56,773 bases of DNA, taken from Catenulispora pinistramenti. Its GTDB lineage: Bacteria; Actinomycetota; Actinomycetes; Streptomycetales; Catenulisporaceae. The DNA lies in assembly GCF_018274385.1 (NCBI RefSeq), contig NZ_JAAFYZ010000047.1, positions 1 through 56,773 on the forward strand, read 5' to 3'. Under the pieces are notes generated by a model that worked only from the letters and a program-made list of their open reading frames with translations, was not told the DNA's origin and made no database searches. Shown here in pieces: positions 1 through 56,773 of this stretch (the first letter of the stretch is position 1; every line of letters starts with the position of its first letter). Both the position numbers and the translations under genes were made by a program.

Positions 1-410
1 CACCACCCCCGCGCCCGACAACTCCCCCGCCGCCGGATCCCCAGTGGCAGGGCAACGTCCAAGTCGGCTCCCTCGGCGACTCACTGGCCACCGTCCCACC
101 AAGCCCGGACCAGTCCGGCGACCCCGACATCAGCGCCAGCTTCGACGGCACCTTCTTCGCCAGCCTCGGCGCCACGCAATGGACCGGCCCAGCCGCCCCG
201 ACCCCCGACGCCTGCGCGACGCTGCTGCTGGCCCAGAACTCTGCGCACGTGACGGTCGTCCCCGGCGCCGTGTACTGCCTCCGCGTAGCGCACAGCGCCT
301 TCAACCCGGGGCGGCAGTACGCGGTGGTACAGGTGCTGAGCCAGGGGCGGGATGCGACGAACTTTCCCTACATACGGATTCAGGCCACGGTCTGGCCGGA
401 CCAGGAGTAG
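1..410 (+). CDS. C-terminal part of a secreted or membrane-anchored protein (partial)
   Basis: An open frame enters from outside the window and ends at TAG 408-410. The visible 135 residues begin with a Pro/Thr-rich linker (about residues 1-15), followed by a compact beta-rich domain. That domain has two cysteines (in DACATLL and VYCLRVA) that could form a disulphide and ends in IRIQATVWPDQE. A proline-rich linker leading to a small extracytoplasmic domain is common at the C-terminus of actinobacterial membrane kinases and secreted proteins. The membrane or signal part, if any, lies upstream of the window. Codon bias is strongly GC3, supporting real coding. No function is assigned. Confidence 0.6.
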   Translation, partial: PPPRPTTPPPPDPQWQGNVQVGSLGDSLATVPPSPDQSGDPDISASFDGTFFASLGATQWTGPAAPTPDACATLLLAQNSAHVTVVPGAVYCLRVAHSAFNPGRQYAVVQVLSQGRDATNFPYIRIQATVWPDQE

Positions 411-541
411 AGCGCAGCCTTACCCCGCGACCGACTCCCGGAGCAGCGGCGTGAAGCTCCGCCGCTGGTCAGCACTACCTCCAGAGAGCCGCTGAGAGAA
501 GTGGGGATGATCATGGCATCAGGGCCTGTTCTGCGCTGCTC

Positions 542-849
542 GACCTGAAACGCCGTCGCGCCGGCCAAGTACACACTGGAGAACGCATCCAGGCCACTGT
601 CGACGTCGGCAACACTCAGGCCAAGGGCCAGCTCGAACTGCTGATGTTGCGCCATACACACAGCGAGCAGCTGGCCGACGAACGAGAGCGGCGCACAGCT
701 GCGGAGCTGAAGGAACGCGACGTGCGGTTGGACAAGCTCGAATCAAGCCAGGCGGCCACGAACCGGCGCGTGTGGTTCCTGGCCGCGGTACGTCTGCGCT
801 GGGTATTGCGGCCAACGTCGGGGTGCAGCTGCTGTTCGTGCACCACTGA
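542..849 (+). pseudogene. Frameshifted coiled-coil/TM-tail small protein
   Basis: From about 542 the frame encodes a charged, heptad-like stretch (EQLADERERRTAAELKERDV), ending in TNRRVWFLAAV. Around 785-795 the natural continuation moves to another frame, which reads ALGIAANVGVQLLFVHH and stops at TGA 847-849. Joined, the two parts give a coiled coil followed by one C-terminal membrane helix, an architecture common in small actinobacterial and phage proteins. A one-base deletion near 791 would explain the break; a sequencing error is also possible. No start codon with a ribosome binding site is seen, so the 5' end is also lost or unclear. Confidence 0.35.
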
Positions 850-864
850 CCTATCGGCCCGGCG

Positions 865-1335
865 TCAGCTGGCGGCCAGCGTCATGTTGAAGCCGCTGGC
901 GACCTCGGCCGGCATGAACGTCTGCGTGCCGCGGTGGCTGATCGTGACGGTGTAGGTGGTGGCCGCGGCGACGTTTGTACTGAACGCAAACTGGCAGCCG
1001 CCACCGCCGAACGTGCCAGCCGCGAGGCTCGTCACGGCCAGGGTCTTGCCGGTCTGGTCGCCGATGGTGACGGCGACTCCGGCGTTGATGTCCTGGTAAC
1101 CGCCGCTGCCGGAGCAGGTGGTGCCGACGCTGCTGTAGCCGCCGTCCGGCAGCGTGAGGGTGCCGTGGACGGCGGTGGTCGCGGAGCTGCTGGCGCTGCT
1201 GCTCGTGTGGCTGACGTAGCCGGCGCCGAAGCCGACGCCGAGCGCGACAACAGCGGTCGCCGTCAGGACGGCGGAGCCGAAGCTGCGCCGCGGCGTGTCG
1301 GTCACGGTCGGTTGCTGCGCGATGTCCGTATCCAT
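865..1335 (-). CDS. Small membrane-anchored exported protein
   Basis: The ATG at 1335 is chosen because GGGGGAAAC precedes it; the frame is open further upstream without a better site. The 156-residue product has a charged N-terminus containing RRS, then a hydrophobic segment (about residues 20-42, VLTATAVVALGVGFGAGYVS), a Ser/Ala-rich linker and a beta-rich domain. The two cysteines in the C-terminal domain (TTCSG and GGGCQF) could pair outside the cell. It is likely a signal-anchor or Sec-exported protein. It stands alone and convergent with the upstream pseudogene. The domain is not recognised. Confidence 0.6.
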   Translation of the reverse strand: MDTDIAQQPTVTDTPRRSFGSAVLTATAVVALGVGFGAGYVSHTSSSASSSATTAVHGTLTLPDGGYSSVGTTCSGSGGYQDINAGVAVTIGDQTGKTLAVTSLAAGTFGGGGCQFAFSTNVAAATTYTVTISHRGTQTFMPAEVASGFNMTLAAS

Positions 1336-1454
1336 GTTTCCCCCTGGTACCCGATTCAGTGCGCTGAGAGTACGCGGGGGCCCGGTTTCCGGAAGCGTAC
1401 GGTCCTGGACACGCCGACGCCCGGCCGCATTGCGACCGGACGCCTCTGGTTGAC

Positions 1455-1706
1455 CTACTTGGAACCCTGGTGGGGCCACCTCAGCGTGACGACGGCCGTC
1501 CGGATCAGTATGGCCATGGCGTCGCGCACCTCAATGGAGTCCGCCTCGTCGAGATCGGCTAACCGTTCGTTGTTCCAGCGCTCGTCGCCGAGGCCAGCGC
1601 CGGCCAGCCGCCACGTGCCGTCGGCGGCGCGGCCGAGTAGGACGCTGTCACAGCCGCGTGCGAGGTTGTGGACGACGGTGTCTGGGCGCGGTGTCCAGGC
1701 GCTCAC
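1455..1706 (-). CDS. Hypothetical protein of a GntR-divergent operon
   Basis: An 83-residue acidic-to-neutral protein with a GTG start overlapping the stop of the preceding gene (GTGA), preceded by a strong GGAGGG. It contains NLARGCDSVLLGRAADGTWRLAG and a long C-terminal helix (VRDAMAILIRTAVVTLRW). It is the third gene of a three-gene minus-strand unit divergent from the GntR gene at 2235. Small proteins of this kind are frequently found beside GntR regulators in streptomycetes, but their function is unknown. Confidence 0.55.
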   Translation of the reverse strand: MSAWTPRPDTVVHNLARGCDSVLLGRAADGTWRLAGAGLGDERWNNERLADLDEADSIEVRDAMAILIRTAVVTLRWPHQGSK

Positions 1707-1924
1707 GTTCCCTCCTTGTAGACGGGCGTGAGGGTGTAGTAGGAGAACCCGCCAGGTCCACCGGGGTCCCGATCGGACCAGACGAGGCCCTGCTGTGAGA
1801 GGTGGTCGCCGACGCCGCCGACGCGCTGCGCGATCATCGCGGCCTCGTAGGCATTGACTTGCTGGCCGCCGGGCTGGCCGTTGCGCTGCCGTAGCCAGTA
1901 GGCGGGTGTGCGCTCGTCTTTCAC
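1703..1924 (-). CDS. Hypothetical protein of a GntR-divergent operon
   Basis: A 73-residue protein starting at GTG 1924, which overlaps the TGA of the upstream gene by 4 bp. The longer open frame to 2026 would overlap that gene heavily and is not preferred. It has a WLRQRNGQPGGQQVNAYEAA segment and ends YYTLTPVYKEGT. The last codons form the ribosome binding site of the next gene, so the three genes are translationally coupled. No family is recognised with confidence. Confidence 0.5.
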   Translation of the reverse strand: MKDERTPAYWLRQRNGQPGGQQVNAYEAAMIAQRVGGVGDHLSQQGLVWSDRDPGGPGGFSYYTLTPVYKEGT

Positions 1925-2127
1925 GACTGGCGTCCCAGGTAGGTCACCTGGTCGGCAGGCACTGACCATTCGAGGCCGCCGTTGACTGGCCGGAGCCAAA
2001 CGCTGCCAGGCTTGTCGGGGGCGCAAAGATGTGGGGGTATGGGCGGTGGCATGACCTCGCCGACACGGCCTTGAGTATCACGGGCGAGGCGTCGGCCCGA
2101 GGTGGTGATGTCCTGTCTGGGCTGCAT
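1921..2127 (-). CDS. Hypothetical protein, first gene of a GntR-divergent operon
   Basis: A 68-residue protein. ATG 2127 is preferred over the upstream open frame because GGAGAGCCGTA precedes it. The sequence (DTQGRVGEVM, then SVWLRPVNGGLEWSVPADQV) resembles small DUF-type proteins encoded next to GntR genes in Streptomyces, which look like compact beta-barrels. It reads away from the GntR gene, leaving about 107 bp of shared intergenic DNA. It is likely co-regulated with, or controlled by, that regulator; this is inferred from position only. Confidence 0.5.
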   Translation of the reverse strand: MQPRQDITTSGRRLARDTQGRVGEVMPPPIPPHLCAPDKPGSVWLRPVNGGLEWSVPADQVTYLGRQS

Positions 2128-2221
2128 TACGGCTCTCCGCTCATCCCAACTTGAGTACCCAAGCCGGAACGGTATTCCTACACTGCGAAGCCGGTCAAGA
2201 ACCTGGGTAGCCAAGTGGCGC

Positions 2222-2237
2222 TATCGTGGCCAGCATG
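2222..2237 (+). promoter_or_regulatory. Leaderless -10 element for the GntR gene
   Basis: TATCGT lies 7 bases before ATG 2235 and no Shine-Dalgarno is present. This is the TANNNT spacing seen for leaderless actinobacterial mRNAs. No convincing -35 is visible. Confidence 0.4.
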
Positions 2238-2990
2238 AGCACCGTGACGTCTCGACGAGAACGGATCGCGGCCGACCTGCGAGCAGCCATCCTCGACGGT
2301 CGCTACGGGCCTGGGGACGCACTGCCGTCAGCAAGCGAGCTTTGTTCGCGCTACAGCACAAGCCGTGTCACCGTTCGCCGCGCGCTGGAGACGCTGCACG
2401 CTGACGGTCTCATCGACATGAGACAGGGTGCTGTGCCGCGCGTGCGGACCGAACCATCAGTACGTATCGCAATCGTCGCGGCGGATTGGCGTCGCCACCG
2501 TGACGCCGGCCGCCCCGGGTTCGATGCGACGGTCGCAGAGCACGGCATCATCGGCCGCCAGGAGATACTGGACGTGCAGGACCAGGTAGCCGCGCCGGGC
2601 CACATCGCGGCGGAGCTCCATCTCGACGACGGCGACGCCGTGGTGATGCGACTGGTCCGCATGTTCGCCGACGAGCAGCCGGTTCGCATGGCCCGCAGCT
2701 GGTTCCCCGCCAGTTGGGCATCCGGTACGGCATTGGCCGAACGGAGACGGATCCGCGGCAGCGCCGCCCGGCTCGTCGAGGAGCTCCGAGGCCCACTCGC
2801 CACATCCTGGATCGACCTGGAAGGCAGGAACGCCAGCGACAAGGAAAGAGAGCTCCTGAAATTGGCCCGCGGCGTGACCGTGGTCCACACCACGACCACA
2901 TTCGAAGACCGGTACGGCAATCCGGTGTACGTGCAGGAGGAGATCTCCGACGCCAGCCGGCACAGCTGGCGCTTCCGGGTGGAACTGTGA
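2235..2990 (+). CDS. GntR-family transcriptional regulator (HutC/UTRA type)
   Basis: A 251-residue regulator. The N-terminal winged helix-turn-helix (about residues 5-68) carries typical GntR signatures: AAILDGRYGPGDALPSASEL and TVRRALETLHADGLI. The rest matches a UTRA-type effector domain (APGHIAAELHLDDGDAVVMR, then a WFPASWA segment and TTFEDRYGNPVYVQEE). The start at ATG 2235 fits a leaderless transcript. Its last codons overlap the GTG of the following ligand-binding protein, so the two are translationally coupled. It probably represses itself and the divergent unit at 1455-2127; the effector is unknown. Confidence 0.85.
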   Translation: MSTVTSRRERIAADLRAAILDGRYGPGDALPSASELCSRYSTSRVTVRRALETLHADGLIDMRQGAVPRVRTEPSVRIAIVAADWRRHRDAGRPGFDATVAEHGIIGRQEILDVQDQVAAPGHIAAELHLDDGDAVVMRLVRMFADEQPVRMARSWFPASWASGTALAERRRIRGSAARLVEELRGPLATSWIDLEGRNASDKERELLKLARGVTVVHTTTTFEDRYGNPVYVQEEISDASRHSWRFRVEL

Positions 2991-3940
2991 TCCGCGCCGG
3001 GGCCTGCCTGTCGTTGACGGGCAGGTTCGCGCCGTTCGGGACTCAGGCAGCGAACGGGCTGCGGTTGTGGGCAGCCGAGGCCGACGCGGAGCTGGTGGTG
3101 GTCGACGACGAAAGCAAGCCGGCGGTGCTCGAAGCGCGGATGCCGGAGCTCGCCGCGAACGTGGACCTGCTTTTCGGGCCGTACTCCACCATCCTGGCGC
3201 GGGCGGCCGCCGCGTTCGCGCAGCGCCGTGGATTGCTGCTGTTCAACCACGGCGGCAGCGGCGGACAGTTGAACATCCCCGGTTGCGTAGTGAACATCCT
3301 GACCCCCGCCGATCGATACGCATCTCCGTTCGTAGCGCACCTGGCCAAGTCCGGCTCGGGGCGGTTGTTCACGTACTGCGAGATCGGACAGTTCGGCCGC
3401 CAGGTGACCGCCGGCGCCGGCCGGGATGCGCGCGCAATTGGAATCGCCATCGATCAGCTCGACTTCGACGCGCCCCCGGACGGCGAATGGGACCTGCTGT
3501 CGGCCGGGGTGTATGAGGACGACGTCGCGGCGGTGAACCGGGCACGCACGCTGCCGAACCCGCCGCGGCTGGTGTGCAGCGTCGCAGCCGGGGTCGCCTC
3601 GTTCGCCGACGACGTCGACGATGCCGAGGGCGTGTTCGGGGTCGGACAGTGGGCGCCGGGCGCGGTCGGCGCGGTGGAGGCCGGCATAAACGAGCGCGAG
3701 TTCCTGCGCGCGTGGGAAGAGCGATTCGGCGGGGTGCCGGACTATCCGGGGGTGCAGGCGTACGCGGCCGGGGTGATCGCCGCTGCGGCCGGCCCGGGCC
3801 CGCACTGGGACACGGTCGCCGCGCTCGACCTGACGACAGTGTTCGGCCGGTTCCGCGTTGACGCCGCGATCGGTGAGCAGACGGGCCATACGGCCGTGCT
3901 CACTCGGTGGCGCGGCGGCCGGTCTCTGATCGCTCGGTAG
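2987..3940 (+). CDS. Periplasmic-binding-fold (type 1) ligand-binding protein without signal peptide
   Basis: A 317-residue protein starting at GTG 2987, overlapping the GntR stop by 4 bp (GTGA). It has the type-1 solute-binding (Leu/Ile/Val-binding, Peripla_BP_6) layout: GACLSLTGRFAPFG at the N-terminus, LLFGPYSTILARAAA, GVPDYPGVQAYAAGV and a C-terminal TTVFGRFRVD. Unlike transporter subunits it lacks a signal peptide or lipobox and no permease or ATPase gene follows, so it should be cytoplasmic. Coupling to the regulator suggests a soluble ligand sensor or partner for GntR; that role is inferred. Confidence 0.75.
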   Translation: MIRAGACLSLTGRFAPFGTQAANGLRLWAAEADAELVVVDDESKPAVLEARMPELAANVDLLFGPYSTILARAAAAFAQRRGLLLFNHGGSGGQLNIPGCVVNILTPADRYASPFVAHLAKSGSGRLFTYCEIGQFGRQVTAGAGRDARAIGIAIDQLDFDAPPDGEWDLLSAGVYEDDVAAVNRARTLPNPPRLVCSVAAGVASFADDVDDAEGVFGVGQWAPGAVGAVEAGINEREFLRAWEERFGGVPDYPGVQAYAAGVIAAAAGPGPHWDTVAALDLTTVFGRFRVDAAIGEQTGHTAVLTRWRGGRSLIAR

Positions 3941-4099
3941 CGGAGCCGTTCCCGGCGCTGATGGCGTCGGCGCCGGGTCTGCAGGCCGTGGCGACCTGCA
4001 CTAACGAGTGATCTTCATAGGAAGGAAATGGGGATGCTCATGACGCGACTCAAGACCCATCAAGTCGTATCGCGTCGTGAACATCGTCCACATGTGAAA
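3941..4099. other. Intergenic stretch before the half-tRNA scar
   Basis: Together with the scar this makes a gene-free stretch of about 700 bases up to 4648. A short reading frame with a good AAGGAAATGGGG site starts at ATG 4036 and runs into the hairpin at 4100-4155. It is not called because its 40-odd residues resemble nothing known. Confidence 0.3.
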
Positions 4100-4155
4100 G
4101 GGCCCTCTGACCCGCTTCCGCAGCTCAAGCTACGGAAACTAAGGTCAGAGGGCCC
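4100..4155 (-). terminator. Long perfect hairpin, probable terminator
   Basis: The arms 4100-4112 and 4143-4155 are a perfect 13-bp inverted repeat (GGGCCCTCTGACC), with a nested TTCCG/CGGAA stem inside. On the minus strand the stem is followed by CTTTCAC, so it best fits termination of leftward transcription coming from the tRNA scar. Confidence 0.5.
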
Positions 4156-4165
4156 ACGTCTCGAG

Positions 4166-4207
4166 AGCCGCTGAGGGGACTCGAACCCCTAACCGCCTGT
4201 TTACAAG
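4166..4207 (-). pseudogene. 3' half of a tRNA-Thr(TGT) gene, attachment-site remnant
   Basis: Read on the minus strand, 42 bases give an anticodon loop CTTGTAA, the 3' anticodon-stem strand ACAGG, a variable region, a perfect T arm (AGGGG, loop TTCGAGT, CCCCT) and the acceptor strand AGCGGCT. The upstream bases do not form the matching 5' anticodon strand, D arm or AGCCGCT acceptor, so the gene is only a half. Identity running from the anticodon loop to the 3' end is exactly what tRNA-targeting tyrosine integrases carry as att core. It is therefore best read as an att half-site. Confidence 0.55.
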
Positions 4208-4310
4208 AGCGGTAGGTTGTCGCCTTGACCTGCGGCGCGCGCCCGCTCCCTCGTTGTTTTCCGCGTATTTCCCGCACGGGATGCGGCGCCACCGTGGAGG
4301 TCATCTCGCC

Positions 4311-4353
4311 CCCGCTTAGGAGGCGGGTGCTCTATCCCCTGAGCTACGAGGGC
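4311..4353 (-). pseudogene. 5' portion of a tRNA-Arg(CCT) gene
   Basis: Read on the minus strand: acceptor GCCCTCG, a complete D arm (GCTC...GAGC) and a complete anticodon arm (CCCGC, loop CTCCTAA, GCGGG) with anticodon CCT. No T arm and no proper 3' acceptor strand follow. A near-match CGAGGGA appears only about 57 bases later, without a T arm. The gene is thus interrupted just after the anticodon stem, as expected after integration or imprecise excision of an element using this tRNA. Confidence 0.6.
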
Positions 4354-4648
4354 AACGCTCCGAAATCCTAGCGTGGGACGAGGTCAAGACACTCCCGGCA
4401 TCTGGGTCCGTGTCCGGACGCCACGCGCCGCAACGGCCCCGGCGAAATCTCCCCGCTATTTCCCCGCAACCTGACCTGACGGCTCGGACACCACATCGGC
4501 CGCACCGAGCGTACCGCCAGCCCAGCCCACCCGCCGCGCCTTCCCTGCTCAGCCCCGCCTGGCCCCGCCGGCGGGGCTGACTCCTTTCTACGCGCCTTCG
4601 CGCCGTGCCTCGCTCCCAAGCCCGCCAGCACCTCTTAAGGACTTCTCC

Positions 4649-5515
4649 ATGCAGCACCACCCGATAGGCAGCTTCGACTGGAAGCGCATCGTCAAGCGCG
4701 CCGAGCTGCCGCGCACCACGAAGCTGATCGCCGAGTTCCTGGGCGACTTCGCCAACGCCGACGGCACCGAAGTACGACCCGGCGTCGAGCTGCTCGCGAA
4801 GATCGCCGGGGTGTCCACCCGGACGGTGAAGACCCACCTGAAGACGCTGCGAGCAACCGGGCTGATTGAGAAGACCAAGCACTCCCGCGCGCTCGGCATG
4901 GCCGACGAGTACCGGCTCACCGTGCCCGGCCTGGACCGCACCCCCGTCCCGATGCGCCTGGACCCCGACTACATCCGCATCGAGACACCCGCGCCCGCCA
5001 CCGACGAACTCCCAGAGGCTGTGGATAACGCGTTCGATTCTGTGGACTCATCTGTGGATGAGGCTGTGGACAACCGTTCGAGCGGCCCGTTCGGGGCGGA
5101 CGCCTACGTGAAGCTGGATGCAGCCCTAGGTGAAACTGGACGTCCGTCTAGGGGAAGCGGGCTTCACCCCTCTATCCAGACCAACCACTACCAACCATCT
5201 ACTGGGTCACCTCAGGTGGGTACCTCACTTGAGGCTGTGCACCCGACCGATCAAGGCGAGTCGATGGCGAGGGGTGGGTCCGAACCGAGCGACGCCGAAT
5301 ACATCGCTGCATACGAGATCTTGATCGTCCTACCGGACACCGAGCCGTTCAACACCGTGGCGCTCGCCGAGTTGCATGCCGCTGGGATTGTCGATCCCTC
5401 GCCCAGGCAGATCGCGGTGCGCGCCGCCGACATCGCCACGCGGCCGGCGGTACCGGACGAGCAGCGGAGCACAGCACCCGTCGCCATCGGTTCCCACCCG
5501 GCGGAAGGAGCCTGA
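4649..5515 (+). CDS. Helix-turn-helix protein of integrative-element type
   Basis: A 288-residue protein, start ATG 4649 with AAGGA upstream. Residues 1-90 form a winged HTH (EFLGDFANADGTEVRPGVEL, then GVSTRTVKTHLKTLRATGLI), similar to the DNA-binding region of HTH proteins encoded on actinobacterial integrative elements and plasmids. The remainder is low-complexity and acidic, with repeated AVDN motifs, and probably unstructured. It lies directly beside the two half-tRNA genes and is coupled (TGATG) to the next gene. This supports an origin in an integrated element now lacking its integrase. A role in replication or transfer control is possible but unproven. Confidence 0.6.
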   Translation: MQHHPIGSFDWKRIVKRAELPRTTKLIAEFLGDFANADGTEVRPGVELLAKIAGVSTRTVKTHLKTLRATGLIEKTKHSRALGMADEYRLTVPGLDRTPVPMRLDPDYIRIETPAPATDELPEAVDNAFDSVDSSVDEAVDNRSSGPFGADAYVKLDAALGETGRPSRGSGLHPSIQTNHYQPSTGSPQVGTSLEAVHPTDQGESMARGGSEPSDAEYIAAYEILIVLPDTEPFNTVALAELHAAGIVDPSPRQIAVRAADIATRPAVPDEQRSTAPVAIGSHPAEGA

Positions 5516-5949
5516 TGCCGCGGACCACTGTGGTCGACCGGCCCGACTTCCACGCCTGGCGTGCCTACCGGGCCGTGGTCGACGCCGAAGCCGCCGTCGA
5601 GCAGACAGCGGTCTTCCAGTTCCATCCAGAGGGCCGAGGGCGGGGCCACGTCGGCGTATGGATCCACGGCGGCCCGGCCGCCGGCGTCCGGATCGGCGCC
5701 GTCCTCACCACCTACCGCGAGTTCACGGACCCGGCCGCCGGGTCCGTCAGGCGGCGGCCCGGCTACACGGCGGTCGCCGACGCGATGGTGGCCAACGGCA
5801 CCGTCAGCCCGGCCGCACCCATCATCACCGGTTTGGACTCGCGTACCGCCGCGGCGGCGCTGCTGTACGGCCGCTGGATCGAGCGTCGGGCCCGGCATCT
5901 AGTCGGCATAGTTGCTGGTGAACGGCATGAAGCACGAGCGCTCTGCTAG
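5515..5949 (+). CDS. Hypothetical protein coupled to the HTH gene
   Basis: A 144-residue protein whose ATG overlaps the stop of the HTH gene (TGATG). It contains a beta-rich centre (HVGVWIHGGPAAGVRIGAVL) and a C-terminal helical stretch ending EARALC. No known domain is recognised. The overlap suggests it acts with the HTH protein, probably as part of the same element remnant. Confidence 0.5.
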   Translation: MPRTTVVDRPDFHAWRAYRAVVDAEAAVEQTAVFQFHPEGRGRGHVGVWIHGGPAAGVRIGAVLTTYREFTDPAAGSVRRRPGYTAVADAMVANGTVSPAAPIITGLDSRTAAAALLYGRWIERRARHLVGIVAGERHEARALC

Positions 5950-6269
5950 TCGAGGACGCGGATGAGTCCCACCTTTGACATTGGCCCTCCGGCTGTCGGT
6001 GGCCCGTGGCAACCTTCTGAAAAACGCACCGGCGCGAAAGAGGAACGGTCCGTGCAGGTGGACCTTGCGATGCCCGCCGAGGTGATCGAGGACGCGGACA
6101 GGCATGGCCGAAACAGAGCGCAACCGAATCGTGCTCGGGGGTTACCGAGATCGTGACCGCTTTGTAGACTCATCTCTCGTTGTGTGCGGGATAGGGCCAG
6201 GCCAGTACTGCTGGCCCAGCAACTGCTCACGCCTGATTTGAGCAGCACACTCGGGGGAGGGCTCGAACG
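5950..6269. other. Gene-poor stretch upstream of the toxin gene
   Basis: No convincing gene is seen. A small hairpin (GGCCAG, 5-base loop, CTGGCC) lies at 6200-6216. The toxin gene has a GGGGGAGGG ribosome binding site at its right edge. Its promoter is probably here but could not be located. Confidence 0.3.
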
Positions 6270-7700
6270 ATGGCGCGTCCGTCTGGCTGGGACGTATTGG
6301 GTTTGGACGGAGATCCAACGCCTGGTGTGGTGGAGTCGGTGCAGGCTCTGGCCAAGGAGTTCGGGGACTTCGCCCATGATGTCGAGGCGGCGTATCGGAA
6401 CCTGAACAGCTTCGGTTCCGACACCGCGGCCCTGGAGTGGGTGGGTCAGACCGCGGAGGCCTTTAAATCCGCCTATGGTCCGCTGCCGGGGCGGCTGCAA
6501 AAGCTGTACACCTCCTATAGCGAAGCCTCTGACGCACTGTCCGCGTACGCGCCGAAATTGCAGAATGCGCAAAGCAAAGCAGATGCGGCGCTGCGGCAGG
6601 CCAAGGACGCCGAGGTCGATCTACAGCGTGCCACGACCTCGGCGAACAGCGCTGCGACCGATTTGAAGACTGCGCAGCAGAACCACGCGGTGAACCCCAA
6701 CCCGCAGGCCGTGACCGATGCCCAGACGGCACACGACACCGCGCAGACCAAACTGAAGAGCGCCGAGACCCAAATGTCCGCCCTGAAGGCGCAGGCGCAA
6801 CAGGCCCATGACGACCGCATCGCCGCAGCCAAGGACTGCGCCAAAGCACTCGGCCATGCCCAGCACGACGGCATCCACAACAAGCATTGGTGGCAGCACG
6901 TCGCCGACGACGTCCTGTCGACTACCGACGGTGTCCTGTCAGCGGTCGGACACTTCGTCGAAGGTATGAGCTACGACCTCGCCGATGTCCTCCAGGTACT
7001 TTTCAGCAAGCAGTCACTTCTCGGCATCGCCCAGACGCTCGCCGGGCTGCTGATGATGACCGCGGGTGCCGGCGGCGAGATCGGCGGCACAGCGCTCGAC
7101 CTGACCGGGGTGGGCGCCCTACTCGGTGTTCCGGTGAACGCTCTGTCGGCAGGGCTGATAGGCGGCGGCGGCGTTCTGGCCGTCAAGGGCTTGCACGACT
7201 GGATGGCCGCGATGGCCAACGGCGACTACAACGCCTGGCCACGCAACAGCCGGGGCGGTCCGAAGCCGCCGCAGCCGCGCGAGGCCGACCCTGGCGGCGA
7301 CGAGGACTTCGGCGGACACGGTGTCGAAAGGCACGTCGGGCGCAGCGACCAGCAACTCGCGGAACGATTCGAGAAGAACCTCAGGGACGTCAGGGAAAAC
7401 GGGAGAAGGCCGCTCCAGGACGCATCCACCTACGAGAACTACGCCGACGAGCAGCGGTTCTCGCAGCAGGTCGTCGACTCCAACAAGCAAGAGATCAGCG
7501 ACTGGCTGAAGAGCAACCCAAAAGGGACCCAAGAGTTCACGATCGAGGACGCCGATGAGGTGACCGGACGTTCCCTGTCCCGCCAGGACTGGCAGAATGG
7601 TAACGGCCCAAGACAGGTGCGCGGCGCCACCGTGGTCTTGCGACCCGATCCGAGCGCACCCGGCGGCTACTACATCCTCACCACCTTCCCCTCCGGCTGA
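6270..7700 (+). CDS. Polymorphic toxin: WXG100/LXG-like carrier with RNase A-like CdiA-CT domain
   Basis: A 476-residue protein. Residues 1-110 form a helical WXG100/LXG-like domain (LEWVGQTAEAFKSAYG) without a Sec signal, suggesting type VII export. An Ala/Gln-rich coiled coil follows (about 110-200), then a hydrophobic glycine-rich region (about 235-310) and a Pro/Gly linker. The last ~125 residues match the bacterial CdiA-CT RNase A fold: HVGRSDQQLAERF, then ASTYENYADEQRFSQQVVD, VVLRPDPSAPGGYY and a C-terminal LTTFP. The domain would cleave RNA in target cells. In the family the terminal motif is usually T-x-Y-P; here the Tyr is Phe. The cognate immunity gene follows 49 bp downstream. Confidence 0.8.
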   Translation: MARPSGWDVLGLDGDPTPGVVESVQALAKEFGDFAHDVEAAYRNLNSFGSDTAALEWVGQTAEAFKSAYGPLPGRLQKLYTSYSEASDALSAYAPKLQNAQSKADAALRQAKDAEVDLQRATTSANSAATDLKTAQQNHAVNPNPQAVTDAQTAHDTAQTKLKSAETQMSALKAQAQQAHDDRIAAAKDCAKALGHAQHDGIHNKHWWQHVADDVLSTTDGVLSAVGHFVEGMSYDLADVLQVLFSKQSLLGIAQTLAGLLMMTAGAGGEIGGTALDLTGVGALLGVPVNALSAGLIGGGGVLAVKGLHDWMAAMANGDYNAWPRNSRGGPKPPQPREADPGGDEDFGGHGVERHVGRSDQQLAERFEKNLRDVRENGRRPLQDASTYENYADEQRFSQQVVDSNKQEISDWLKSNPKGTQEFTIEDADEVTGRSLSRQDWQNGNGPRQVRGATVVLRPDPSAPGGYYILTTFPSG

Positions 7701-7749
7701 CGCCGAGGGAAGTACTTGACCGACATCCACGACACACGAGGCCAGGGCG

Positions 7750-8526
7750 ATGACACAGCCGGACATCTTCGACGACGACGCGCCGTGGGCCGAGTGGCTG
7801 CCCGAGCTGCGGATGATCCTGTCCGCCTACAACTCGGTGCTCGACGACCGGTTCTCTGACACCCCGGAAGTCCCGTCGAAGGCGATGCGGTCCTACCTGC
7901 GGATGGCGACCTACTATCCGGGTCGGGCATTTCGAGCGACCGCCGAGATTTTGGAGGTGCTCAAGCGCGGCCTGGACTCGCCCGAGGTCGCCGCCGAGTT
8001 GGCCACGATGCCCCCCATGGGGGTGCCGCAGGGCCGCACTCGCGAGGACTGCCTGATGATGATGATCCCGCACCTGGTCGCGTTCACTGAGAGCGGCGAG
8101 CAGACCGAACCCGCCGTGCCGGAGACCAAGTGGGAGTGGCGACAGCGGCTGCCGAACCTGTCCAGGCTGCTCGGAGGCTACTACCACCAGAGCGCGGTGG
8201 ACTATCTGTTCCCTGATGTGGAAGACGACAAATACGACGAGGCGGCCTTGGCCGAGTTTTATGGTAGCGGTCCCGATCCGCGTGCTGCGGCGGTGGTTGC
8301 CGAGATCGGCGAGCTGCTGGAGATGGGACTTGACGAGGACGCGCTGGAGGCCGCGGTGACCGCGCTGGGGTCGGACTACGGCCCCCCACCAAGATGCTCC
8401 CGAGAGAGCTGGCTGATGGAAGTGGCCCAGCACCTGTCCCAGCGTCTCCAGGCCGATGGATATCAGCCGCCGGAGGGCCTGAATCCCGCTTACCCGCCGC
8501 ACGACAAGCGCGCGTTCGCCCGGTGA
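7750..8526 (+). CDS. Two-domain CdiI-type immunity protein
   Basis: A 258-residue cytoplasmic protein immediately downstream of the toxin, as expected for its immunity partner. The C-terminal half (about residues 133-250: LPNLSRLLGGYYHQSAVDYL, then AVVAEIGELLEMGLDEDALE) matches CdiI-family contact-dependent-inhibition immunity proteins. The N-terminal half (about 15-110) repeats the same pattern in diverged form (LPELRMILSAYNSVLDD, then TAEILEVLKRGLDSPEVAAE and HLVAF), so the protein looks like an internal duplication. It would bind and block the RNase domain. Confidence 0.7.
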   Translation: MTQPDIFDDDAPWAEWLPELRMILSAYNSVLDDRFSDTPEVPSKAMRSYLRMATYYPGRAFRATAEILEVLKRGLDSPEVAAELATMPPMGVPQGRTREDCLMMMIPHLVAFTESGEQTEPAVPETKWEWRQRLPNLSRLLGGYYHQSAVDYLFPDVEDDKYDEAALAEFYGSGPDPRAAAVVAEIGELLEMGLDEDALEAAVTALGSDYGPPPRCSRESWLMEVAQHLSQRLQADGYQPPEGLNPAYPPHDKRAFAR

Positions 8527-8529
8527 TAC

Positions 8530-9007
8530 CCGCATCGGATGGCCGTCCCTCGCTGGGGATCACCGCGTCGGCGACGATTTCGATGCGGCTCATCGGTGAC
8601 GCCGCCACCCGGGCCCGTATCGGCACGATGCCGAGACGGACGTTTGACTTGCCGGCTAGGTCGAGCAGGTGCTCCAGCTGCTCTGTCATCACGTCGGGGT
8701 CGGCAGTGGCCCCGTACACGTGCTCGGCAATGACGGCGTGGAAGCACCGGTCTACATCATCAATGAGTTGTCCGCGAGCCATGCGCAAGTCGACGGCCTG
8801 GGCCACGGTGTCGGGCAAGCCCAACAGATCGCGAGCTTCGGTAAGGCGCGCCGACGCATAGGCGTGGGTCTGGTACTTGCCGGGGATCACCGACGGGGCG
8901 AAGTTCTTGAAGACGCAACCGGCAGTTTCCATGTCGAGGAGCTTCTATTGTGTAGGGGCAGTGCCGTCGGTCATGGTCACCATGTGTCGGTTGTACTCGA
9001 TGCCCAT
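8530..9007 (-). pseudogene. Decayed DUF5753 (Scr1-type) regulator fragment
   Basis: The minus-strand frame from ATG 9007 gives a start-like MGIEYNRHM, then an in-frame TAG at 8945-8947. After the stop it continues into DUF5753-like sequence: FKNFAPSVIPGKYQTHAYAS, LPDTVAQAVDLRMARGQL, ADPDVMTEQLEHLLDL and VRLGIVPI. The N-terminal XRE helix-turn-helix is missing and the C-terminus runs into the convergent immunity gene. DUF5753 proteins are antitoxin-like regulators normally paired with DUF397 partners; none is visible here. It is therefore a non-functional remnant. Confidence 0.6.
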
Positions 9008-9034
9008 CGTGTTCGAGTCCTTCGCGTGTGATCA

Positions 9035-9853
9035 CTAGGCCGTGGAGGGACGGAGATCAAGCAGGCCGCGGTTGAACGCGGCGACTGCGGACAGCAGCTG
9101 GGTCAACCGCTGCGGGCCGACGGTCGCCAATGCCCAAAGGGCACTGATCCTGCGGGCGGAGGCCCACATCTCACCGGTCGATTCCGCGGGCGTGCGGAAG
9201 GGGATGATGCCGATGTTCCGGGAGGAGAAGTACTCCGGTTCGAGATAGCTCATCCCGCCGGTGCCGCACAAGTAGGTGGTAGCGCCGACCAGACCGGCGA
9301 GGTCCCCGAGCCGTTCGGATCTGCCGTTCCCAGAGGGCAGGTCGCTGCTCATCATGGTTTGCCCAGACCAACGCAACTCATCCAGCAGCGCGGTGGTGGA
9401 AGCTTCGGCGACGGCGCCGATCCGGCCAGTAGCGTCGAACGCCGCCAGGGTCGCGTCGACCACGCGGGCGACGACAGGCCAGTACCGGCTGTGCCGGTAA
9501 TACTGCTCGATGAGCAGCGCGAGCCGGCGGCGGCTCCGCTCGGGCTCGGCCACCACGGCCTCCCCGATGACGGTCGCCCGACCGGCGGGCAGATGGGCAG
9601 CCAGCGAGAGCCACTGGGTGCGGGCCGGGTCGCCGAGTTGCCCGAGGCGCGTACGGTGCTGGTAGTCGCGGCGGGTGAACTGGACATCGTCCAGCACGAT
9701 CCGGATGTCCGCCGCGTAAAGTTTGGCCAGGGTGGACAGCCGCGGGAACAGATTCGGCTGATGGATCGCGACCGCCGCGGACGACGGGCGAGGGTCAGGG
9801 CTTGGGCAGGACGCTGTCGTAGCCGGCGACGATGAGACGTTTGAGCGCAGCAT
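9035..9853 (-). CDS. WbqC-family protein
   Basis: A 272-residue protein with the WbqC signature near the N-terminus (IHQPNLFPRLSTLAKLYAAD, then VLDDVQFTRRDYQHRTRL) and the C-terminal YLEPEYFSSRNIGIIPF typical of the family. WbqC-like proteins occur in polysaccharide and nucleotide-sugar clusters; their biochemical activity is not established. It is the last gene of a minus-strand unit and overlaps the end of the YdcF gene by about 59 bp. No in-frame start codon lies closer to the domain, so the overlap is likely real. Confidence 0.8.
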   Translation of the reverse strand: MLRSNVSSSPATTASCPSPDPRPSSAAVAIHQPNLFPRLSTLAKLYAADIRIVLDDVQFTRRDYQHRTRLGQLGDPARTQWLSLAAHLPAGRATVIGEAVVAEPERSRRRLALLIEQYYRHSRYWPVVARVVDATLAAFDATGRIGAVAEASTTALLDELRWSGQTMMSSDLPSGNGRSERLGDLAGLVGATTYLCGTGGMSYLEPEYFSSRNIGIIPFRTPAESTGEMWASARRISALWALATVGPQRLTQLLSAVAAFNRGLLDLRPSTA

Positions 9854-10457
9854 GAACTTCCTCCGGGACGACTTGCTCGATCATGTAGCCGTACTTGGGG
9901 TACTCGATGATCCGCTGGAGGTCGCCGACCATGTCGCAGAGGATGTGCCTCTGGTCGGTGAAGGATGCGAGGTATTCGGGGAAGGCGATCGGCTGGGAGG
10001 CGCAGACGACCTTGACCTCCGGCCACTGGGCCCGGCAGGTGGCGAACGCGCGCCGTTCCATGAACGGCATCGCGATGAGCGTCACGGAGGTCGGCACGAT
10101 GCCGGCCTGGCCGAGGAGTTGCCGGGAGAGCATGATGTTTGCGCCGCTGTTGGTGGCCTTGTCCTCGATCATCATCGCCGACTCCGGCACACCGGCCGCG
10201 AGGGCGGCGGCGTGGAACGCGACGGCCTCCCCCTGTGGGAACACGTTGATGGTGTAGTCGTTGGTGGCGCCGGTGAACACGATCAGCGGAAACCGGCCCT
10301 GGTGGTACAGCGTGGCCGCGTGACGGGCGGCGCCGAGGTCGAAGCTGCCCAAGACGACCGCGACTTCGGTGTTCCTCGGTTCGTGTCCGAGCAGGTGGAA
10401 GTCCCACAGGATCTGGGCATCTCGGCGGTGCTCGTCGGTGATGTCCTGGGCGGTCAC
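9795..10457 (-). CDS. YdcF-like (DUF218) protein
   Basis: A 220-residue protein of the SanA/YdcF/ElyC fold: VAVVLGSFDLGAARHAATLY at the N-terminus, FPLIVFTGATNDYT, the acidic EDKATNSGANIMLSRQLL and VTLIAMPFMERRAFATCRAQ. It lacks the N-terminal membrane helix of the envelope members and is probably soluble. DUF218 proteins are suspected nucleotide- or envelope-related enzymes with no settled reaction. Its GTG overlaps the preceding stop by 4 bp, so it is translated with the XRE/TPR gene. Confidence 0.8.
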   Translation of the reverse strand: MTAQDITDEHRRDAQILWDFHLLGHEPRNTEVAVVLGSFDLGAARHAATLYHQGRFPLIVFTGATNDYTINVFPQGEAVAFHAAALAAGVPESAMMIEDKATNSGANIMLSRQLLGQAGIVPTSVTLIAMPFMERRAFATCRAQWPEVKVVCASQPIAFPEYLASFTDQRHILCDMVGDLQRIIEYPKYGYMIEQVVPEEVHAALKRLIVAGYDSVLPKP

Positions 10458-11566
10458 GCACGCTCCTTGCTCGATGGGATGCCGCTCACGGCCGGCGCCG
10501 TGAGCGATTGACGGATCCTTTGGATGCTGCGTAGTTGGTGTCCCAGATTGAACTGGCCGGCGACACGATCGACATGATCCAGACGGGTGAGCCCTTCAAC
10601 CTGGGTCGCGGCATCCGACACCAGGATGTGCGCCATGGCGGTGCCGAGCTGAACTTGCTGAAGCGGCGAATGAGCCCGGCCGGTCGAGCGGGCGATCTCG
10701 ATGTGGCGCATGGCGCCGGCCAGGTTGCCTGTGCCCCGGTACGCGAGAGCGATCTTCTGCTGGGCGCTGGACCAGTCATCAGGCTCACCCAGCGTCTCGA
10801 ACATGCGCGCAGCTGTAACCATGACGCTAACTGCCTGGTCGTGCTCATCCTGCTTACTTAACGCGGTCCCGACCCACAACGCGGCACGTCCGCGGTCCCG
10901 GGCGCTGAGTCGGTCGTCGACGGCGAGCTGATCGTACTGGCGGCCTGCCGAGACCGCGTCACCGGACATCTCCGTGACCACTGCCAACGACAAGTCGATC
11001 TGCGCGACGCGCCGCGGGATACCCAGCTGGGTGAACACATCGCGGGCTTTGCGGTAGGTCGATTCCGCCGATAGCTGCCCCAGCAGTGCGCCCTGGTCAC
11101 AGTGGTAGTCACCGAGTAGCGTCAGGGATCTGCCGTAGAGGTACAACCCACGCTCGTCTAGCTTGTCCGGTTCGAGTCGCGCCAGCCATCGGTTCAGCAG
11201 CTCCCCGGCAAAGCCGAAGTTCTGCCAGCTCAACGCAACGACCGTACGCTCCAGGTCCTCAGACCACGCTTCGAAATCCAGGGTTGCTACGCTCTGTGCC
11301 ACCTTGACACCGGCAGCACCTGCTGGGCGAAGTTCGGCCATGAGAGCTTCGAACCGCAGCTGTTCATCGGCTGTGGCGCGTGCCAAGACGGTGTCCAAGA
11401 TCGCCTGAATATCGGGGCGGGGGACCGTAGCCGTGCGGAGCTGGTTCCACTTGCCGACAGTTCGAGGGGCGACGCCGAGACGGTCGGCGAAGGCGCGAAC
11501 GCTGTCCCGGACAGCTCGTTGCAGCGCCGAGGCCTCAAGGCCTGTCCATTCGCGCAGGTAGACCAC
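10454..11566 (-). CDS. XRE-type helix-turn-helix regulator with TPR domain
   Basis: A 370-residue protein; GTG 11566 is chosen because GGGAGG lies 6-10 bases upstream. Residues 1-60 contain an XRE-like HTH (VRAFADRLGVAPRTVGKWNQ). The rest is alpha-helical tetratricopeptide-like repeats (WSSAQQKIALAYRGTGNLAG, then AMRHIEIARSTGRAH). This architecture is typical of actinobacterial regulators that sense peptides or protein partners through the TPR. It is first in an operon with YdcF and WbqC genes and divergent from a resolvase-like gene. A CGGAAGT direct repeat in the shared upstream region (about 11619-11635) is a candidate binding site. Confidence 0.75.
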   Translation of the reverse strand: MVYLREWTGLEASALQRAVRDSVRAFADRLGVAPRTVGKWNQLRTATVPRPDIQAILDTVLARATADEQLRFEALMAELRPAGAAGVKVAQSVATLDFEAWSEDLERTVVALSWQNFGFAGELLNRWLARLEPDKLDERGLYLYGRSLTLLGDYHCDQGALLGQLSAESTYRKARDVFTQLGIPRRVAQIDLSLAVVTEMSGDAVSAGRQYDQLAVDDRLSARDRGRAALWVGTALSKQDEHDQAVSVMVTAARMFETLGEPDDWSSAQQKIALAYRGTGNLAGAMRHIEIARSTGRAHSPLQQVQLGTAMAHILVSDAATQVEGLTRLDHVDRVAGQFNLGHQLRSIQRIRQSLTAPAVSGIPSSKERA

Positions 11567-11742
11567 GGCACACCTCCCTTCCGCAGCCATCGAACCACGC
11601 TGACGTCGAGCGATGCACCGGAAGTGCAACGGAAGTACTACAGCAGGTCATTCCCGCCGCAGCACCCCAAGTCCACGCTGGGTGTCGAGGGAGTCGCAGT
11701 GCGTTCGAACCGAAGGCTCCCAGGACAACGAGGGAGGCGCGA

Positions 11743-12201
11743 ATGGGTTGGATCACTGAGCGGCATGCCGTCGATGATCCGATCGTCTACGGCTTCCTCC
11801 GCGATCCAGCTTCGACCAATACCCGTCTCCAGGCTTTGTCTGCGGCGCTGACTGAGTACTGCCGACAACACGAGTTGACGCTCGGCGCTGTCTTCACTGA
11901 ACGGCCAGCGATCGCCTCGCCGGATGTCGGCGCGTTCGACAACCTGCTTGCCGTGCTCCAGTCCCGGCGGCCATATGGGGTCATCCTGCCGGCCCGAAGT
12001 CACCTTGGCCCTCGACATCTGGCGGCCAGTCGAGCACGACTGATCTCGACATACGGGGCTCGTCTCATAGCAGTTCGAGGTTCTGACTGGCTCCCCGGGC
12101 AAGGGCTGGAGGAGTCAGTCCGCGGGAACCGTCAGCTCTCTTCTAATCCACTCCGAGAGGAGGAGTATGTACAGCCCGCCTCACCTGCACGTAGGTCATA
12201 G
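11743..12201 (+). CDS. Small resolvase-like protein
   Basis: A 152-residue protein, ATG 11743 with GAGGGAGG upstream. The start (VYGFLRDPASTNTRLQALSA, then LTLGAVFTERP and GVILPARSHLG) follows the pattern of the N-terminal catalytic domain of serine recombinases (Y-x-R-V-S, then the helix and the ExxS region), but the catalytic serine context is altered and no DNA-binding C-terminus exists. Similar short recombinase-like proteins are common next to XRE/TPR genes in actinomycetes. Catalytic activity is doubtful; a regulatory role is possible. Confidence 0.5.
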   Translation: MGWITERHAVDDPIVYGFLRDPASTNTRLQALSAALTEYCRQHELTLGAVFTERPAIASPDVGAFDNLLAVLQSRRPYGVILPARSHLGPRHLAASRARLISTYGARLIAVRGSDWLPGQGLEESVRGNRQLSSNPLREEEYVQPASPARRS

Positions 12202-12424
12202 CCATATCGGGGATCATCTACTCCTTCGCGGGGGCGAAGTAGTCGGACAACATCTCGGTGGCCCACACTGCGGTTCGTACATCGCCACGGGGTCCGAACT
12301 CAGGGAACCAGGGCTTCACCTCCAGCACCGGCTTCCCATCGACCGCGTCGAGTTCGGCGACACGCAGCTCCATGCCGTCGATCTTGATCAGCAGGCACCT
12401 GAGGTCCGGCTCGGCTTCGCCTCC

Positions 12425-12850
12425 CTACAGCAAGCTGGTGCCGTCATGGCTTCGGGTGACGGGTTCGAGACTGTCGAGCGCGTCGGTGACTCGCACCGCG
12501 AAGGCTTCGACGGAACCCAGCCCGATCGCCTCGCGATCCAGCCACAGAACCTCGGCAGCTTCGTCGTTCACGGCCGCCTCACCACCGATCAGCTTGCACC
12601 GGTAGACCAGTGCCACGACGCCGATCTTCATGTTCTTGTAGACCCCGGTCAGTCGAAGAGGCGCGACCTGGTAGCCGGTCTCTTCGCCGACCTCGCGAAC
12701 CAGCCCCGAAAGAATGTCCTCATCCTCTTCCAGGATCCCACCGGGGATCTGGAGTGCGCCGTTGTCGCGACGCCGGATCATCAGCACTTTGCCATCGTCG
12801 CGGACGGTGACACCGGCGACGGACACCGAGTGGCGGTAGTACTCAGGCAT
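12425..12850 (-). CDS. Nudix hydrolase
   Basis: A 141-residue Nudix enzyme with an intact Nudix box (GGILEEDEDILSGLVREVGE then ETGY), matching G-x5-E-x7-R-E-U-x-E-E-x-G-U. The N-terminal HSVSVAGVTVRDDGKVLMIR strand pair is typical. It would hydrolyse a nucleoside diphosphate-linked substrate; the substrate cannot be inferred. It lies 9 bp downstream of the GntR gene in the same minus-strand unit, so it is likely under its control. Confidence 0.85.
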   Translation of the reverse strand: MPEYYRHSVSVAGVTVRDDGKVLMIRRRDNGALQIPGGILEEDEDILSGLVREVGEETGYQVAPLRLTGVYKNMKIGVVALVYRCKLIGGEAAVNDEAAEVLWLDREAIGLGSVEAFAVRVTDALDSLEPVTRSHDGTSLL

Positions 12851-12859
12851 GGCGGACCC

Positions 12860-13657
12860 TCACTCGGCCTCGAATTCGTAGGTGTACTTGATGGTCGGGC
12901 CGTTGACGACGGAGCGGAAGACTTCGAGGACACGGGCATCGTCCGCGGTCTCCCCGGCGGAAGCGCGATAACCGAAGACGTGACGTACCGTATCCGCCAC
13001 GGGTACGCCTTCGCCGATGCGCAGCAGCTTTCGCTCCTCGGGCTCAGGCATCCGCGCAGGACCGTGTTCGACGTAGTACTTCGTGAAGACGAACCCGACG
13101 TCCTCCAAGCGGGCAAGGCTGCCACCCGGCCCGGTGACGATCTCCCGGATCGCGGTCCCCGCGACGTCCTCGACACGCCAATGCGATGTGGCGATCTGAT
13201 TCGCAGTGTCGTCGACGTATTCGCGACGAGTGCGCTTGAACACCGTTGCGCCTTCGGCGACACCGAGCAGCGCGGCGATATCGGCTGGCGCCGGCACATC
13301 GGCGAGTTCCAAGAGCTCTTGCCGGAAGGACAGACCGGCGGCCTCGGCGTCGGCTTGTTGGGCGGACTTCCCCACCGCCCGGAACGATCGCCGGAAGCGC
13401 TCTTTGCCCAGACGGATCAACGGGGCCGGAGCCACGACGAATACGCCACGACCTGGCTGTCCTGCGACTCTGCCCTCGTTCTTCAGTTTGTCAACGCCCT
13501 GCCTGATGGTCTGGGGTGCGACACCGAACTGTTCAGCCAACACGCGCTCGGAGGGCAGCTTGTCTCCCGGTCGCAAGACCTTGTCCTTGATCTGCTGACG
13601 CAGGAAGTCGGCGATCTGGACGGACGGGGACCGCGGGTCCATCGGGTCGATGGTCAT
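12860..13657 (-). CDS. GntR-family regulator (UTRA type)
   Basis: A 265-residue regulator. The winged HTH occupies residues 1-75 (RQQIKDKVLRPGDKLPSERV then APQTIRQGVDKLKNEGRV) and a UTRA-like effector domain follows (ATVFKRTRREYVDDTANQIA and a C-terminal VFGYRASAGET region). ATG 13657 is preferred over 13672: a TACCAT -10 sequence lies six bases before it, giving a leaderless transcript. A 16-bp palindrome sits directly upstream of that -10. Autoregulation is therefore likely. It is followed by the Nudix gene and divergent from the 13.8-22 kb block. Confidence 0.85.
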   Translation of the reverse strand: MTIDPMDPRSPSVQIADFLRQQIKDKVLRPGDKLPSERVLAEQFGVAPQTIRQGVDKLKNEGRVAGQPGRGVFVVAPAPLIRLGKERFRRSFRAVGKSAQQADAEAAGLSFRQELLELADVPAPADIAALLGVAEGATVFKRTRREYVDDTANQIATSHWRVEDVAGTAIREIVTGPGGSLARLEDVGFVFTKYYVEHGPARMPEPEERKLLRIGEGVPVADTVRHVFGYRASAGETADDARVLEVFRSVVNGPTIKYTYEFEAE

Positions 13658-13676
13658 GGCCGCATGGTACACACCA

Positions 13677-13692
13677 ACCTCACTAGCGAGGT
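13677..13692. promoter_or_regulatory. GntR operator copy 1
   Basis: ACCTCACTAGCGAGGT is a 16-bp palindrome with one mismatched pair. It lies immediately upstream of the GntR -10 (TACCAT), where bound repressor would block RNA polymerase. Confidence 0.6.
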
Positions 13693-13736
13693 ATTGCGGT
13701 TGATCTTACTCAGCGCTACGGTCCACTTACTGCACT

Positions 13737-13752
13737 ACCTAACTAGTGAGGT
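13737..13752. promoter_or_regulatory. GntR operator copy 2
   Basis: ACCTAACTAGTGAGGT is nearly identical to copy 1 and starts 60 bp from it. It is nearer the divergent gene block at 13847, so one regulator could control both directions. Confidence 0.6.
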
Positions 13753-13846
13753 TGCGTTCAAGCAGCCGCGCCAGACAGCGGGCGGCCCGAAGTGGAGTCC
13801 CTCCATTGCAAAACCCTGATCACACATAGCGACGGAGGTGGCGACC

Positions 13847-14473
13847 ATGCCCAAGCAGTCACGATGCGGCCATGCCCTGACGGAGACGTTCGGGGAACAC
13901 AGCACAGCCCCCTCACCGGTGTATCTGACAACGGCCAACGGGGCTGGCACCGGCCTGCTGCCGTACACGAGTGCTGCGGCACTGCTGGAGCACGTCACCG
14001 CCTCACCTTTGAACACTGTCACCGGCGACCTGACCCTCGGCTTCGCCTGGCCCGTGCCCGGCGCACGCCCCCGGCGCTCCTACGCGGTGATCCCGCTGGC
14101 TGCCCCAGTCTGGCCGAACACGCCGTATCCGACCGCCGTCACCGTCGAGTTGTGGTGGCCGCCTGATCAGGACGGCTACCGGCACGTCCGATCCTTCCTG
14201 GTGTGGGCGGACGCCCCCTACTACGCCTACCGGATCGCCTGCTGCCTGTGGTCCACGGCGGCCACGGGTGCCGGAGCGGAAGCGGCCTACCTGTACGGCC
14301 CAGACCGGCGCACCGCCTACCGGGTCAACAACTTCGCCAAGACCTGCTCCCAGATCCCTGAGAGCTACGTCGCCGCGATCGCGGCCACCGCCGCTGACCG
14401 CGACACCACCGACCCACTACCCGACAGCCCGCAGCCTGCGGCAGCCGTCCTTGAAGAGGAGCGCGTCTCGTGA
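13847..14473 (+). CDS. Hypothetical protein, first gene of the radical SAM block
   Basis: A 208-residue protein; ATG 13847 is favoured by GGAGG eight bases upstream. It has a beta-rich aromatic centre (TVELWWPPDQDGYRHVRSF, then VWADAPYYAYRIACCLW) and an Ala-rich C-terminus. There is no signal peptide. No family is recognised. It overlaps the next gene by 4 bp and starts the co-directional block running to 21973. Confidence 0.6.
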   Translation: MPKQSRCGHALTETFGEHSTAPSPVYLTTANGAGTGLLPYTSAAALLEHVTASPLNTVTGDLTLGFAWPVPGARPRRSYAVIPLAAPVWPNTPYPTAVTVELWWPPDQDGYRHVRSFLVWADAPYYAYRIACCLWSTAATGAGAEAAYLYGPDRRTAYRVNNFAKTCSQIPESYVAAIAATAADRDTTDPLPDSPQPAAAVLEEERVS

Positions 14474-14730
14474 GGGAAGAACGCATCGCCGGAACCCTGA
14501 CCTACACCGGTACCGCCGAGGAGATCGTCGCGCTGTTGCGCGGACACGCCGATTTGCGTGACGGCAGCGCGGACTTCTTCAGCGCCGCCGACATGCGCCG
14601 CGGTGCCGACGAGATCGAAAAGAGCCTGTGCTTGGAGTACAAGCTCTCGGCCGTCTACCGGGTCGAGGACGCGGACAGCGCCCAGGCCGAAGGCGACGGC
14701 GAACTCGTCGACACGCGCGGCAACCCATGA
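14470..14730 (+). CDS. Hypothetical small protein
   Basis: An 86-residue acidic protein, GTG start overlapping the previous stop (GTGA). It contains TAEEIVALLRGHADLRDGSA and ADEIEKSLCLEYKLSAVYRV. No domain is recognised. Its tight coupling to the previous gene suggests the two products interact. It is followed by about 210 bases with no gene. Confidence 0.55.
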   Translation: MREERIAGTLTYTGTAEEIVALLRGHADLRDGSADFFSAADMRRGADEIEKSLCLEYKLSAVYRVEDADSAQAEGDGELVDTRGNP

Positions 14731-14944
14731 GCCGGTGCGCGCCGCCGCCCACACCGGGGCGCGCACCTTCCCCAGACCAGCGGCCCTGGCTTGTCTGCCC
14801 TTGCGCCCGCCGGGGCCGCTGACCAACGCGGGCGGTCCGCGCGCCGGCGCACCGACGATCCCCCCGACGCCGGAGCGCTGCGCAAACGAGGAAGGCGCGG
14901 ACCGCCCGCAGCACCAGGACACACGACACGAGGGAAGCCGTCCC

Positions 14945-15514
14945 ATGACCGCCCCGATCCTGACCGTCTACCCCGGCGCAGGTGTTCCGCCGTCAGGTCA
15001 TGACGAGTTGCGCGTGCCGCCTGCGCAGATGAAGACCGGCGACCGCCTGCTGCTGGGCGGACGGATCCGGACGGTGCGGCACGCCAAGCGCGATGGTCGC
15101 CGACCGGCCGCTGTGCTCCTGGACGCGGCCGACGGCGGCCCGAACGTCGAGGAGTGGGTGCCCGAGACCGGTGACCTGCCGCTGCCGATATGGCGGCCCA
15201 GCCGCAACGCCGCCCGGGAGAGGGCGGCCATCACCAGCGGCCGCTCCACCGCGACCCGCCACCTGGTGGTCGCCGCGTCGCTGGCCTCAGAGCCGGACCT
15301 CGGCCCCCGGATAGTCCGCGGACTCGGCTCAATCCCGACCACACGCGACAACCGCGGTACACATGGCGAGGCCCGCGCGCAGTTCCCGGCGTTCCAACGC
15401 ACCCGGCCTGAACCGGACCAGGCACCTGCCCTCGCCGCCAGCCCCAGTCATATCGCGCAGCTCTACGCCGCCATCGCGACCATCCGCGGCTCCGGCCAGT
15501 CCGACCAGTTCTGA
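14945..15514 (+). CDS. Hypothetical protein
   Basis: A 189-residue protein with ATG 14945 preceded by GAGGGAAG. The N-terminal half has an SH3-like or Hint-free beta pattern (QMKTGDRLLLGGRIRTVRHA, then VLLDAADGGPNVEEWVPETG). The C-terminal half is helical and proline-rich. Not recognised. It belongs to the same co-directional block. Confidence 0.5.
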   Translation: MTAPILTVYPGAGVPPSGHDELRVPPAQMKTGDRLLLGGRIRTVRHAKRDGRRPAAVLLDAADGGPNVEEWVPETGDLPLPIWRPSRNAARERAAITSGRSTATRHLVVAASLASEPDLGPRIVRGLGSIPTTRDNRGTHGEARAQFPAFQRTRPEPDQAPALAASPSHIAQLYAAIATIRGSGQSDQF

Positions 15515-15534
15515 GCCAGCCAGCAAGGAAGCCC

Positions 15535-15732
15535 ATGAACACCCAGATCCAGCCCGCCGCCGTCACCATCCCCAGGCAACGCACCTGCGACAACACCGCC
15601 AGCCGCGCCGAGGCCGGCCGGGACCAGGCCTGGCCCGGCGACGTTGATGACCGCGGCTACACGCTCTGCTTCAGCAGCGCTGACGACATGGGCACATGGC
15701 TCACTCCGGAAGAGGCGGCGGGATCGGTGTGA
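15535..15732 (+). CDS. Small hypothetical protein
   Basis: A 65-residue protein with AAGGAAGCCC directly before ATG 15535, 20 bp after the previous gene. It contains GYTLCFSSADDMGTWLTPEE. Its size and position ahead of an oxygenase and a radical SAM gene make a modified-peptide precursor conceivable, but it has no leader/core pattern, so this is only a possibility. About 218 bases without a clear gene follow. Confidence 0.45.
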   Translation: MNTQIQPAAVTIPRQRTCDNTASRAEAGRDQAWPGDVDDRGYTLCFSSADDMGTWLTPEEAAGSV

Positions 15733-15950
15733 CCCGGGCGGCCGATCTGACCTCGGTGGCTTGATCGGCCTGCCCTCCGGGGCGTCCATGCACCCGATGC
15801 TGCGCGGCAGCGACGACCAGGGCCGTCTCGGAGCAGCAGCGCCCACGAGCGCCTGCGAGAAGTAGCGACTTCCAGCCAGAAGCAATGTGAACCCCGGCCC
15901 AGGCATGAGGCCTGTACGCCGGTCCCACCAATCACGATGGAGGCACACCC

Positions 15951-16892
15951 TTGTCCATGCTCACGGCCGAGAACCAAGCTGCCGAATACATGGTCGAGTG
16001 CGAACCGATCAGCACCGACGAATACCGGATCATGGCTGACGCGGCGAGCCGCTTCGGTGACCGATACGGAAGCGGATACGTCACCCGACGCGCCGTGCTG
16101 GCCGAGATCGGGGGGTTGCAACAGCTGGTGCGGGCCCCCGAGGTCTTCATGGGGGACCACACGACCCACCAGTTCAGGAACGAACACGGCCCGCAGACGG
16201 CGCACTGGATGATGAGCGGCGTCTACACCGTCAATGACGAGTCGGTCCGCTTCGAGGTGGACTCACACCGGCAGGCGGCGGCGATGACCGCAGTGGCGTG
16301 GGCGGCCGCGCGTACAGCTGGCGGCCCTGGACCGGAAGCCAAGGTCAGCATCTTCCGGGGTGCGCTCGACCCGTCTTGGCTTGCCGAGCTTCCGACGCCC
16401 ACGCCCGAGGACCGGCCCGTCGAACAACTCACGGCGCTGGTTCAGGGGGCTGACTTCGCTCGTTTCGACACCACCGAGCAGGTCCGCGCCGCCTATACCG
16501 AGCAGCACCGTACGCACGTGTTCGAGGGCATGAACGCCACCTACGGATGGGCCTACCTGGCATCACGCTGGCTCGGCGCGCTCTCCCGCAGTGACCTGAC
16601 CGTCCTGGTCGACCTGTTCGACTCCCGGCACGGCGACGGCCGCCTGGATACGCACTACGACTGCTGGTACAACGTCACGGTCCAGCTGTCCGGCGCGAAG
16701 GACTGGCGAGTCGGCCGGGGCCTCATCGTCCCCGGCGAGGAGATCGTCACTCACACCATGCGCGCCGGCGACGTCATGGTGATACCCCACGACGTCCCAC
16801 ACCACGTCGACACGCCGGCCGACCCGGGCCACTCCCGGCACCTGATCTTCACGATCGACCGCCGTGAATCAGAGCAGCTGACCACTCCCTAA
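15951..16892 (+). CDS. JmjC/cupin-like Fe(II)-dependent dioxygenase family protein
   Basis: A 313-residue protein; the start is TTG 15951 or ATG 15957, both behind GGAGGCAC. The C-terminal part has the JmjC/cupin layout: an HxD pair in LDTHYDCWYNVTVQLSGAKD, then GDVMVIPHDVPHHVDTP with the distal histidine. The HxD...H triad is what 2-oxoglutarate oxygenases use to bind iron. The N-terminal ~150 residues are helical and unrecognised. It probably hydroxylates a protein or small molecule made by the neighbouring genes; the substrate is unknown. Confidence 0.65.
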   Translation: MSMLTAENQAAEYMVECEPISTDEYRIMADAASRFGDRYGSGYVTRRAVLAEIGGLQQLVRAPEVFMGDHTTHQFRNEHGPQTAHWMMSGVYTVNDESVRFEVDSHRQAAAMTAVAWAAARTAGGPGPEAKVSIFRGALDPSWLAELPTPTPEDRPVEQLTALVQGADFARFDTTEQVRAAYTEQHRTHVFEGMNATYGWAYLASRWLGALSRSDLTVLVDLFDSRHGDGRLDTHYDCWYNVTVQLSGAKDWRVGRGLIVPGEEIVTHTMRAGDVMVIPHDVPHHVDTPADPGHSRHLIFTIDRRESEQLTTP

Positions 16893-17069
16893 CGCTGCGC
16901 CAGTGGGCACCTGACACAGACCACCGCCGCGCCGGTGCGACCACACCCGGCTCGGCGGTGCACCACCTGCAACACAGAAGCCGATGCAGGCATGTCCAAA
17001 AGCCAGGCGCCTGCCCAGGCCCCGGACACCAGATCCAGCACCACCAACAATCAAAGGGGGACCGAACCC

Positions 17070-18395
17070 ATGTCGACCATGCTCACGCCAGAGCAGTCCG
17101 ATGCCGCAGCCGCGGTGCTGGAACGCCGCTACGCCAAGCGCGACGGATCACACACCTCAGACATTAGCGATCGAGCACGACAGGTGCTCGCGGCACTGAT
17201 CCGGCGGTACGCGCTCGCCGCCAACGCCGCCCGCCGCGTCTCGCACATCCTGCTGCCGCCGCTGCCCGGCGATGACGAACTCGACGGTGCGCCCGAGTTC
17301 GCGACGTTCGCGGATGCCCAGGCCTACTACCTGGCCAACGAGGAAGGGATCCACCAGGCGCTGATCGAGGCCGGCCTCTACGGCGTCGACGGGCACAGCA
17401 GCCGAGTGGTACGAGGGTTCGAGCAGGTGATGACCACCGTGCACAACCCCGGCCGGCGGATCGAGCTGGCCGAGCTCGCGCTGACCAGCGCGCGCTGCCA
17501 CGATGACGCGCTTGCCGAGGCACACGCCCTGATGAACCGCGGCGGCGGCTACAAGATGGGCGAGCAGCCGCTGAAGGCAGTCACGGACTATCAGCAGGCA
17601 ATACAACTGTTCGTCGAACTCCACGACGACGCCGGCGCGCGCGAGGCCTTGAGCCGCCTGGCCGTTGCGCACGCTGCCGCCCGGCACCTTGACGACGCCG
17701 ACGACACCCTGGATCAGGTGCTCGCGCTGTGCGAGGAAGGCGATGTTCTCGCGGCGTTGGCGTACGCCACCCGGGCTTGGGTGGCCACCCAACGCGGCGA
17801 GTGGGATCAGGCGATCACCGCCGGGCTCATCGGGCTGGACAAGCTTCAGGCGTGCGATGCGGCCAAGGTGTGGCTCGCCGACGCGCACCTGGAACTGTTC
17901 AAGGCCTACATCCGCTCCGGCGATATCGAGAACGCCCGCCAGCACCTGACCGCGATGACGACGCTGCTCGCCAACGATTCACAAAACGTCCCACCGCGTA
18001 TCGCCGCCGCCTTGGCCGACGGCGAGTTGCTGCTGGCGCAGGGACACCACCGCGACGCCCTGGCGTCGTACCAGCGCGCCGTGATGCTGCAATCCGCCAA
18101 CCCCCAGCCCTACGGCCTCGGCAAGGCGTTCGACGGCACAGGCCAGGCCCTGCACGGACTCGGCGAGTTCGACCGGGCCGCCGAGCAGTTCACCTTCGCG
18201 CTCCGGGTCCGCCTCCGGACCGGCGAGTCGTTCGCCATTGCCCGCAGCCGCTGCTACCTGGCTAAGGCGAAGGCCGCGGCCGGGCACATCGCCGGAGCCG
18301 TCCGGCTGCGCGAACAGGCCCTGACCGACCTGACCGGCCTCGTCGACCCTGCCGCCGACCTCCTGCGCGCCGAGCTGAACCGGCTGTCGCTCTGA
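17070..18395 (+). CDS. Tetratricopeptide-repeat protein
   Basis: A 441-residue, almost entirely helical protein. ATG 17070 follows AAAGGGGG. TPR-like pairs recur from about residue 120 to the end, for example QPLKAVTDYQQAIQLFVELH, GEFDRAAEQFTFALRVRLRT and AGHIAGAVRLREQALTDLTG. No DNA-binding domain or membrane segment is seen. It probably serves as a scaffold or as the sensor partner of the small LuxR-type HTH protein encoded next; the family alone does not show which. Confidence 0.65.
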   Translation: MSTMLTPEQSDAAAAVLERRYAKRDGSHTSDISDRARQVLAALIRRYALAANAARRVSHILLPPLPGDDELDGAPEFATFADAQAYYLANEEGIHQALIEAGLYGVDGHSSRVVRGFEQVMTTVHNPGRRIELAELALTSARCHDDALAEAHALMNRGGGYKMGEQPLKAVTDYQQAIQLFVELHDDAGAREALSRLAVAHAAARHLDDADDTLDQVLALCEEGDVLAALAYATRAWVATQRGEWDQAITAGLIGLDKLQACDAAKVWLADAHLELFKAYIRSGDIENARQHLTAMTTLLANDSQNVPPRIAAALADGELLLAQGHHRDALASYQRAVMLQSANPQPYGLGKAFDGTGQALHGLGEFDRAAEQFTFALRVRLRTGESFAIARSRCYLAKAKAAAGHIAGAVRLREQALTDLTGLVDPAADLLRAELNRLSL

Positions 18396-18467
18396 TGTGC
18401 CCGAAGGAACGGAACTCAACACACACCCGGCATCGCGCCGGTCAGGCGCAGTTCCGCGGCAAGCAGT

Positions 18468-18481
18468 TGTCCCCCGGGACA
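18468..18481. promoter_or_regulatory. Palindrome upstream of the LuxR-type gene
   Basis: TGTCCC-CC-GGGACA is a perfect inverted repeat with a 2-base centre, flanked by direct repeats of AGTTGT. It sits about 30 bases before GTG 18510 and is a candidate operator. Confidence 0.35.
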
Positions 18482-18509
18482 GTTGTGACCCAGTGGGAGG
18501 TCGGCTGCT

Positions 18510-18917
18510 GTGCCGCCTAAGGTTGTGCCAGGGATCCCATCGGAGCGGCAGGCCGAAGCGTTGGAGCTGCTGTCCAGCGACCTGAGCGCGTCCGAGGTCG
18601 CGCTCAAGATGGGTGTGAAGCCGCACACGATCGGCACCTACGTAACGCAGTCGGCAGACAAGCTCGGGGTGCGCCGCACCCCCGCGGTGATCATGCTGGC
18701 CTGCTCCAGCGGGCTGATTCCGCTAGCCCTGGGCCGCGCATCGGTGCCCGCTGCGCCGTTCCGGGAGCTGGTGAGCCTCGCCGAGGCACTGAAGAGCGCG
18801 ACCAGCCTGGACCTACCGGCCCTTCAAGCCAGAGCCAAGACGACACTGGCGGCCTTGGCCACTCAGAACACGCCGACCTGGGCCCTGTGCAACAGGAGCG
18901 CCAAGTCCGACGCATAG
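18510..18917 (+). CDS. Small LuxR-type (GerE) helix-turn-helix protein
   Basis: A 135-residue protein, GTG start behind GGAGG. Residues 10-60 form a GerE-like HTH: PSERQAEALELLSSDLSASE then VALKMGVKPHTIGTYVTQSA with the expected conserved hydrophobics. There is no receiver domain; the C-terminal half is helical. It may regulate the block or act as a DNA-binding partner of the TPR protein just upstream. Confidence 0.65.
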   Translation: MPPKVVPGIPSERQAEALELLSSDLSASEVALKMGVKPHTIGTYVTQSADKLGVRRTPAVIMLACSSGLIPLALGRASVPAAPFRELVSLAEALKSATSLDLPALQARAKTTLAALATQNTPTWALCNRSAKSDA

Positions 18918-19052
18918 CAATGTAGACGCTGCCGGGCCGAGCCACCACATTCACCCGACCCCACAGCGCACCTCACGGGGTTAAGAAGCACCACCGTCAA
19001 CACGGCACGCCTGGCAGGTGTTGCCGCGTCCCGGACGAGGAGACCTGAACCC

Positions 19053-20159
19053 ATGACCGCCCGCAGCATCATCCAGACTGACCTGGCCACATCCTGCTAC
19101 TTCCGCACCTCCGTAGACTACCCAAACCGCAAAGCACTCATTCAGATCATCGAGCCGTGCAACCTGCGCTGTGCGCACTGCTTCGTCTCGGCTACCAAGC
19201 ACGGCGCGATGATGAGCCTGAAGCAGATCTGCGAAAGGACGATCCCGCGCCTGGCCGCTGCGCGTGTCACGCGTGTCACCCTCACCGGCGGCGAACCGTT
19301 CATGCACCCCGACCTGGTCGCCGTCGCTACGGCGTTCCGCGAGGCCGACATGGGGGTAGGCGTGTGCACCAACGCCACACTGTGCACTGATACACAGATC
19401 AAGGCCCTGACCGAGCTCGGCGTACACATGAACGTGAGCCTGGACGGCTTCGCCGCCGATTCCCACGGAAAGTTCCGCGGCGACCGGGCCAGCTTCGAGA
19501 CCACCGTGGCCACCGCTCGCAAGTTCGCGAAGGCCGGCATCCTGCAAGGGCTGCTGTGTACCCCGAACAACCTGGCCGAGGACGCCGAGTACGAGCAGCT
19601 GTGCCAGTTCGCCACGGACAACGGCGCCGCCTACGTGCTAATGAATCCGCTGTCCTCCATGGGCCGGGGGGTGAAGAGCATGGACAAACTCGCCTCCCCC
19701 GAAGACCACATGCGCAGCATCCACGCCCTCACCGAGCCGTTCGACAGTGCAGAACTGGACGTAGTGCACATCCGCTTCCCCAATAGCGAGCTACCGCTGG
19801 CTGGCTGTGAGGCCGGCACCATCATCTACGTGTTCACCGGCGGGGAGGTAACCGTCTGCCCCTACCTGGTGTTCGCCGCCCGCACCCCGCAGTCGCAGCA
19901 CGCCGACACCGAGTTCATCGTCGGCAACATCTTCGAACACGACGACATCGCCGAGCGGCTTGATGCGTACCACTTCCACGAGCGCTACACCGTAGGCGCC
20001 AACGACACCTGCACCAGCTGCTCCAAGTCCGGCAGCTGCGGAAAAGGCTGCCCGGCAGCAGTGATCTCCGCAGGAGGCCGCATCGGCGACGTCGATGCCG
20101 AGGTGTGCCCTGTGACCACCAGTGGCCGCCAGTTGCTGCCGATTGTGGGCGTGTCGTGA
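19053..20159 (+). CDS. Radical SAM / SPASM-domain enzyme
   Basis: A 368-residue enzyme. CNLRCAHC (about residues 33-40) is the CxxxCxxC [4Fe-4S] site and TLTGGEPFMHPDL is the SAM-binding GGEP motif. VNVSLDG-like NVSLDGFAAD is typical of the barrel. The C-terminus carries a cysteine-rich SPASM-like region (VTVCPYL, then CTSCSKSGSCGKGCPA and a last Cys in EVCPVTT) for auxiliary clusters. Such enzymes mostly modify peptides or proteins. The gene overlaps the kinase gene by 4 bp. A viperin identity is rejected because the first motif and the SPASM cysteines differ. Confidence 0.85.
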   Translation: MTARSIIQTDLATSCYFRTSVDYPNRKALIQIIEPCNLRCAHCFVSATKHGAMMSLKQICERTIPRLAAARVTRVTLTGGEPFMHPDLVAVATAFREADMGVGVCTNATLCTDTQIKALTELGVHMNVSLDGFAADSHGKFRGDRASFETTVATARKFAKAGILQGLLCTPNNLAEDAEYEQLCQFATDNGAAYVLMNPLSSMGRGVKSMDKLASPEDHMRSIHALTEPFDSAELDVVHIRFPNSELPLAGCEAGTIIYVFTGGEVTVCPYLVFAARTPQSQHADTEFIVGNIFEHDDIAERLDAYHFHERYTVGANDTCTSCSKSGSCGKGCPAAVISAGGRIGDVDAEVCPVTTSGRQLLPIVGVS

Positions 20160-20791
20160 TCGTCCCCAACCCGGCCCGCGGGCTGTTCATCGCCTTCGAC
20201 GGACCCGGCGGCGCTGGCAAGTCCACGAGCCTCGCAGCGGTCCAAGCACATCTGGAAAGCGACAGAGGCGTGCAAGTCCATGCCACTGCCGAGCCCACCG
20301 ACACCGAACTGGGGCGGCTGATCAGGACCGGAACAGACTGCTACCGTGGCCCGGCCCTGGCCCACCTGGTCCTGGCCGACCGTCACCAGCACCTGGACAA
20401 CGAGATCCTGCCAGCGCTGGCAGCCGGCAAGATAGTGCTGTGCGACCGCTGGATCGCCTCCACGCTGGTGCTCCAGGCGCTGGACGGCGTCGAACCCGGC
20501 ACCCTGTGGAAGCTCAACCGGCACTTCCCACACCCCGACCTCACCGTCATGGTTACCGCCCGGCAGGCTGTGCGGGCCAAGCGGCTCGCCGAGCGCGGCA
20601 CCCACAGCCGGTTCGAGCGCGATGCGGAGCTGGCCGTACAAGAGGCTGACCTTTTCGCACACACCGCTACCTTTCTGCGAGCGCGTCGGTTCAACCTGTA
20701 CGAAGTTGACACCACCGACGCCGCCGCGGAGCAGGTCGCCGCCGAGGTCGCCACTTGCATCAAGACACTGAGAAAACGGCAGGATCCGTGA
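20156..20791 (+). CDS. Thymidylate-kinase-like nucleotide kinase
   Basis: A 211-residue P-loop kinase. GTG 20156 overlaps the radical SAM stop. FDGPGGAGKSTSLAAVQAHL is the Walker A, LADRHQHLDNEILPAL and DRWIASTLVLQALDG correspond to the substrate-binding DR(Y/H) region of dTMP kinases, and RAKRLAERGTHSRFE is the lid. As a second dTMP kinase in an accessory cluster it may phosphorylate an unusual nucleotide rather than supply DNA precursors. It overlaps the next gene by 4 bp. Confidence 0.8.
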   Translation: MIVPNPARGLFIAFDGPGGAGKSTSLAAVQAHLESDRGVQVHATAEPTDTELGRLIRTGTDCYRGPALAHLVLADRHQHLDNEILPALAAGKIVLCDRWIASTLVLQALDGVEPGTLWKLNRHFPHPDLTVMVTARQAVRAKRLAERGTHSRFERDAELAVQEADLFAHTATFLRARRFNLYEVDTTDAAAEQVAAEVATCIKTLRKRQDP

Positions 20792-21615
20792 CATCACCGC
20801 TGACACCCCAGCTGGGAATTCTCACAGCCAACATCGGCAACCCCTCGCTGCTCCGCGCCGAACGCCAACTCGCCTGGCTGGCAACGCGGCCCGAGCACAT
20901 CCTGGTGCTCACCGAAACGGCCGACAGCGTCGGCTGTGCATTGCTGGCTGAGCGTTTTACCGGCGCCGGCCATACCGTCGCCTTCCCGACGCCGACTCGC
21001 GGCGAGCGCGGCGTGATGATCATCAGCCGTGCTCAGACCGTCACCACGACGCGTCCGTTGGACGTCGGATTCCTACCTCACCGGGCGGTGTCCCTGGCCG
21101 TCGGCACCGACGCCGGCACCGTGGAGGTCATCGGCCTGTACGTGCCCTCCCGCGACGCAGGAGCAGCCAAGACCGAACGCAAACGTCTATTCATCCAGGC
21201 CTGCCGCGACCACCTACCCGGCGCTGGCGATGACCTGCGGCTTATCGTCGGGGACTTCAACATCCTCGAACCCGACCACAATCCCCGCTACCGGATCTTC
21301 CAACCCTTCGAGTACGACTTCTACCGCTGGTTCGCCACCGCCGGCTACACCGATGCCTGGCGCAGCCTGAACCGCGAGGGCGACCCCCACTACTCCTGGG
21401 TTGGCCGCACCGGCGACGGATACCGCTACGACCACGCCTTCACCTCCGCAGGCCTGCACTCCCGGCTGATCGAATGCGAGTACGTCGACGACCCCCGCAC
21501 CGGCAAGGCAGCACTAAGCGACCACTCGGCGCTGTCGGTGCGCCTGGCCCTCGCCACCGATGAGCTGTTGCTAGTGTCCGATCCGACCGTCTCAGACCAG
21601 CAGGCGCTGTTCTGA
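20788..21615 (+). CDS. Endonuclease/exonuclease/phosphatase (EEP) fold enzyme
   Basis: A 275-residue EEP-superfamily protein, GTG 20788 overlapping the kinase stop. Motifs in order: LGILTANIGNPS, VLTETADS with the catalytic Glu, IVGDFNILEPDHNPRY (GDFN), GYRYDHAFTS (D-H) and LSDHSALSVRL (SDH). All metal and catalytic positions look intact. It could be a nuclease or a phosphatase; with a nucleotide kinase and MazG neighbour a phosphodiesterase or phosphatase on a small nucleotide is plausible. Confidence 0.8.
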   Translation: MTSPLTPQLGILTANIGNPSLLRAERQLAWLATRPEHILVLTETADSVGCALLAERFTGAGHTVAFPTPTRGERGVMIISRAQTVTTTRPLDVGFLPHRAVSLAVGTDAGTVEVIGLYVPSRDAGAAKTERKRLFIQACRDHLPGAGDDLRLIVGDFNILEPDHNPRYRIFQPFEYDFYRWFATAGYTDAWRSLNREGDPHYSWVGRTGDGYRYDHAFTSAGLHSRLIECEYVDDPRTGKAALSDHSALSVRLALATDELLLVSDPTVSDQQALF

Positions 21616-21649
21616 CCCCCTCCTTCACAAGAAGCGGAACCCCACCACC

Positions 21650-21973
21650 ATGACCTCTGACGGCACCTGGGACACCATCGCGCAGCTCACCGCCTGGCTC
21701 GACCGAGACAGCCCCGTGCCGCCCGACCAAGCCCTACAAGTACGCATCCTGAAGATCACCGAGGAGACTGGTGAAGCAGCGCAGGCGCTCATCGGCGCAA
21801 CCGGGGCCAACCCACGCAAGGGCCACAGCCACACCATGGCCGACGTGAGCAAAGAGCTGTGCGACGTCATTCTCACCGCCATGGTTGCCCTGCGGACCCT
21901 CACCCCCGACGCTCAGACCACATTCGCAAAACACCTCGCCAACGTTGCTGACCGTTCCCTGACACCCCGCTGA
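21650..21973 (+). CDS. MazG-like nucleotide pyrophosphohydrolase
   Basis: A 107-residue all-helical protein with the MazG-like metal site: KITEETGEAAQALIG (E-E-x-x-E) and SKELCDVILTAMVAL (E-x-x-D). It would hydrolyse NTPs to NMP and pyrophosphate. It starts 34 bp after the EEP gene with AAGAAGCGG upstream and ends the co-directional block. Together with the upstream Nudix enzyme the island encodes two nucleotide-hydrolysing activities. Confidence 0.75.
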   Translation: MTSDGTWDTIAQLTAWLDRDSPVPPDQALQVRILKITEETGEAAQALIGATGANPRKGHSHTMADVSKELCDVILTAMVALRTLTPDAQTTFAKHLANVADRSLTPR

Positions 21974-22171
21974 TTCACTCCTATTGACACCTCGCCTTTC
22001 GACGTTCTGGCAGGGCTGTGAGGCTAAATCCGTTGAGGCTTCGCTACGGTGCTGCCATGCCCGAAGACCAGCGTCGACAACGCCACCACGGACATGCTCT
22101 GTCTGTGTCAACGGCCATGAGGAAGTCGGGGTGGGTGGACGGGTGATGGCGAGGCTGGCGGACATCAGAAT

Positions 22172-23862
22172 TGGTTCTGGCGCTGATCACGTGATTTGGC
22201 GGTCTTGATCTTCCTGGGACCCTGCGATCATCGGCCGAGTGTCTATCTCAATATTCTGACGTCCCGCTCCCGCATCTGGTCGGCGTGCTGTTGGAGCAGG
22301 TCGCGCGCGACGAGGGGCATGTAGTGCTGACGGCCACTGCTCGCTGTGCCGCAGCATCCTGCCCTGGCTGCGGTGAAGCCTCGGCGCGGGTCCACGCCCG
22401 ATACGTGCGTAAGGTGCGGGACACCGCGATCGGCGGCGCCGAGGTGGTGATCCACTTGGGGGTTCGGCGATTCCGCTGCGAGAACCCCGGATGCCCGGCA
22501 GTCACGTTCACCGAGCAGATACCGGGTCTGACCAGCCCGCACTCCAGGTTCACTCCGCTTCTCGGTGGCGAACTCGACGCGATCGGTCTGGCGTTGGCCG
22601 GCCGTGCCGGAGCACGGCTGTCCGCGAAGCTCGGGATCGGGGTGAGCAGGCACACCCTGCTGCGGCGGGTCCGCGCCCTGCCGGAGCACCCCTCGCCTCG
22701 CGGTCCACAAGTCCTCGGCGTCGACGACTTCGCCCTCCGCAAGGGACATGTGTACGGGACGGTTTTGATCGATTTAGTCACCCACCGGCCGGTGGACCTG
22801 CTGCCCGAGCGCACCGCGCTTCCACTGGCCACCTGGCTCCTGGACCACCCCGGAACGGAGGTGATCTGCCGGGACCGAGCCGGCGCCTACGCCGAAGGCG
22901 CCCGAATCGGCGCCCCCGACGCGATCCAGGTCGCAGACCGCTGGCACCTATGGAACAACCTGTGCGAGGCGGCAGAGAAATCCGTCGTCCGACACCGCGA
23001 CTGCCTGCGCGAACCGGCCGTCGAGCCAGCAGAACCCACCGCAGCCGCGACCTTGGATACCAGCTTGCAGGAGGCGACCACCTCACGGCTCGCGATCCGC
23101 ACGATCGAACGCCACCGCGCCGTCCACGAACTCCTCGAAGACGGCAAGAGCCTGACGCAGATCCAGCGCAAGCTGGGCTGGGACGCCAAGACCGTGCGCC
23201 GCTTCGCCGACGCCGACGACCCGTCGCAGCTGATGGGCGGCGTCACCAGGCCCAGCGTGCTGGACGAGTTCAAGCCCTACGTCATCGACCGCTGGAACGC
23301 CGGCGTCACCGACGCCGTCGTCATCACCGCCGAGCTGCGCGACCTCGGCTACGACGCCACCGCCCGCACCGTCCGACGGTTCCTCGCTCCCTACCGGAAG
23401 GCGGCCGCCAAGATCCCGACAACCGCGGTCCCGCCCAGCGTCCGCGAAGCCACCGGCTGGCTCACCCGCCACCCCGAGACCCTCGCAGAGGAGGAACAAC
23501 AGCGACTCAAGCAGGTCCTGGCCCGATGCCCCGAACTGGACGCCCTGGCCGAGATCGTCAAGTACTTCGCCAAGATGATAGCCAACCTCGACGGCCACCT
23601 CCTCGACGACTGGATTACTACGGTCCGCACCGCCGACCTCCCCGACCTGCTGCCCCTGACCAAAGGCATGTGCCACGACCACGCGGCGGTCACCGCCGGA
23701 CTGACCCTGCCGTTCAGCTCCGGCACCGTCGAGGGCCACGTCAACCGGATCATGCTGAAAAGGCAGATGTACGGACGGGCGAAGTTCGACCTGCTGCGCA
23801 AGCGAGTCCTCTACGCCTGAAGATCAAAGCGAAGATCGTTCACGTGATCAGCGCCAGAACCA
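22172..23862 (+). mobile_element. ISL3-family insertion sequence
   Basis: A complete element of about 1.69 kb bounded by a perfect 23-bp terminal inverted repeat, 22172-22194 and 23840-23862 (TGGTTCTGGCGCTGATCACG...). It contains one intact transposase. No 8-bp target duplication is evident at these borders. Related GCGGACA-CAGAA-TGGTTCTG units continue outside both ends, once on the left and about three times on the right (to about 23925), so the functional ends may be longer than the minimal repeat. Confidence 0.75.
22285..23820 (+). CDS. ISL3-family transposase
   Basis: At least 511 residues. The N-terminal zinc-binding motif (CAAASCPGCGEASARVHARY, then CENPGCPAVTF), the DDE core (VLGVDDFALRKGHVYGTVLI; EVICRDRAGAYAEGA; QVADRWHLWNNL) and the C-terminal SSGTVEGHVNRIMLKRQMYG define the family. 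The true start may lie upstream, since the frame is open through a family-like stretch (PLPHLVGVLLEQV), but no canonical start codon is seen there. No disabling mutation is visible, so the element may still move. Confidence 0.85.
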   Translation: MLLEQVARDEGHVVLTATARCAAASCPGCGEASARVHARYVRKVRDTAIGGAEVVIHLGVRRFRCENPGCPAVTFTEQIPGLTSPHSRFTPLLGGELDAIGLALAGRAGARLSAKLGIGVSRHTLLRRVRALPEHPSPRGPQVLGVDDFALRKGHVYGTVLIDLVTHRPVDLLPERTALPLATWLLDHPGTEVICRDRAGAYAEGARIGAPDAIQVADRWHLWNNLCEAAEKSVVRHRDCLREPAVEPAEPTAAATLDTSLQEATTSRLAIRTIERHRAVHELLEDGKSLTQIQRKLGWDAKTVRRFADADDPSQLMGGVTRPSVLDEFKPYVIDRWNAGVTDAVVITAELRDLGYDATARTVRRFLAPYRKAAAKIPTTAVPPSVREATGWLTRHPETLAEEEQQRLKQVLARCPELDALAEIVKYFAKMIANLDGHLLDDWITTVRTADLPDLLPLTKGMCHDHAAVTAGLTLPFSSGTVEGHVNRIMLKRQMYGRAKFDLLRKRVLYA

Positions 23863-23863
23863 C

Positions 23864-24362
23864 TTCTGGTGTCCGCAGAACCAGACTCTGCTGTCCGCCC
23901 AACAAGACTTTGACACGTCCGCCGTCAGTCTGTGGCTAGAGCCTTGGGGCACCGATCACTGGATGCGTCCGGGCGAGGTGCTCACGGTCGTCACCGAGGG
24001 CGACCCCGAAGAGTCACCCCGAAGAGTCAGCCTTCAACGTGGTCATCCACAATCAAGGAATCACCGTGTGGGTGAACAACGCCAACACCGCCGAGGTCTC
24101 CGACCAGAACGGGAACGAGGTCCCCTATGGTCATCAGCGCCCGATCGAGGCGATCAGGGAGTTCCTCGCGGGCGCGAAACAACTGCTGGAGCATGTCAAC
24201 GCCAACGGCAGATCATCGATGCATCAGGAGATTGCCCGCACTCACTACGAGCGGCTGAGGCAGGAACTCGCCGAGGCCGAGGCCCTGCAAGAGGGTGAGC
24301 CGGACGCGACAGCCAGCGTCCTGACCAGCGACGACGATGCCAGCCGAGCCGACACTCGATAG
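23864..24362 (+). pseudogene. IS-truncated, frameshifted hypothetical protein
   Basis: Coding-like sequence emerges from the ISL3 right flank (SAQQDFDTSAVSLWLEPWGT, then RPGEVLTVVTEGDPEES). It is thrown out of frame by a 13-bp tandem duplication of CCCCGAAGAGTCA at about 24004-24029. Removing one copy restores AFNVVIHNQGITVWVNN, continuing to a stop at 24362. The N-terminus is lost to the IS junction. The C-terminal third is a charged helix. The function is unknown. Confidence 0.45.
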
Positions 24363-25156
24363 CGCGATACGGCAAGACTGGCGCAAACGATCGACGCCCG
24401 ACCTTCCGCAGCCCTGGGTGTCAGCTACCACGATCAGAAGTCAGCTAGCTAGAAAAGTCGCAACAAGTGTGCCGGGACACGTTAGTTGCGCCTGATGCAG
24501 CAAGGTGACCTCGTCGGCTGGCGGCGGCGGGACACCGTAGTTGGCACCGTCGGGTCACGGTAGTTGCGGCTGGAGCCGAGTTGTCGAGCTATCTGACACC
24601 GATATCGGGGTTATCCGGGGTCCTTTTGAAGCCACGCACGCGACGTGGTCCTTTGGCTACGTCGTTGAAAGGTATCAAGGTATCTAAGGGTTTTTAGCGG
24701 ACTGCTGGGCCGCCGGGGCCCACGGCTCCCATGCGGCGACCATTTGGCCTGGAGCGCAGCCCACACCGAAGGCATGGACATCGGCGCGGCGGCGTTGCAG
24801 AGCCTCTTATGCGCAGGTCAGAGGCCTTCAGCTCAGGATGTTCTCAGCGTTGTTGTCCGCGCCCCAGTACCCCGTGTTCACGCCGAGCGTTATTGTCCTG
24901 GACTTCCTACATGGGTGGGGAGAGCATGCCATCCATGGGTGGGCAGAGCATGCCGTCACCTACGTGCAGGTCAGAGCCTGCAAAGAGTCAGTTGCTGAAT
25001 ATTGCTGATCCGACCATGGGAGATGAGCGCGGTCCAAACTCCGCAACTTGCAAAAAAATCATGTGAGAGCGGGAGATACTCTGCGGCTGTCGACCCGCCA
25101 CCCTGTACTTGACCTAGGAACCCGAGCAGGGCGGCAAAGCCAAACAAGGAGATCCC

Positions 25157-25348
25157 ATGGAATTGCCCCGCAATGGTGTCACCAGCTCTCCGCCGCTCCC
25201 AACCAAGCGACTCGGTCAGCAAACCACGGTTCTGATCGTAATCCTGGTTGTCGTGGTCATGAACCCGAGCCCAGCCCTGGTCACCGCATGTGCCAGCCTC
25301 GTGTTGGCCACAATCGGAGCGTCGCACCGAATTGCGGCAAAACGTTGA
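25157..25348 (+). CDS. Small membrane protein
   Basis: A 63-residue protein with a near-ideal AAGGAG five bases before ATG 25157. After a polar N-terminus it has two hydrophobic segments (TTVLIVILVVVV and LVTACASLVLATIGA) separated by MNPSPA, then a basic tail (SHRIAAKR). It lies inside the IS21-like end pair and is followed seven bases later by a strong hairpin, so it looks like a self-contained unit. The function is unknown. Confidence 0.55.
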   Translation: MELPRNGVTSSPPLPTKRLGQQTTVLIVILVVVVMNPSPALVTACASLVLATIGASHRIAAKR

Positions 25349-25354
25349 GAAGAG

Positions 25355-25388
25355 GCTGGGCTGTGCGGGCTTAGCCGCATAGCCCAGC
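25355..25388 (+). terminator. Hairpin after the small membrane-protein gene
   Basis: A 14-bp stem (GCTGGGCTGTGCGG / CCGCATAGCCCAGC, one G-T pair) with a 6-base loop lies directly behind the stop codon. There is no T-run, so it may act as an actinobacterial-type terminator or as mRNA stabiliser. Confidence 0.5.
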
Positions 25389-25506
25389 ACTTCAGATGCC
25401 ACACGCCTCTCACACCAGCCGACTCATGTGAGAGCCCTGGGCTGCTAGGCCGACGGACCTCAGTCGCAGATTCCGTGGCCAAGTCGCAACTAACGTGGCA
25501 CGGCAC

Positions 25507-25976
25507 AACAAGACGCGTGCCAGCAGGGCACTCCCGCCAACCAAATCTGGGTGTTGGCGGACATCAGGAAATCCAGGTCCACGGACACGTCGAACGACCC
25601 CTTACAGCGATCACGAAGCGTTACCAAATTCGAAGCTGATGCGTCGTCGGTCTCGATGACCGCGACCCGGCGACGAGAGCCCCGTGGCACCCGACTGCCC
25701 CCGCTGCTGCGCCTTTGGGTTTGCGCGCCCTGGACCGCAGCCGGCGAGCCGCGGCGACCACTCACCGATCGGCCTCGAAGCCCGATCGCAACGAGTCACG
25801 ATGTGTCCGCCAGCCGGGGCCGCTGCTGTCCGCGAATCACGACCCCGCTGTCCGCCAGCCCGGATTTTCCCGTGTCCGCTATCATCTGGGAACCGCCAAC
25901 TACAGCTGGCAGTCACAGTCACCCGATCTAATGAATGAGCAGCCCCGCATCATATTTGTTCGATTAGGTTCCAGGG
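25507..25976. other. Gene-poor stretch
   Basis: Open frames exist on both strands because of the high GC content, but none has a ribosome binding site plus family resemblance. Nothing is assigned. Confidence 0.3.
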
Positions 25977-26231
25977 GTGTCCCACGAACCGCTCCAGCCG
26001 ATAGCTGACGCCATCACCTGCGAGGTCGCTCGGTTTGAAGCCGAATACGGGCTGAACCTCGGTGTCACCGTCACAACCGATGAGCAGGCCGGAACGGTCA
26101 CAGCCCGCGGCGAAGGCCTCACGAAATGGGGCCCCCGGCAGAGCCTCAGCGCCGCGCTCGACCGCGCCGGGCTACGCCACGACATCCACATGCCGTCGGC
26201 CACGATCATCGTGTATCCGTCCGTCACCTGA
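25977..26231 (+). CDS. Hypothetical protein upstream of the ImuA-like gene
   Basis: An 84-residue protein, GTG start. It begins PLQPIADAITCEVARFEAEY and ends IHMPSATIIVYPSVT, an alternating helix/strand pattern with two beta hairpins. It ends 9 bp before the ImuA-like gene and is probably co-transcribed with it. No family is recognised. A GTTCGAT half-site of SOS-box type occurs about 20 bases upstream, too little to claim SOS control. Confidence 0.5.
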   Translation: MSHEPLQPIADAITCEVARFEAEYGLNLGVTVTTDEQAGTVTARGEGLTKWGPRQSLSAALDRAGLRHDIHMPSATIIVYPSVT

Positions 26232-26240
26232 TCTGGCGCG

Positions 26241-27050
26241 ATGGCCGCCCCGCTGCCGCAGCAAGACCGCGCCGCAACCGTCGCCCGCCTACGCCAGCAG
26301 TTCGTCGACAACGGCACCGCCCCCGAAGTCCGGCACCGTGGACCCGCCGGCGGCGGCGACATCCCCCTGCACCAACTCCTGCGCCCGCTCGTTCCCGGCG
26401 GTAGCCTCCCCCGCGGCACCATCGTGGCCGTACCGCCCCGCACCGGAAGCACAGCCGTCGGAGGCGGCGCCATCTCCTACGCCACGCACGCACTCCTCGC
26501 TGGTGCCACAGCAGGAGGTGCGTGGGCTGGGATCATCGGCTACCCGAACTTCGGGATCGCCGCCGCCTGCGGGCTCGGCGCCGACCTGTCCAAGATGCTG
26601 ATGCTCGACGAACCGGGCGAACGGTGGCCCGACGCGGTCACGGTGCTTGCCGCCGCGGTTGACCTGGTGCTGCTGCACGCGCCAGGCAGACCGAACGGCA
26701 CGCAACTGCGGCGCCTGGCGAATCGCATCCGACAAACAGATCGACAACGCGGCTGCGTGCTCGTCGTCACCAGCCCGTGGGAGAGAGCCGACCTCACCCT
26801 CAGCGTCCATTCCCCGCAGTGGGAGGGACTCGGTGACGGCGTCTGCAACCTCACCCGACGCCGGGTCACTATCAGGTCCAGGACCCGGCCGCCGCCGTCC
26901 TCCTTCGGCGCTGGCGGGGTCACGACCTCCTGGCCTGGTGGTCGGTGGCCTGCTTGCGTTGCGGCGTGCCGTGGAAAGCGTGGCGTGTCCCGCGGCCAGG
27001 CTCTCCTTGATGCCGGCGATCTCGCCGCCCCAGCCGCACAAGGGCATTGA
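26241..27050 (+). CDS. ImuA-like (actinobacterial ImuA') RecA-fold protein, altered C-terminus
   Basis: A 269-residue protein. Its first ~220 residues resemble the ImuA' proteins that accompany ImuB and DnaE2 in the actinobacterial mutasome: LRPLVPGGSLPRGTIVAVPP, GAWAGIIGYPNFGIAAACGL, AAVDLVLLHAP and VVTSPWERADLTLSVHSPQW then a VTIRSRTR ending. Beyond about residue 220 the sequence loses family character (SWPGGRWPACVAACRGKRGV), suggesting the original 3' end was replaced. Neither imuB nor dnaE2 follows, so it is an orphan or relocated fragment. Confidence 0.55.
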   Translation: MAAPLPQQDRAATVARLRQQFVDNGTAPEVRHRGPAGGGDIPLHQLLRPLVPGGSLPRGTIVAVPPRTGSTAVGGGAISYATHALLAGATAGGAWAGIIGYPNFGIAAACGLGADLSKMLMLDEPGERWPDAVTVLAAAVDLVLLHAPGRPNGTQLRRLANRIRQTDRQRGCVLVVTSPWERADLTLSVHSPQWEGLGDGVCNLTRRRVTIRSRTRPPPSSFGAGGVTTSWPGGRWPACVAACRGKRGVSRGQALLDAGDLAAPAAQGH

Positions 27051-27421
27051 CGTCGGATATCGCACTGAATCCACGGGTCGGCCCACCCCTCACTGATGTC
27101 CAGATGGCACGTATGAGGTTCATTCACGAGGCTTTCGACGGCTGGGAGCCGCTGTCTCTCGAAGAGGCTGTGAATACGCTTCGTCGTGATCTTGTGAGCC
27201 ACCGCGACTACGAGATTGGCCTGTGGGAAGCCGAGGCACAGGCTTTCATGAGTACCGTGCGCAAGTTCCGTTTGCCCGCAAGCCAGCGGCCCAAGCTTCG
27301 GAGCCTGCTGCTCGGTGCGGTCTGCGGCAACCCGATGCCCAACGGACCGAAGGTCGCAGGTTGGATCCGGTACGGCGACCAGCAACTAATGCGCGCACTA
27401 CCCGCCGGTCCGCCCCAGTAA
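27047..27421 (+). CDS. Hypothetical protein
   Basis: A 124-residue protein overlapping the previous stop by 4 bp. Internal ATG 27104 (MARMRFIHEAFDGWEPLSLE) is an alternative start. Helical, with FMSTVRKFRLPASQRPKLRS and a C-terminal WIRYGDQQLMRALPAG. No family is recognised. It ends 24 bp before a perfect hairpin. Confidence 0.45.
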   Translation: MTSDIALNPRVGPPLTDVQMARMRFIHEAFDGWEPLSLEEAVNTLRRDLVSHRDYEIGLWEAEAQAFMSTVRKFRLPASQRPKLRSLLLGAVCGNPMPNGPKVAGWIRYGDQQLMRALPAGPPQ

Positions 27422-27444
27422 CTGACCGCGTGAAACGCAAAAGG

Positions 27445-27487
27445 TTGCCCGGGGCCCCTCTCCCGCAGGAGACGAGACCCCGGGCAA
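27445..27487. terminator. Perfect hairpin, probable bidirectional terminator
   Basis: TTGCCCGGGG (27445-27454) pairs with CCCCGGGCAA (27478-27487). On the minus strand it is followed by CCTTTTGC; on the plus strand there is no T-run. It marks the end of the 25977-27421 unit. The remaining bases to 27730 hold no gene. Confidence 0.5.
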
Positions 27488-27730
27488 TGCCGGATCAGGT
27501 AGGTGTTGAAGCTCTCCGCCTGCGACGCTCGGCGTCGACAGCGTCGCGCTCGGCCTGCATCTGCGACATCGACCGGCCACCGAGGCGGTGCCCACGGGGC
27601 CGGTCCCGAGATTCACACGAGCCGGTGTTGCGGCCACTACACAATCAGTACCCTTAGAACCCTCAGTCGGACAATCGGCTGAACAGCAAGCGCTCGCCTG
27701 GCACCTGAGCAAGAGGGTCGGGGGTACAGG

Positions 27731-28069
27731 ATGGACTTTAGGCACCCGGTGTTCAGTATCAAGGCAGGGATGAAAGAAGGTGAGGTAAAGGGGATACTCG
27801 GGGACAACTACCTACCGTTTGGAATCGACCAGATCGTTCCGCACATGAACGAGCAAGGCATCCGAGTGAATCGCGCGGACGAGGATCAGCCAGAGGTCGC
27901 CTGGGTCTATGAAAGGGACTCACAGGGCCAGGAGATTTCAGTCACCTTCTGTTTCGGCTCGGTGGCCTTGGTAGACGTGTACAAAAAAGACGATCGCGGG
28001 AAGGAGGTGCGCCTGGTGCGTATCAACGACCAAGGGGTGGTCGTCAATCGCAATCACTTCGGTCTGTGA
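27731..28069 (+). CDS. Hypothetical protein at the prophage edge
   Basis: A 112-residue protein, ATG 27731. It has GMKEGEVKGILGDNYLPFGI, resembling the small beta-alpha proteins that start with a KxGM.xxEVxxLLG pattern, and a beta-rich C-terminus (ISVTFCFGSVALVDVYKKDD). Base composition is lower in GC than its neighbours. Its 3' end overlaps by 16 bp the end of a truncated phage gene on the other strand, placing the prophage/chromosome junction at about 28050-28110. Confidence 0.55.
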   Translation: MDFRHPVFSIKAGMKEGEVKGILGDNYLPFGIDQIVPHMNEQGIRVNRADEDQPEVAWVYERDSQGQEISVTFCFGSVALVDVYKKDDRGKEVRLVRINDQGVVVNRNHFGL

Positions 28070-28212
28070 CGCAGCAGCGCTGTCCAGCCGACCCCCGCGC
28101 TCGGGCACGTGTTGTAGGTACGGCTATCCGGGAGGCGTCCGGCCCAGGCCGGGAGCGTGAAGTTCCAGACGCCGATCTTCTTCAGCTCCCGGTTCTGGGT
28201 CAGTAAACCCAT
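28054..28212 (-). pseudogene. Truncated gp88-like phage protein
   Basis: A 52-residue frame starts at ATG 28212 (TGATG overlap with the previous gene). Residues 1-40 (LLTQNRELKKIGVWNFTLPA, then AGRLPDSRTYNTCPSAGV) match the N-terminus of the phage gene product 88 family. In that family CPSAGVC is followed by about 200 more residues. Here the sequence changes abruptly after SAGV to WTALLRHRPK and stops. The phage gene is therefore cut off at about 28090, and the remainder is not in the window. Confidence 0.6.
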
Positions 28213-28550
28213 CAGGCGGTCGGCGCCGGGCCCGCCGGCGGCACCGGGGTGCTCGGCGGGTTCGCCGCCATGCCGGTGCGGGGCGCGACCTCGGCGGCCT
28301 GCGCGGCATGCAGGTGGTCGGTGACCAGCTTCCACGGCAGCGTCGGCCACAGCTGCCGGCCGGTGGTAACCGCGATGCCGAACAGCGTGGCCAGCGCCGC
28401 CTTCCAGCCCACATCGGAGGTTCCGGTGGCCAGCTGGAGGGCGAAGGTGGAGGCGACGGAGGCGACGAACCGCAGCGCCTGGGCACGGATGTGGTAGCGG
28501 GCGAAGTCGGCGGCGAGGCGCTTCTCCAGCGTGGACAGCAGAGATGTCAC
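28212..28550 (-). CDS. Holin-like membrane protein
   Basis: A 112-residue protein with GTG 28550, preceded by AAGGA and the late-gene CACAACTGAATA motif. Two hydrophobic segments (LRFVASVASTFALQLAT and WKAALATLFGIAVTTG) are separated by a short TSDVG turn. The tail is Ala/Pro-rich. Position directly after the endolysin gene, size and topology fit a phage holin or lysis-accessory protein. The assignment rests on context. Confidence 0.55.
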   Translation of the reverse strand: MTSLLSTLEKRLAADFARYHIRAQALRFVASVASTFALQLATGTSDVGWKAALATLFGIAVTTGRQLWPTLPWKLVTDHLHAAQAAEVAPRTGMAANPPSTPVPPAGPAPTA

Positions 28551-28657
28551 TGGCGGTGTCCTTATTCAGTTGTGGATGGGCATGAAGAAACCGCCCTGCT
28601 GCTGCGAGGCGGCCTGCGGGGTGGTGCGCTGTACTGCGTTGGTTGAGGACGGTGCCC

Positions 28658-29614
28658 TTAACGGGCGGCGGCCTCGATGAGGTAGGCCAGGGCCGGGCCG
28701 GTGGTGTGCCGGACGATGCTGATCTTCTGCACGCCGTTTGGGAGCGGGCCGCCCCAGGGGTTGATCCGGTCGCCGGCTGCCGGGACCACGACGTTGTCGT
28801 GGATGTCCCAGCCGCGGCCAGGGATGTAGGCGGCGACACGGACGGTGCAGTCGCCGAAGTCGGAGCCCAGGCTGAACCACACGTTGCCCCAGTTGCTGCC
28901 GGTGTTGGCCGGGGGCGGGGCGACGATGTGGGCGTTGGTGTCGTTGGGGATCTCGCCGGTGGCGAAGGCGGGCATGTTGTCGTCCTCCGTGGGATTGGTG
29001 GCAGGCGGTTCGGGGGTGGCGGGGCCGGAGCTGGTGCCGTTGATGAGGTCGGCGAGTTCTTGTGTGGTGCCGCGGTAGGCGTTGAAGTCCATCCGTTGCC
29101 CGCCATAGGGCTGGGAGTTGGTGTACTGCCAGATCGCCGGGCTGGTGCCGCCGTAGGGGTTCCAGTTCGGATCGGTGTCGGAGTAGCCGCCGGGGTAGCC
29201 GGAGGCGACGATGGCCACGCCGAGGGAGGCGAGGTTGCCGCCGACCTGCTCCCAGAACCAGCGGGGGAAGTAGGCGCCCCAGACGCGGCCGCCGAGGGAT
29301 TGCATGCGGGTGATGAAGTCCAGGCAGTCCTGCACGGTGGGATTGGAGGCGCCTTCGGTCTCCACGTCGAGCATCACCGGCGCGGAGCCGACTATGGCGA
29401 AGCAGTACTCGGCCTGTGCAGCGCCGTTGCTGGCCTTCAGGAAGTGGTAGGCGGAGAAGATCGCCCCGATCCGTGCGGCCTGGGCCTTGAACTCCTCGTA
29501 GTTCGCATCGTCGTAGTAGGTGCCCTCGGTCGCCTTGGCGATGACGGCGACAGTGCCGGGCTGGATGACCAGCCCGTCCTCGTAGGAGCTGATATCGGGG
29601 AAGAACACGGTCAT
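28658..29614 (-). CDS. GH25-type endolysin
   Basis: A 318-residue phage lysin. The N-terminal ~195 residues form a GH25 lysozyme barrel: FPDISSYEDG, VAVIAKATEGTYYDD, PVMLDVETEG with the catalytic acid pair and IWQYTNSQPYGGQRMDFNAY. A Pro/Thr linker (about 197-215) precedes a beta-rich C-terminal domain (about 220-318: SNWGNVWFSLGSDFGDC; RINPWGGPLPNGVQ) that probably binds the cell wall. It would cleave peptidoglycan at host lysis. The start ATG 29614 lies 13 bases after a late-gene motif. Confidence 0.85.
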   Translation of the reverse strand: MTVFFPDISSYEDGLVIQPGTVAVIAKATEGTYYDDANYEEFKAQAARIGAIFSAYHFLKASNGAAQAEYCFAIVGSAPVMLDVETEGASNPTVQDCLDFITRMQSLGGRVWGAYFPRWFWEQVGGNLASLGVAIVASGYPGGYSDTDPNWNPYGGTSPAIWQYTNSQPYGGQRMDFNAYRGTTQELADLINGTSSGPATPEPPATNPTEDDNMPAFATGEIPNDTNAHIVAPPPANTGSNWGNVWFSLGSDFGDCTVRVAAYIPGRGWDIHDNVVVPAAGDRINPWGGPLPNGVQKISIVRHTTGPALAYLIEAAAR

Positions 29615-29626
29615 GTCGGGGGTGCC

Positions 29627-30163
29627 CTATTCAGTTGTGCCGGTCGGCGCCTGGACAGCAGCGACCGGGGATGTGCTGGCCATGGAGTCCAGGCGGGTGT
29701 GCAGCCCGGACAGGGAATCGGAGTGCTCGCCGAGCCGTGCGAGGGCGTCGGTGAGCGCGTCGTCCTGGGCGGCCAGGTGCTGCTGGATCTCCAGGGAGGT
29801 ATGCAGCACGGCTTCGGCGTCCAGGAACGTACGCTCGTCGCGGTCGTCGGCATGGGCGGCGGAGATCCGATCGCCGAGCAGGATCACCGAGAGCAGGACC
29901 AGTTGGAGGAACGTCTGGGCGGCCCAGCCGACGATGACCAGCAGATCACCGCTGGCCAGGGCGGCCGGCAGGGACACCAGGGCAAGCGCGGCGAAAACAT
30001 AGGCGCACCACATGGTGCCCACACCGCGGGTGACAGCCAGGGCCAAGCGGTTGTTGAACGCCGCCGCGCGGCCTGCTCGGGGGTCTGGCCGGTCCGCGGT
30101 GTCGGTTCGGGTTCGGGCGGCGATGTGCGGGTGCGGAACGTGGGCGAACAGCGGCACAGTCAA
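29627..30163 (-). CDS. Phage membrane protein with coiled coil (lysis region)
   Basis: A 178-residue protein with TTG 30163 and AAGGA upstream. Two hydrophobic helices (WCAYVFAALALVSLPAALAS and LVLLSVILLG) lie in the centre. A long charged helix follows (AEAVLHTSLEIQQHLAAQDD) and the tail is Thr/Pro-rich. It resembles small DUF1003-like actinobacterial membrane proteins. Its TAG stop lies inside the CACAACTGAATAG motif that leads the endolysin gene. A holin or antiholin role is possible. Confidence 0.55.
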   Translation of the reverse strand: MTVPLFAHVPHPHIAARTRTDTADRPDPRAGRAAAFNNRLALAVTRGVGTMWCAYVFAALALVSLPAALASGDLLVIVGWAAQTFLQLVLLSVILLGDRISAAHADDRDERTFLDAEAVLHTSLEIQQHLAAQDDALTDALARLGEHSDSLSGLHTRLDSMASTSPVAAVQAPTGTTE

Positions 30164-30207
30164 GGTCCTTATTCAGTTGTCGCTCCGGACGGGAAGCGGC
30201 TATCCGG

Positions 30208-30549
30208 TCACGGGCTGCGCGGCGTGGCCGAGGCTGGGGTCGTACCGCGGGCTGCGGTGTCGGCGACCAGGACGGCGACGTGGGCGACGGTGCGCTGCAC
30301 CTCGGCCAAGACCGCGCTGTGGTCGGCCAGTACAGCGGTGTGCCGGTTCTGCTCGACCGCGATCCGGTCGACCTGATCGCGCAGGGAGCTGCCGTGGTTG
30401 GGGACCAGCTCGATCGAATGGCGCTCGATCTGCTCGACGGCATACATGATGCGGCGGGTGTGACGGCCGCCGCGAACCAGCACAGTCCAGGCCGCCCCGG
30501 CCACAGCAGTGGCTGAGGCGGCGGTGACAGACCAGCCTTCGACATTCAA
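30208..30549 (-). CDS. Membrane-anchored coiled-coil phage protein (DUF2746-like)
   Basis: A 113-residue protein starting TTG 30549. An N-terminal membrane helix (SVTAASATAVAGAAWTVLV) is followed by a coiled coil (MYAVEQIERHSIEL; VDRIAVEQNRHTAVLADHSA) and a short Pro-rich tail. This N-TM plus coiled-coil architecture recurs near actinophage lysis genes. A late-gene motif lies 12 bases upstream of its start. Confidence 0.55.
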   Translation of the reverse strand: MNVEGWSVTAASATAVAGAAWTVLVRGGRHTRRIMYAVEQIERHSIELVPNHGSSLRDQVDRIAVEQNRHTAVLADHSAVLAEVQRTVAHVAVLVADTAARGTTPASATPRSP

Positions 30550-30564
30550 GATCAGGCCTCGTAT

Positions 30565-30729
30565 TCAGTTGTCAGCGTCGGGTTCTACGCCGGAGCAGGC
30601 GATGAAGCAGGCGGGCGGCGCGCGGGCCTCGGCGGCGAGCTGGCGGGCGGCGGGGCCGAGCTGCGGCGCCACCACGATGACGACGCCGCAGCACCACAGC
30701 AGGGACGCGGCGATGAACACTGCTGCCAT
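30565..30729 (-). CDS. 54-residue single-TM phage protein
   Basis: ATG 30729 opens a 54-residue frame: a hydrophobic N-terminal helix (VFIAASLLWCCGVVIVVAP), then an amphipathic Ala/Arg-rich segment and a Cys-containing tail (PACFIACSGVEPDADN). The TGA stop at 30565-30567 is part of the CACAACTGAATA motif of the next gene. It is the first small membrane gene of the lysis cassette. The function is unknown. Confidence 0.5.
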   Translation of the reverse strand: MAAVFIAASLLWCCGVVIVVAPQLGPAARQLAAEARAPPACFIACSGVEPDADN

Positions 30730-30765
30730 CGCTGCTCCGCTTCGTATCTGCCTGTGGGGGGGTCC

Positions 30766-31323
30766 TCAGCTGCTGACCCAGTGGATGAACATGCGCGGGC
30801 AGCGGTGGTCGGTGCAGGTGGTGATGGGGTTGAAGTACGGCGTCGCGTACAGCTCCACAAAGTCCCCCAGGTTCAGCTGGAGGTAGCCGCTGGCCTGGAC
30901 GGTGCCGCCGGCGTTCGCGGGCCCTTGATCGAACCGCAGCTGGGTGCCGATGTAGTTGGCGGAGGAGTTCACCGAGATGGTGAGGGACGAGATGGGTTCT
31001 GCGGTGCCGACCTCGGCGGGGGTTTGCATGCCCAGCTGCCCGGTGACGTGGTAGAGCCCTGCGAGCTGGCACACGTAGCGGGAGTTGTTGGCGCTCGGGT
31101 TGTGACCGCCCGCGTTGTCGAATCCGGAGTCGAGAGCGATCGGTATCGTCTCGCTGGTGCTGGTACCGGGCAGTGTCTGCGCCACCGACTGCCACAGGTA
31201 GGCGTAGGGCCGGTTGAGCAGGAAGTTCGCGACCGGCGGCATGGTGGCGTTCCACAGGACTGCGGTGCCGGTTTGGGCGACGCCCACGCCCACCGGCGTG
31301 GGCGGGGGATACAGCGGCGGCAT
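30766..31323 (-). CDS. Jelly-roll tail fibre/baseplate-type protein, paralogue 3
   Basis: A 185-residue protein starting at ATG 31323 directly after the previous TAG. After a Pro-rich head it has the motif series shared with the next two genes: WQSVAQTLPGTSTSETIPIA, ALDSGFDNAGGHNPSANNSR and LAGLYHVTGQ. It ends in FIHWVSS. The pattern (aGlYxvs, alternating strands) suggests a C1q/TNF-like jelly-roll used for host binding. It is located between tail-tip and lysis genes. Confidence 0.6.
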   Translation of the reverse strand: MPPLYPPPTPVGVGVAQTGTAVLWNATMPPVANFLLNRPYAYLWQSVAQTLPGTSTSETIPIALDSGFDNAGGHNPSANNSRYVCQLAGLYHVTGQLGMQTPAEVGTAEPISSLTISVNSSANYIGTQLRFDQGPANAGGTVQASGYLQLNLGDFVELYATPYFNPITTCTDHRCPRMFIHWVSS

Positions 31324-31845
31324 CTACAGCCCCACCCAATGCAGGCCCATCCAGGCACCGACGCCGTTGCTTTCGGTCTGGCCGGAGTCCTGCCACAGCT
31401 GCGTCTCGACGTAGTCGCCGGTTTGCAGCGGGATCTCCGCGGTGGCGCAGCCGCCCATCCTGGAGAAGGTCAGGTCCCGCCCGAACAGGATGATCGCCCA
31501 GATCACGGCTTCGTTGGCGATGATCGCCACAGACTCCTCACCGCCTGCGGAGCCAGCGAGGAACATGCCGGCGGAGGCCGACACCAGGTACGTGCCGGGG
31601 GTCTTCACGGTGTAGCGGGTGTTGTTGTTGACCGGGTCGTGGCCCCCTTCGGTGTCCCGCACCGCCGAGTCGAACGCGATCCGTGTCGAAGTGGATGTCG
31701 GTACGGACTGGCTGATCGTTTGGGTGAGCAGCGCCGACGGGGCGCGCATGTGGAATCCGGCGGCGTAGACGAAGCTGTTCCAGGCTGTCGCCGTGATCGG
31801 CTGGTCGGGGAAGGCCTGGGGCACGGCTGGGACAAGACGCGCCAT
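31324..31845 (-). CDS. Jelly-roll tail fibre/baseplate-type protein, paralogue 2
   Basis: A 173-residue protein. Shared motifs: LLTQTISQSVPTSTSTRIAF, AVRDTEGGHDPVNNNTRYTV, TPGTYLVSASAGMFLA and a WMGLHWVGL end. It is the middle member of three tandem paralogues. Neighbouring genes abut (0 bp to the next). It probably forms trimeric receptor-binding knobs, inferred from the fold pattern. Confidence 0.6.
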   Translation of the reverse strand: MARLVPAVPQAFPDQPITATAWNSFVYAAGFHMRAPSALLTQTISQSVPTSTSTRIAFDSAVRDTEGGHDPVNNNTRYTVKTPGTYLVSASAGMFLAGSAGGEESVAIIANEAVIWAIILFGRDLTFSRMGGCATAEIPLQTGDYVETQLWQDSGQTESNGVGAWMGLHWVGL

Positions 31846-31891
31846 TGGCGACTCCGGTGGTTTCGGTCGCCGCGGCGGCGTGTGGGTGCGG

Positions 31892-32416
31892 CTATAGGCC
31901 GATCCAGCGGGCGCTCATGCGGCAGCCGGTGGTGATGAACCCGGTGGGCTGGGCGGCGCCGGAGTTCTGGTAGATGCGCAGCTGGACCCCGTCACCGGCG
32001 ACCACAGGGATCAGGGCACTGAGGCACAGCTGGAACCGGACCGGGCTCGGCGTGGACGGGATCTCGTAGGCGGCCCACGTGCCCTTTCCGACGACCGCCA
32101 GGGTGTTGCCGATGAACGCGCCCGCAGCTCCGGTCCAGGCCAGGTTGCTGACCGCCGACACCAGGTAGACTCCGGCGGCCGGCGCGATCCAGGTGTCACC
32201 GGCTGCGTTGCGGCCTTGATAGTTGTCGTAGACGACTTGGTCGAAGGCCACTGCGGTGTTGGCGTTGTCCTGGATCGATTGGGTGACGGTCTGCGCGAGC
32301 ATCGCCCGTGGTGGGTCGCTCATCCAGGAGGCCAGCGCGGCCGGGCCGGTATCCCACATGTTGGAGGTGAACACCGCGTTGGAGTAGGCAGTGGCTGTCG
32401 CCGGGGGCGTGACCAA
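31892..32416 (-). CDS. Jelly-roll tail fibre/baseplate-type protein, paralogue 1
   Basis: A 174-residue protein; TTG 32416 is chosen for the AAGGGGG five bases upstream, since the long open frame continuing to 33598 is only antisense-free by GC bias. Shared motifs: MLAQTVTQSIQDNANTAVAF, PAAGVYLVSAVSNLAWTG and a CRMSARWIGL end. It is the first of the three paralogues and follows the tail-tip gene by 23 bp. Confidence 0.6.
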   Translation of the reverse strand: MVTPPATATAYSNAVFTSNMWDTGPAALASWMSDPPRAMLAQTVTQSIQDNANTAVAFDQVVYDNYQGRNAAGDTWIAPAAGVYLVSAVSNLAWTGAAGAFIGNTLAVVGKGTWAAYEIPSTPSPVRFQLCLSALIPVVAGDGVQLRIYQNSGAAQPTGFITTGCRMSARWIGL

Positions 32417-32439
32417 GACGACCCCCTTGGGATGCGGTA

Positions 32440-34992
32440 TCAGTAGCCGAAGACGAAGTGGTCGAAGGTGGAGTAGTCGAACTGGCCGTAGGGGTTGGGG
32501 TCGGCCGGGGAGATCTGCAACGTGAGTTTGGCCTCGCCGGTGGTGTCCACCGACCAGGCGATGTTCTCCACGAACCCGTCGACCGCCACCGGCACGGCCG
32601 GGGCCGGCGGCCGCCGGACGGCCTTCACCCGGGAGCCGAGGTCCAGGCCGAGCACCGCCGGCCACATCGCCGGGTTCGCCGAGGGGTTGACTGTCAGCGC
32701 CGCGACCCGGGTGTGCGAGGTCTTGTAGCGGTTGACCAGGAAGTTGGCCTGGTCCTGGCACTCCTGCGCATTGGTTGACTGGGAGGTGACCTGCCGGTCG
32801 CGGACCCCGTTGGCCATTTGGGAGGCGAAGTCCTGCCCGGTGAAAATGATGTTGGTGCTGGCCTGGGTAATCTCGGCGAGGTTGGTGACCAGTGTCGGGT
32901 CGTAGTCGAAGCCGGGCTGGTCTTCGTACGGCCACTCCCCCGCCGCGGTGTTCTCCCCGAACACCACTGGCGACGGCGGCGGGTTCCAGCGTTGCGAGCG
33001 CGGCTCCAGGACCACGGTGCCGGCGGCGTCGCAGTACATGGTCCCGCCCTCGGTGTCGGTGACTGCTTGCAGAGCAGAGGCCGCGTCGGTGTCGACCAGG
33101 TCGGTGGCGGCCATGAGGGATGCGGTGTCGCTGTCGACGCTGGCAGGCCCCATCCATGCGGCCGCCGACAGGATCTTGCCGAACCGTTGGTCCGCAGAAT
33201 CGCCTGCCCAGCCGGTGCGCCACGCGGCGTAGATGGCGTTCCACTGGTCGCTGTCGATGGCCCCGGCCCACTCGATCGCCAGGGCGACATCGCCGGAGAG
33301 GTTGTATTCCACGTCGTTGTAGTTCGCGGCACCGATCAGGTCCTGTCCGTACCCTCCGGTCGGAGGTACGAAGGCGGGTGTGACGGCGGTGCCGTATTGG
33401 ATGCTGTCGAACCCGCTGCTGCACGAGGTGCCGTCGGCGGTGAGCCCGATGTAGGCCAGGTGCCAGTTGCCGATGCCGGCCTGGCCCAGGTAGTGAATCC
33501 CGGCGGCGCCCTGGTTGTTGGGGCCCTGATACACCGCCGAGACCGACAGGTCCGGGTTCACCCACAGCCCGACCGCGGTGGTCTGGGGCCCTTTCCAACT
33601 CGCCAGCCAGATCGCCGACTGCGCCTTCGGCGCCGCCAGCACCCGAAACGCGATCATGCGGGTGAAGCCTTGGCCCCCCGTACCGGGGCCAAGGAGGCCG
33701 GCACGGCTCGGCGGCAGCTGGATGTACGACATGTTGCGCGGCAGGTCATAGTCACCCACCCCGGTCGGCGCGGTGGAGGCGATGTTCACCACCGTGGTCC
33801 CCACCGGGCAGGCGAAGTTCCCGGCCGGCACGGCCGCGGTCCGGGTGACCCCGGCGGTGACCGCGCCGGCGCCTTCAATGCCGATCGCCACCTGCGCCGG
33901 ATCCCGCTGCCCGGTCGCATCCAGAAACACCCCGCCGGCCTGGTCGTCCAGCATGTACGCGAACGTCGGCAGCGGCGCCCCCGGTGTGCGGAACGCCGCG
34001 GCGGTGAACGGGTCGGTCAGTTTCGATTGCGACAGCAACGCCAAGGCGTCGACTGCGGTCGCCTGTACCTGCCCCAGCGTTCCCTGCTGCCGCCAGGTCT
34101 GCGGATAGCGCTCGACTCCCCCGGTGAACAGGTTGAACCAGGTGCCCGGGAGCTGGAAGGTAGTCGCGCCGCTGTTCTGCTCGAACTGCACCCCATCCAT
34201 CTGGAACGTCCAAGCAGTGGCCGGCGCCGCCTCCAAGGTCAGCCCGATAAAGACGCCTGCCGCGCCGGAAGGGGCGGTACCCGCGATCCCCACCGGCGTC
34301 CATCCAGCTGTGGCCGACCCGGTCAGCGACACCGATGGAGCCGTGATCGTGGAGATCATGTTCCCGGCAGCGTTCTGCCACCGCACGTACGGAACGACCG
34401 CCGTGTTGGCCCCAGCAGTCACCGAACGGATCCGCACCGAGAATGCATACGGCAGGCCTGCGCCGACAGCGATGGGCAGTGGCCCCACCTTGGCCACGGA
34501 GTTTCCTGCGGTGACCCCGGCCGGGACCTGCACCTGCCATACCTGCGTGCCCTGCCATGCTGAAGCCGAAGCAAACACCGTCGGCTGGCCGTACAGACCC
34601 GTGAGCCCGAACGTTGTGCCGACCGTGCCAGCGGCTAGCGGGGTACCCTCCCCGCCGGTGGCCTGGTCGATGGTGAGCAGGTTTGTACTCGGCGGCCACT
34701 GGGCCCGGATCCGGAACGGCTGGTATGGAGTAACCTGCCCGGCCACCGCCGAGCCGGTGTTGCCCGGATCGAACAGTCCGTCCCGGTTGTCCAGGACCCC
34801 CGACCACGTGCCGGCGGTGAACTGATCCAGCTCGTACTGGCGGCCCCGGGCGATGTTCCACGAGCCGATCAGCCGCGACGTGATGTCCAGCCACGGCAGC
34901 AGTTCGTAGGACGCGGCCGACGGCCCGTAGCCGATGTGACCACCCGGGGACCACAGGGCTTGGAGCCTGGGCCAGCTCGGGTTCTGCGACAT
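32440..34992 (-). CDS. Large minor tail / tail-tip protein with carbohydrate-binding-like domains
   Basis: An 850-residue protein. The N-terminal ~100 residues (RGRQYELDQFTAGTWSGVLD) resemble the distal-tail hub region of actinophages. A beta-sandwich insertion (about 110-290, ending TAWTFQMDGVQFEQNSG) looks like a carbohydrate-binding module. A LamG-like region follows (about 360-590). The C-terminal part (TNLAEITQASTNIIFTGQDF, then VRDRQVTSQSTNAQECQDQA) is the typical end of Streptomyces-phage minor tail proteins. It likely links the tail tip to fibres and touches the host surface. A late-gene motif lies 14 bases before ATG 34992. Confidence 0.7.
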   Translation of the reverse strand: MSQNPSWPRLQALWSPGGHIGYGPSAASYELLPWLDITSRLIGSWNIARGRQYELDQFTAGTWSGVLDNRDGLFDPGNTGSAVAGQVTPYQPFRIRAQWPPSTNLLTIDQATGGEGTPLAAGTVGTTFGLTGLYGQPTVFASASAWQGTQVWQVQVPAGVTAGNSVAKVGPLPIAVGAGLPYAFSVRIRSVTAGANTAVVPYVRWQNAAGNMISTITAPSVSLTGSATAGWTPVGIAGTAPSGAAGVFIGLTLEAAPATAWTFQMDGVQFEQNSGATTFQLPGTWFNLFTGGVERYPQTWRQQGTLGQVQATAVDALALLSQSKLTDPFTAAAFRTPGAPLPTFAYMLDDQAGGVFLDATGQRDPAQVAIGIEGAGAVTAGVTRTAAVPAGNFACPVGTTVVNIASTAPTGVGDYDLPRNMSYIQLPPSRAGLLGPGTGGQGFTRMIAFRVLAAPKAQSAIWLASWKGPQTTAVGLWVNPDLSVSAVYQGPNNQGAAGIHYLGQAGIGNWHLAYIGLTADGTSCSSGFDSIQYGTAVTPAFVPPTGGYGQDLIGAANYNDVEYNLSGDVALAIEWAGAIDSDQWNAIYAAWRTGWAGDSADQRFGKILSAAAWMGPASVDSDTASLMAATDLVDTDAASALQAVTDTEGGTMYCDAAGTVVLEPRSQRWNPPPSPVVFGENTAAGEWPYEDQPGFDYDPTLVTNLAEITQASTNIIFTGQDFASQMANGVRDRQVTSQSTNAQECQDQANFLVNRYKTSHTRVAALTVNPSANPAMWPAVLGLDLGSRVKAVRRPPAPAVPVAVDGFVENIAWSVDTTGEAKLTLQISPADPNPYGQFDYSTFDHFVFGY

Positions 34993-35106
34993 GGCTGGGC
35001 CTTCACTATTCAGTTGTCTGGTTCACCGCGCACCATTGCCGCAGCCTGGTGGTTCTGGATGGACCGTCCGGTGCGCCTGCGCGAAAATCAGCACCCTTGC
35101 CGCGAA

Positions 35107-38100
35107 CTATGAACCGCGCCGCCGTGCCGCGGAGTACGGCACGTAGGTGTTGCTGTTGCGCAGTCCGAATCGAGTCATGGCGGTGATAACTGCCTGCTGG
35201 ACCGCGACCTCGGTGGACAGCATCGCGCCCTGCACCGTGACCGGGACGATGACCGTGGTGCCACCGCTGGCCCCACCGCCTGAGGCCATCGCGGGCAGTG
35301 CGCCACCGTGGGGAGCGGTGAGCATTGCCAGGGCACGCGGGTCGATCGGTGCACGGCCGGCGAGCATGTCCTTGGACAGGACGTACTCACCGGCGTGCAC
35401 CATCGCCGGGACGGCCTGGCCGGCGGCGCCGGGGACCCAGCCGCCGTCGTCGTAGGTGAGGATGGCGCCCTTGCCGCCGGACTTGATGAACGCCCCGGTC
35501 TGGTCCTGGATCTGGTTGATCTTGTTGAGGGCGTTGTCCAGGTCGCTGGAGTCCATGTGGAACTTGGTGTCCAACTCCGCCGGAACGAGCTGGTACTGCT
35601 TGAGCAGGTCATCGACCTGGTCCTTGGACAGCCCGGCCTTGATCGCCACCTGTTCGAGCTGTACAACCTGGTCGGCCATGGTCTTGTTCGCCGCCCCGAT
35701 GTCGGTACCGGCGTCGAGCTCCTTGGAGTGCATGTCCAAGATGGCGTTGGCCATGTCGGCGATCGCCTGCCGGTTGGCGATCGCCGCATCCGAGTTGGAT
35801 CTGATGTCGGTGGCCGAGCCCTTGAAGCTCGACGCGTTGTTCTGAAGGGTCTGGTCGAGGTCGTTGAACTGACGCTGTAGGGCGTCGACCGAGGTGTTCT
35901 TGCTGATCACGTCGGACATGGCCTGGTACTGCGCCTTGGTGCGGTCGGTGGTGTCCGACAGCTTCTTCAGCGAGTCGTCCAGGCCGCTGTTGGCTGTGGT
36001 GGCTTGGTCGGTGGTGCCGATCCCCAACGCCTGCTCGGCGTTGATCTTGTCTATCGAGGCCCAGTACTGCGGGAAGTCCCGGTTGGCGTTGATCAGCGCC
36101 TCGTGGTTGGTGCCGACCACCGACCGGATTTGGTCGATCAGCTGCGCCGCCCGGTCGGCGTGCCCGGAGGTGACCAACCCGGCCAGCGCGGCATCGTAGG
36201 ACTTCAGGGTGGCGCCGTCGCTGCCGTACTGCTGGTTCAGCTTGCCCAGGACCACGCCCATCTTGGCCATGGGGTCGAGCGTCTGCGGGATCACGGCCTT
36301 GAGCTCGTTGAGCCCATTCACCATGTCGATCATGTTCTCGCCGTCGAACTTGTCCTTGACGTGCGAGGCCGTGTTCTCCCAGGCGTCGAACGCCTTCAGG
36401 TCCACGGCTGCCTGGCCGAGGCCGGCCGAAGTGTCGGACATGCCCGAGCGGCTACGGGCCATGGCGGCAGTGAACTGATCGACGGACACCGCGGCGGTCT
36501 TGGCGTCATCAGAGCTGGACAGCAGGGTCGTGCCGAGCAGCGCGATCCCGGCCACCACACCACCGATGATCGGGATCCCGGCGCCCAGCCCGCCCATCAG
36601 CCCCGCACCGGCGACCTCGGCGCCTTCAGCGTCGGTGGCCATCGCCGCCGTCGAGGTGGCCATCCGGCCCTCGGCTACGGCGACGTCCGCTGCGGCCTGT
36701 TCGGCTGCCGCAGCGGCCTCGGCAGCCTCGGTCTCGGCCACCTTGGCGTAGACGCCGTACTTCTCGGCGGAGACCAGCGCGGCCTCGGCATCAGCCTGCA
36801 TCGACTGGCGGGTGGCCAGCGACACGCCCTCGGAGGATTGCAGCGCCCGCATCATGAACGCGGCCTTCTCGGTGGCGGCGTCGGCCTCCACCTGGGAGGT
36901 CTCCAGAGTCTGCCGGGCCAGCTCCTGCTGCGCGGTCGCGGCGACCTGCGCGGCACGGGCCTGAGCCAGCAGCGCCGGATCGAACGATCCGGTGGCGATC
37001 GCGACGTAGCGGGCCATCGCATCGGTGCCGTCGGCGACACCGCGGTAGACGGTGCCGAACGCCCCGGCCACGGTGGAGCCGATAGCGCCGGCACTGCGGC
37101 CGAACGCCGACCAGGAGGCGCCGACCCCGGAGATGGCCTCCCCGATCTGCCCTGCTTGCCGCAGCGGGAAGGAGATGATCGCCGTGGCAATGTCCCCGAT
37201 GAAGGAGATGGTGCGAAGCCCGGCGAGTAGCGCCCACTTCACTACCAGAGCGCCCAGGACGCCCTCGATGAAGACCTGGAAGTCGCCCTGGTGGTCGCGG
37301 ACCAGGTTGGCGAACCATTCGATGCCCGGCCCGACGGTGTCGACCAGGGTGTGTGCCCCGGACAGCAGGTCGTGGCCGACTGTGTCGGCTACCGACTGCC
37401 CCAGGTGCAGCAGGATCGGCAGGACCACCGCGGCCGCGTCGCGCACCTGGCCGGTGAAGGTGGCGACGTCGTCGGCGACGTCGTGGACCGCCTCCCCGGC
37501 CTGGCGCCAGTTGGAGGTGTCCTCGGTGTCGGCCAGCGGCGCACCGGTATGCGTGGTCAGGTCGCCGGGAGCGAAGGGGTTCGCGGCGTCCTTACCGGGG
37601 CTGCCAGCTCCGGCACCAGTGAGCCCGCCCCAGAACTTGCTCCACGCCGCCGCGCCGCTGGTCTCCAACCAAGACAGCCCGGCGGAAATCTTCGGAACCA
37701 TATAGTCGCCGACTTCGATTCCCACGTTGTGGAACCGGGCGCCGATCACGTCCAACTGCTGGCGTAGCGTCGCAGAGTTCTTCTGCCAGGCCGCGTCCCA
37801 CGCATCGCCGTTGGCCTGCGTGGTGACCTGCTGGTACTTGACCTGGAGCTGGTCGAGCTGAGTGGTCAGCTCGGCGACGCCGCGGAAGGACTTGCCGCCG
37901 CCGAACAGCTTGGTGAGCATCGCGTTCTGCGCGTCTTCGCTCATCCCGTGCTCGGACATCGCCGAACGCAGGTGGCTCAGCGCGACGTAGACACCATCGG
38001 GCTTTTGAAGATCGTCGGCGAGCTGGTTGACGGTCAGCCCGCTGGTCTTCAAAACATCATTGAACGCCGACTGGGTGGACATGGCATCCGAGGTCGACAG

Positions 38101-38910
38101 GCCCAACTCGCTGGTGAACTTCGCGGCCTGCTTGGACTGGCCGACCATCATCGCCAGCATCATCGACAGCCGAGTACCGGCGGTGGACGCCGAGTCGCCC
38201 CGGTCGGTGAGGAAGTCCAATGCCGCGCCAGCCGACATCAGCGAGACATGCAAGGTCGCCGCGGTGGGCTCCCAAGACTTCACCGAGGCGTTGAAGTCGG
38301 TGAACCGCATCATGCCCTGACCGACGATGGCATTGATCTCAGCCATCGCCTTGGCAGGGTCGCGCAGCTGGTCGCCGTAGCCACGCATCACAGAGGTGAG
38401 CGCCACCGTCGTATCGTTCAGGTCGGCGCCGGAGATCTTGGCGGCCTTCTCCGACTCGGCAACAATATCAAGGGCTTGTGACAGTCCCAGGCCTGCCGAG
38501 ACCGGGTAGTACAGGGCCGCGGCAACCTGATCCCCGGCGAACCCGGCCTGATTGCCCAGCTCCAGCAGCTTCTGGTTGAGGCCATCGGCGGTGAGGTGCG
38601 CGCTGGACAACTGCTTGGCATCCAAACCGGCCTGCGTATACAGGCGGGTGACCTGGGTCTGGAAGTCGGTGGCCCACTTCACCGACTCCGCGGCGGAGGC
38701 GACCACCGCGACACCGACGGCCTCGGCGGCGACCTTGACCGCGCCGAACCCGGCGGCGGTCTGAACGTTCGACTCGCGGATCGCATCGGCGTTGGCCTTC
38801 TGGAGCGCCGTGAACCGCTCGCCGTTGACCGCAGCGTCGGCCAAAGCAGCGTTGTAGGGGGAGACGATCGCGCCGATGCGGACCGCGAAGTCCGCGATGA
38901 CATCTGCCAC
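35107..38910 (-). CDS. Tail tape measure protein
   Basis: A 1267-residue protein, the longest gene in the window, GTG 38910. The first ~400 residues carry the TP901-type tape-measure core (LGNQAGFAGDQVAAALYYPV; MRGYGDQLRDPAKAMAEINA). Two hydrophobic stretches lie in the middle (LVVKWALLAGLRTISFIGDI, and IPIIGGVVAGIALLGTTLL), and Ala-rich coiled coil and a C-terminal GGWVPGAAGQAVPAMVHAGE motif follow. It sets tail length and helps DNA ejection. At about 0.15 nm per residue it predicts a long, siphovirus-type tail. Confidence 0.9.
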   Translation of the reverse strand: MADVIADFAVRIGAIVSPYNAALADAAVNGERFTALQKANADAIRESNVQTAAGFGAVKVAAEAVGVAVVASAAESVKWATDFQTQVTRLYTQAGLDAKQLSSAHLTADGLNQKLLELGNQAGFAGDQVAAALYYPVSAGLGLSQALDIVAESEKAAKISGADLNDTTVALTSVMRGYGDQLRDPAKAMAEINAIVGQGMMRFTDFNASVKSWEPTAATLHVSLMSAGAALDFLTDRGDSASTAGTRLSMMLAMMVGQSKQAAKFTSELGLSTSDAMSTQSAFNDVLKTSGLTVNQLADDLQKPDGVYVALSHLRSAMSEHGMSEDAQNAMLTKLFGGGKSFRGVAELTTQLDQLQVKYQQVTTQANGDAWDAAWQKNSATLRQQLDVIGARFHNVGIEVGDYMVPKISAGLSWLETSGAAAWSKFWGGLTGAGAGSPGKDAANPFAPGDLTTHTGAPLADTEDTSNWRQAGEAVHDVADDVATFTGQVRDAAAVVLPILLHLGQSVADTVGHDLLSGAHTLVDTVGPGIEWFANLVRDHQGDFQVFIEGVLGALVVKWALLAGLRTISFIGDIATAIISFPLRQAGQIGEAISGVGASWSAFGRSAGAIGSTVAGAFGTVYRGVADGTDAMARYVAIATGSFDPALLAQARAAQVAATAQQELARQTLETSQVEADAATEKAAFMMRALQSSEGVSLATRQSMQADAEAALVSAEKYGVYAKVAETEAAEAAAAAEQAAADVAVAEGRMATSTAAMATDAEGAEVAGAGLMGGLGAGIPIIGGVVAGIALLGTTLLSSSDDAKTAAVSVDQFTAAMARSRSGMSDTSAGLGQAAVDLKAFDAWENTASHVKDKFDGENMIDMVNGLNELKAVIPQTLDPMAKMGVVLGKLNQQYGSDGATLKSYDAALAGLVTSGHADRAAQLIDQIRSVVGTNHEALINANRDFPQYWASIDKINAEQALGIGTTDQATTANSGLDDSLKKLSDTTDRTKAQYQAMSDVISKNTSVDALQRQFNDLDQTLQNNASSFKGSATDIRSNSDAAIANRQAIADMANAILDMHSKELDAGTDIGAANKTMADQVVQLEQVAIKAGLSKDQVDDLLKQYQLVPAELDTKFHMDSSDLDNALNKINQIQDQTGAFIKSGGKGAILTYDDGGWVPGAAGQAVPAMVHAGEYVLSKDMLAGRAPIDPRALAMLTAPHGGALPAMASGGGASGGTTVIVPVTVQGAMLSTEVAVQQAVITAMTRFGLRNSNTYVPYSAARRRGS

Positions 38911-38953
38911 CGCGGCCTCCCGGGCTGCTCGCTATTCAGTTATGTGTGATGCG

Positions 38954-39427
38954 TCAGCGGAACCCCCAGGGGTGGCCGTTGCCCTTGCCCATCCACTGGG
39001 TGAAACGGAACCCGCCCAGGTCCCGGTGCAGCGCGGTCGCCTCACGCACCGCGCGCTTCAGAAACGGGTGGTCCTGCTCGTGCTCCAGGTACCCGCCATA
39101 CAGCGAGGCCTCACGGTGCGTGCCATAGGAGGTCGTGAACCCCTGGCGCGGACCGATCAACACCGAGTAGGTGCCGTAGTCCCCCGGCTTGGGCTCCTCG
39201 TGACCGATCGAGGACCGAAGGTTCCCGGACCGCAGCGCCGGCGGCTCTCCATGCGGCGACGTCGACGCACCGAACACCTCGGCCCGGTACGTCAGCAACA
39301 ACTCCCTGGCCCTCGCCACCGACAAGTCGGCGAGGGTGTTCATCATCGACGCGGTCTCAGCCGCGCCCTCCTCCACCATCGAGGTGAACAGCTGGGTAAA
39401 TAGCCCCGGCTCCAAGATCTCCGGCAT
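38954..39427 (-). CDS. HK97 gp10-like minor head-tail protein
   Basis: A 157-residue protein. PALRSGNLRSSIGHEE, then YGTHREASLYGGYLEHEQDH and PFLKRAVREATALHRDL follow the HK97 gp10 pattern (basic 'TGNLRxSI', 'YxxYLExGT..HPFLxPA'). That family normally lies between portal-side connectors and the tail terminator. Here it lies between the tail chaperones and the tape measure, which is unusual. Its start overlaps a doubtful small upstream frame. Confidence 0.55.
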   Translation of the reverse strand: MPEILEPGLFTQLFTSMVEEGAAETASMMNTLADLSVARARELLLTYRAEVFGASTSPHGEPPALRSGNLRSSIGHEEPKPGDYGTYSVLIGPRQGFTTSYGTHREASLYGGYLEHEQDHPFLKRAVREATALHRDLGGFRFTQWMGKGNGHPWGFR

Positions 39428-39564
39428 TGGTCCATCCCATAGACATCGATTAGCCGCCGAAGTTCGCCCAAGTCGGTGGCTGCATCCAACCTGAGGGAGT
39501 TGATTCGGTACGCGACTCGCGAAACGTAGTCTCCGCTGAACCCACCCGCAGAGTATTGACTCAC
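39343..39564 (-). CDS. Doubtful small frame upstream of the gp10-like gene
   Basis: A 73-residue GTG-initiated frame. Only its first ~46 residues (SQYSAGGFSGDYVSRVAYRI, then LGELRRLIDVYGMDQ) lie outside the gp10-like gene; the rest overlaps it in another frame. Composition is lower in GC than the late genes. It may be a gene remnant beside the plus-strand cargo gene. No family is recognised. Confidence 0.25.
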   Translation of the reverse strand: MSQYSAGGFSGDYVSRVAYRINSLRLDAATDLGELRRLIDVYGMDQCRRSWSRGYLPSCSPRWWRRARLRPRR

Positions 39565-39715
39565 CGTGCTAAATTCGTTACGAACGACGAAGGGGAGTAG
39601 CCCGCTAGCTCGGACGTCGACATACTGGCTCCTTTGGGAGCCCGGCCCCGGGGCGCCACAGTGGTTGAGACAGGACCACCTGGCGTGGGCAAGACCTTCG
39701 GCCTATCGATCCGTC

Positions 39716-39964
39716 ATGGGTCGGGCCGAAGGTGGCGTCAAGCCTGAAGCCGATCCAGTAGCTGGAAGGCCACGGCCCATGGGGTCTCAAACCGTTTCCC
39801 GCGTTCTCGATGCAGGCGCGACCGCGGCTGTCGTCGGTTTTACCTTGACGATCGCGTTTCTAGCCGTCGTGGTTGTGGTGGCGCTTCGCGGAACCACTCC
39901 TGAGCAGCGGCCAAGCATCCTGCGGGCGCTGGCGGTACTGTTCCGGTCGATCCTTCGCCGTTGA
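39716..39964 (+). CDS. Plus-strand cargo: small single-TM protein
   Basis: ATG 39716 (82 residues) or ATG 39779 (61 residues). TATCGA lies six bases before the first ATG, so a leaderless start is possible. The protein has one strong membrane helix (VVGFTLTIAFLAVVVVVAL) followed by a conserved-looking cytoplasmic tail (TTPEQRPSILRALAVLFRSI), a pattern seen in many short actinobacterial membrane proteins. It sits opposite to the phage late genes, ending 18 bp from the stop of the chaperone gene. Probably a moron gene expressed in the lysogen. Confidence 0.55.
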   Translation: MGRAEGGVKPEADPVAGRPRPMGSQTVSRVLDAGATAAVVGFTLTIAFLAVVVVVALRGTTPEQRPSILRALAVLFRSILRR

Positions 39965-39982
39965 CCGTGAACCTGAGGCGGC

Positions 39983-40209
39983 CTACAAGGCTGTGGCGTC
40001 CTTTTCATGCTCAGCTCGGCGACGAGCACAGATCAGATCCCAGGTGAAGCGCCGCACGTACCAGGGGGTCTCCTGAAGCTGGTGCCAGGTCCAGCCCATC
40101 TCCCGCATCACCTCGAAGTCGACAAGCTCCTCCGGCGGCGCCCCGGAGTTCCACGTGCCCTCGTAGATGGATTCGGCGGGCAACAGGACCTCCTCGAAGT
40201 ACGGGTCTA
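39983..40209 (-). CDS. Tail assembly chaperone, frameshift (T) extension
   Basis: The minus-strand frame shifted by -1 relative to the upstream chaperone continues open past its stop: PYPGGLDPYFEEVLLPAESI, then EELVDFEVMREMGWTWHQLQ and TWDLICARRRAEHEKDATAL to the stop at 39983. The short independent frame from 40183 lacks a convincing start. The gene order (major tail protein, chaperones, tape measure) and overlapping frames match the lambda G/GT arrangement, in which ribosomes slip to make the longer product. The exact slip site is not obvious; candidates lie in the CCCTACCCCGGCGGG stretch. Confidence 0.6.
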
Positions 40210-40551
40210 GCCCGCCGGGGTAGGGTCCGGCGACAACGCCTTGGACAGCGTCGTGCGGATCTCAATCGGGAGCTTGGCCACCAGCTCGGAGGTGGCTGGC
40301 AGTGGCAGCGGCTCCTGATCCGGACCGACGCCGAACGCGTCATAGGCATGCCAGTCGATCACCATGCGGGCGATCACCTCGCGAGAGAACAGCGCCGGGT
40401 CTTTCGTCTGTTCCTGCCCGCCGTCCTCCGGGCCGGTCAGCATCTCCAGCGGCACCGTCTTGCGGTTGCGCAGCACCACGTAGACCTGCTCCCCGGGCTC
40501 GGACAGCTCCGGGAAGTCGTAGCGGATGGTGCGGTTGGCGTAGCCGGGCAC
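40207..40551 (-). CDS. Tail assembly chaperone (G-like)
   Basis: A 114-residue protein starting at GTG 40551, five bases after GAGGAGGG; the frame runs further upstream but passes through the late-gene motif at 40564-40574, so that extension is rejected. It contains YDFPELSEPGEQVYVVLRNR and a C-terminal LPIEIRTTLSKALSPD. Short chaperones of this kind coat the tape measure before tail-tube assembly. The -1 frame downstream gives the longer form. Confidence 0.65.
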   Translation of the reverse strand: MPGYANRTIRYDFPELSEPGEQVYVVLRNRKTVPLEMLTGPEDGGQEQTKDPALFSREVIARMVIDWHAYDAFGVGPDQEPLPLPATSELVAKLPIEIRTTLSKALSPDPTPAG

Positions 40552-40615
40552 GAGGCCCTCCTCTATTAAGTTGTGGATGTGCGCCCGCAAATTTCAACTT
40601 CGCTGCGTAGCGCCC

Positions 40616-40630
40616 TATGCTCGATTCGTG
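40616..40630 (+). promoter_or_regulatory. Leaderless -10 of plus-strand cargo gene
   Basis: TATGCT (40616-40621) is followed by six bases and GTG 40628. No Shine-Dalgarno exists. The paralogue at 46398 has the equivalent TACGAT-7-ATG arrangement, which supports both. Confidence 0.55.
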
Positions 40631-42232
40631 ACCGAGGGGAATCAGGGTTCAGGTAAGCCGCTTCAGCTTCGTACGCCACACGCGGTAGAGAGATCGCAGT
40701 GGTCGCTGTCCCGCGCCGTCGTTACGTCATCGGTCGTGGCTTTAAGCGCGGCGGGCGCTATCGCAGCGGTAGCGTTGTTCGGGCTGGGGCGGACTCATCA
40801 CTTGGCCACCTCCACCAGCGCAGTGGACATTGTCAAGTTGGCATTCGGTTTGGTCGCTGGTGTCGGCGCCTCGGTAGGCCTGGTTCTAGCGTTCCGCCGT
40901 CATCAGATTGCTGAAGCCACAGCCCTGGTCGACAAAGCCAAAGAGGCACGGGAATCCCGCAAGGAGGCGCAGGAAGGCCGACGAGAGGAACGGGAAGTGC
41001 AGCGCGCCTTCAATGAACGATTCGGCGCCGCCGCTGCACAGCTCGGCAGCGATCAGTACGCCGTGCGAATCGCCGGAGTGTATGCGATGGCAGGGCTCGC
41101 CGACGACTGGGACGCTGGACGGCAGCGGTGCATCGAGGTTCTGTGTGCGGTGCTACGGCGGACCAACACCGCACAACCCACCGACGACGAACCTGCTGAG
41201 ACCGCGACGGAGAGTGACCGCGAGGTGCGGCGCGCCATCGCACGCAGCATCGCCGAACGGCTGCGCACCACCGCCGCGTGGCAGCGCTGCGACTACGACT
41301 TCGCCGGGGCGTCGTTCGACTTCGAGGTCTCCTTCGACGCCGCAGCCTTCGCCGGCGGCTCCGTCTCCTTCAACAATGCCCAATTCACAGGGACCACCTC
41401 GTTCGATAACGCAGAGTTCGCAGGCGGCCACGTGTCCTTCAGCCGCGCACGGTTCACCGACGGCGTCATGTCGTTCGACAGAGCCCGGTTCACCGGCGGC
41501 ACCGTCAGCTTCAACGATGCGCAGTTCACCGGCGGGACAGTCTCCTTCTACGGCGCAGAGTTTGCCGGCGCCGACGTCTACTTCGCCGGAGCGAAGTTCA
41601 CCGGAACGAATGTCCGGTTGAGTCTCGCGACGGTCGCCAGCGGCAACATCAGCTTCAGGTCCGCAGAGCTCACCGCAGGCAGTATCGCGTTCCACTCGTG
41701 CGAGGTCACCGATGGCAACCTAATATTTACCGACGCACAGTTCTACGGCGGGGATCTCGATTTTGTCGGAGCGGAAATCAAGGGTGGATCCGTATCGTTC
41801 CTACGAGCGAACTTCGCAGGCAGCAACGTCCTGTTCATGACTGCCAAGATCACCGGTGGCACGCTCGCGTTCACCAATTCCACATTCGCCGCGGGAATGG
41901 TCTGCTTCAACAACGTAAAGTTCAGCGGAAGCACCGTCACCTTTGCTCTCGCAAAATTCGACGGCACGACCGTCCTCTTCAACAAGGCAGACTTCGCCAG
42001 CGGCACCGTCGGCTTCATGCAGTCGAGTTTCACCGGCGGTCACATCGGATTCGATCAAGCCCTCTTCCGCGGCAGCAACATCACATTCTTCGCCGCGACA
42101 CTTACCGGCGGACGTGTAGACCTGTCCAAGCCCAAGGAGTGGACCCGCCCGCCGGTCTTCGACCGCGACTATGACCCGGCCCTGATTTTGCTCCCAGACT
42201 TCAGTCCGGGGTTGGCAGCCTCGCGTATCTGA
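40628..42232 (+). CDS. Plus-strand cargo: two-TM protein with pentapeptide-like beta-helix repeats
   Basis: A 534-residue protein. Two membrane helices (SSVVALSAAGAIAAVALFGL and LAFGLVAGVGASVGLVLAF) precede a coiled coil (ARESRKEAQEGRREEREVQR) and a conserved AFNERFGAAAAQLGSDQYAV / AGVYAMAGLADDWDAGRQRC domain. From about residue 220 to 510 some 14 repeats of about 20 residues follow (FxGGxVSFxxAxF, e.g. FAGGHVSFSRARFTDGVMSF), pentapeptide-type right-handed beta-helix coils. The gene has its own leaderless promoter and ends 8 bp from the convergent major-tail-protein stop. It is a probable moron made in the lysogen; the function is unknown. Confidence 0.75.
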   Translation: MTEGNQGSGKPLQLRTPHAVERSQWSLSRAVVTSSVVALSAAGAIAAVALFGLGRTHHLATSTSAVDIVKLAFGLVAGVGASVGLVLAFRRHQIAEATALVDKAKEARESRKEAQEGRREEREVQRAFNERFGAAAAQLGSDQYAVRIAGVYAMAGLADDWDAGRQRCIEVLCAVLRRTNTAQPTDDEPAETATESDREVRRAIARSIAERLRTTAAWQRCDYDFAGASFDFEVSFDAAAFAGGSVSFNNAQFTGTTSFDNAEFAGGHVSFSRARFTDGVMSFDRARFTGGTVSFNDAQFTGGTVSFYGAEFAGADVYFAGAKFTGTNVRLSLATVASGNISFRSAELTAGSIAFHSCEVTDGNLIFTDAQFYGGDLDFVGAEIKGGSVSFLRANFAGSNVLFMTAKITGGTLAFTNSTFAAGMVCFNNVKFSGSTVTFALAKFDGTTVLFNKADFASGTVGFMQSSFTGGHIGFDQALFRGSNITFFAATLTGGRVDLSKPKEWTRPPVFDRDYDPALILLPDFSPGLAASRI

Positions 42233-42240
42233 GCCGCCGG

Positions 42241-43398
42241 TCAGTACGCGGTCTGTATGAAGTTCTTCACGGTGGCTTGGATGACGCCGCCGCCGTCGGT
42301 GGCGTTGGCGATCCCGGACAGGGAGAACGAGGCTGCGGCGTACGCGCCGGACAGGTCCCGGGCGCCCTTGTAGAACCCGGACTGGGACATGGTCAGGGCG
42401 AAGCTGGCGCCGCCGAACGGTAGCGGCTGGACCAGAGTCGAGGTGGCTGGGCCCTGGATGTACTGCTGGTACAGGTTCAGGTCGGTCATGTTCTCGAAGA
42501 TCGCCTTGTAGGTGCCGTCGGCCTCCATCGGGCCGGCGAAGATCTCGCGGGGGGCTTGCTGTCCGGTGGACAGGTGCAGCGCCTCGGTGGCGCGCTTCAA
42601 CGTGAGGTCCAGGCTGATGCCGCGGGTGCTGGCCGCGCCGCCGTTGCTCATCTGCCACTGCCACCCGAGCATCGGCGGTAGCGAGGTGTATGGCTGGGCC
42701 ATCGGGGTCTCGGGCGCCGACGGGTAGGACAGCATTTTGAGGCTGAGCGTCACCGCCGACTTCGGGTCGATCTTGATCTGCATGTCGGAGATCGCCGCCG
42801 AGGAGAACCCGTATGTGCCGATGGTGTCGAACACGGTCAGGCTGAACGTGCTGCGCTGGAACGCGGATTGCTTGAACAGGTGGACGGCTTGGGAGACGAC
42901 GTTGGCGCCGACGGCGTGCGTCTTGGCCAGGCCGGCGCCCGAGCCGGTCGAGGTCAGCGGAGTCGAGTACGGCCCGGTGCCGGTGGCCACTCCGGTGATG
43001 GCGTATTCGATGTTGGCGCCGGTGTCGATGGCGATGGTGGAGCCGGCCGGGACGGATGCCGCGAGGGGGATCGAGTTGGCGCCGACCGCGGTGCCGGTGC
43101 CTGCGATGGTGGTGGAGATGCCGGGGGTGACGGTGTCTGGGCCGATCATTCCGCGCAGGAACATGCCGACGATGTCGGGGTAGCACATGCACTCGATGTC
43201 CCAGGTGGCATCGACGCTGCCCTGGTACATGCCGTGCAGGATCGAGTCGTCGCCGCGGACCGATTCGTCCTTGAGCTGGGCATACACGTCTTCGAAGGTG
43301 GCCTTGGTGAACGGCACGGCCATCGTCGGGGCGAGGTACTGCCCGAGGGCGAGTTCGCGGGCGATGCCGAGGGTGGAGGCGCGGGAGAGCTGGGTCAT
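42241..43398 (-). CDS. Major tail (tube) protein
   Basis: A 385-residue protein; ATG overlaps the preceding stop (ATGA). N-terminus FTKATFEDVYAQLKDESVRG and ATWDIECMCYPDIVGMFLRG and C-terminal LSLKMLSYPSAPETPM, then MEADGTYKAIFENMTDLNLY fit the tail-tube family. Residues ~95-170 form a Gly/Thr/Ala-rich insertion (TTIAGTGTAVGANSIPLAAS) like the surface Ig-type domains some tail tubes carry. It is positioned just upstream of the chaperones, as expected. Confidence 0.75.
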   Translation of the reverse strand: MTQLSRASTLGIARELALGQYLAPTMAVPFTKATFEDVYAQLKDESVRGDDSILHGMYQGSVDATWDIECMCYPDIVGMFLRGMIGPDTVTPGISTTIAGTGTAVGANSIPLAASVPAGSTIAIDTGANIEYAITGVATGTGPYSTPLTSTGSGAGLAKTHAVGANVVSQAVHLFKQSAFQRSTFSLTVFDTIGTYGFSSAAISDMQIKIDPKSAVTLSLKMLSYPSAPETPMAQPYTSLPPMLGWQWQMSNGGAASTRGISLDLTLKRATEALHLSTGQQAPREIFAGPMEADGTYKAIFENMTDLNLYQQYIQGPATSTLVQPLPFGGASFALTMSQSGFYKGARDLSGAYAAASFSLSGIANATDGGGVIQATVKNFIQTAY

Positions 43399-43634
43399 GC
43401 CGCGGCCCCCTCAGTGGGCGCCGTCTTCGCTGCCGGCCGGGCCGTCTCGGGCTCGGTGGCGGTCGGCGGCTTCTTGGTGGAGCGGTCAGGCGCCACAGGC
43501 TCGAAGCCGGCGATCGGGATCGGCCAGTCCAGCGCTTCGCCCGGTTCAACCGCGACCGACGGGTACAGCTCGCCGTTCTCGGCGCGGTGCTCAGGCAGCT
43601 GCGCGATGTGCGGGTGGGGGTTGCGGTAGCGCAC
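43395..43634 (-). CDS. Small phage protein upstream of the tail tube
   Basis: A 79-residue protein; GTG 43634 is chosen because CGGAGG and a late-gene motif (43648-43658) lie directly upstream. The longer open frame runs antisense to the DUF6283 gene and is rejected. It begins RYRNPHPHIAQLPEH, has VEPGEALDWPIPIAGFEPV and a Thr/Pro/Ala-rich tail. Similar short proteins precede the tail tube in many actinophages. The function is unknown. Confidence 0.6.
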   Translation of the reverse strand: MRYRNPHPHIAQLPEHRAENGELYPSVAVEPGEALDWPIPIAGFEPVAPDRSTKKPPTATEPETARPAAKTAPTEGAAA

Positions 43635-43720
43635 GCGCCGCCTCCGGTATGAAGTTGTGGTGTTCAGGTGTTCCTCGAAGCGGGCGCGCGGCGAGGCCGA
43701 TGGTGAGGAGTGGTGAGTTG

Positions 43721-44146
43721 GTGGACGACGTTCGTGGGCCGGCGCCGAGTCCGTGCACGACCTGTCCGTATCGGCGGGACGTGGCCTCGGGGGTGTGGGA
43801 CGTGGAGGAGTACGAGAAGCTGCGCGGCTACGACGCGCCGACCTGGGGGCAGCCGCAGAAGGTCTGGATCTGTCACTCCTCGGCGACGCCGACAACCGAA
43901 CAGCGGCTGTGTGCCGGATGGTGCGGCTGCCACGACGGCGAGCATCTGTTTGCGCTGCGGGTCGCCGAAGCCCACCGGACGCTGGCACCTGAGGTGATCG
44001 CGGCGGCCATCGAGTATGTGTCCCCGGTGCCGCTGTTTGACAGCGGAAACGAGGCTGCCGACCACGGCATGGCCGACTTCCTTTGGCCTGGTCGGGAAAC
44101 GATGGAGGCGATCGCCAAGGTCCGCCGCCTCAGGGGGCGGACCTGA
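43721..44146 (+). CDS. Plus-strand cargo: DUF6283 family protein
   Basis: A 141-residue protein starting at GTG 43721, with GAGGAG ten bases before. CTTCPYRRDVASGVWDVEEY, GYDAPTWGQ, VWICHSS and CAGWCGCHDGEHLFALRVA match DUF6283. The Cys/His pairs (CTTC, CH, CAGWCGCH) suggest a structural metal site. The family is common in actinobacteria and their phages but has no known role. The gene opposes the late operon and ends 3 bp from the tail-terminator stop. Confidence 0.75.
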   Translation: MDDVRGPAPSPCTTCPYRRDVASGVWDVEEYEKLRGYDAPTWGQPQKVWICHSSATPTTEQRLCAGWCGCHDGEHLFALRVAEAHRTLAPEVIAAAIEYVSPVPLFDSGNEAADHGMADFLWPGRETMEAIAKVRRLRGRT

Positions 44147-44149
44147 ACC

Positions 44150-44635
44150 TCAGGCGAACAGTTCGAAGTCGTCGACGCTGTAGGTGATGGTGGCCTTGAA
44201 GATCCCCAGCGACACGGTCTCGGATGCCGGGGTGAAGGCGACGGTCACCATGCCGGGGTTCTCGCCGGCGGACAGGAACCGGCCGCCGTGGGAGTGGTCG
44301 TGTGGGAAGCCACGGATCCGGGCCAGCGTCGCCTCGATCGCATCGTCAAGGTTCTGCTGGTCAGCCTCCGCGGAGCCACCGGAGTTGTTCAGCGGCCACA
44401 GCGCGTGCAGCACCATCCGGTGCCGGGCCATGATCCGGATGTGCGCCGTTCGCTCCTCCGAGACCTGGGTGCGGGTCACGTACAGCGAGGTCTTCATCGT
44501 GGCCGGTGTGCGCGGCCAGTAGCCGGAGACGACGCCGAACGGCCCGCCCGCGCTGGTGTTCAGGGCGGGCAGGCCGTCGCCGGCAGTGTTCAGCCAGTCG
44601 GTTTCGCGGGACACCACGTCGGCGGTGGAGGGCAT
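44150..44635 (-). CDS. Tail terminator / tail-completion-like protein
   Basis: A 161-residue protein. It contains LYVTRTQVSEERTAHIRIMA, HRMVLHALWPLNNSGG and a C-terminal LGIFKATITYSVDDFELFA, the strand-rich pattern of the lambda gpU-like tail terminator family. It starts 4 bp after the preceding gene's stop. Position before the tail tube supports the role, which is otherwise inferred. Confidence 0.5.
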   Translation of the reverse strand: MPSTADVVSRETDWLNTAGDGLPALNTSAGGPFGVVSGYWPRTPATMKTSLYVTRTQVSEERTAHIRIMARHRMVLHALWPLNNSGGSAEADQQNLDDAIEATLARIRGFPHDHSHGGRFLSAGENPGMVTVAFTPASETVSLGIFKATITYSVDDFELFA

Positions 44636-44639
44636 CGCA

Positions 44640-45656
44640 TCATTCCCAACCGCCGGTGTTGAATGTGGAGTTGTCGCCGTCGCGTGCCATCAGGTACGCG
44701 ATGATCTTCTGTTTCTTGTCCGGGTCCATGTGGGCCCAGCGGGCCTTGAGTTTGGCGCGCTGCTTGGCCTGCCACTGCGGCGACATCGTGGACCACTTGG
44801 GGTGGATCCACTTCCCGGTCTTGGCGTGGTTCTTCCAGATCAGGTACATGATCACCTTGTCCCGCTTCTGCGGGTCCATGGTGTGCCAGCGGGCCTTCAA
44901 CGCCGCGCGCAGCCGCGCCTGGTGGGCCGGGGTCATGGTCGACCATTTGCGGTGTGTCCACACCCCGGTCTGCTGGTAGCGGCGCCACGCCAGGAACCCG
45001 AGGATCTTGTCGCGCTGCTCCAGGGACATGTGGGTCCAGCGTTCGCGGGCGGCCTTGGCCAGGGCCGCTTTCTGGGCGGCGGTCATCTGCTCGCCCTTGA
45101 TGTGGAACCAGACGCCGGACGTCAGGTAGTGCTGATACCTCAGGTATCGCAGTACCTTGATGCGCTGGGCCTCGGGCATGGCCTGCCAGCGGGCCTTCAT
45201 CCGGGCCGACTGCTTCGCCCGCCCGGCCGCGGTCAGCTGGATGTGCCGGCCCTTCATCCGGGCCGAGAGTTTGGCACGGGCCGCGGCCGACATGTGGCGG
45301 TGCTTCATCCGGGCGGCAAGCTTTGCCCGCGCGGCCGCGGACATGTGCCGGCCCTTCAACCTGGCGGACAGCCTCGCCCTGGCCTCGTCGGACAGGCGGT
45401 GTTTGCGGGTGGTGGCCCGGTGCACGGCGCGCTGGTGTTGGCCGACGCGCCGCACCCGGTGGCGGTGCCGGTGCCGGATCTTGTGGCCCGGCCTGCGCCG
45501 GTAGGCCGGGCGGCCGGTGCGGTGGTGCAGCGCGTTGGAGTAGCCGCGGCGCACACGCCGCTTGCGGGAGGGCAGCTGGTAGGCCGGGCGTTGACGGCGC
45601 CGGTACTTGCTGTGCGCGCTGCGGGCCGGCGTGCGCCGGCGCCGTCGGCGCGCCAT
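44640..45656 (-). CDS. Highly basic tandem-repeat protein with NUMOD3-like motifs
   Basis: A 338-residue protein; ATG 45656 overlaps the upstream stop (TGATG), so the longer frame to 45875 is rejected. Residues 1-86 are Arg/His-rich (MARRRRRRTPARSAHS). About residues 87-140 are three 17-residue NUMOD3-like units (LSDEARARLSARLKGRHM; SAAARAKLAARMKHRHM). From about 150 to 322 a repeat recurs at exactly 50-residue spacing, marked by RW-x-x-M at 160, 210, 260 and 310 and by TGxWxHxKWSTM. NUMOD3 modules bind DNA in homing endonucleases, but no nuclease domain is present. Located in the connector region, it may bind DNA at the head-tail joint. Confidence 0.6.
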   Translation of the reverse strand: MARRRRRRTPARSAHSKYRRRQRPAYQLPSRKRRVRRGYSNALHHRTGRPAYRRRPGHKIRHRHRHRVRRVGQHQRAVHRATTRKHRLSDEARARLSARLKGRHMSAAARAKLAARMKHRHMSAAARAKLSARMKGRHIQLTAAGRAKQSARMKARWQAMPEAQRIKVLRYLRYQHYLTSGVWFHIKGEQMTAAQKAALAKAARERWTHMSLEQRDKILGFLAWRRYQQTGVWTHRKWSTMTPAHQARLRAALKARWHTMDPQKRDKVIMYLIWKNHAKTGKWIHPKWSTMSPQWQAKQRAKLKARWAHMDPDKKQKIIAYLMARDGDNSTFNTGGWE

Positions 45657-46318
45657 CAGTTGGGACGCACGTAGGACACGAGGATGTCCACGGCCTGCCC
45701 GCGCAGCGTGTCCGCGTCGTGGGTGGTGGTGCCGGGGCGCAGCTCGGTGACCGCCAGGTGCGCGGCCATCAGCCGGCACGCCCGCGACAGCGAGGCCGGG
45801 ACGGTGGCGTAGCCGCCGGAGTAGGTGACCCGGATCAGCGAACCGGCCGGCAGGTACGTGCCCAGCGGGAACCACACATGCCCGCTGTCGTTTTCCGGAC
45901 CGACCAGCCGCGCGGGCTCAATCAGCTGCGACCCGCCGAAGCTACGCAGAATCAGCACACTGATATCGGAGTAGGACCACATCTCCGGGTAGCGGGGCGC
46001 GTACTGATCCAGGTAGACGTGCCGGATCAGGGACGTCGTACCCAGCGCCGCAGCGTAGGAGGCACCGACCACACCCTGCGGGTCGATCGGGATGCCGCCG
46101 GCGTCGCCGTACTCATCGGGATCCACCCCGGAGGCGCGGTGCGTCTCGACCAACCCGGTGAACGGCGCCAAGCGGCGGTCGGTCTCGTCCTCGCACATCC
46201 GGGTGGCATCGACGAGGAACCCCATCACCACGTCGGGATCGAAGTGGACGAACAAGTCCGCGAAGGGGCCGGCAATCAGCTGAGCGACGGTAGCCAGCGG
46301 AGTGACGGCATCGGTCAC
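45656..46318 (-). CDS. Head-tail connector protein
   Basis: A 220-residue protein with GTG 46318 behind GAGGAACCC. It has FVHFDPDVVMGFLVDATRMC, then EDETDRRLAPFTGLVETHRA and a C-terminal SLSRACRLMAAHLAVTELRP. This matches the helical connector (gp6/gp15-like) proteins of actinophages. It would join portal and tail. Its start is head-to-head with the plus-strand cargo pseudogene. Confidence 0.6.
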   Translation of the reverse strand: MTDAVTPLATVAQLIAGPFADLFVHFDPDVVMGFLVDATRMCEDETDRRLAPFTGLVETHRASGVDPDEYGDAGGIPIDPQGVVGASYAAALGTTSLIRHVYLDQYAPRYPEMWSYSDISVLILRSFGGSQLIEPARLVGPENDSGHVWFPLGTYLPAGSLIRVTYSGGYATVPASLSRACRLMAAHLAVTELRPGTTTHDADTLRGQAVDILVSYVRPN

Positions 46319-46361
46319 GGGTTCCTCACAAGATCGGGCTCAGCTCTTCGCCATGAGCGGC

Positions 46362-46400
46362 GTGACGCGGCCAAAAGACGTCCCTACGATCGAAGCCATG
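46362..46400 (+). promoter_or_regulatory. Promoter of the second cargo paralogue
   Basis: GTGACG (46362-46367) and TACGAT (46385-46390) are separated by 17 bases, and ATG 46398 follows 7 bases later without a Shine-Dalgarno. This is a good sigma-A-type leaderless promoter. Confidence 0.5.
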
Positions 46401-47750
46401 GGGGAATCAGGGGTCGAAAAAAGGGCAGCCGCAGTCCCGGCAGCGCGCAGTAGTCAGGCAGCGTCGCCGCGGCGACTCGCCAAAATCGTCGGGGCGGCTG
46501 TCGGCGGCGCCCTGGCCGTAGTGTCCGGTGGGCTAGCCCTGTCGCTATGGGCTCTGGGCCTGACCGGCAAGATCAGCGAGTCGACCGCCGAAGTTCTAGA
46601 CCTGGTGAAGCTGGGCTTCGCCTTGGTGGCCGGCGTCGCCGGGACCGTCGGGTTGGTCCTGGCCTACCAGCGGCACCTGCTCGCGGTAGGCGCAGCCAGC
46701 CGGGAACAAGCCAAGGAGGACCGGGAAGACACGAAACTCTTTAACGAGCGGTTCGAAAAGGCCGCGAGCCTGCTGGCCGACAACGCCTACGCAACAAAGC
46801 TGGCCGGGATATACGCGATGGCCAAGCTGGCCGACGATTGGGACGCTGGCCGCCAGGTGTGCATCAACGTGCTGTGCGCGAACCTACGACGCGACTACGC
46901 ACCGGCGCCTGACGGCGCCGAGGCCGAGAACCTTGCCTCGCGCCTGGCCTTTACCGACAACCAGGAGTTTCGTCACACCATCATCGCCGTCATCACCTCC
47001 CGTCTGCGCAGCGGCTCGGGCCCTTGACAAGGCTGCGACCTGGACTTCCACGGAGCAGCCTTCGACGGCGGGGACTTCAGCGGCGCCGTCTTCTCCGGCG
47101 GCAGAGTGGACTTTGGCGGTGCCAGGTTCATCGGCGGCAGAGTGGACTTTGGCGGCGCGACGTTCGCTGGTGGCAGGGTCACCTTCGGCGACGCGAAGTT
47201 CACGGGTGGCCGAGTTACCTTCCGCGAAGCACGGTTCTCCGGCGGCGAAGTGACCTTCCGCGGGGCGGAGTTCGCTGGTGGCACGGTGGCGTTCCACAAC
47301 GCGCAGTTCTCTGGCAGCAACGTGGGCTTCGTCGGCGCCACGTTCACCGGCAGCCAGGTGCACTTCGGGGTCGCCCAGGTCACTGGGGGCCACATCAACC
47401 TGTTCGACGCGAAGTTCGCCGCTGGCGTGGTGAGTTTCGGAGTCACCGCGTTCTGCGCCGGCTCAGTGGGCTTCGACAACGCGCGGTTCGATGGGTGCGC
47501 GGTGGACTTCAAGAAGGCGAGGTTCGTCGGCGCCGACGTTTCATTCGGCGGCGCCCAGTTCGCTGACGGCATTGTGGACTTCCGCTATGCCAGGTTCACC
47601 TGTAACGCGGTGATCTTCAGCAAGGCGGGTTTCTGCGGGGGGACGATCGACTTCGCTCACGTCGACGACTTCTCGGTTCAGCCCGTCTTCGACTTCGAAC
47701 TCCGCAACCCTGCAAAGGGGGTCGCGCTGCCGCCCCTGCCGATCTCCTAG
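46398..47750 (+). pseudogene. Second TM/pentapeptide-like cargo paralogue, interrupted by in-frame TGA
   Basis: The same architecture as the 40628 gene: two membrane helices (GGALAVVSGGLALSLWALGL; FALVAGVAGTVGLVLAYQRH), NERFEKAASLLADNAYATKL / AKLADDWDAGRQVC, then pentapeptide-like repeats (FAGGRVTFGDAKFTGGRVTF). A TGA at 47025-47027 (SGSGP-stop-QGCDLDFHG) interrupts the frame exactly where the intact paralogue reads WQRCDYDFAG. No other lesion is present. It is either a recent pseudogene or a leaky UGA-C stop giving a membrane-only and a full-length form. It ends 4 bp from the stop of the convergent gene. Confidence 0.65.
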
Positions 47751-47754
47751 CGCG

Positions 47755-48015
47755 CTACGTCGTCGGCGACGTTGAACCGCGGCTTGCCTTCGCAGGTGGC
47801 TTGGGTACTGAAAGCTCGGTGGTCTCCGGCTCGGCAGCACCGACGGCCGCTTCTGCCACAGGGGAGGCTTCAAGTGTGAAGCCGCCATCGGGGATGCGGG
47901 CCAGCACCAGGGCGTGCTCGACCGGGACGGCGATCGCGGCGCCGTCGGCCAGCCAGGTGTGCCCGGCCGAGTCGGTCCCGGCGTGGGACTTACGGACGTT
48001 AACCATGTCAGGCAT
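47755..48015 (-). CDS. Small head-region phage protein
   Basis: An 86-residue protein; ATG 48015 is chosen for AAGGAG ten bases upstream, over the longer open frame. MVNVRKSHAGTDSAGHTWLA, then IAVPVEHALVLARIPDGGFT. Short beta-rich proteins of this type follow the capsid gene in many Streptomyces and Mycobacterium phages. The role is unknown, possibly head stabilisation. Confidence 0.6.
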   Translation of the reverse strand: MPDMVNVRKSHAGTDSAGHTWLADGAAIAVPVEHALVLARIPDGGFTLEASPVAEAAVGAAEPETTELSVPKPPAKASRGSTSPTT

Positions 48016-48184
48016 CGGTGCGGTACTCCTTGAACGGGCGGCGGGGGAGGTCGGTGGCCCCAAGTCGCGCGCCCTGGGGCCGATACGCGCTCGCCCCGAC
48101 GGGGTGGCCAGTCCGAAAGAGCATTGCGTGTCGCGCGGCCGGGACCGCGCCCACGCGTGGCTAGAGAAGGAGAGGGAGTGTCCT

Positions 48185-48277
48185 GTGGCGCGCCTTCTCC
48201 AGGCGCGTTTCCAGGCGCGCCGCGCGCCACGGGACGATCAGGTGTGGCCGGGCCGCTTCGCTTTTCGGGGCCCGGCC
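48185..48277 (-). terminator. Two strong hairpins behind the capsid gene
   Basis: Stem 1 pairs GTGGCGCGC (48185-48193) with GCGCGCCAC (48222-48230). Stem 2 pairs GGCCGGGCC (48246-48254) with GGCCCGGCC (48269-48277). They lie just downstream of the capsid 3' end, where phages often set capsid mRNA abundance by termination or processing. Apart from these and a small GGCCCC/GGGGCC hairpin, 48016-48335 holds no gene. Confidence 0.45.
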
Positions 48278-48335
48278 GGTGTGCGTGGCGTGCCGGCCTG
48301 TGGTTGGCAGCCTCCGCACACGACCAGGTGGCTGG

Positions 48336-49700
48336 TCAGGACAGGGACACCGAGATGCGGGAGGCTCGGCCGACAAACTTGGGCGCCCTCACGCCTAGGG
48401 TGGTGTCGGTGATCAGCGCGTACGGCATGGAGTCCGGGGACGCGGTGGTCGGGTACAGGTCCAGCGGCTTGTACTGCCGCATTTACGGCCGGACCAGGTT
48501 CTGCGGGTCACGGGAGATCAGAAAGATGTTCTCCAGCCCCTGCCCGCCCGGACCGATGCCGGTGTTGGTGCCGTAGTAGGCGGTGGGCAGGAAGCCGGGG
48601 ACGGTGGCGCCGTTGGAGGGGACCAGGGCGGTGCCGGTGTCGGTGATGGTGGTGGTCATGATCGGGGTGATGCCGTCGGCCGCCAGGCCCACGGTGGCGT
48701 CCACCCAGCCCAGCAGCGTTTCGCCGCCGGCGGCGGTGCCGCGCCAGACCTTGTACAGGGTGGGCTGTGCGCCCTCCAAGCCGGTGGGGATCGTGAAGGC
48801 CAGCGCCACCGAGCCGGTGGCGCCGGTGGTGGTCGCCGAGACCTCGGCGGACGGGGAGATCTCGCCCTGGCGGGCGATGACCGGGGAGAGACGGTAGAAG
48901 TACTGCCCCGCGGCCAAGCTGCCGCCGGTGGCCGACGGGGTGGCGGTCACGGTACCCATGGACAGCGCGCGGGCCTGGAGGAAGCTGGACTTCAGGATCG
49001 GGATGTCGCGGTAGGCCATGACGTTCAGGCCGGGGGCGATCTCCACCTTGTCCACGAACCGCTGCTGCGGGGTGAGCAGGTTCGCGATCTTGGAGTTGGC
49101 GGTGGAGGACATGACGAGGGCCCACGGGGAGTTGCCGGTCGGCTCAGCGGCGTTGGTCTCCACCATGTCAATCAGCCGGTCCAGTACAGACAGGTTCAGG
49201 CTGGCGCCGTTGGCGTCGATGGCGTTCTGGTTGGCGCCCCCGTAGTTGGAGATCATCGTGTCCAGGCCGTCAAACTGCGGGCGCGGGCCGGCGGCCGTGC
49301 AGGCGGAGTTCGCCCACAGAAGAGCGGTCTCCACATCCCAGGTCATGCCTCGGATGGAGCCCTTTATTTCCGTTTCGCGAAGATTGACCAGCTGCTGGGT
49401 CACTTCCTGCGCGTAGCCGGTAACGGAGCCTACGGTTTGGAAGTGGCTCATCTTGTACTGGTTCTGGACGTAGGAGCCGTTGGAGGTCGGAGAGGCCCCA
49501 CCGTCGCTCACCCAGCCACCAGAGGCGACCTGGGTGCGAGTGTTGAAGTTGTAAACATCCGTAGGCCACTGGATGGCGGGGATGGCGGTGACCAGCGGAG
49601 AGTAGCGGCGCTGGAGCTCGACCATCACCGGGTCGATGACCTTGGGCAGGAACGGGGATGCGCCGACGGCGTTGAGCGCCTCGCGCAGTTCGGCAGTCAA
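48336..49700 (-). CDS. Major capsid protein gene with in-frame stop near the 3' end
   Basis: TTG 49700 (GAGG upstream) opens an HK97-fold capsid protein of 405 residues, stopping at TAA 48483-48485 after ISRDPQNLVRP. The same frame continues from an immediately adjacent ATG (48482) through YKPLDLYPTTASPDSMPYAL and VRAPKFVGRAS to TGA 48336-48338, which is the normal C-terminal strand of such capsid proteins. The TAA is therefore probably a nonsense mutation 49 codons before the natural end; TAA-ATG restart could give a separate 48-residue piece. Residues ~245-375 are an Ig-like insertion (GGSLAAGQYFYRLSPVIARQ). Confidence 0.75.
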
Positions 49701-49841
49701 GGAGGTACCTCAATGCTTTGATAGTCACGGGAGTGACCATCGCTGCCGTGAGGCACCGTCCCCGGTCCGGGGGTGTGGCGGTCTAGGACGTGCGGCTGCC
49801 CGCCGCAGGGATCATGCAGTTGCTGGTGGAGCGCCCTGTGC

Positions 49842-51677
49842 TCAGGCGCGCGGGACTCGTCCGTTCAGGACGTAGTTCTCCAGCTGCGGGAACGCGTAGC
49901 GGCTGAACTCGGCCTCGCTGTATTCGTGCAGCGGCTTGTTCGGCCAGCCTTCCGGCAGCCCGTTCTCGTTGAGGGCCGCGCCAGAAGGCACGCCCGGGGC
50001 AACAGCCGGTGCGGTCGCGGTCAGGCCCTTGCGCCCGCCGCCGAGCTGCCCGGACTCCACCAGGTCCTGCACTCGCACGGTGACCTGCTCGGACACCAGG
50101 CGCGCGATGCGCTGGTCCTCGGTCTCGGCCACCGGCGGTGGGACGGCGCCCGCCTGCGCCTGCACCGCGGCGGTCTGAGCGGCTGCGGCCTGCGCCATGG
50201 CAGCAGCGCCGGCCGGGCTTCCAATCAGACCCGCCAGCAGGGCCAGCTGGTCGGGGGTCGGCGTCGCGGCGGCCTCGGCGACCGGCGCGGCCGGTGCTGT
50301 CTCGACCGGCGCCGGTGCCGCAGCCGGTGCTGTGGGGGCGATCGCGGCGACCAGCTTGCCGATCATGTCGGTCAGCTTGTCGAGCTTGTCCGGCTCGCCG
50401 GCGGCAGTGGCCGCTGCGGCGGCAGGCGCGGTGTCGGCCGGCGTGGAACCGGCGGTCGGGTTTGTCGGCTCCTCGGCCACTGCATCGTCCTCTTCGTGTA
50501 CGGGGTCAGGGCTGTCCGGCGCCGGGTCCGGCGCGGCGGAAGTAGGTGGACCCGGCTCTACAGCGGGCGCGGCGGGCGCCGCCTCGGTGCCGTCGCTGGG
50601 GATGTCGATATCAGCGTCCAGGTCCGGGTCGATCGCCTTAATCGCGGCGATGGCGCCGGTCATGGCAGCGCGTCCGACCGCGTCCAGGTCGTGCGGATCC
50701 AGCTGGTAGCAGGAGACGGACACTTCGGTGGGACCGTTGGTCAGGCAGATCCTGTAGGCACCACCGAACCCCGGGGTTCCATCGCCGACGTCCTCGGCGA
50801 TGACGCGGGTCGGTGCCTCGATCAACCACCCGCCCGCCGGGTCGGTGTAGACGCCGAATTCGGTCAGCGCCTTGACGGCGCGGCCACGAACCCGCTTGAG
50901 CTGCGCGGCTGTGTACTGCCGGGCTACCTCGGTCTCACGCAGCGCCAGCCAGGCCTGCTTGGCGTGCTCGCGGGTGTCCAGCGGGTACCGTTTGGCACCG
51001 TCGGAGAGGTAGTCGCCGCGGTCGGCGTAGGCGACCGGCGCGGCGCGCTCAGCGACGGCCGGCGCCAGTTCGGCGGGGTCGGTGGTCTCGACAACCTCCG
51101 CATCGGGCGCGGCCTCGACGAGCCCGAACTCCACGCTGGTCTCCCAGCTCTTGCCGGAGTTCGGGGGCGCGGGCGGGACATTCGGCACGTCGGCGGCCGA
51201 CACGACCACGGCATGTGCGCCAGCCACCCCGGGGGTCGCGGTGAAGTCGAGGCCGTCGATCTCCAGATCGTCGGCGGTCTCCACGGCCTGGCCGTTGTCG
51301 GTGGTGGCCTTACGTGGAGGCGAAGCCCACCGGCCGCGGATGCTCACTCCGCGCAGCGCCGCCGTGGTGTCGGACTCGGAGGTCGGCAGCAGTCCGGCGA
51401 TGGTGGGTCCGTGGCCGGCGTCGGCGATCTCGCCTTCGTAGCGGGCGGCGCCGGTCTCGTCCTGCCAGAGGCGCGTGACCCGGCCGACGATGCGGGTGGA
51501 GTCGTCCCCCGCGCCGTAGTGGGTTCGCATGGTGATGGGCGAGTCCCCGCTGTTGATGCGGGTGTTGGCTCGCTCCACCAGGCGGCCGATGTTCTGGCTG
51601 GTGTACAGGCGGTTGTTGCGCGAGACACCGGGGGCGATCGCGACACCGGTGATACGCGCCAGCGGCGGCTTGGCCAC
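49842..51677 (-). CDS. Prohead protease-scaffold fusion with DUF6582-like segment
   Basis: A 611-residue protein, GTG 51677 behind GAGGAG and a late-gene motif. Residues 1-170 look like a capsid maturation protease (NNRLYTSQNIGRLVERANTR; MRTHYGAGDDSTRIVGRVTR; AALRGVSIRGRW with candidate His and Ser). Residues ~205-280 match DUF6582 (DGAKRYPLDTREHAKQAWLA; AAQLKRVRGRAVKALTEFGV). The rest is an Ala/Pro/Glu-rich scaffold with a coiled coil (LDKLTDMIGKLVAAIAP) and a final AFPQLENYVLNGRVPRA. Fused protease and scaffold is a known arrangement. Confidence 0.7.
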   Translation of the reverse strand: MAKPPLARITGVAIAPGVSRNNRLYTSQNIGRLVERANTRINSGDSPITMRTHYGAGDDSTRIVGRVTRLWQDETGAARYEGEIADAGHGPTIAGLLPTSESDTTAALRGVSIRGRWASPPRKATTDNGQAVETADDLEIDGLDFTATPGVAGAHAVVVSAADVPNVPPAPPNSGKSWETSVEFGLVEAAPDAEVVETTDPAELAPAVAERAAPVAYADRGDYLSDGAKRYPLDTREHAKQAWLALRETEVARQYTAAQLKRVRGRAVKALTEFGVYTDPAGGWLIEAPTRVIAEDVGDGTPGFGGAYRICLTNGPTEVSVSCYQLDPHDLDAVGRAAMTGAIAAIKAIDPDLDADIDIPSDGTEAAPAAPAVEPGPPTSAAPDPAPDSPDPVHEEDDAVAEEPTNPTAGSTPADTAPAAAAATAAGEPDKLDKLTDMIGKLVAAIAPTAPAAAPAPVETAPAAPVAEAAATPTPDQLALLAGLIGSPAGAAAMAQAAAAQTAAVQAQAGAVPPPVAETEDQRIARLVSEQVTVRVQDLVESGQLGGGRKGLTATAPAVAPGVPSGAALNENGLPEGWPNKPLHEYSEAEFSRYAFPQLENYVLNGRVPRA

Positions 51678-51734
51678 GCCAGGCTCCTCATATGAAGTTG
51701 TGGGTGTTGCAAGGTCCTGCGAAGTGTCTGAGGT

Positions 51735-52124
51735 TTAGCGGCCAGTCACGGTGATCTGGATTCCGGTCGCGGCGGCACCGGCGCCGCCCAGGGCGACGGT
51801 GACCTGTCCCCTCGCGGGCAGCACCAGCGCGGAGCTGTGCAGGCCGCCGGACATCGTGTAGGTGCCGGCGCCGGTGATCGCCGGGGTCTTCACCATCGCC
51901 AGGATCGGGTTGCCTGCCGGGTCGATGCCGTCGAGCTGCACTGTCAACGACGGGCCGGTGCCGGACAGGGCACCGGCCGGGACGGTCACCGCCAGCAGCA
52001 CATCGGTGCTGGCGGACAGATCGACCAGGCCGGAGGACACCGGACCGGCGCCGAAATCCTCGAATCCGTTGACGGAGGAGTTGAACAGCGTGACGGCGTT
52101 GGGGGCATAGACCGGACTGGACAC
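51735..52124 (-). CDS. Small beta-rich head protein (decoration-like)
   Basis: A 129-residue protein, GTG 52124 behind GAAGGG. Almost entirely Ala/Gly/Ser/Thr/Val-rich strands: VLLAVTVPAGALSGTGPSLT, GTYTMSGGLHSSALVLPARG and ATGIQITVTGR. This looks like an Ig-like or decoration protein placed among capsid genes. No catalytic motif. The role is inferred from position. Confidence 0.5.
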   Translation of the reverse strand: MSSPVYAPNAVTLFNSSVNGFEDFGAGPVSSGLVDLSASTDVLLAVTVPAGALSGTGPSLTVQLDGIDPAGNPILAMVKTPAITGAGTYTMSGGLHSSALVLPARGQVTVALGGAGAAATGIQITVTGR

Positions 52125-52142
52125 GGGGGATCCCTTCTCGGC

Positions 52143-52340
52143 TCAGCCGATCACCTTGGGCAGGAAGCAGGTCACGTCCATCGCCCGCAGTGGATGGCTC
52201 GGTAGGGTTGCCGGTTCCAGCGCCACTATCTGTTCGGGCCCAACGGCGGCTTCAGCCTCTCGAACCACTGAGCCGTCTTGCATCCCCGTAGGCTCCGGAT
52301 GCGCCTGAACGTTCTTGGGGTCTTGGTGCGTCTTCGACAT
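52143..52340 (-). CDS. Small phage protein between portal and protease genes
   Basis: A 65-residue protein, ATG 52340, with only a weak purine stretch upstream. Sequence runs KTHQDPKNVQAHPEPTGMQD then AMDVTCFLPKVIG. Polar N-terminus and a hydrophobic C-terminal strand. The codon pattern and position in the late operon support coding. It is head-to-head with the plus-strand 30-residue gene. The function is unknown. Confidence 0.45.
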   Translation of the reverse strand: MSKTHQDPKNVQAHPEPTGMQDGSVVREAEAAVGPEQIVALEPATLPSHPLRAMDVTCFLPKVIG

Positions 52341-52414
52341 GTTGTGCCCAGCGTTGGTGTTGGTTCTTTAGCAGAAGCCTTACTCGGGGCGGTGGGTTTC
52401 TGTATCGTGAACCC

Positions 52415-52426
52415 GGAAGCGCTTCC
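52415..52426. promoter_or_regulatory. Palindrome upstream of the 30-residue peptide gene
   Basis: GGAAGCGCTTCC is a perfect 12-bp palindrome 54 bases before ATG 52481, a possible operator. No convincing promoter hexamers could be fixed. Confidence 0.3.
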
Positions 52427-52480
52427 TCAAACAGCCGACTACTCTGCGGAGAAGCAGTCTCGAAAGGAGGTGCCGGCTTC

Positions 52481-52573
52481 ATGAAGAAAAAGCCTGACGA
52501 GCAACAGTTGCGCATCGCCGCGCTGTTGATCCAACTCATCGGGCTGGTCATCACGGTCTGCAAGACCCGCTGA
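52481..52573 (+). CDS. Plus-strand cargo: 30-residue membrane peptide
   Basis: A tiny gene with a full-strength AAAGGAGGTG ten bases before ATG 52481 and an intrinsic terminator starting eight bases after its TGA. The peptide has a charged head (MKKKPDEQQLR), one membrane-length hydrophobic segment (IAALLIQLIGLVITVC) and a basic end (KTR). It is encoded opposite to the late operon between portal and protease genes. Layout and peptide type resemble small holin-like or type I toxin peptides and other lysogen-expressed membrane peptides; no antisense RNA was identified. A real gene is strongly suggested by the flanking signals. Confidence 0.65.
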   Translation: MKKKPDEQQLRIAALLIQLIGLVITVCKTR

Positions 52574-52580
52574 CCAGACG

Positions 52581-52624
52581 GAGGCTCAGGCCCGACCAAA
52601 ACGGGCCTGAGCCTCAGTCCTTTT
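52581..52624 (+). terminator. Intrinsic terminator of the 30-residue peptide gene
   Basis: A perfect 14-bp stem (GAGGCTCAGGCCCG / CGGGCCTGAGCCTC, 52581-52594 and 52602-52615) has a 7-base loop and is followed by AGTCCTTTT. It is oriented for rightward transcription only. The bases from here to 52785 hold no gene. Confidence 0.8.
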
Positions 52625-52785
52625 GCAGCTCAGCACGCCGGTGAAACTAAAAGGGCATAGCTAAGTTGCGCCTAAATCGTACTGCTGATTTACAGCGCGG
52701 ACATGAAAAAAACAACAGGCCAGGACCCTGAGTGCAGCAGCGAGCTGTATGCCTCTACAGCAGGGCCAGCTTGTAGACAGGCGCC

Positions 52786-54327
52786 TCACGCTGGGGTCTT
52801 GATCCGCTCGCGGCTGGTCTCCTCGGAGACGGCCAGAGCGGTGACCGCTCTGGACAGGTCAGCAAGGCCCGCAAAGATCACCGTCGCCCACGGTGGCATG
52901 TGCTCTCCCCTGGTTGTCTCGCCCATGCCGCCGGTGAGCGGTTTGGCCAAGCCGCCGTTGAGGTCGGCGGCGGGGTTGGCGGAGATGGTCGGGTCCTGCG
53001 CCGAGACGCCGGGGGCGCGCTTGGCCAGGACCATCGCCTGGGACATGACGGCGATGTCGCGCCACAACACCAGGTTCTGCCGGTCAACCAGCACCGCGGC
53101 GTCGCCACCAGGCACCGGGGGCTCACCGATCTCGGCCCGGTACCTGTTCAAGGTCCAGGAGCCGTTGCGCAGCCGGGCGTCGCGGATGTCTTCCACGACC
53201 TTGCTGTCCCGCCAGTCGATGTCGCCGAACTTCAACCGCCACCCGTCGACCTTGAAGCCATGCCGGACCAAGTGGAAGTTCAACTTCTCCAAGACGATCT
53301 CGGCGATCGGCGCGCAGGTGTTGACGCGGAACGTCCTGTCCTGGGCCTCGCCGGTGCCGGCGCCCAGGTGCCCGGCTTCGATGACGCCGCCCTTGGCCGG
53401 GGGCACGCCGTAGACCGCGAGGATCTCGTCGCGCTTCTGGTCCAGGAAGCTGATGGCGTCGACGATGCGGGCCGGGGCCAGTTCCTGGACGTGGGCGCCG
53501 CCCTTGGTGATGATCGGGCGGCCGACGTTGTCAGAGCCCAGGTTGCGCTGGGCGTACATCGCATCCCAGCGGCGCACGTCGGAGGAGGACATCCCGGCGG
53601 GCATGTCCACGTGGACCGTGGGCGGGTTGCCCCTGCGGAAGACTTGTTTGCTGTTCCCGGCGGCGAAAAGCCAGCACGTGATGGGCAGCATCGCGGCCTG
53701 CGTCGGGGACAGCCCGAACACACCGGTCCGCAAGCTGTCGTCGGGGATGTGGATGACTTCGCGCGTCTCGAACTGGGCGCGCTGCCCGTATTCGGTGAGC
53801 TGCACGTACCCGGAGATGTGGCCGTGGGCGTCGGCGATCGGGTAGATCGAGGGGCAGTCCAGGTTGTAGATGGCGACCGGCTGGTCACCGACCCACACCA
53901 CTTCCAGGTAGGCGTCACCGTAGACAAGCAAGTCGACGATGACGCCGCGCAGGATCTGCCGGATGTCGTCCCGGGGGTTGCACCAGGCGAGCATCCGCTC
54001 CAAGGCAAGAACGTTCGCGGGCTTGACCGGCTGGGGCTGATCGCCTTGGCCGGTGTCGCTGTCCCAGTCGGTGACCAGCCCGCCGGCGGTGATGGTACGC
54101 ACGATCGCGTTGACCGCAGAGAAAGACCAGGGGCAGGCCACGTAGGCGTCATACAGCGTTTTCAGGGTGGTGCGGCGGTCGGCCGGGCCGGCGTTGCCGA
54201 TGCCCTGGTCGTACTCGCCGATCCCGGTGTCCGGGATCCCGTACTCGAAGCCCTTACGCTCGACCTGTGTCGGCGTGTAGACAATGTCTTTGCTTGGGCG
54301 GCGACGCAATGCGGCACGTAAACCCAC
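52786..54327 (-). CDS. Phage portal protein
   Basis: A 513-residue protein, GTG 54327. The N-terminal helix-rich clip region (TLKTLYDAYVACPWSFSAVN; ILRGVIVDLLVYGDAYLEVV), a wing with STRAND-rich YNLDCPSIYPIADAHGHISG, and ILAVYGVPPAKGGVIEAGHL followed by LEKLNFHLVRHGFKVDGWRL are the SPP1/HK97-type portal signatures. It forms the dodecameric DNA gate in the capsid vertex. Two tandem copies of the late-gene motif (54346-54368) lie in its leader. Confidence 0.85.
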   Translation of the reverse strand: MGLRAALRRRPSKDIVYTPTQVERKGFEYGIPDTGIGEYDQGIGNAGPADRRTTLKTLYDAYVACPWSFSAVNAIVRTITAGGLVTDWDSDTGQGDQPQPVKPANVLALERMLAWCNPRDDIRQILRGVIVDLLVYGDAYLEVVWVGDQPVAIYNLDCPSIYPIADAHGHISGYVQLTEYGQRAQFETREVIHIPDDSLRTGVFGLSPTQAAMLPITCWLFAAGNSKQVFRRGNPPTVHVDMPAGMSSSDVRRWDAMYAQRNLGSDNVGRPIITKGGAHVQELAPARIVDAISFLDQKRDEILAVYGVPPAKGGVIEAGHLGAGTGEAQDRTFRVNTCAPIAEIVLEKLNFHLVRHGFKVDGWRLKFGDIDWRDSKVVEDIRDARLRNGSWTLNRYRAEIGEPPVPGGDAAVLVDRQNLVLWRDIAVMSQAMVLAKRAPGVSAQDPTISANPAADLNGGLAKPLTGGMGETTRGEHMPPWATVIFAGLADLSRAVTALAVSEETSRERIKTPA

Positions 54328-54345
54328 GACGTCGCCGCCCGTCTG

Positions 54346-54368
54346 TATTCAGTTGTGTATTCAGTTGT
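54346..54368 (-). repeat. Tandem pair of the leader motif before the portal gene
   Basis: Two perfect CACAACTGAATA units abut directly behind the terminase stop codon, and the unit length of 12 is visible from the tandem array. Confidence 0.8.
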
Positions 54369-54369
54369 G

Positions 54370-55953
54370 TCAGGGCCACCACTGCGGGTCGTGGTCCTGG
54401 TCCCCACCGTCGGTGGGAGCGGGCTGCTCCCACCACGGCGAAGGCTCATACTCCGGCGGCCGGTACCCGAAGGCGCCGATCACGGCCGGGACGACCTCGG
54501 AGGTCGCGGTATCGAAGATCACGAACTCCGGTCCGGCGCCGAGGTTGATCAGCATGTAGCGCAGGGCGTCGGCGGCGTGGTCCTCGGCGTCGGTGTCGAT
54601 GTCTTCGGGGTCGCCGGTGGTGGCGTGCGGCAGCGCCGGCAGGGTGCGGATCAGGTTTTCGCACACGTCGAAGACGTGCAGCAGCGGGCAGGTCTCCCAG
54701 CCGAGCGCCCGGTGATGCGGACAGGCCGGGCCCTCGGCCAGGTATGAGCGGACCCGCTGCCACCCGGTGACCCGGGAGCCCTTGCCCTTGCCGGCTGGGG
54801 TGAGATGCACCCCGTTTTCTGCGTAGACGTCGGCGATCGGTTTGGCGTCGCCGCGGGTCGCCCACATCGCATCGTCGGCGTAGCGGGCGACGACCGTTTC
54901 CTTCTCCGTCTCGGCCGCGGCAATCCGGTGTGCCTGCTCGCCCTCGCCGACACCGGGGCCGTAGTGCTCTCTATATAGGTAGACACGGCCGTCCTCGTCG
55001 ACGGCGCCCCAAAGCACTGCGTAGGGTTTGGCGAATCCCCAGTCGATGCCGTTGTAGCGGCGCCACGACTCGGGCAGCGCGATCGGGGAGATGACGTGCC
55101 GGTCAGCCCGGAAGTCGAAGGCTTGGCCCGCGAAGCTGGACCAGTCACCTTCCAGGAATGCCCGGCGAAGCTTGTCGGGCAGCGCCTTCAAGTCGTCGAC
55201 GTACTCACGGTTCAGGTGCGGGTTGTCGGTGACCGAGGACGGAATGAACCGGACCTGCCGGCCGCGGGCGTCAGTGACGACCTTCTTGCCGTAGCCGGTG
55301 GCATCGACGTACCGGGTCTTCACCGCCAGGTGGCCGGGACCGCCCGGATTGGATCCGGAGCGGATCCCGATCACCGGGATGTCGGCGCGGCCCGATCGGA
55401 GCCGGGACTCCAGGAACGCGATCACATCCGGCGGGGTCAGCGTGCGTTCGTCGAAAAGCAGCAGCTGGTACTGGCCGCCCTGCCGGCGGGTGGCATCCAG
55501 GATCGTCTCCGCGTACCGGAACATGATCACGGACTTGTTCGGGAAACGGAGCTCAAACTCGCTGCCGTTCCACACCCCGCCGAGCACCTGGGCGTAGCTG
55601 TAGTTTGCCAGCTCCGCGAGCAGCGACTCCTTCAGCTCCCCGTAGGTGCGGCGGAACGCACCGATCCTGATGCCGGGGTAGCGAATGCAGTCCTTGATCC
55701 CCTCAGAGATCAGGGCCTTGGTCTTGCCACCGCCGGCCGAGCCGCCCAGCAGGACATCGAACTCGGTGGCCGCGTGGAACTCGGCCTGGCGCGGCGTTGG
55801 CACGTAGTCCAGTGCGGCGAACACGTCGCGGCCGGCAGCCTCGCGGGCGCGGGCGGCGTCGATCTCCTCCTGGAGTTGCCGCAGCCGCTGAAGCCTTTGA
55901 AGCTTCACCGCCTCCAAAGACTCACCACCGCCCCGGCCGCCCGGCCGGTTCAC
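54370..55953 (-). CDS. Terminase large subunit
   Basis: A 527-residue DNA-packaging motor. GGSAGGGKTKALISEG is Walker A and QLLLFDERTLTPPDVIAFLE is Walker B plus coupling region. The RNase H-like nuclease has YNGIDWGFAKPYAVLWGAVD with the first metal-binding Asp, VARYADDAMW and DTDAEDHAADALRYMLINL with the last. All key residues look intact. GTG 55953 overlaps the small-subunit stop by 4 bp. An N-terminal coiled coil (LQRLQRLRQLQEEIDAARAR) may contact the small subunit. Confidence 0.9.
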   Translation of the reverse strand: MNRPGGRGGGESLEAVKLQRLQRLRQLQEEIDAARAREAAGRDVFAALDYVPTPRQAEFHAATEFDVLLGGSAGGGKTKALISEGIKDCIRYPGIRIGAFRRTYGELKESLLAELANYSYAQVLGGVWNGSEFELRFPNKSVIMFRYAETILDATRRQGGQYQLLLFDERTLTPPDVIAFLESRLRSGRADIPVIGIRSGSNPGGPGHLAVKTRYVDATGYGKKVVTDARGRQVRFIPSSVTDNPHLNREYVDDLKALPDKLRRAFLEGDWSSFAGQAFDFRADRHVISPIALPESWRRYNGIDWGFAKPYAVLWGAVDEDGRVYLYREHYGPGVGEGEQAHRIAAAETEKETVVARYADDAMWATRGDAKPIADVYAENGVHLTPAGKGKGSRVTGWQRVRSYLAEGPACPHHRALGWETCPLLHVFDVCENLIRTLPALPHATTGDPEDIDTDAEDHAADALRYMLINLGAGPEFVIFDTATSEVVPAVIGAFGYRPPEYEPSPWWEQPAPTDGGDQDHDPQWWP

Positions 55954-56408
55954 GGCTCAGTGTCGGTTTCGGCGATCTCCCCGCCGGCGATGGCTTGGCG
56001 GGCGGCCAGTTCGTTCTCCAGGCGCAGGATCTCGGACTCGACCGTGGTGAGCGCGACCACCTGCTGGGTCGGGAACAATCTGCGGCGGGCTTCGACGATC
56101 CGCACCCCCAGCTCCACGTGCCGCGGGGATCCGGCCATCGCCTCCTCCCACACCGCGCACAGCAGCTCGTCCAGGCGCAGCTGCTCGATCGCGATGTACT
56201 CCTCGGTGGCCGCACTCTGTTCGCGGACGTTCGCGGCCAGCGCCCGGCGGATGTCGACGCTGACGTGGTTGGCGCTGCCGTACCCGAGAGCCGTGGCGAT
56301 GTCCTCCAGCCGGGCACCGGACACCTTCATGCGGACGGCTTTGGCGCGGCGTTCGGCGACCTGGGCGTGGGTGGCGCGGGCGCGGGAGGAGCGCTTGCCG
56401 CCGATCAT
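55950..56408 (-). CDS. Terminase small subunit-like protein
   Basis: A 152-residue protein; ATG 56408 overlaps the previous stop (ATGA) and is preferred to the longer frame from 56450. The N-terminus has a HTH-like segment (RMKVSGARLEDIATALGYGS; ANHVSVDIRRAL) followed by helices (YIAIEQLRLDELLCAVWEEA; TVESEILRLENELAARQAIA). A DNA-binding head with an oligomerising helical domain directly before the large subunit is the expected layout for the recognition subunit. Confidence 0.75.
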   Translation of the reverse strand: MIGGKRSSRARATHAQVAERRAKAVRMKVSGARLEDIATALGYGSANHVSVDIRRALAANVREQSAATEEYIAIEQLRLDELLCAVWEEAMAGSPRHVELGVRIVEARRRLFPTQQVVALTTVESEILRLENELAARQAIAGGEIAETDTEP

Positions 56409-56683
56409 GGGTTCACCGCCGCGCCGGGGCAGGTGCACGGGGCAGGCCATGGGCAGTTGGCGTTGTGGATGAGGGCCGCGGCCGGCAGACCCAGGGCGTG
56501 CTGACTACAGCCGAACATGGCGATGCAGGCGCTGATCTCCCCGTTCGCCAGCGTGATTGTTGCCAGCTCGGCGGGAGTGGCCAGTCGTTGCCACTGGAGC
56601 GTGGCCGGGTTAATGCAGGCAGGTGCGCTGCACCCTCTAACCGACCGCGGGGTGCCGGTTGGAGACGTGGGAGTCTCAGTCAC
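56405..56683 (-). CDS. Cysteine-rich small phage protein
   Basis: A 92-residue protein, GTG 56683, eleven bases after tandem late-gene motifs (56695-56717). It has seven cysteines in pairs (GCSAPACINPA, ISACIAMFGCSQHA, ANCPWPAPCTCPG), suggesting a small zinc-binding module. It is the first gene of the visible late operon and overlaps the terminase small-subunit gene by 4 bp. The function is unknown; a DNA-contacting partner of the terminase is possible. Confidence 0.55.
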   Translation of the reverse strand: MTETPTSPTGTPRSVRGCSAPACINPATLQWQRLATPAELATITLANGEISACIAMFGCSQHALGLPAAALIHNANCPWPAPCTCPGAAVNP

Positions 56684-56773
56684 GTCAGGTCCCTGATTCA
56701 GTTGTGTATGAAGTTGTGGTGCGCCGGCCGCCGCATGTGTTCCCGAGGGGGCGGGGGTGGGCGTGGGCCTGCC

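Follow-up and report, generated by a model that had tools for sequence, protein, structure and literature searches.

The window analysed here is the whole of contig C412 (56,773 bases) of the 11.46-Mb draft assembly of the soil bacterium Catenulispora pinistramenti (G000; 671 contigs, completeness listed as 99.95%), and its genus comparison covers ten Catenulispora genomes, namely this assembly and nine others that include the close relative Catenulispora pinisilvae NH11 (G002). Near one end of the window, two partial tRNA genes lie on the minus strand. Read on that strand, the start of an HTH gene (4649) comes first, then a -10-like leader and nucleotides 1-45 of tRNA-Arg(CCT) (4353-4309). 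After a further 34 nt there is an arm-like repeat (4274-4256), which precedes the core TCTTGTAAA (4208-4200) and the remainder of a tRNA-Thr(TGT) 3' half, ending at 4166. A hairpin (4155-4100) and the older genes of the chromosomal side come last (Table 1). The Arg half breaks off immediately after the 3' side of the anticodon stem. A reading made from the window alone (the sequence-only reading) had already described a 5' half of tRNA-Arg(CCT) and a 3' half of tRNA-Thr(TGT) about 100 bp apart on this strand; sequence identity confirms both, and the gap from the Arg half to the core is 100 nt.

Table 1. Features of the window and of the two related Ala prophages; positions without a contig name are those of the window
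Feature	Position	Strand	Basis or remark
Older 3.7-kb island beside the tRNA-Thr site (GntR-UTRA and periplasmic-binding-protein-like genes)	about 497..4155	.	common to G000 and Catenulispora pinisilvae
Strong hairpin 3' of the tRNA-Thr end	4100..4155	-	fold z -9.6 versus shuffles; also follows the G002 3' half
Native tRNA-Thr(TGT) 3' half, chromosomal side of attR	4166..4208	-	identity to relatives' intact gene
att core TCTTGTAAA, 9 nt	4200..4208	-	tRNA-Thr-UGU anticodon loop; common to attR, C87 attL and relatives' intact gene
Prophage P arm	4209..4280	-	ACCGC left of core pairs with GCGGT right of core on C87; C2 and C36 similar
Arm-type-like repeat CGGGAAATACGCGGAAAAC	4256..4274	-	CGGAAAATACGCGGAAA present in attL of three related prophages
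tRNA-Arg(CCT) 5' 45 nt, within prophage	4309..4353	-	identity to intact gene
-10-like leader (TAGGAT at 4365-4370)	4354..4386	-	resembles sequence upstream of G005 tRNA-Arg(CCT)
HTH_36 gene, last prophage gene before attR	4649..5515	+	homologues at same place in Ala prophages
Cargo: T7SS-signal (WXG100)/bacterial RNase A-domain toxin and CdiI_2-type immunity gene	6270..8526	+	domain matches
Phage late genes: endolysin, tape measure, minor tail, major head, portal, large terminase	28658..55953	-	syntenic with Ala prophages
Ala prophage, G000	C64:19568-26296 with C2:17648-105585		attR = tRNA-Ala(TGC) 3' half on C2
Ala prophage, Catenulispora pinisilvae	G002:C24:27054-95750 with C36:1-26384		

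ARAGORN reports no tRNA gene at the two halves, and cmscan at gathering thresholds returns nothing in the window. In a whole-genome RF00005 search, 4166-4210 scores 18.6 bits, below the cut-off of 29, and 4287-4353 scores 29.2 bits, barely above it. No tRNA-like 3' half is visible by eye at 4287-4353, and this stretch does not fold better than its shuffles (z -0.30). A single tRNA gene with an intron or with other boundaries was considered and rejected: ARAGORN finds no such gene and the acceptor stems fail to pair (GCCCTCG versus CAGCGGC). Another ARAGORN call, a tRNA-Arg(tcg) at 50268, lies inside a reading frame and is taken as false. Odd tRNA-like genes, possibly phage tRNA clusters, also occur elsewhere in the assembly, as a TCA/CGC pair (C60:2603-2755) and as degenerate tRNA-like pieces (C233:234-450).

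The Thr half corresponds to the tRNA-Thr(TGT) of the genus from the anticodon loop through the 3' end. It is identical to the intact gene in five relatives (G001, G002, G007, G008 and G009, listed as 99-100% complete) and differs from that of G005 by one base, after the core. The intact gene of those five genomes reads ...CACCTG-TCTTGTAAA-CAGGCGG..., and in the window a phage-side ...CTACCGC precedes the core while native tRNA-Thr sequence comes after it. The downstream flank of the Catenulispora pinisilvae tRNA-Thr locus follows: window 4100-4199 is 94% identical to G002:C556, and window 1-4016 matches G002:C556:33779-37937 in two segments at 92 and 96%. Judged from these alignments, the Thr half is the attR, or right border, of a prophage to which all of the window from 4209 onward belongs. 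The hairpin beyond it is presumed to be the terminator of the older island or gene; a terminator scan makes no call at this hairpin.

The opposite border lies on contig C87, where the native tRNA-Thr 5' half, the core, a P' arm, a complete tRNA-Thr (2017-1944) and an integrase gene (356-1945) follow one another. The upstream flank of the locus is C87:2403-5131, which is 94-95% identical to the Catenulispora pinisilvae locus, and C87 and the window together bear the two flanks of that locus. Because the 5' half and upstream flank are on C87 and the 3' half and downstream flank are in the window, the tRNA-Thr gene is split between these contigs. After the 9-nt core C87 continues as GCGGTGAGG..., not as a tRNA 3' half, and the flanks of the core differ on both sides. 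ARAGORN also calls a tRNA-Thr at C87:2366-2451, which is the broken 5' half running into phage DNA. The complete tRNA-Thr(TGT) has a full cloverleaf, begins 394 nt behind the core and is identical to the native tRNA at 62 of 73 positions. The integrase gene (PF00589, E 1e-7) converges on the 3' end of this rescue tRNA, and what we take to be the R, H and Y positions of the recombinase motif are invariant in an alignment of three integrases. The arm site of this attL is 214 nt from the core, and the putative attP has an inverted repeat around the core, ACCGC-TCTTGTAAA-GCGGT. No second intact tRNA-Thr(UGU) was found in the draft assembly (61 RF00005 places; 55 distinct ARAGORN predictions from 48 loci).

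These observations bear out the earlier suggestion that an integrase used the Thr half as an attachment junction, the core being placed in the anticodon loop: attR, the attL on C87 and the relatives' intact gene agree on it. The genome scan that had been proposed for intact counterparts finds tRNA-Arg(CCT) complete on C78 and an intact tRNA-Thr(UGU) only as the prophage copy on C87, and the proposed comparison with related strains finds the same core in all five intact genes named above. The neighbouring HTH gene, which had been called element-like, proves to be the last gene of the prophage, with homologues at the same place in related prophages.

Two such prophages, each ~95 kb and colinear with the window, split a tRNA-Ala(TGC) gene, one in the same assembly (C64/C2) and one in Catenulispora pinisilvae (C24/C36). 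These sizes are sums over contigs that abut in alignments, in which window 29019 falls at C36:1 and window 29022 at C24:95750, and C2:105522 and C64:26216 both fall at C24:35540. On both C64 and C24, host-side upstream sequence and the native tRNA-Ala 5' half are followed by the core, 18 or 19 nt, a complete and different tRNA-Ala(TGC) that is identical to the native one at 60 of 73 positions, an arm repeat and then the integrase gene. With the C87 integrase, theirs share 53 and 54% identity. The rescue tRNA thus lies 18, 19 and 394 nt behind the core in the three prophages, in line with the host tRNA upstream region. The arm repeat is common to all three attLs, and a search for it gave 13 of 181 loci, every one a copy of these three places. 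Another candidate arm motif, CCGCAGGTCARGG, was rejected as not specific, since it has 8 matches in G000 (5 forward, 3 reverse) and its reversed control has 11.

By its late genes and its colinearity with these ~95-kb prophages, the Thr element reads as a temperate phage. Its borders lie on two contigs, C87 and C412, and because the alignments leave ~40 kb unplaced between C87 and the end of the window, it is synteny that points to a single continuous prophage; the two borders would then bound one element of ~95 kb. No overlap of 21-127 nt joins an end of C87 to an end of the window, a result that tells little because the C64/C2 pair is negative as well. Within the window, an ISL3-family transposase gene (22158-23876) is flanked by 37-nt inverted repeats that are 95% complementary. 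Two phage-borne tRNAs (Trp-CCA and Ala-TGC) lie near attR of the Catenulispora pinisilvae prophage (G002:C36:23467-23621), and in G009 a tRNA-Ala(TGC) 3' half occurs without its 5' half beside another integrase of the C87 family (C5 ~136826-138385; L152).

Homologues of the integrase model are present in 244 of 391 genomes of the order (E 1e-30 or better). In a survey of the int side of 29 integrase loci, which are part of these matches and do not include C87, ARAGORN places a tRNA near int in 21 and none in 8. A second tRNA 5' half precedes the complete tRNA in 2 of those 21, both the Ala cases, in a test that was impossible for one locus and with a doubtful prediction at L159. The split-and-replace type therefore appears rare among the integrase relatives seen. 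A tblastn search of 50,697 phage records with the integrase returns only five Bordetella phage records, covering 12% of the query, and none of 74 IMG/VR pattern matches is a relative of the integrase. Searches with the terminase and with the HTH protein give only distant phage relatives (739 and 13 records), all below 60% identity. The P-arm pattern has 29 matches in viral contigs; none is followed by an anticodon-loop-like core, and the 29 loci contain no tRNAs. In the literature on Catenulispora prophages, integrase and tRNA, there is no paper on the prophages of this genus among the matches listed.

The tRNA-Thr site has probably been hit more than once, judging from an older island beside the newer prophage. 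This island is present in G000 and G002 relative to G001, and a 10-nt stretch at 487-496 reads, weakly because it is so short, as a remnant of the tRNA-Thr 3' end. Where G000 has the prophage, G002 has a 2.5-kb insertion beside its intact tRNA-Thr. An orphan attachment-like site, consisting of the arm repeat and a TCTTGTAAA core, occurs away from tRNA-Thr in G001 (C1 ~4557803-4557880); a tblastn search with five prophage proteins and an ARAGORN search of the 44 kb around it found nothing.

Over its full 45 nt the Arg half agrees without a mismatch (100% identity) with positions 1-45 of the complete tRNA-Arg(CCT) gene at G000:C78:11165, a match too long for chance (E 5e-16). The identical 45 nt start tRNA-Arg(CCT) in seven of the nine other genus genomes (six separate 100% matches and G005); G004 has no match to them and G006 has only matches of 82-85%. 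The 33 nt upstream of the Arg half are unlike G000's own tRNA-Arg leader and resemble that of G005 (88% identity across 78 nt, tRNA part included). G005 is also the only one of 14 family genomes whose match to the leader and Arg half extends beyond the tRNA part, and a search of 394 class genomes at E 1e-17 returns G000 itself only. For window 4156-4648, the best 20 rows from phage records (35) and the best 16 from plasmid records (16) contain only matches of ~40-67 nt. Nearly all of those listed fall over the tRNA-Arg part; two from plasmids extend into the leader by 16-20 nt, and one from a phage lies outside the tRNA-Arg part. A pattern across the Arg break has no match in viral contigs. 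The sigma-70 consensus scan predicts no promoter at the leader, nor at any of the three sites scanned, and this says little about the Arg leader because the host-side sequences of C87 and C64 are among those without a predicted promoter.

Several other changes are visible at tRNA-Arg(CCT) in the genus. An 8.1-kb insertion with a 7-bp repeat (GCCCTCG) lies at the exact 5' end of the gene in G000 (C78 ~3072-11164; L089); it has inverted ends GGGACGTGATGAAAA and TTTTCAGCACATCCC and, by eye, a large T7SS/RHS-type gene. The same 5' end has 158, 158 and 82 extra bases in G009, G003 and G005. In Catenulispora pinisilvae an element lies in the gene (G002:C127:3169-6595), with an intact copy and, ~3.3 kb downstream, a 3' half from the anticodon loop onward. 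Anticodon-arm matches in G003, G007 and G008 were rejected as Arg attachment sites: all occur at the same gene junction, before a gene start that reads like what is presumably ispE, and the G007 and G008 stretches appear to be inside the end of the preceding gene.

The Arg half is situated within the prophage, between its end gene and the arm site, and no chromosomal flank of the G000 Arg locus adjoins it. This piece is missing from the Ala prophages, in which the interval from attR to the HTH gene is ~200 bases shorter than in the window. No matching Arg 3' half was found in G000 (of four matches, one is C78, one is the window piece and two are other tRNA genes). On these grounds, together with its identity to host tRNA-Arg(CCT), we read the piece as phage-borne host DNA. 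The first choice among the readings, held tentatively, is that a host tRNA gene was captured with its leader and later truncated.

The sequence-only reading had proposed instead that two tRNA-targeting elements recombined, or lost the DNA between them, so that halves of tRNA-Arg(CCT) and tRNA-Thr(TGT) were fused in a hybrid scar. The halves are co-oriented, the Arg piece stops at the anticodon stem, where such integrases act, and tRNA-Arg(CCT) is also targeted in the genus, as the displaced 3' half in Catenulispora pinisilvae illustrates. However, the attL of the Thr prophage survives on C87, the sequence upstream of the Arg half leads to the prophage end gene and is not the G000 Arg locus, whose flanks are on C78, and no matching Arg 3' half was found in G000. 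A scar of this kind is thus very improbable. The chromosomal tRNA-Arg(CCT) gene itself is complete, and its native upstream sequence has been displaced by a different insertion. For the Thr site, with its older island beside the prophage, the accompanying idea of successive integrations probably holds, but not as the origin of a hybrid scar. Ordinary integration, in which attP rebuilds the tRNA at attL, might be how most of the integrase relatives work, given the 21 of 29 loci with a tRNA near int and only 2 with a second 5' half. Unless C87 is misassembled it can scarcely apply here, where C87 does not continue as a tRNA 3' half after the core and the intact tRNA is a separate gene.

For the origin of the Arg piece, a less probable alternative to truncated capture is that it was once an attL-type junction. 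An ancestral phage would have resided in the tRNA-Arg(CCT) anticodon loop of another Catenulispora host, and aberrant excision would have taken the leader and 5' half along. This would account for a break just beyond the 3' side of the anticodon stem and for a leader that resembles the tRNA-Arg leader of another genome rather than that of G000, and the phage family has switched tRNA targets (Thr and Ala). By eye, however, the 34 nt after the break are unlike the P' arms seen, only ~40 nt separate the Arg loop from the nearest following arm repeat, compared with 214 nt from core to arm in the C87 attL, and there is no other 5'-half-only tRNA-Arg(CCT) match in the ten genus genomes. It is also conceivable, although rather unlikely, that the Arg leader and 5' half are an expression cassette rather than debris. 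The Arg half, the core and the phage tRNA-Thr are on the same strand, with 100 nt to the core and 394 nt beyond it, so a working leader might express the phage tRNA-Thr across the core in the circular phage. In this reading the host tRNA-Thr promoter would replace the Arg leader after integration, as for the Ala prophages with their tRNA 18-19 nt behind the core. A working leader is compatible with either a truncated capture or a former junction.

Overall, the locus is very probably the attR of a temperate phage with tRNA-dependent lysogeny, together with a phage-borne Arg 5' half. Its tyrosine integrase would have recombined attP, which mimics an anticodon stem-loop, with the anticodon loop of the host's sole tRNA-Thr(UGU) gene. 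Because the shared core is only 9 bp, the gene was split and not rebuilt, its 5' half ending up on C87 and its 3' half in the window. The phage tRNA-Thr would then be made, probably by read-through from the host tRNA promoter, and the host would need it. Its expression is a prediction, as the sigma-70 scan finds no promoter. A Catenulispora tRNA-Arg(CCT) gene may have supplied the Arg 5' half together with its leader, the captured piece being cut short at the anticodon stem. ACA and GCA codons are expected to need tRNA-Thr(UGU) and tRNA-Ala(UGC), respectively. Among the tRNAs found in the draft assembly of G000, the intact UGU-threonine and UGC-alanine tRNAs are prophage-borne ones only, and the host probably depends on the prophage-supplied tRNA-Thr. 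As both tRNAs appear to be supplied only by prophages, imprecise loss of either prophage should be lethal, which would amount to a built-in addiction. That the rescue tRNA follows the core in line suggests a way in which an integrating phage can borrow the promoter of the gene that it breaks, and the Arg piece bears on the question of how phages of this kind take up pieces of host tRNA genes and switch targets.

Classical integration into tRNA 3' halves, as practised by genomic islands and actinomycete integrative elements, uses the same target region and integrase superfamily and displaces the 3' half at attR. The Catenulispora prophage differs in that it does not restore the gene at attL. 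Lactobacillus johnsonii belongs to a different phylum from Catenulispora. Its prophage Lj965 is reported to integrate without rebuilding the tRNA and to encode the cognate tRNA (cited in PMC10865867). The closest parallel is the tRNA-dependent lysogeny described by Guerrero-Bustamante and Hatfull (mBio 2024, PMC10865867), for example in mycobacteriophages Fionnbharth (K4), LeBron (L1) and Gaia (X). The Thr prophage shows its features: a tyrosine integrase gene by attP, a short core in a tRNA gene that is rebuilt at neither junction, a complete tRNA of the same isotype on the element, and a disrupted gene that is the only host copy in the draft. As described in PMC10865867, the core (9 bp, against 8-17 bp in that paper) lies within the host tRNA gene and has arm-type sites on both sides, the tRNA is not rebuilt, and the phage tRNA is complete and of the same isotype. 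The isotypes differ, however, being Thr-UGU and Ala-UGC in the Catenulispora prophages and Lys-TTT, Ile2-CAT and Leu-CAA for the tRNA-dependent phages of Table 2 in that paper, where a tRNA-Thr-CGT phage is listed as rebuilding its tRNA. Catenulispora is not among the hosts in its table of tRNA-dependent phages. The rescue tRNA of Fionnbharth overlaps gene 37 and has its own promoter (PMC10865867), whereas in Catenulispora it follows the core in line with the host gene, after 394 nt in the Thr prophage and after 18-19 nt in the Ala prophages. A further difference is that the ~95-kb Thr prophage bears an Arg 5' half by its attR. It is very probably a prophage of the tRNA-dependent lysogeny kind with some variant anatomy and one unexplained piece, the Arg half, and it extends this kind of lysogeny to another host genus, to two further isotypes and to an integrase without a close match among the deposited phages searched.
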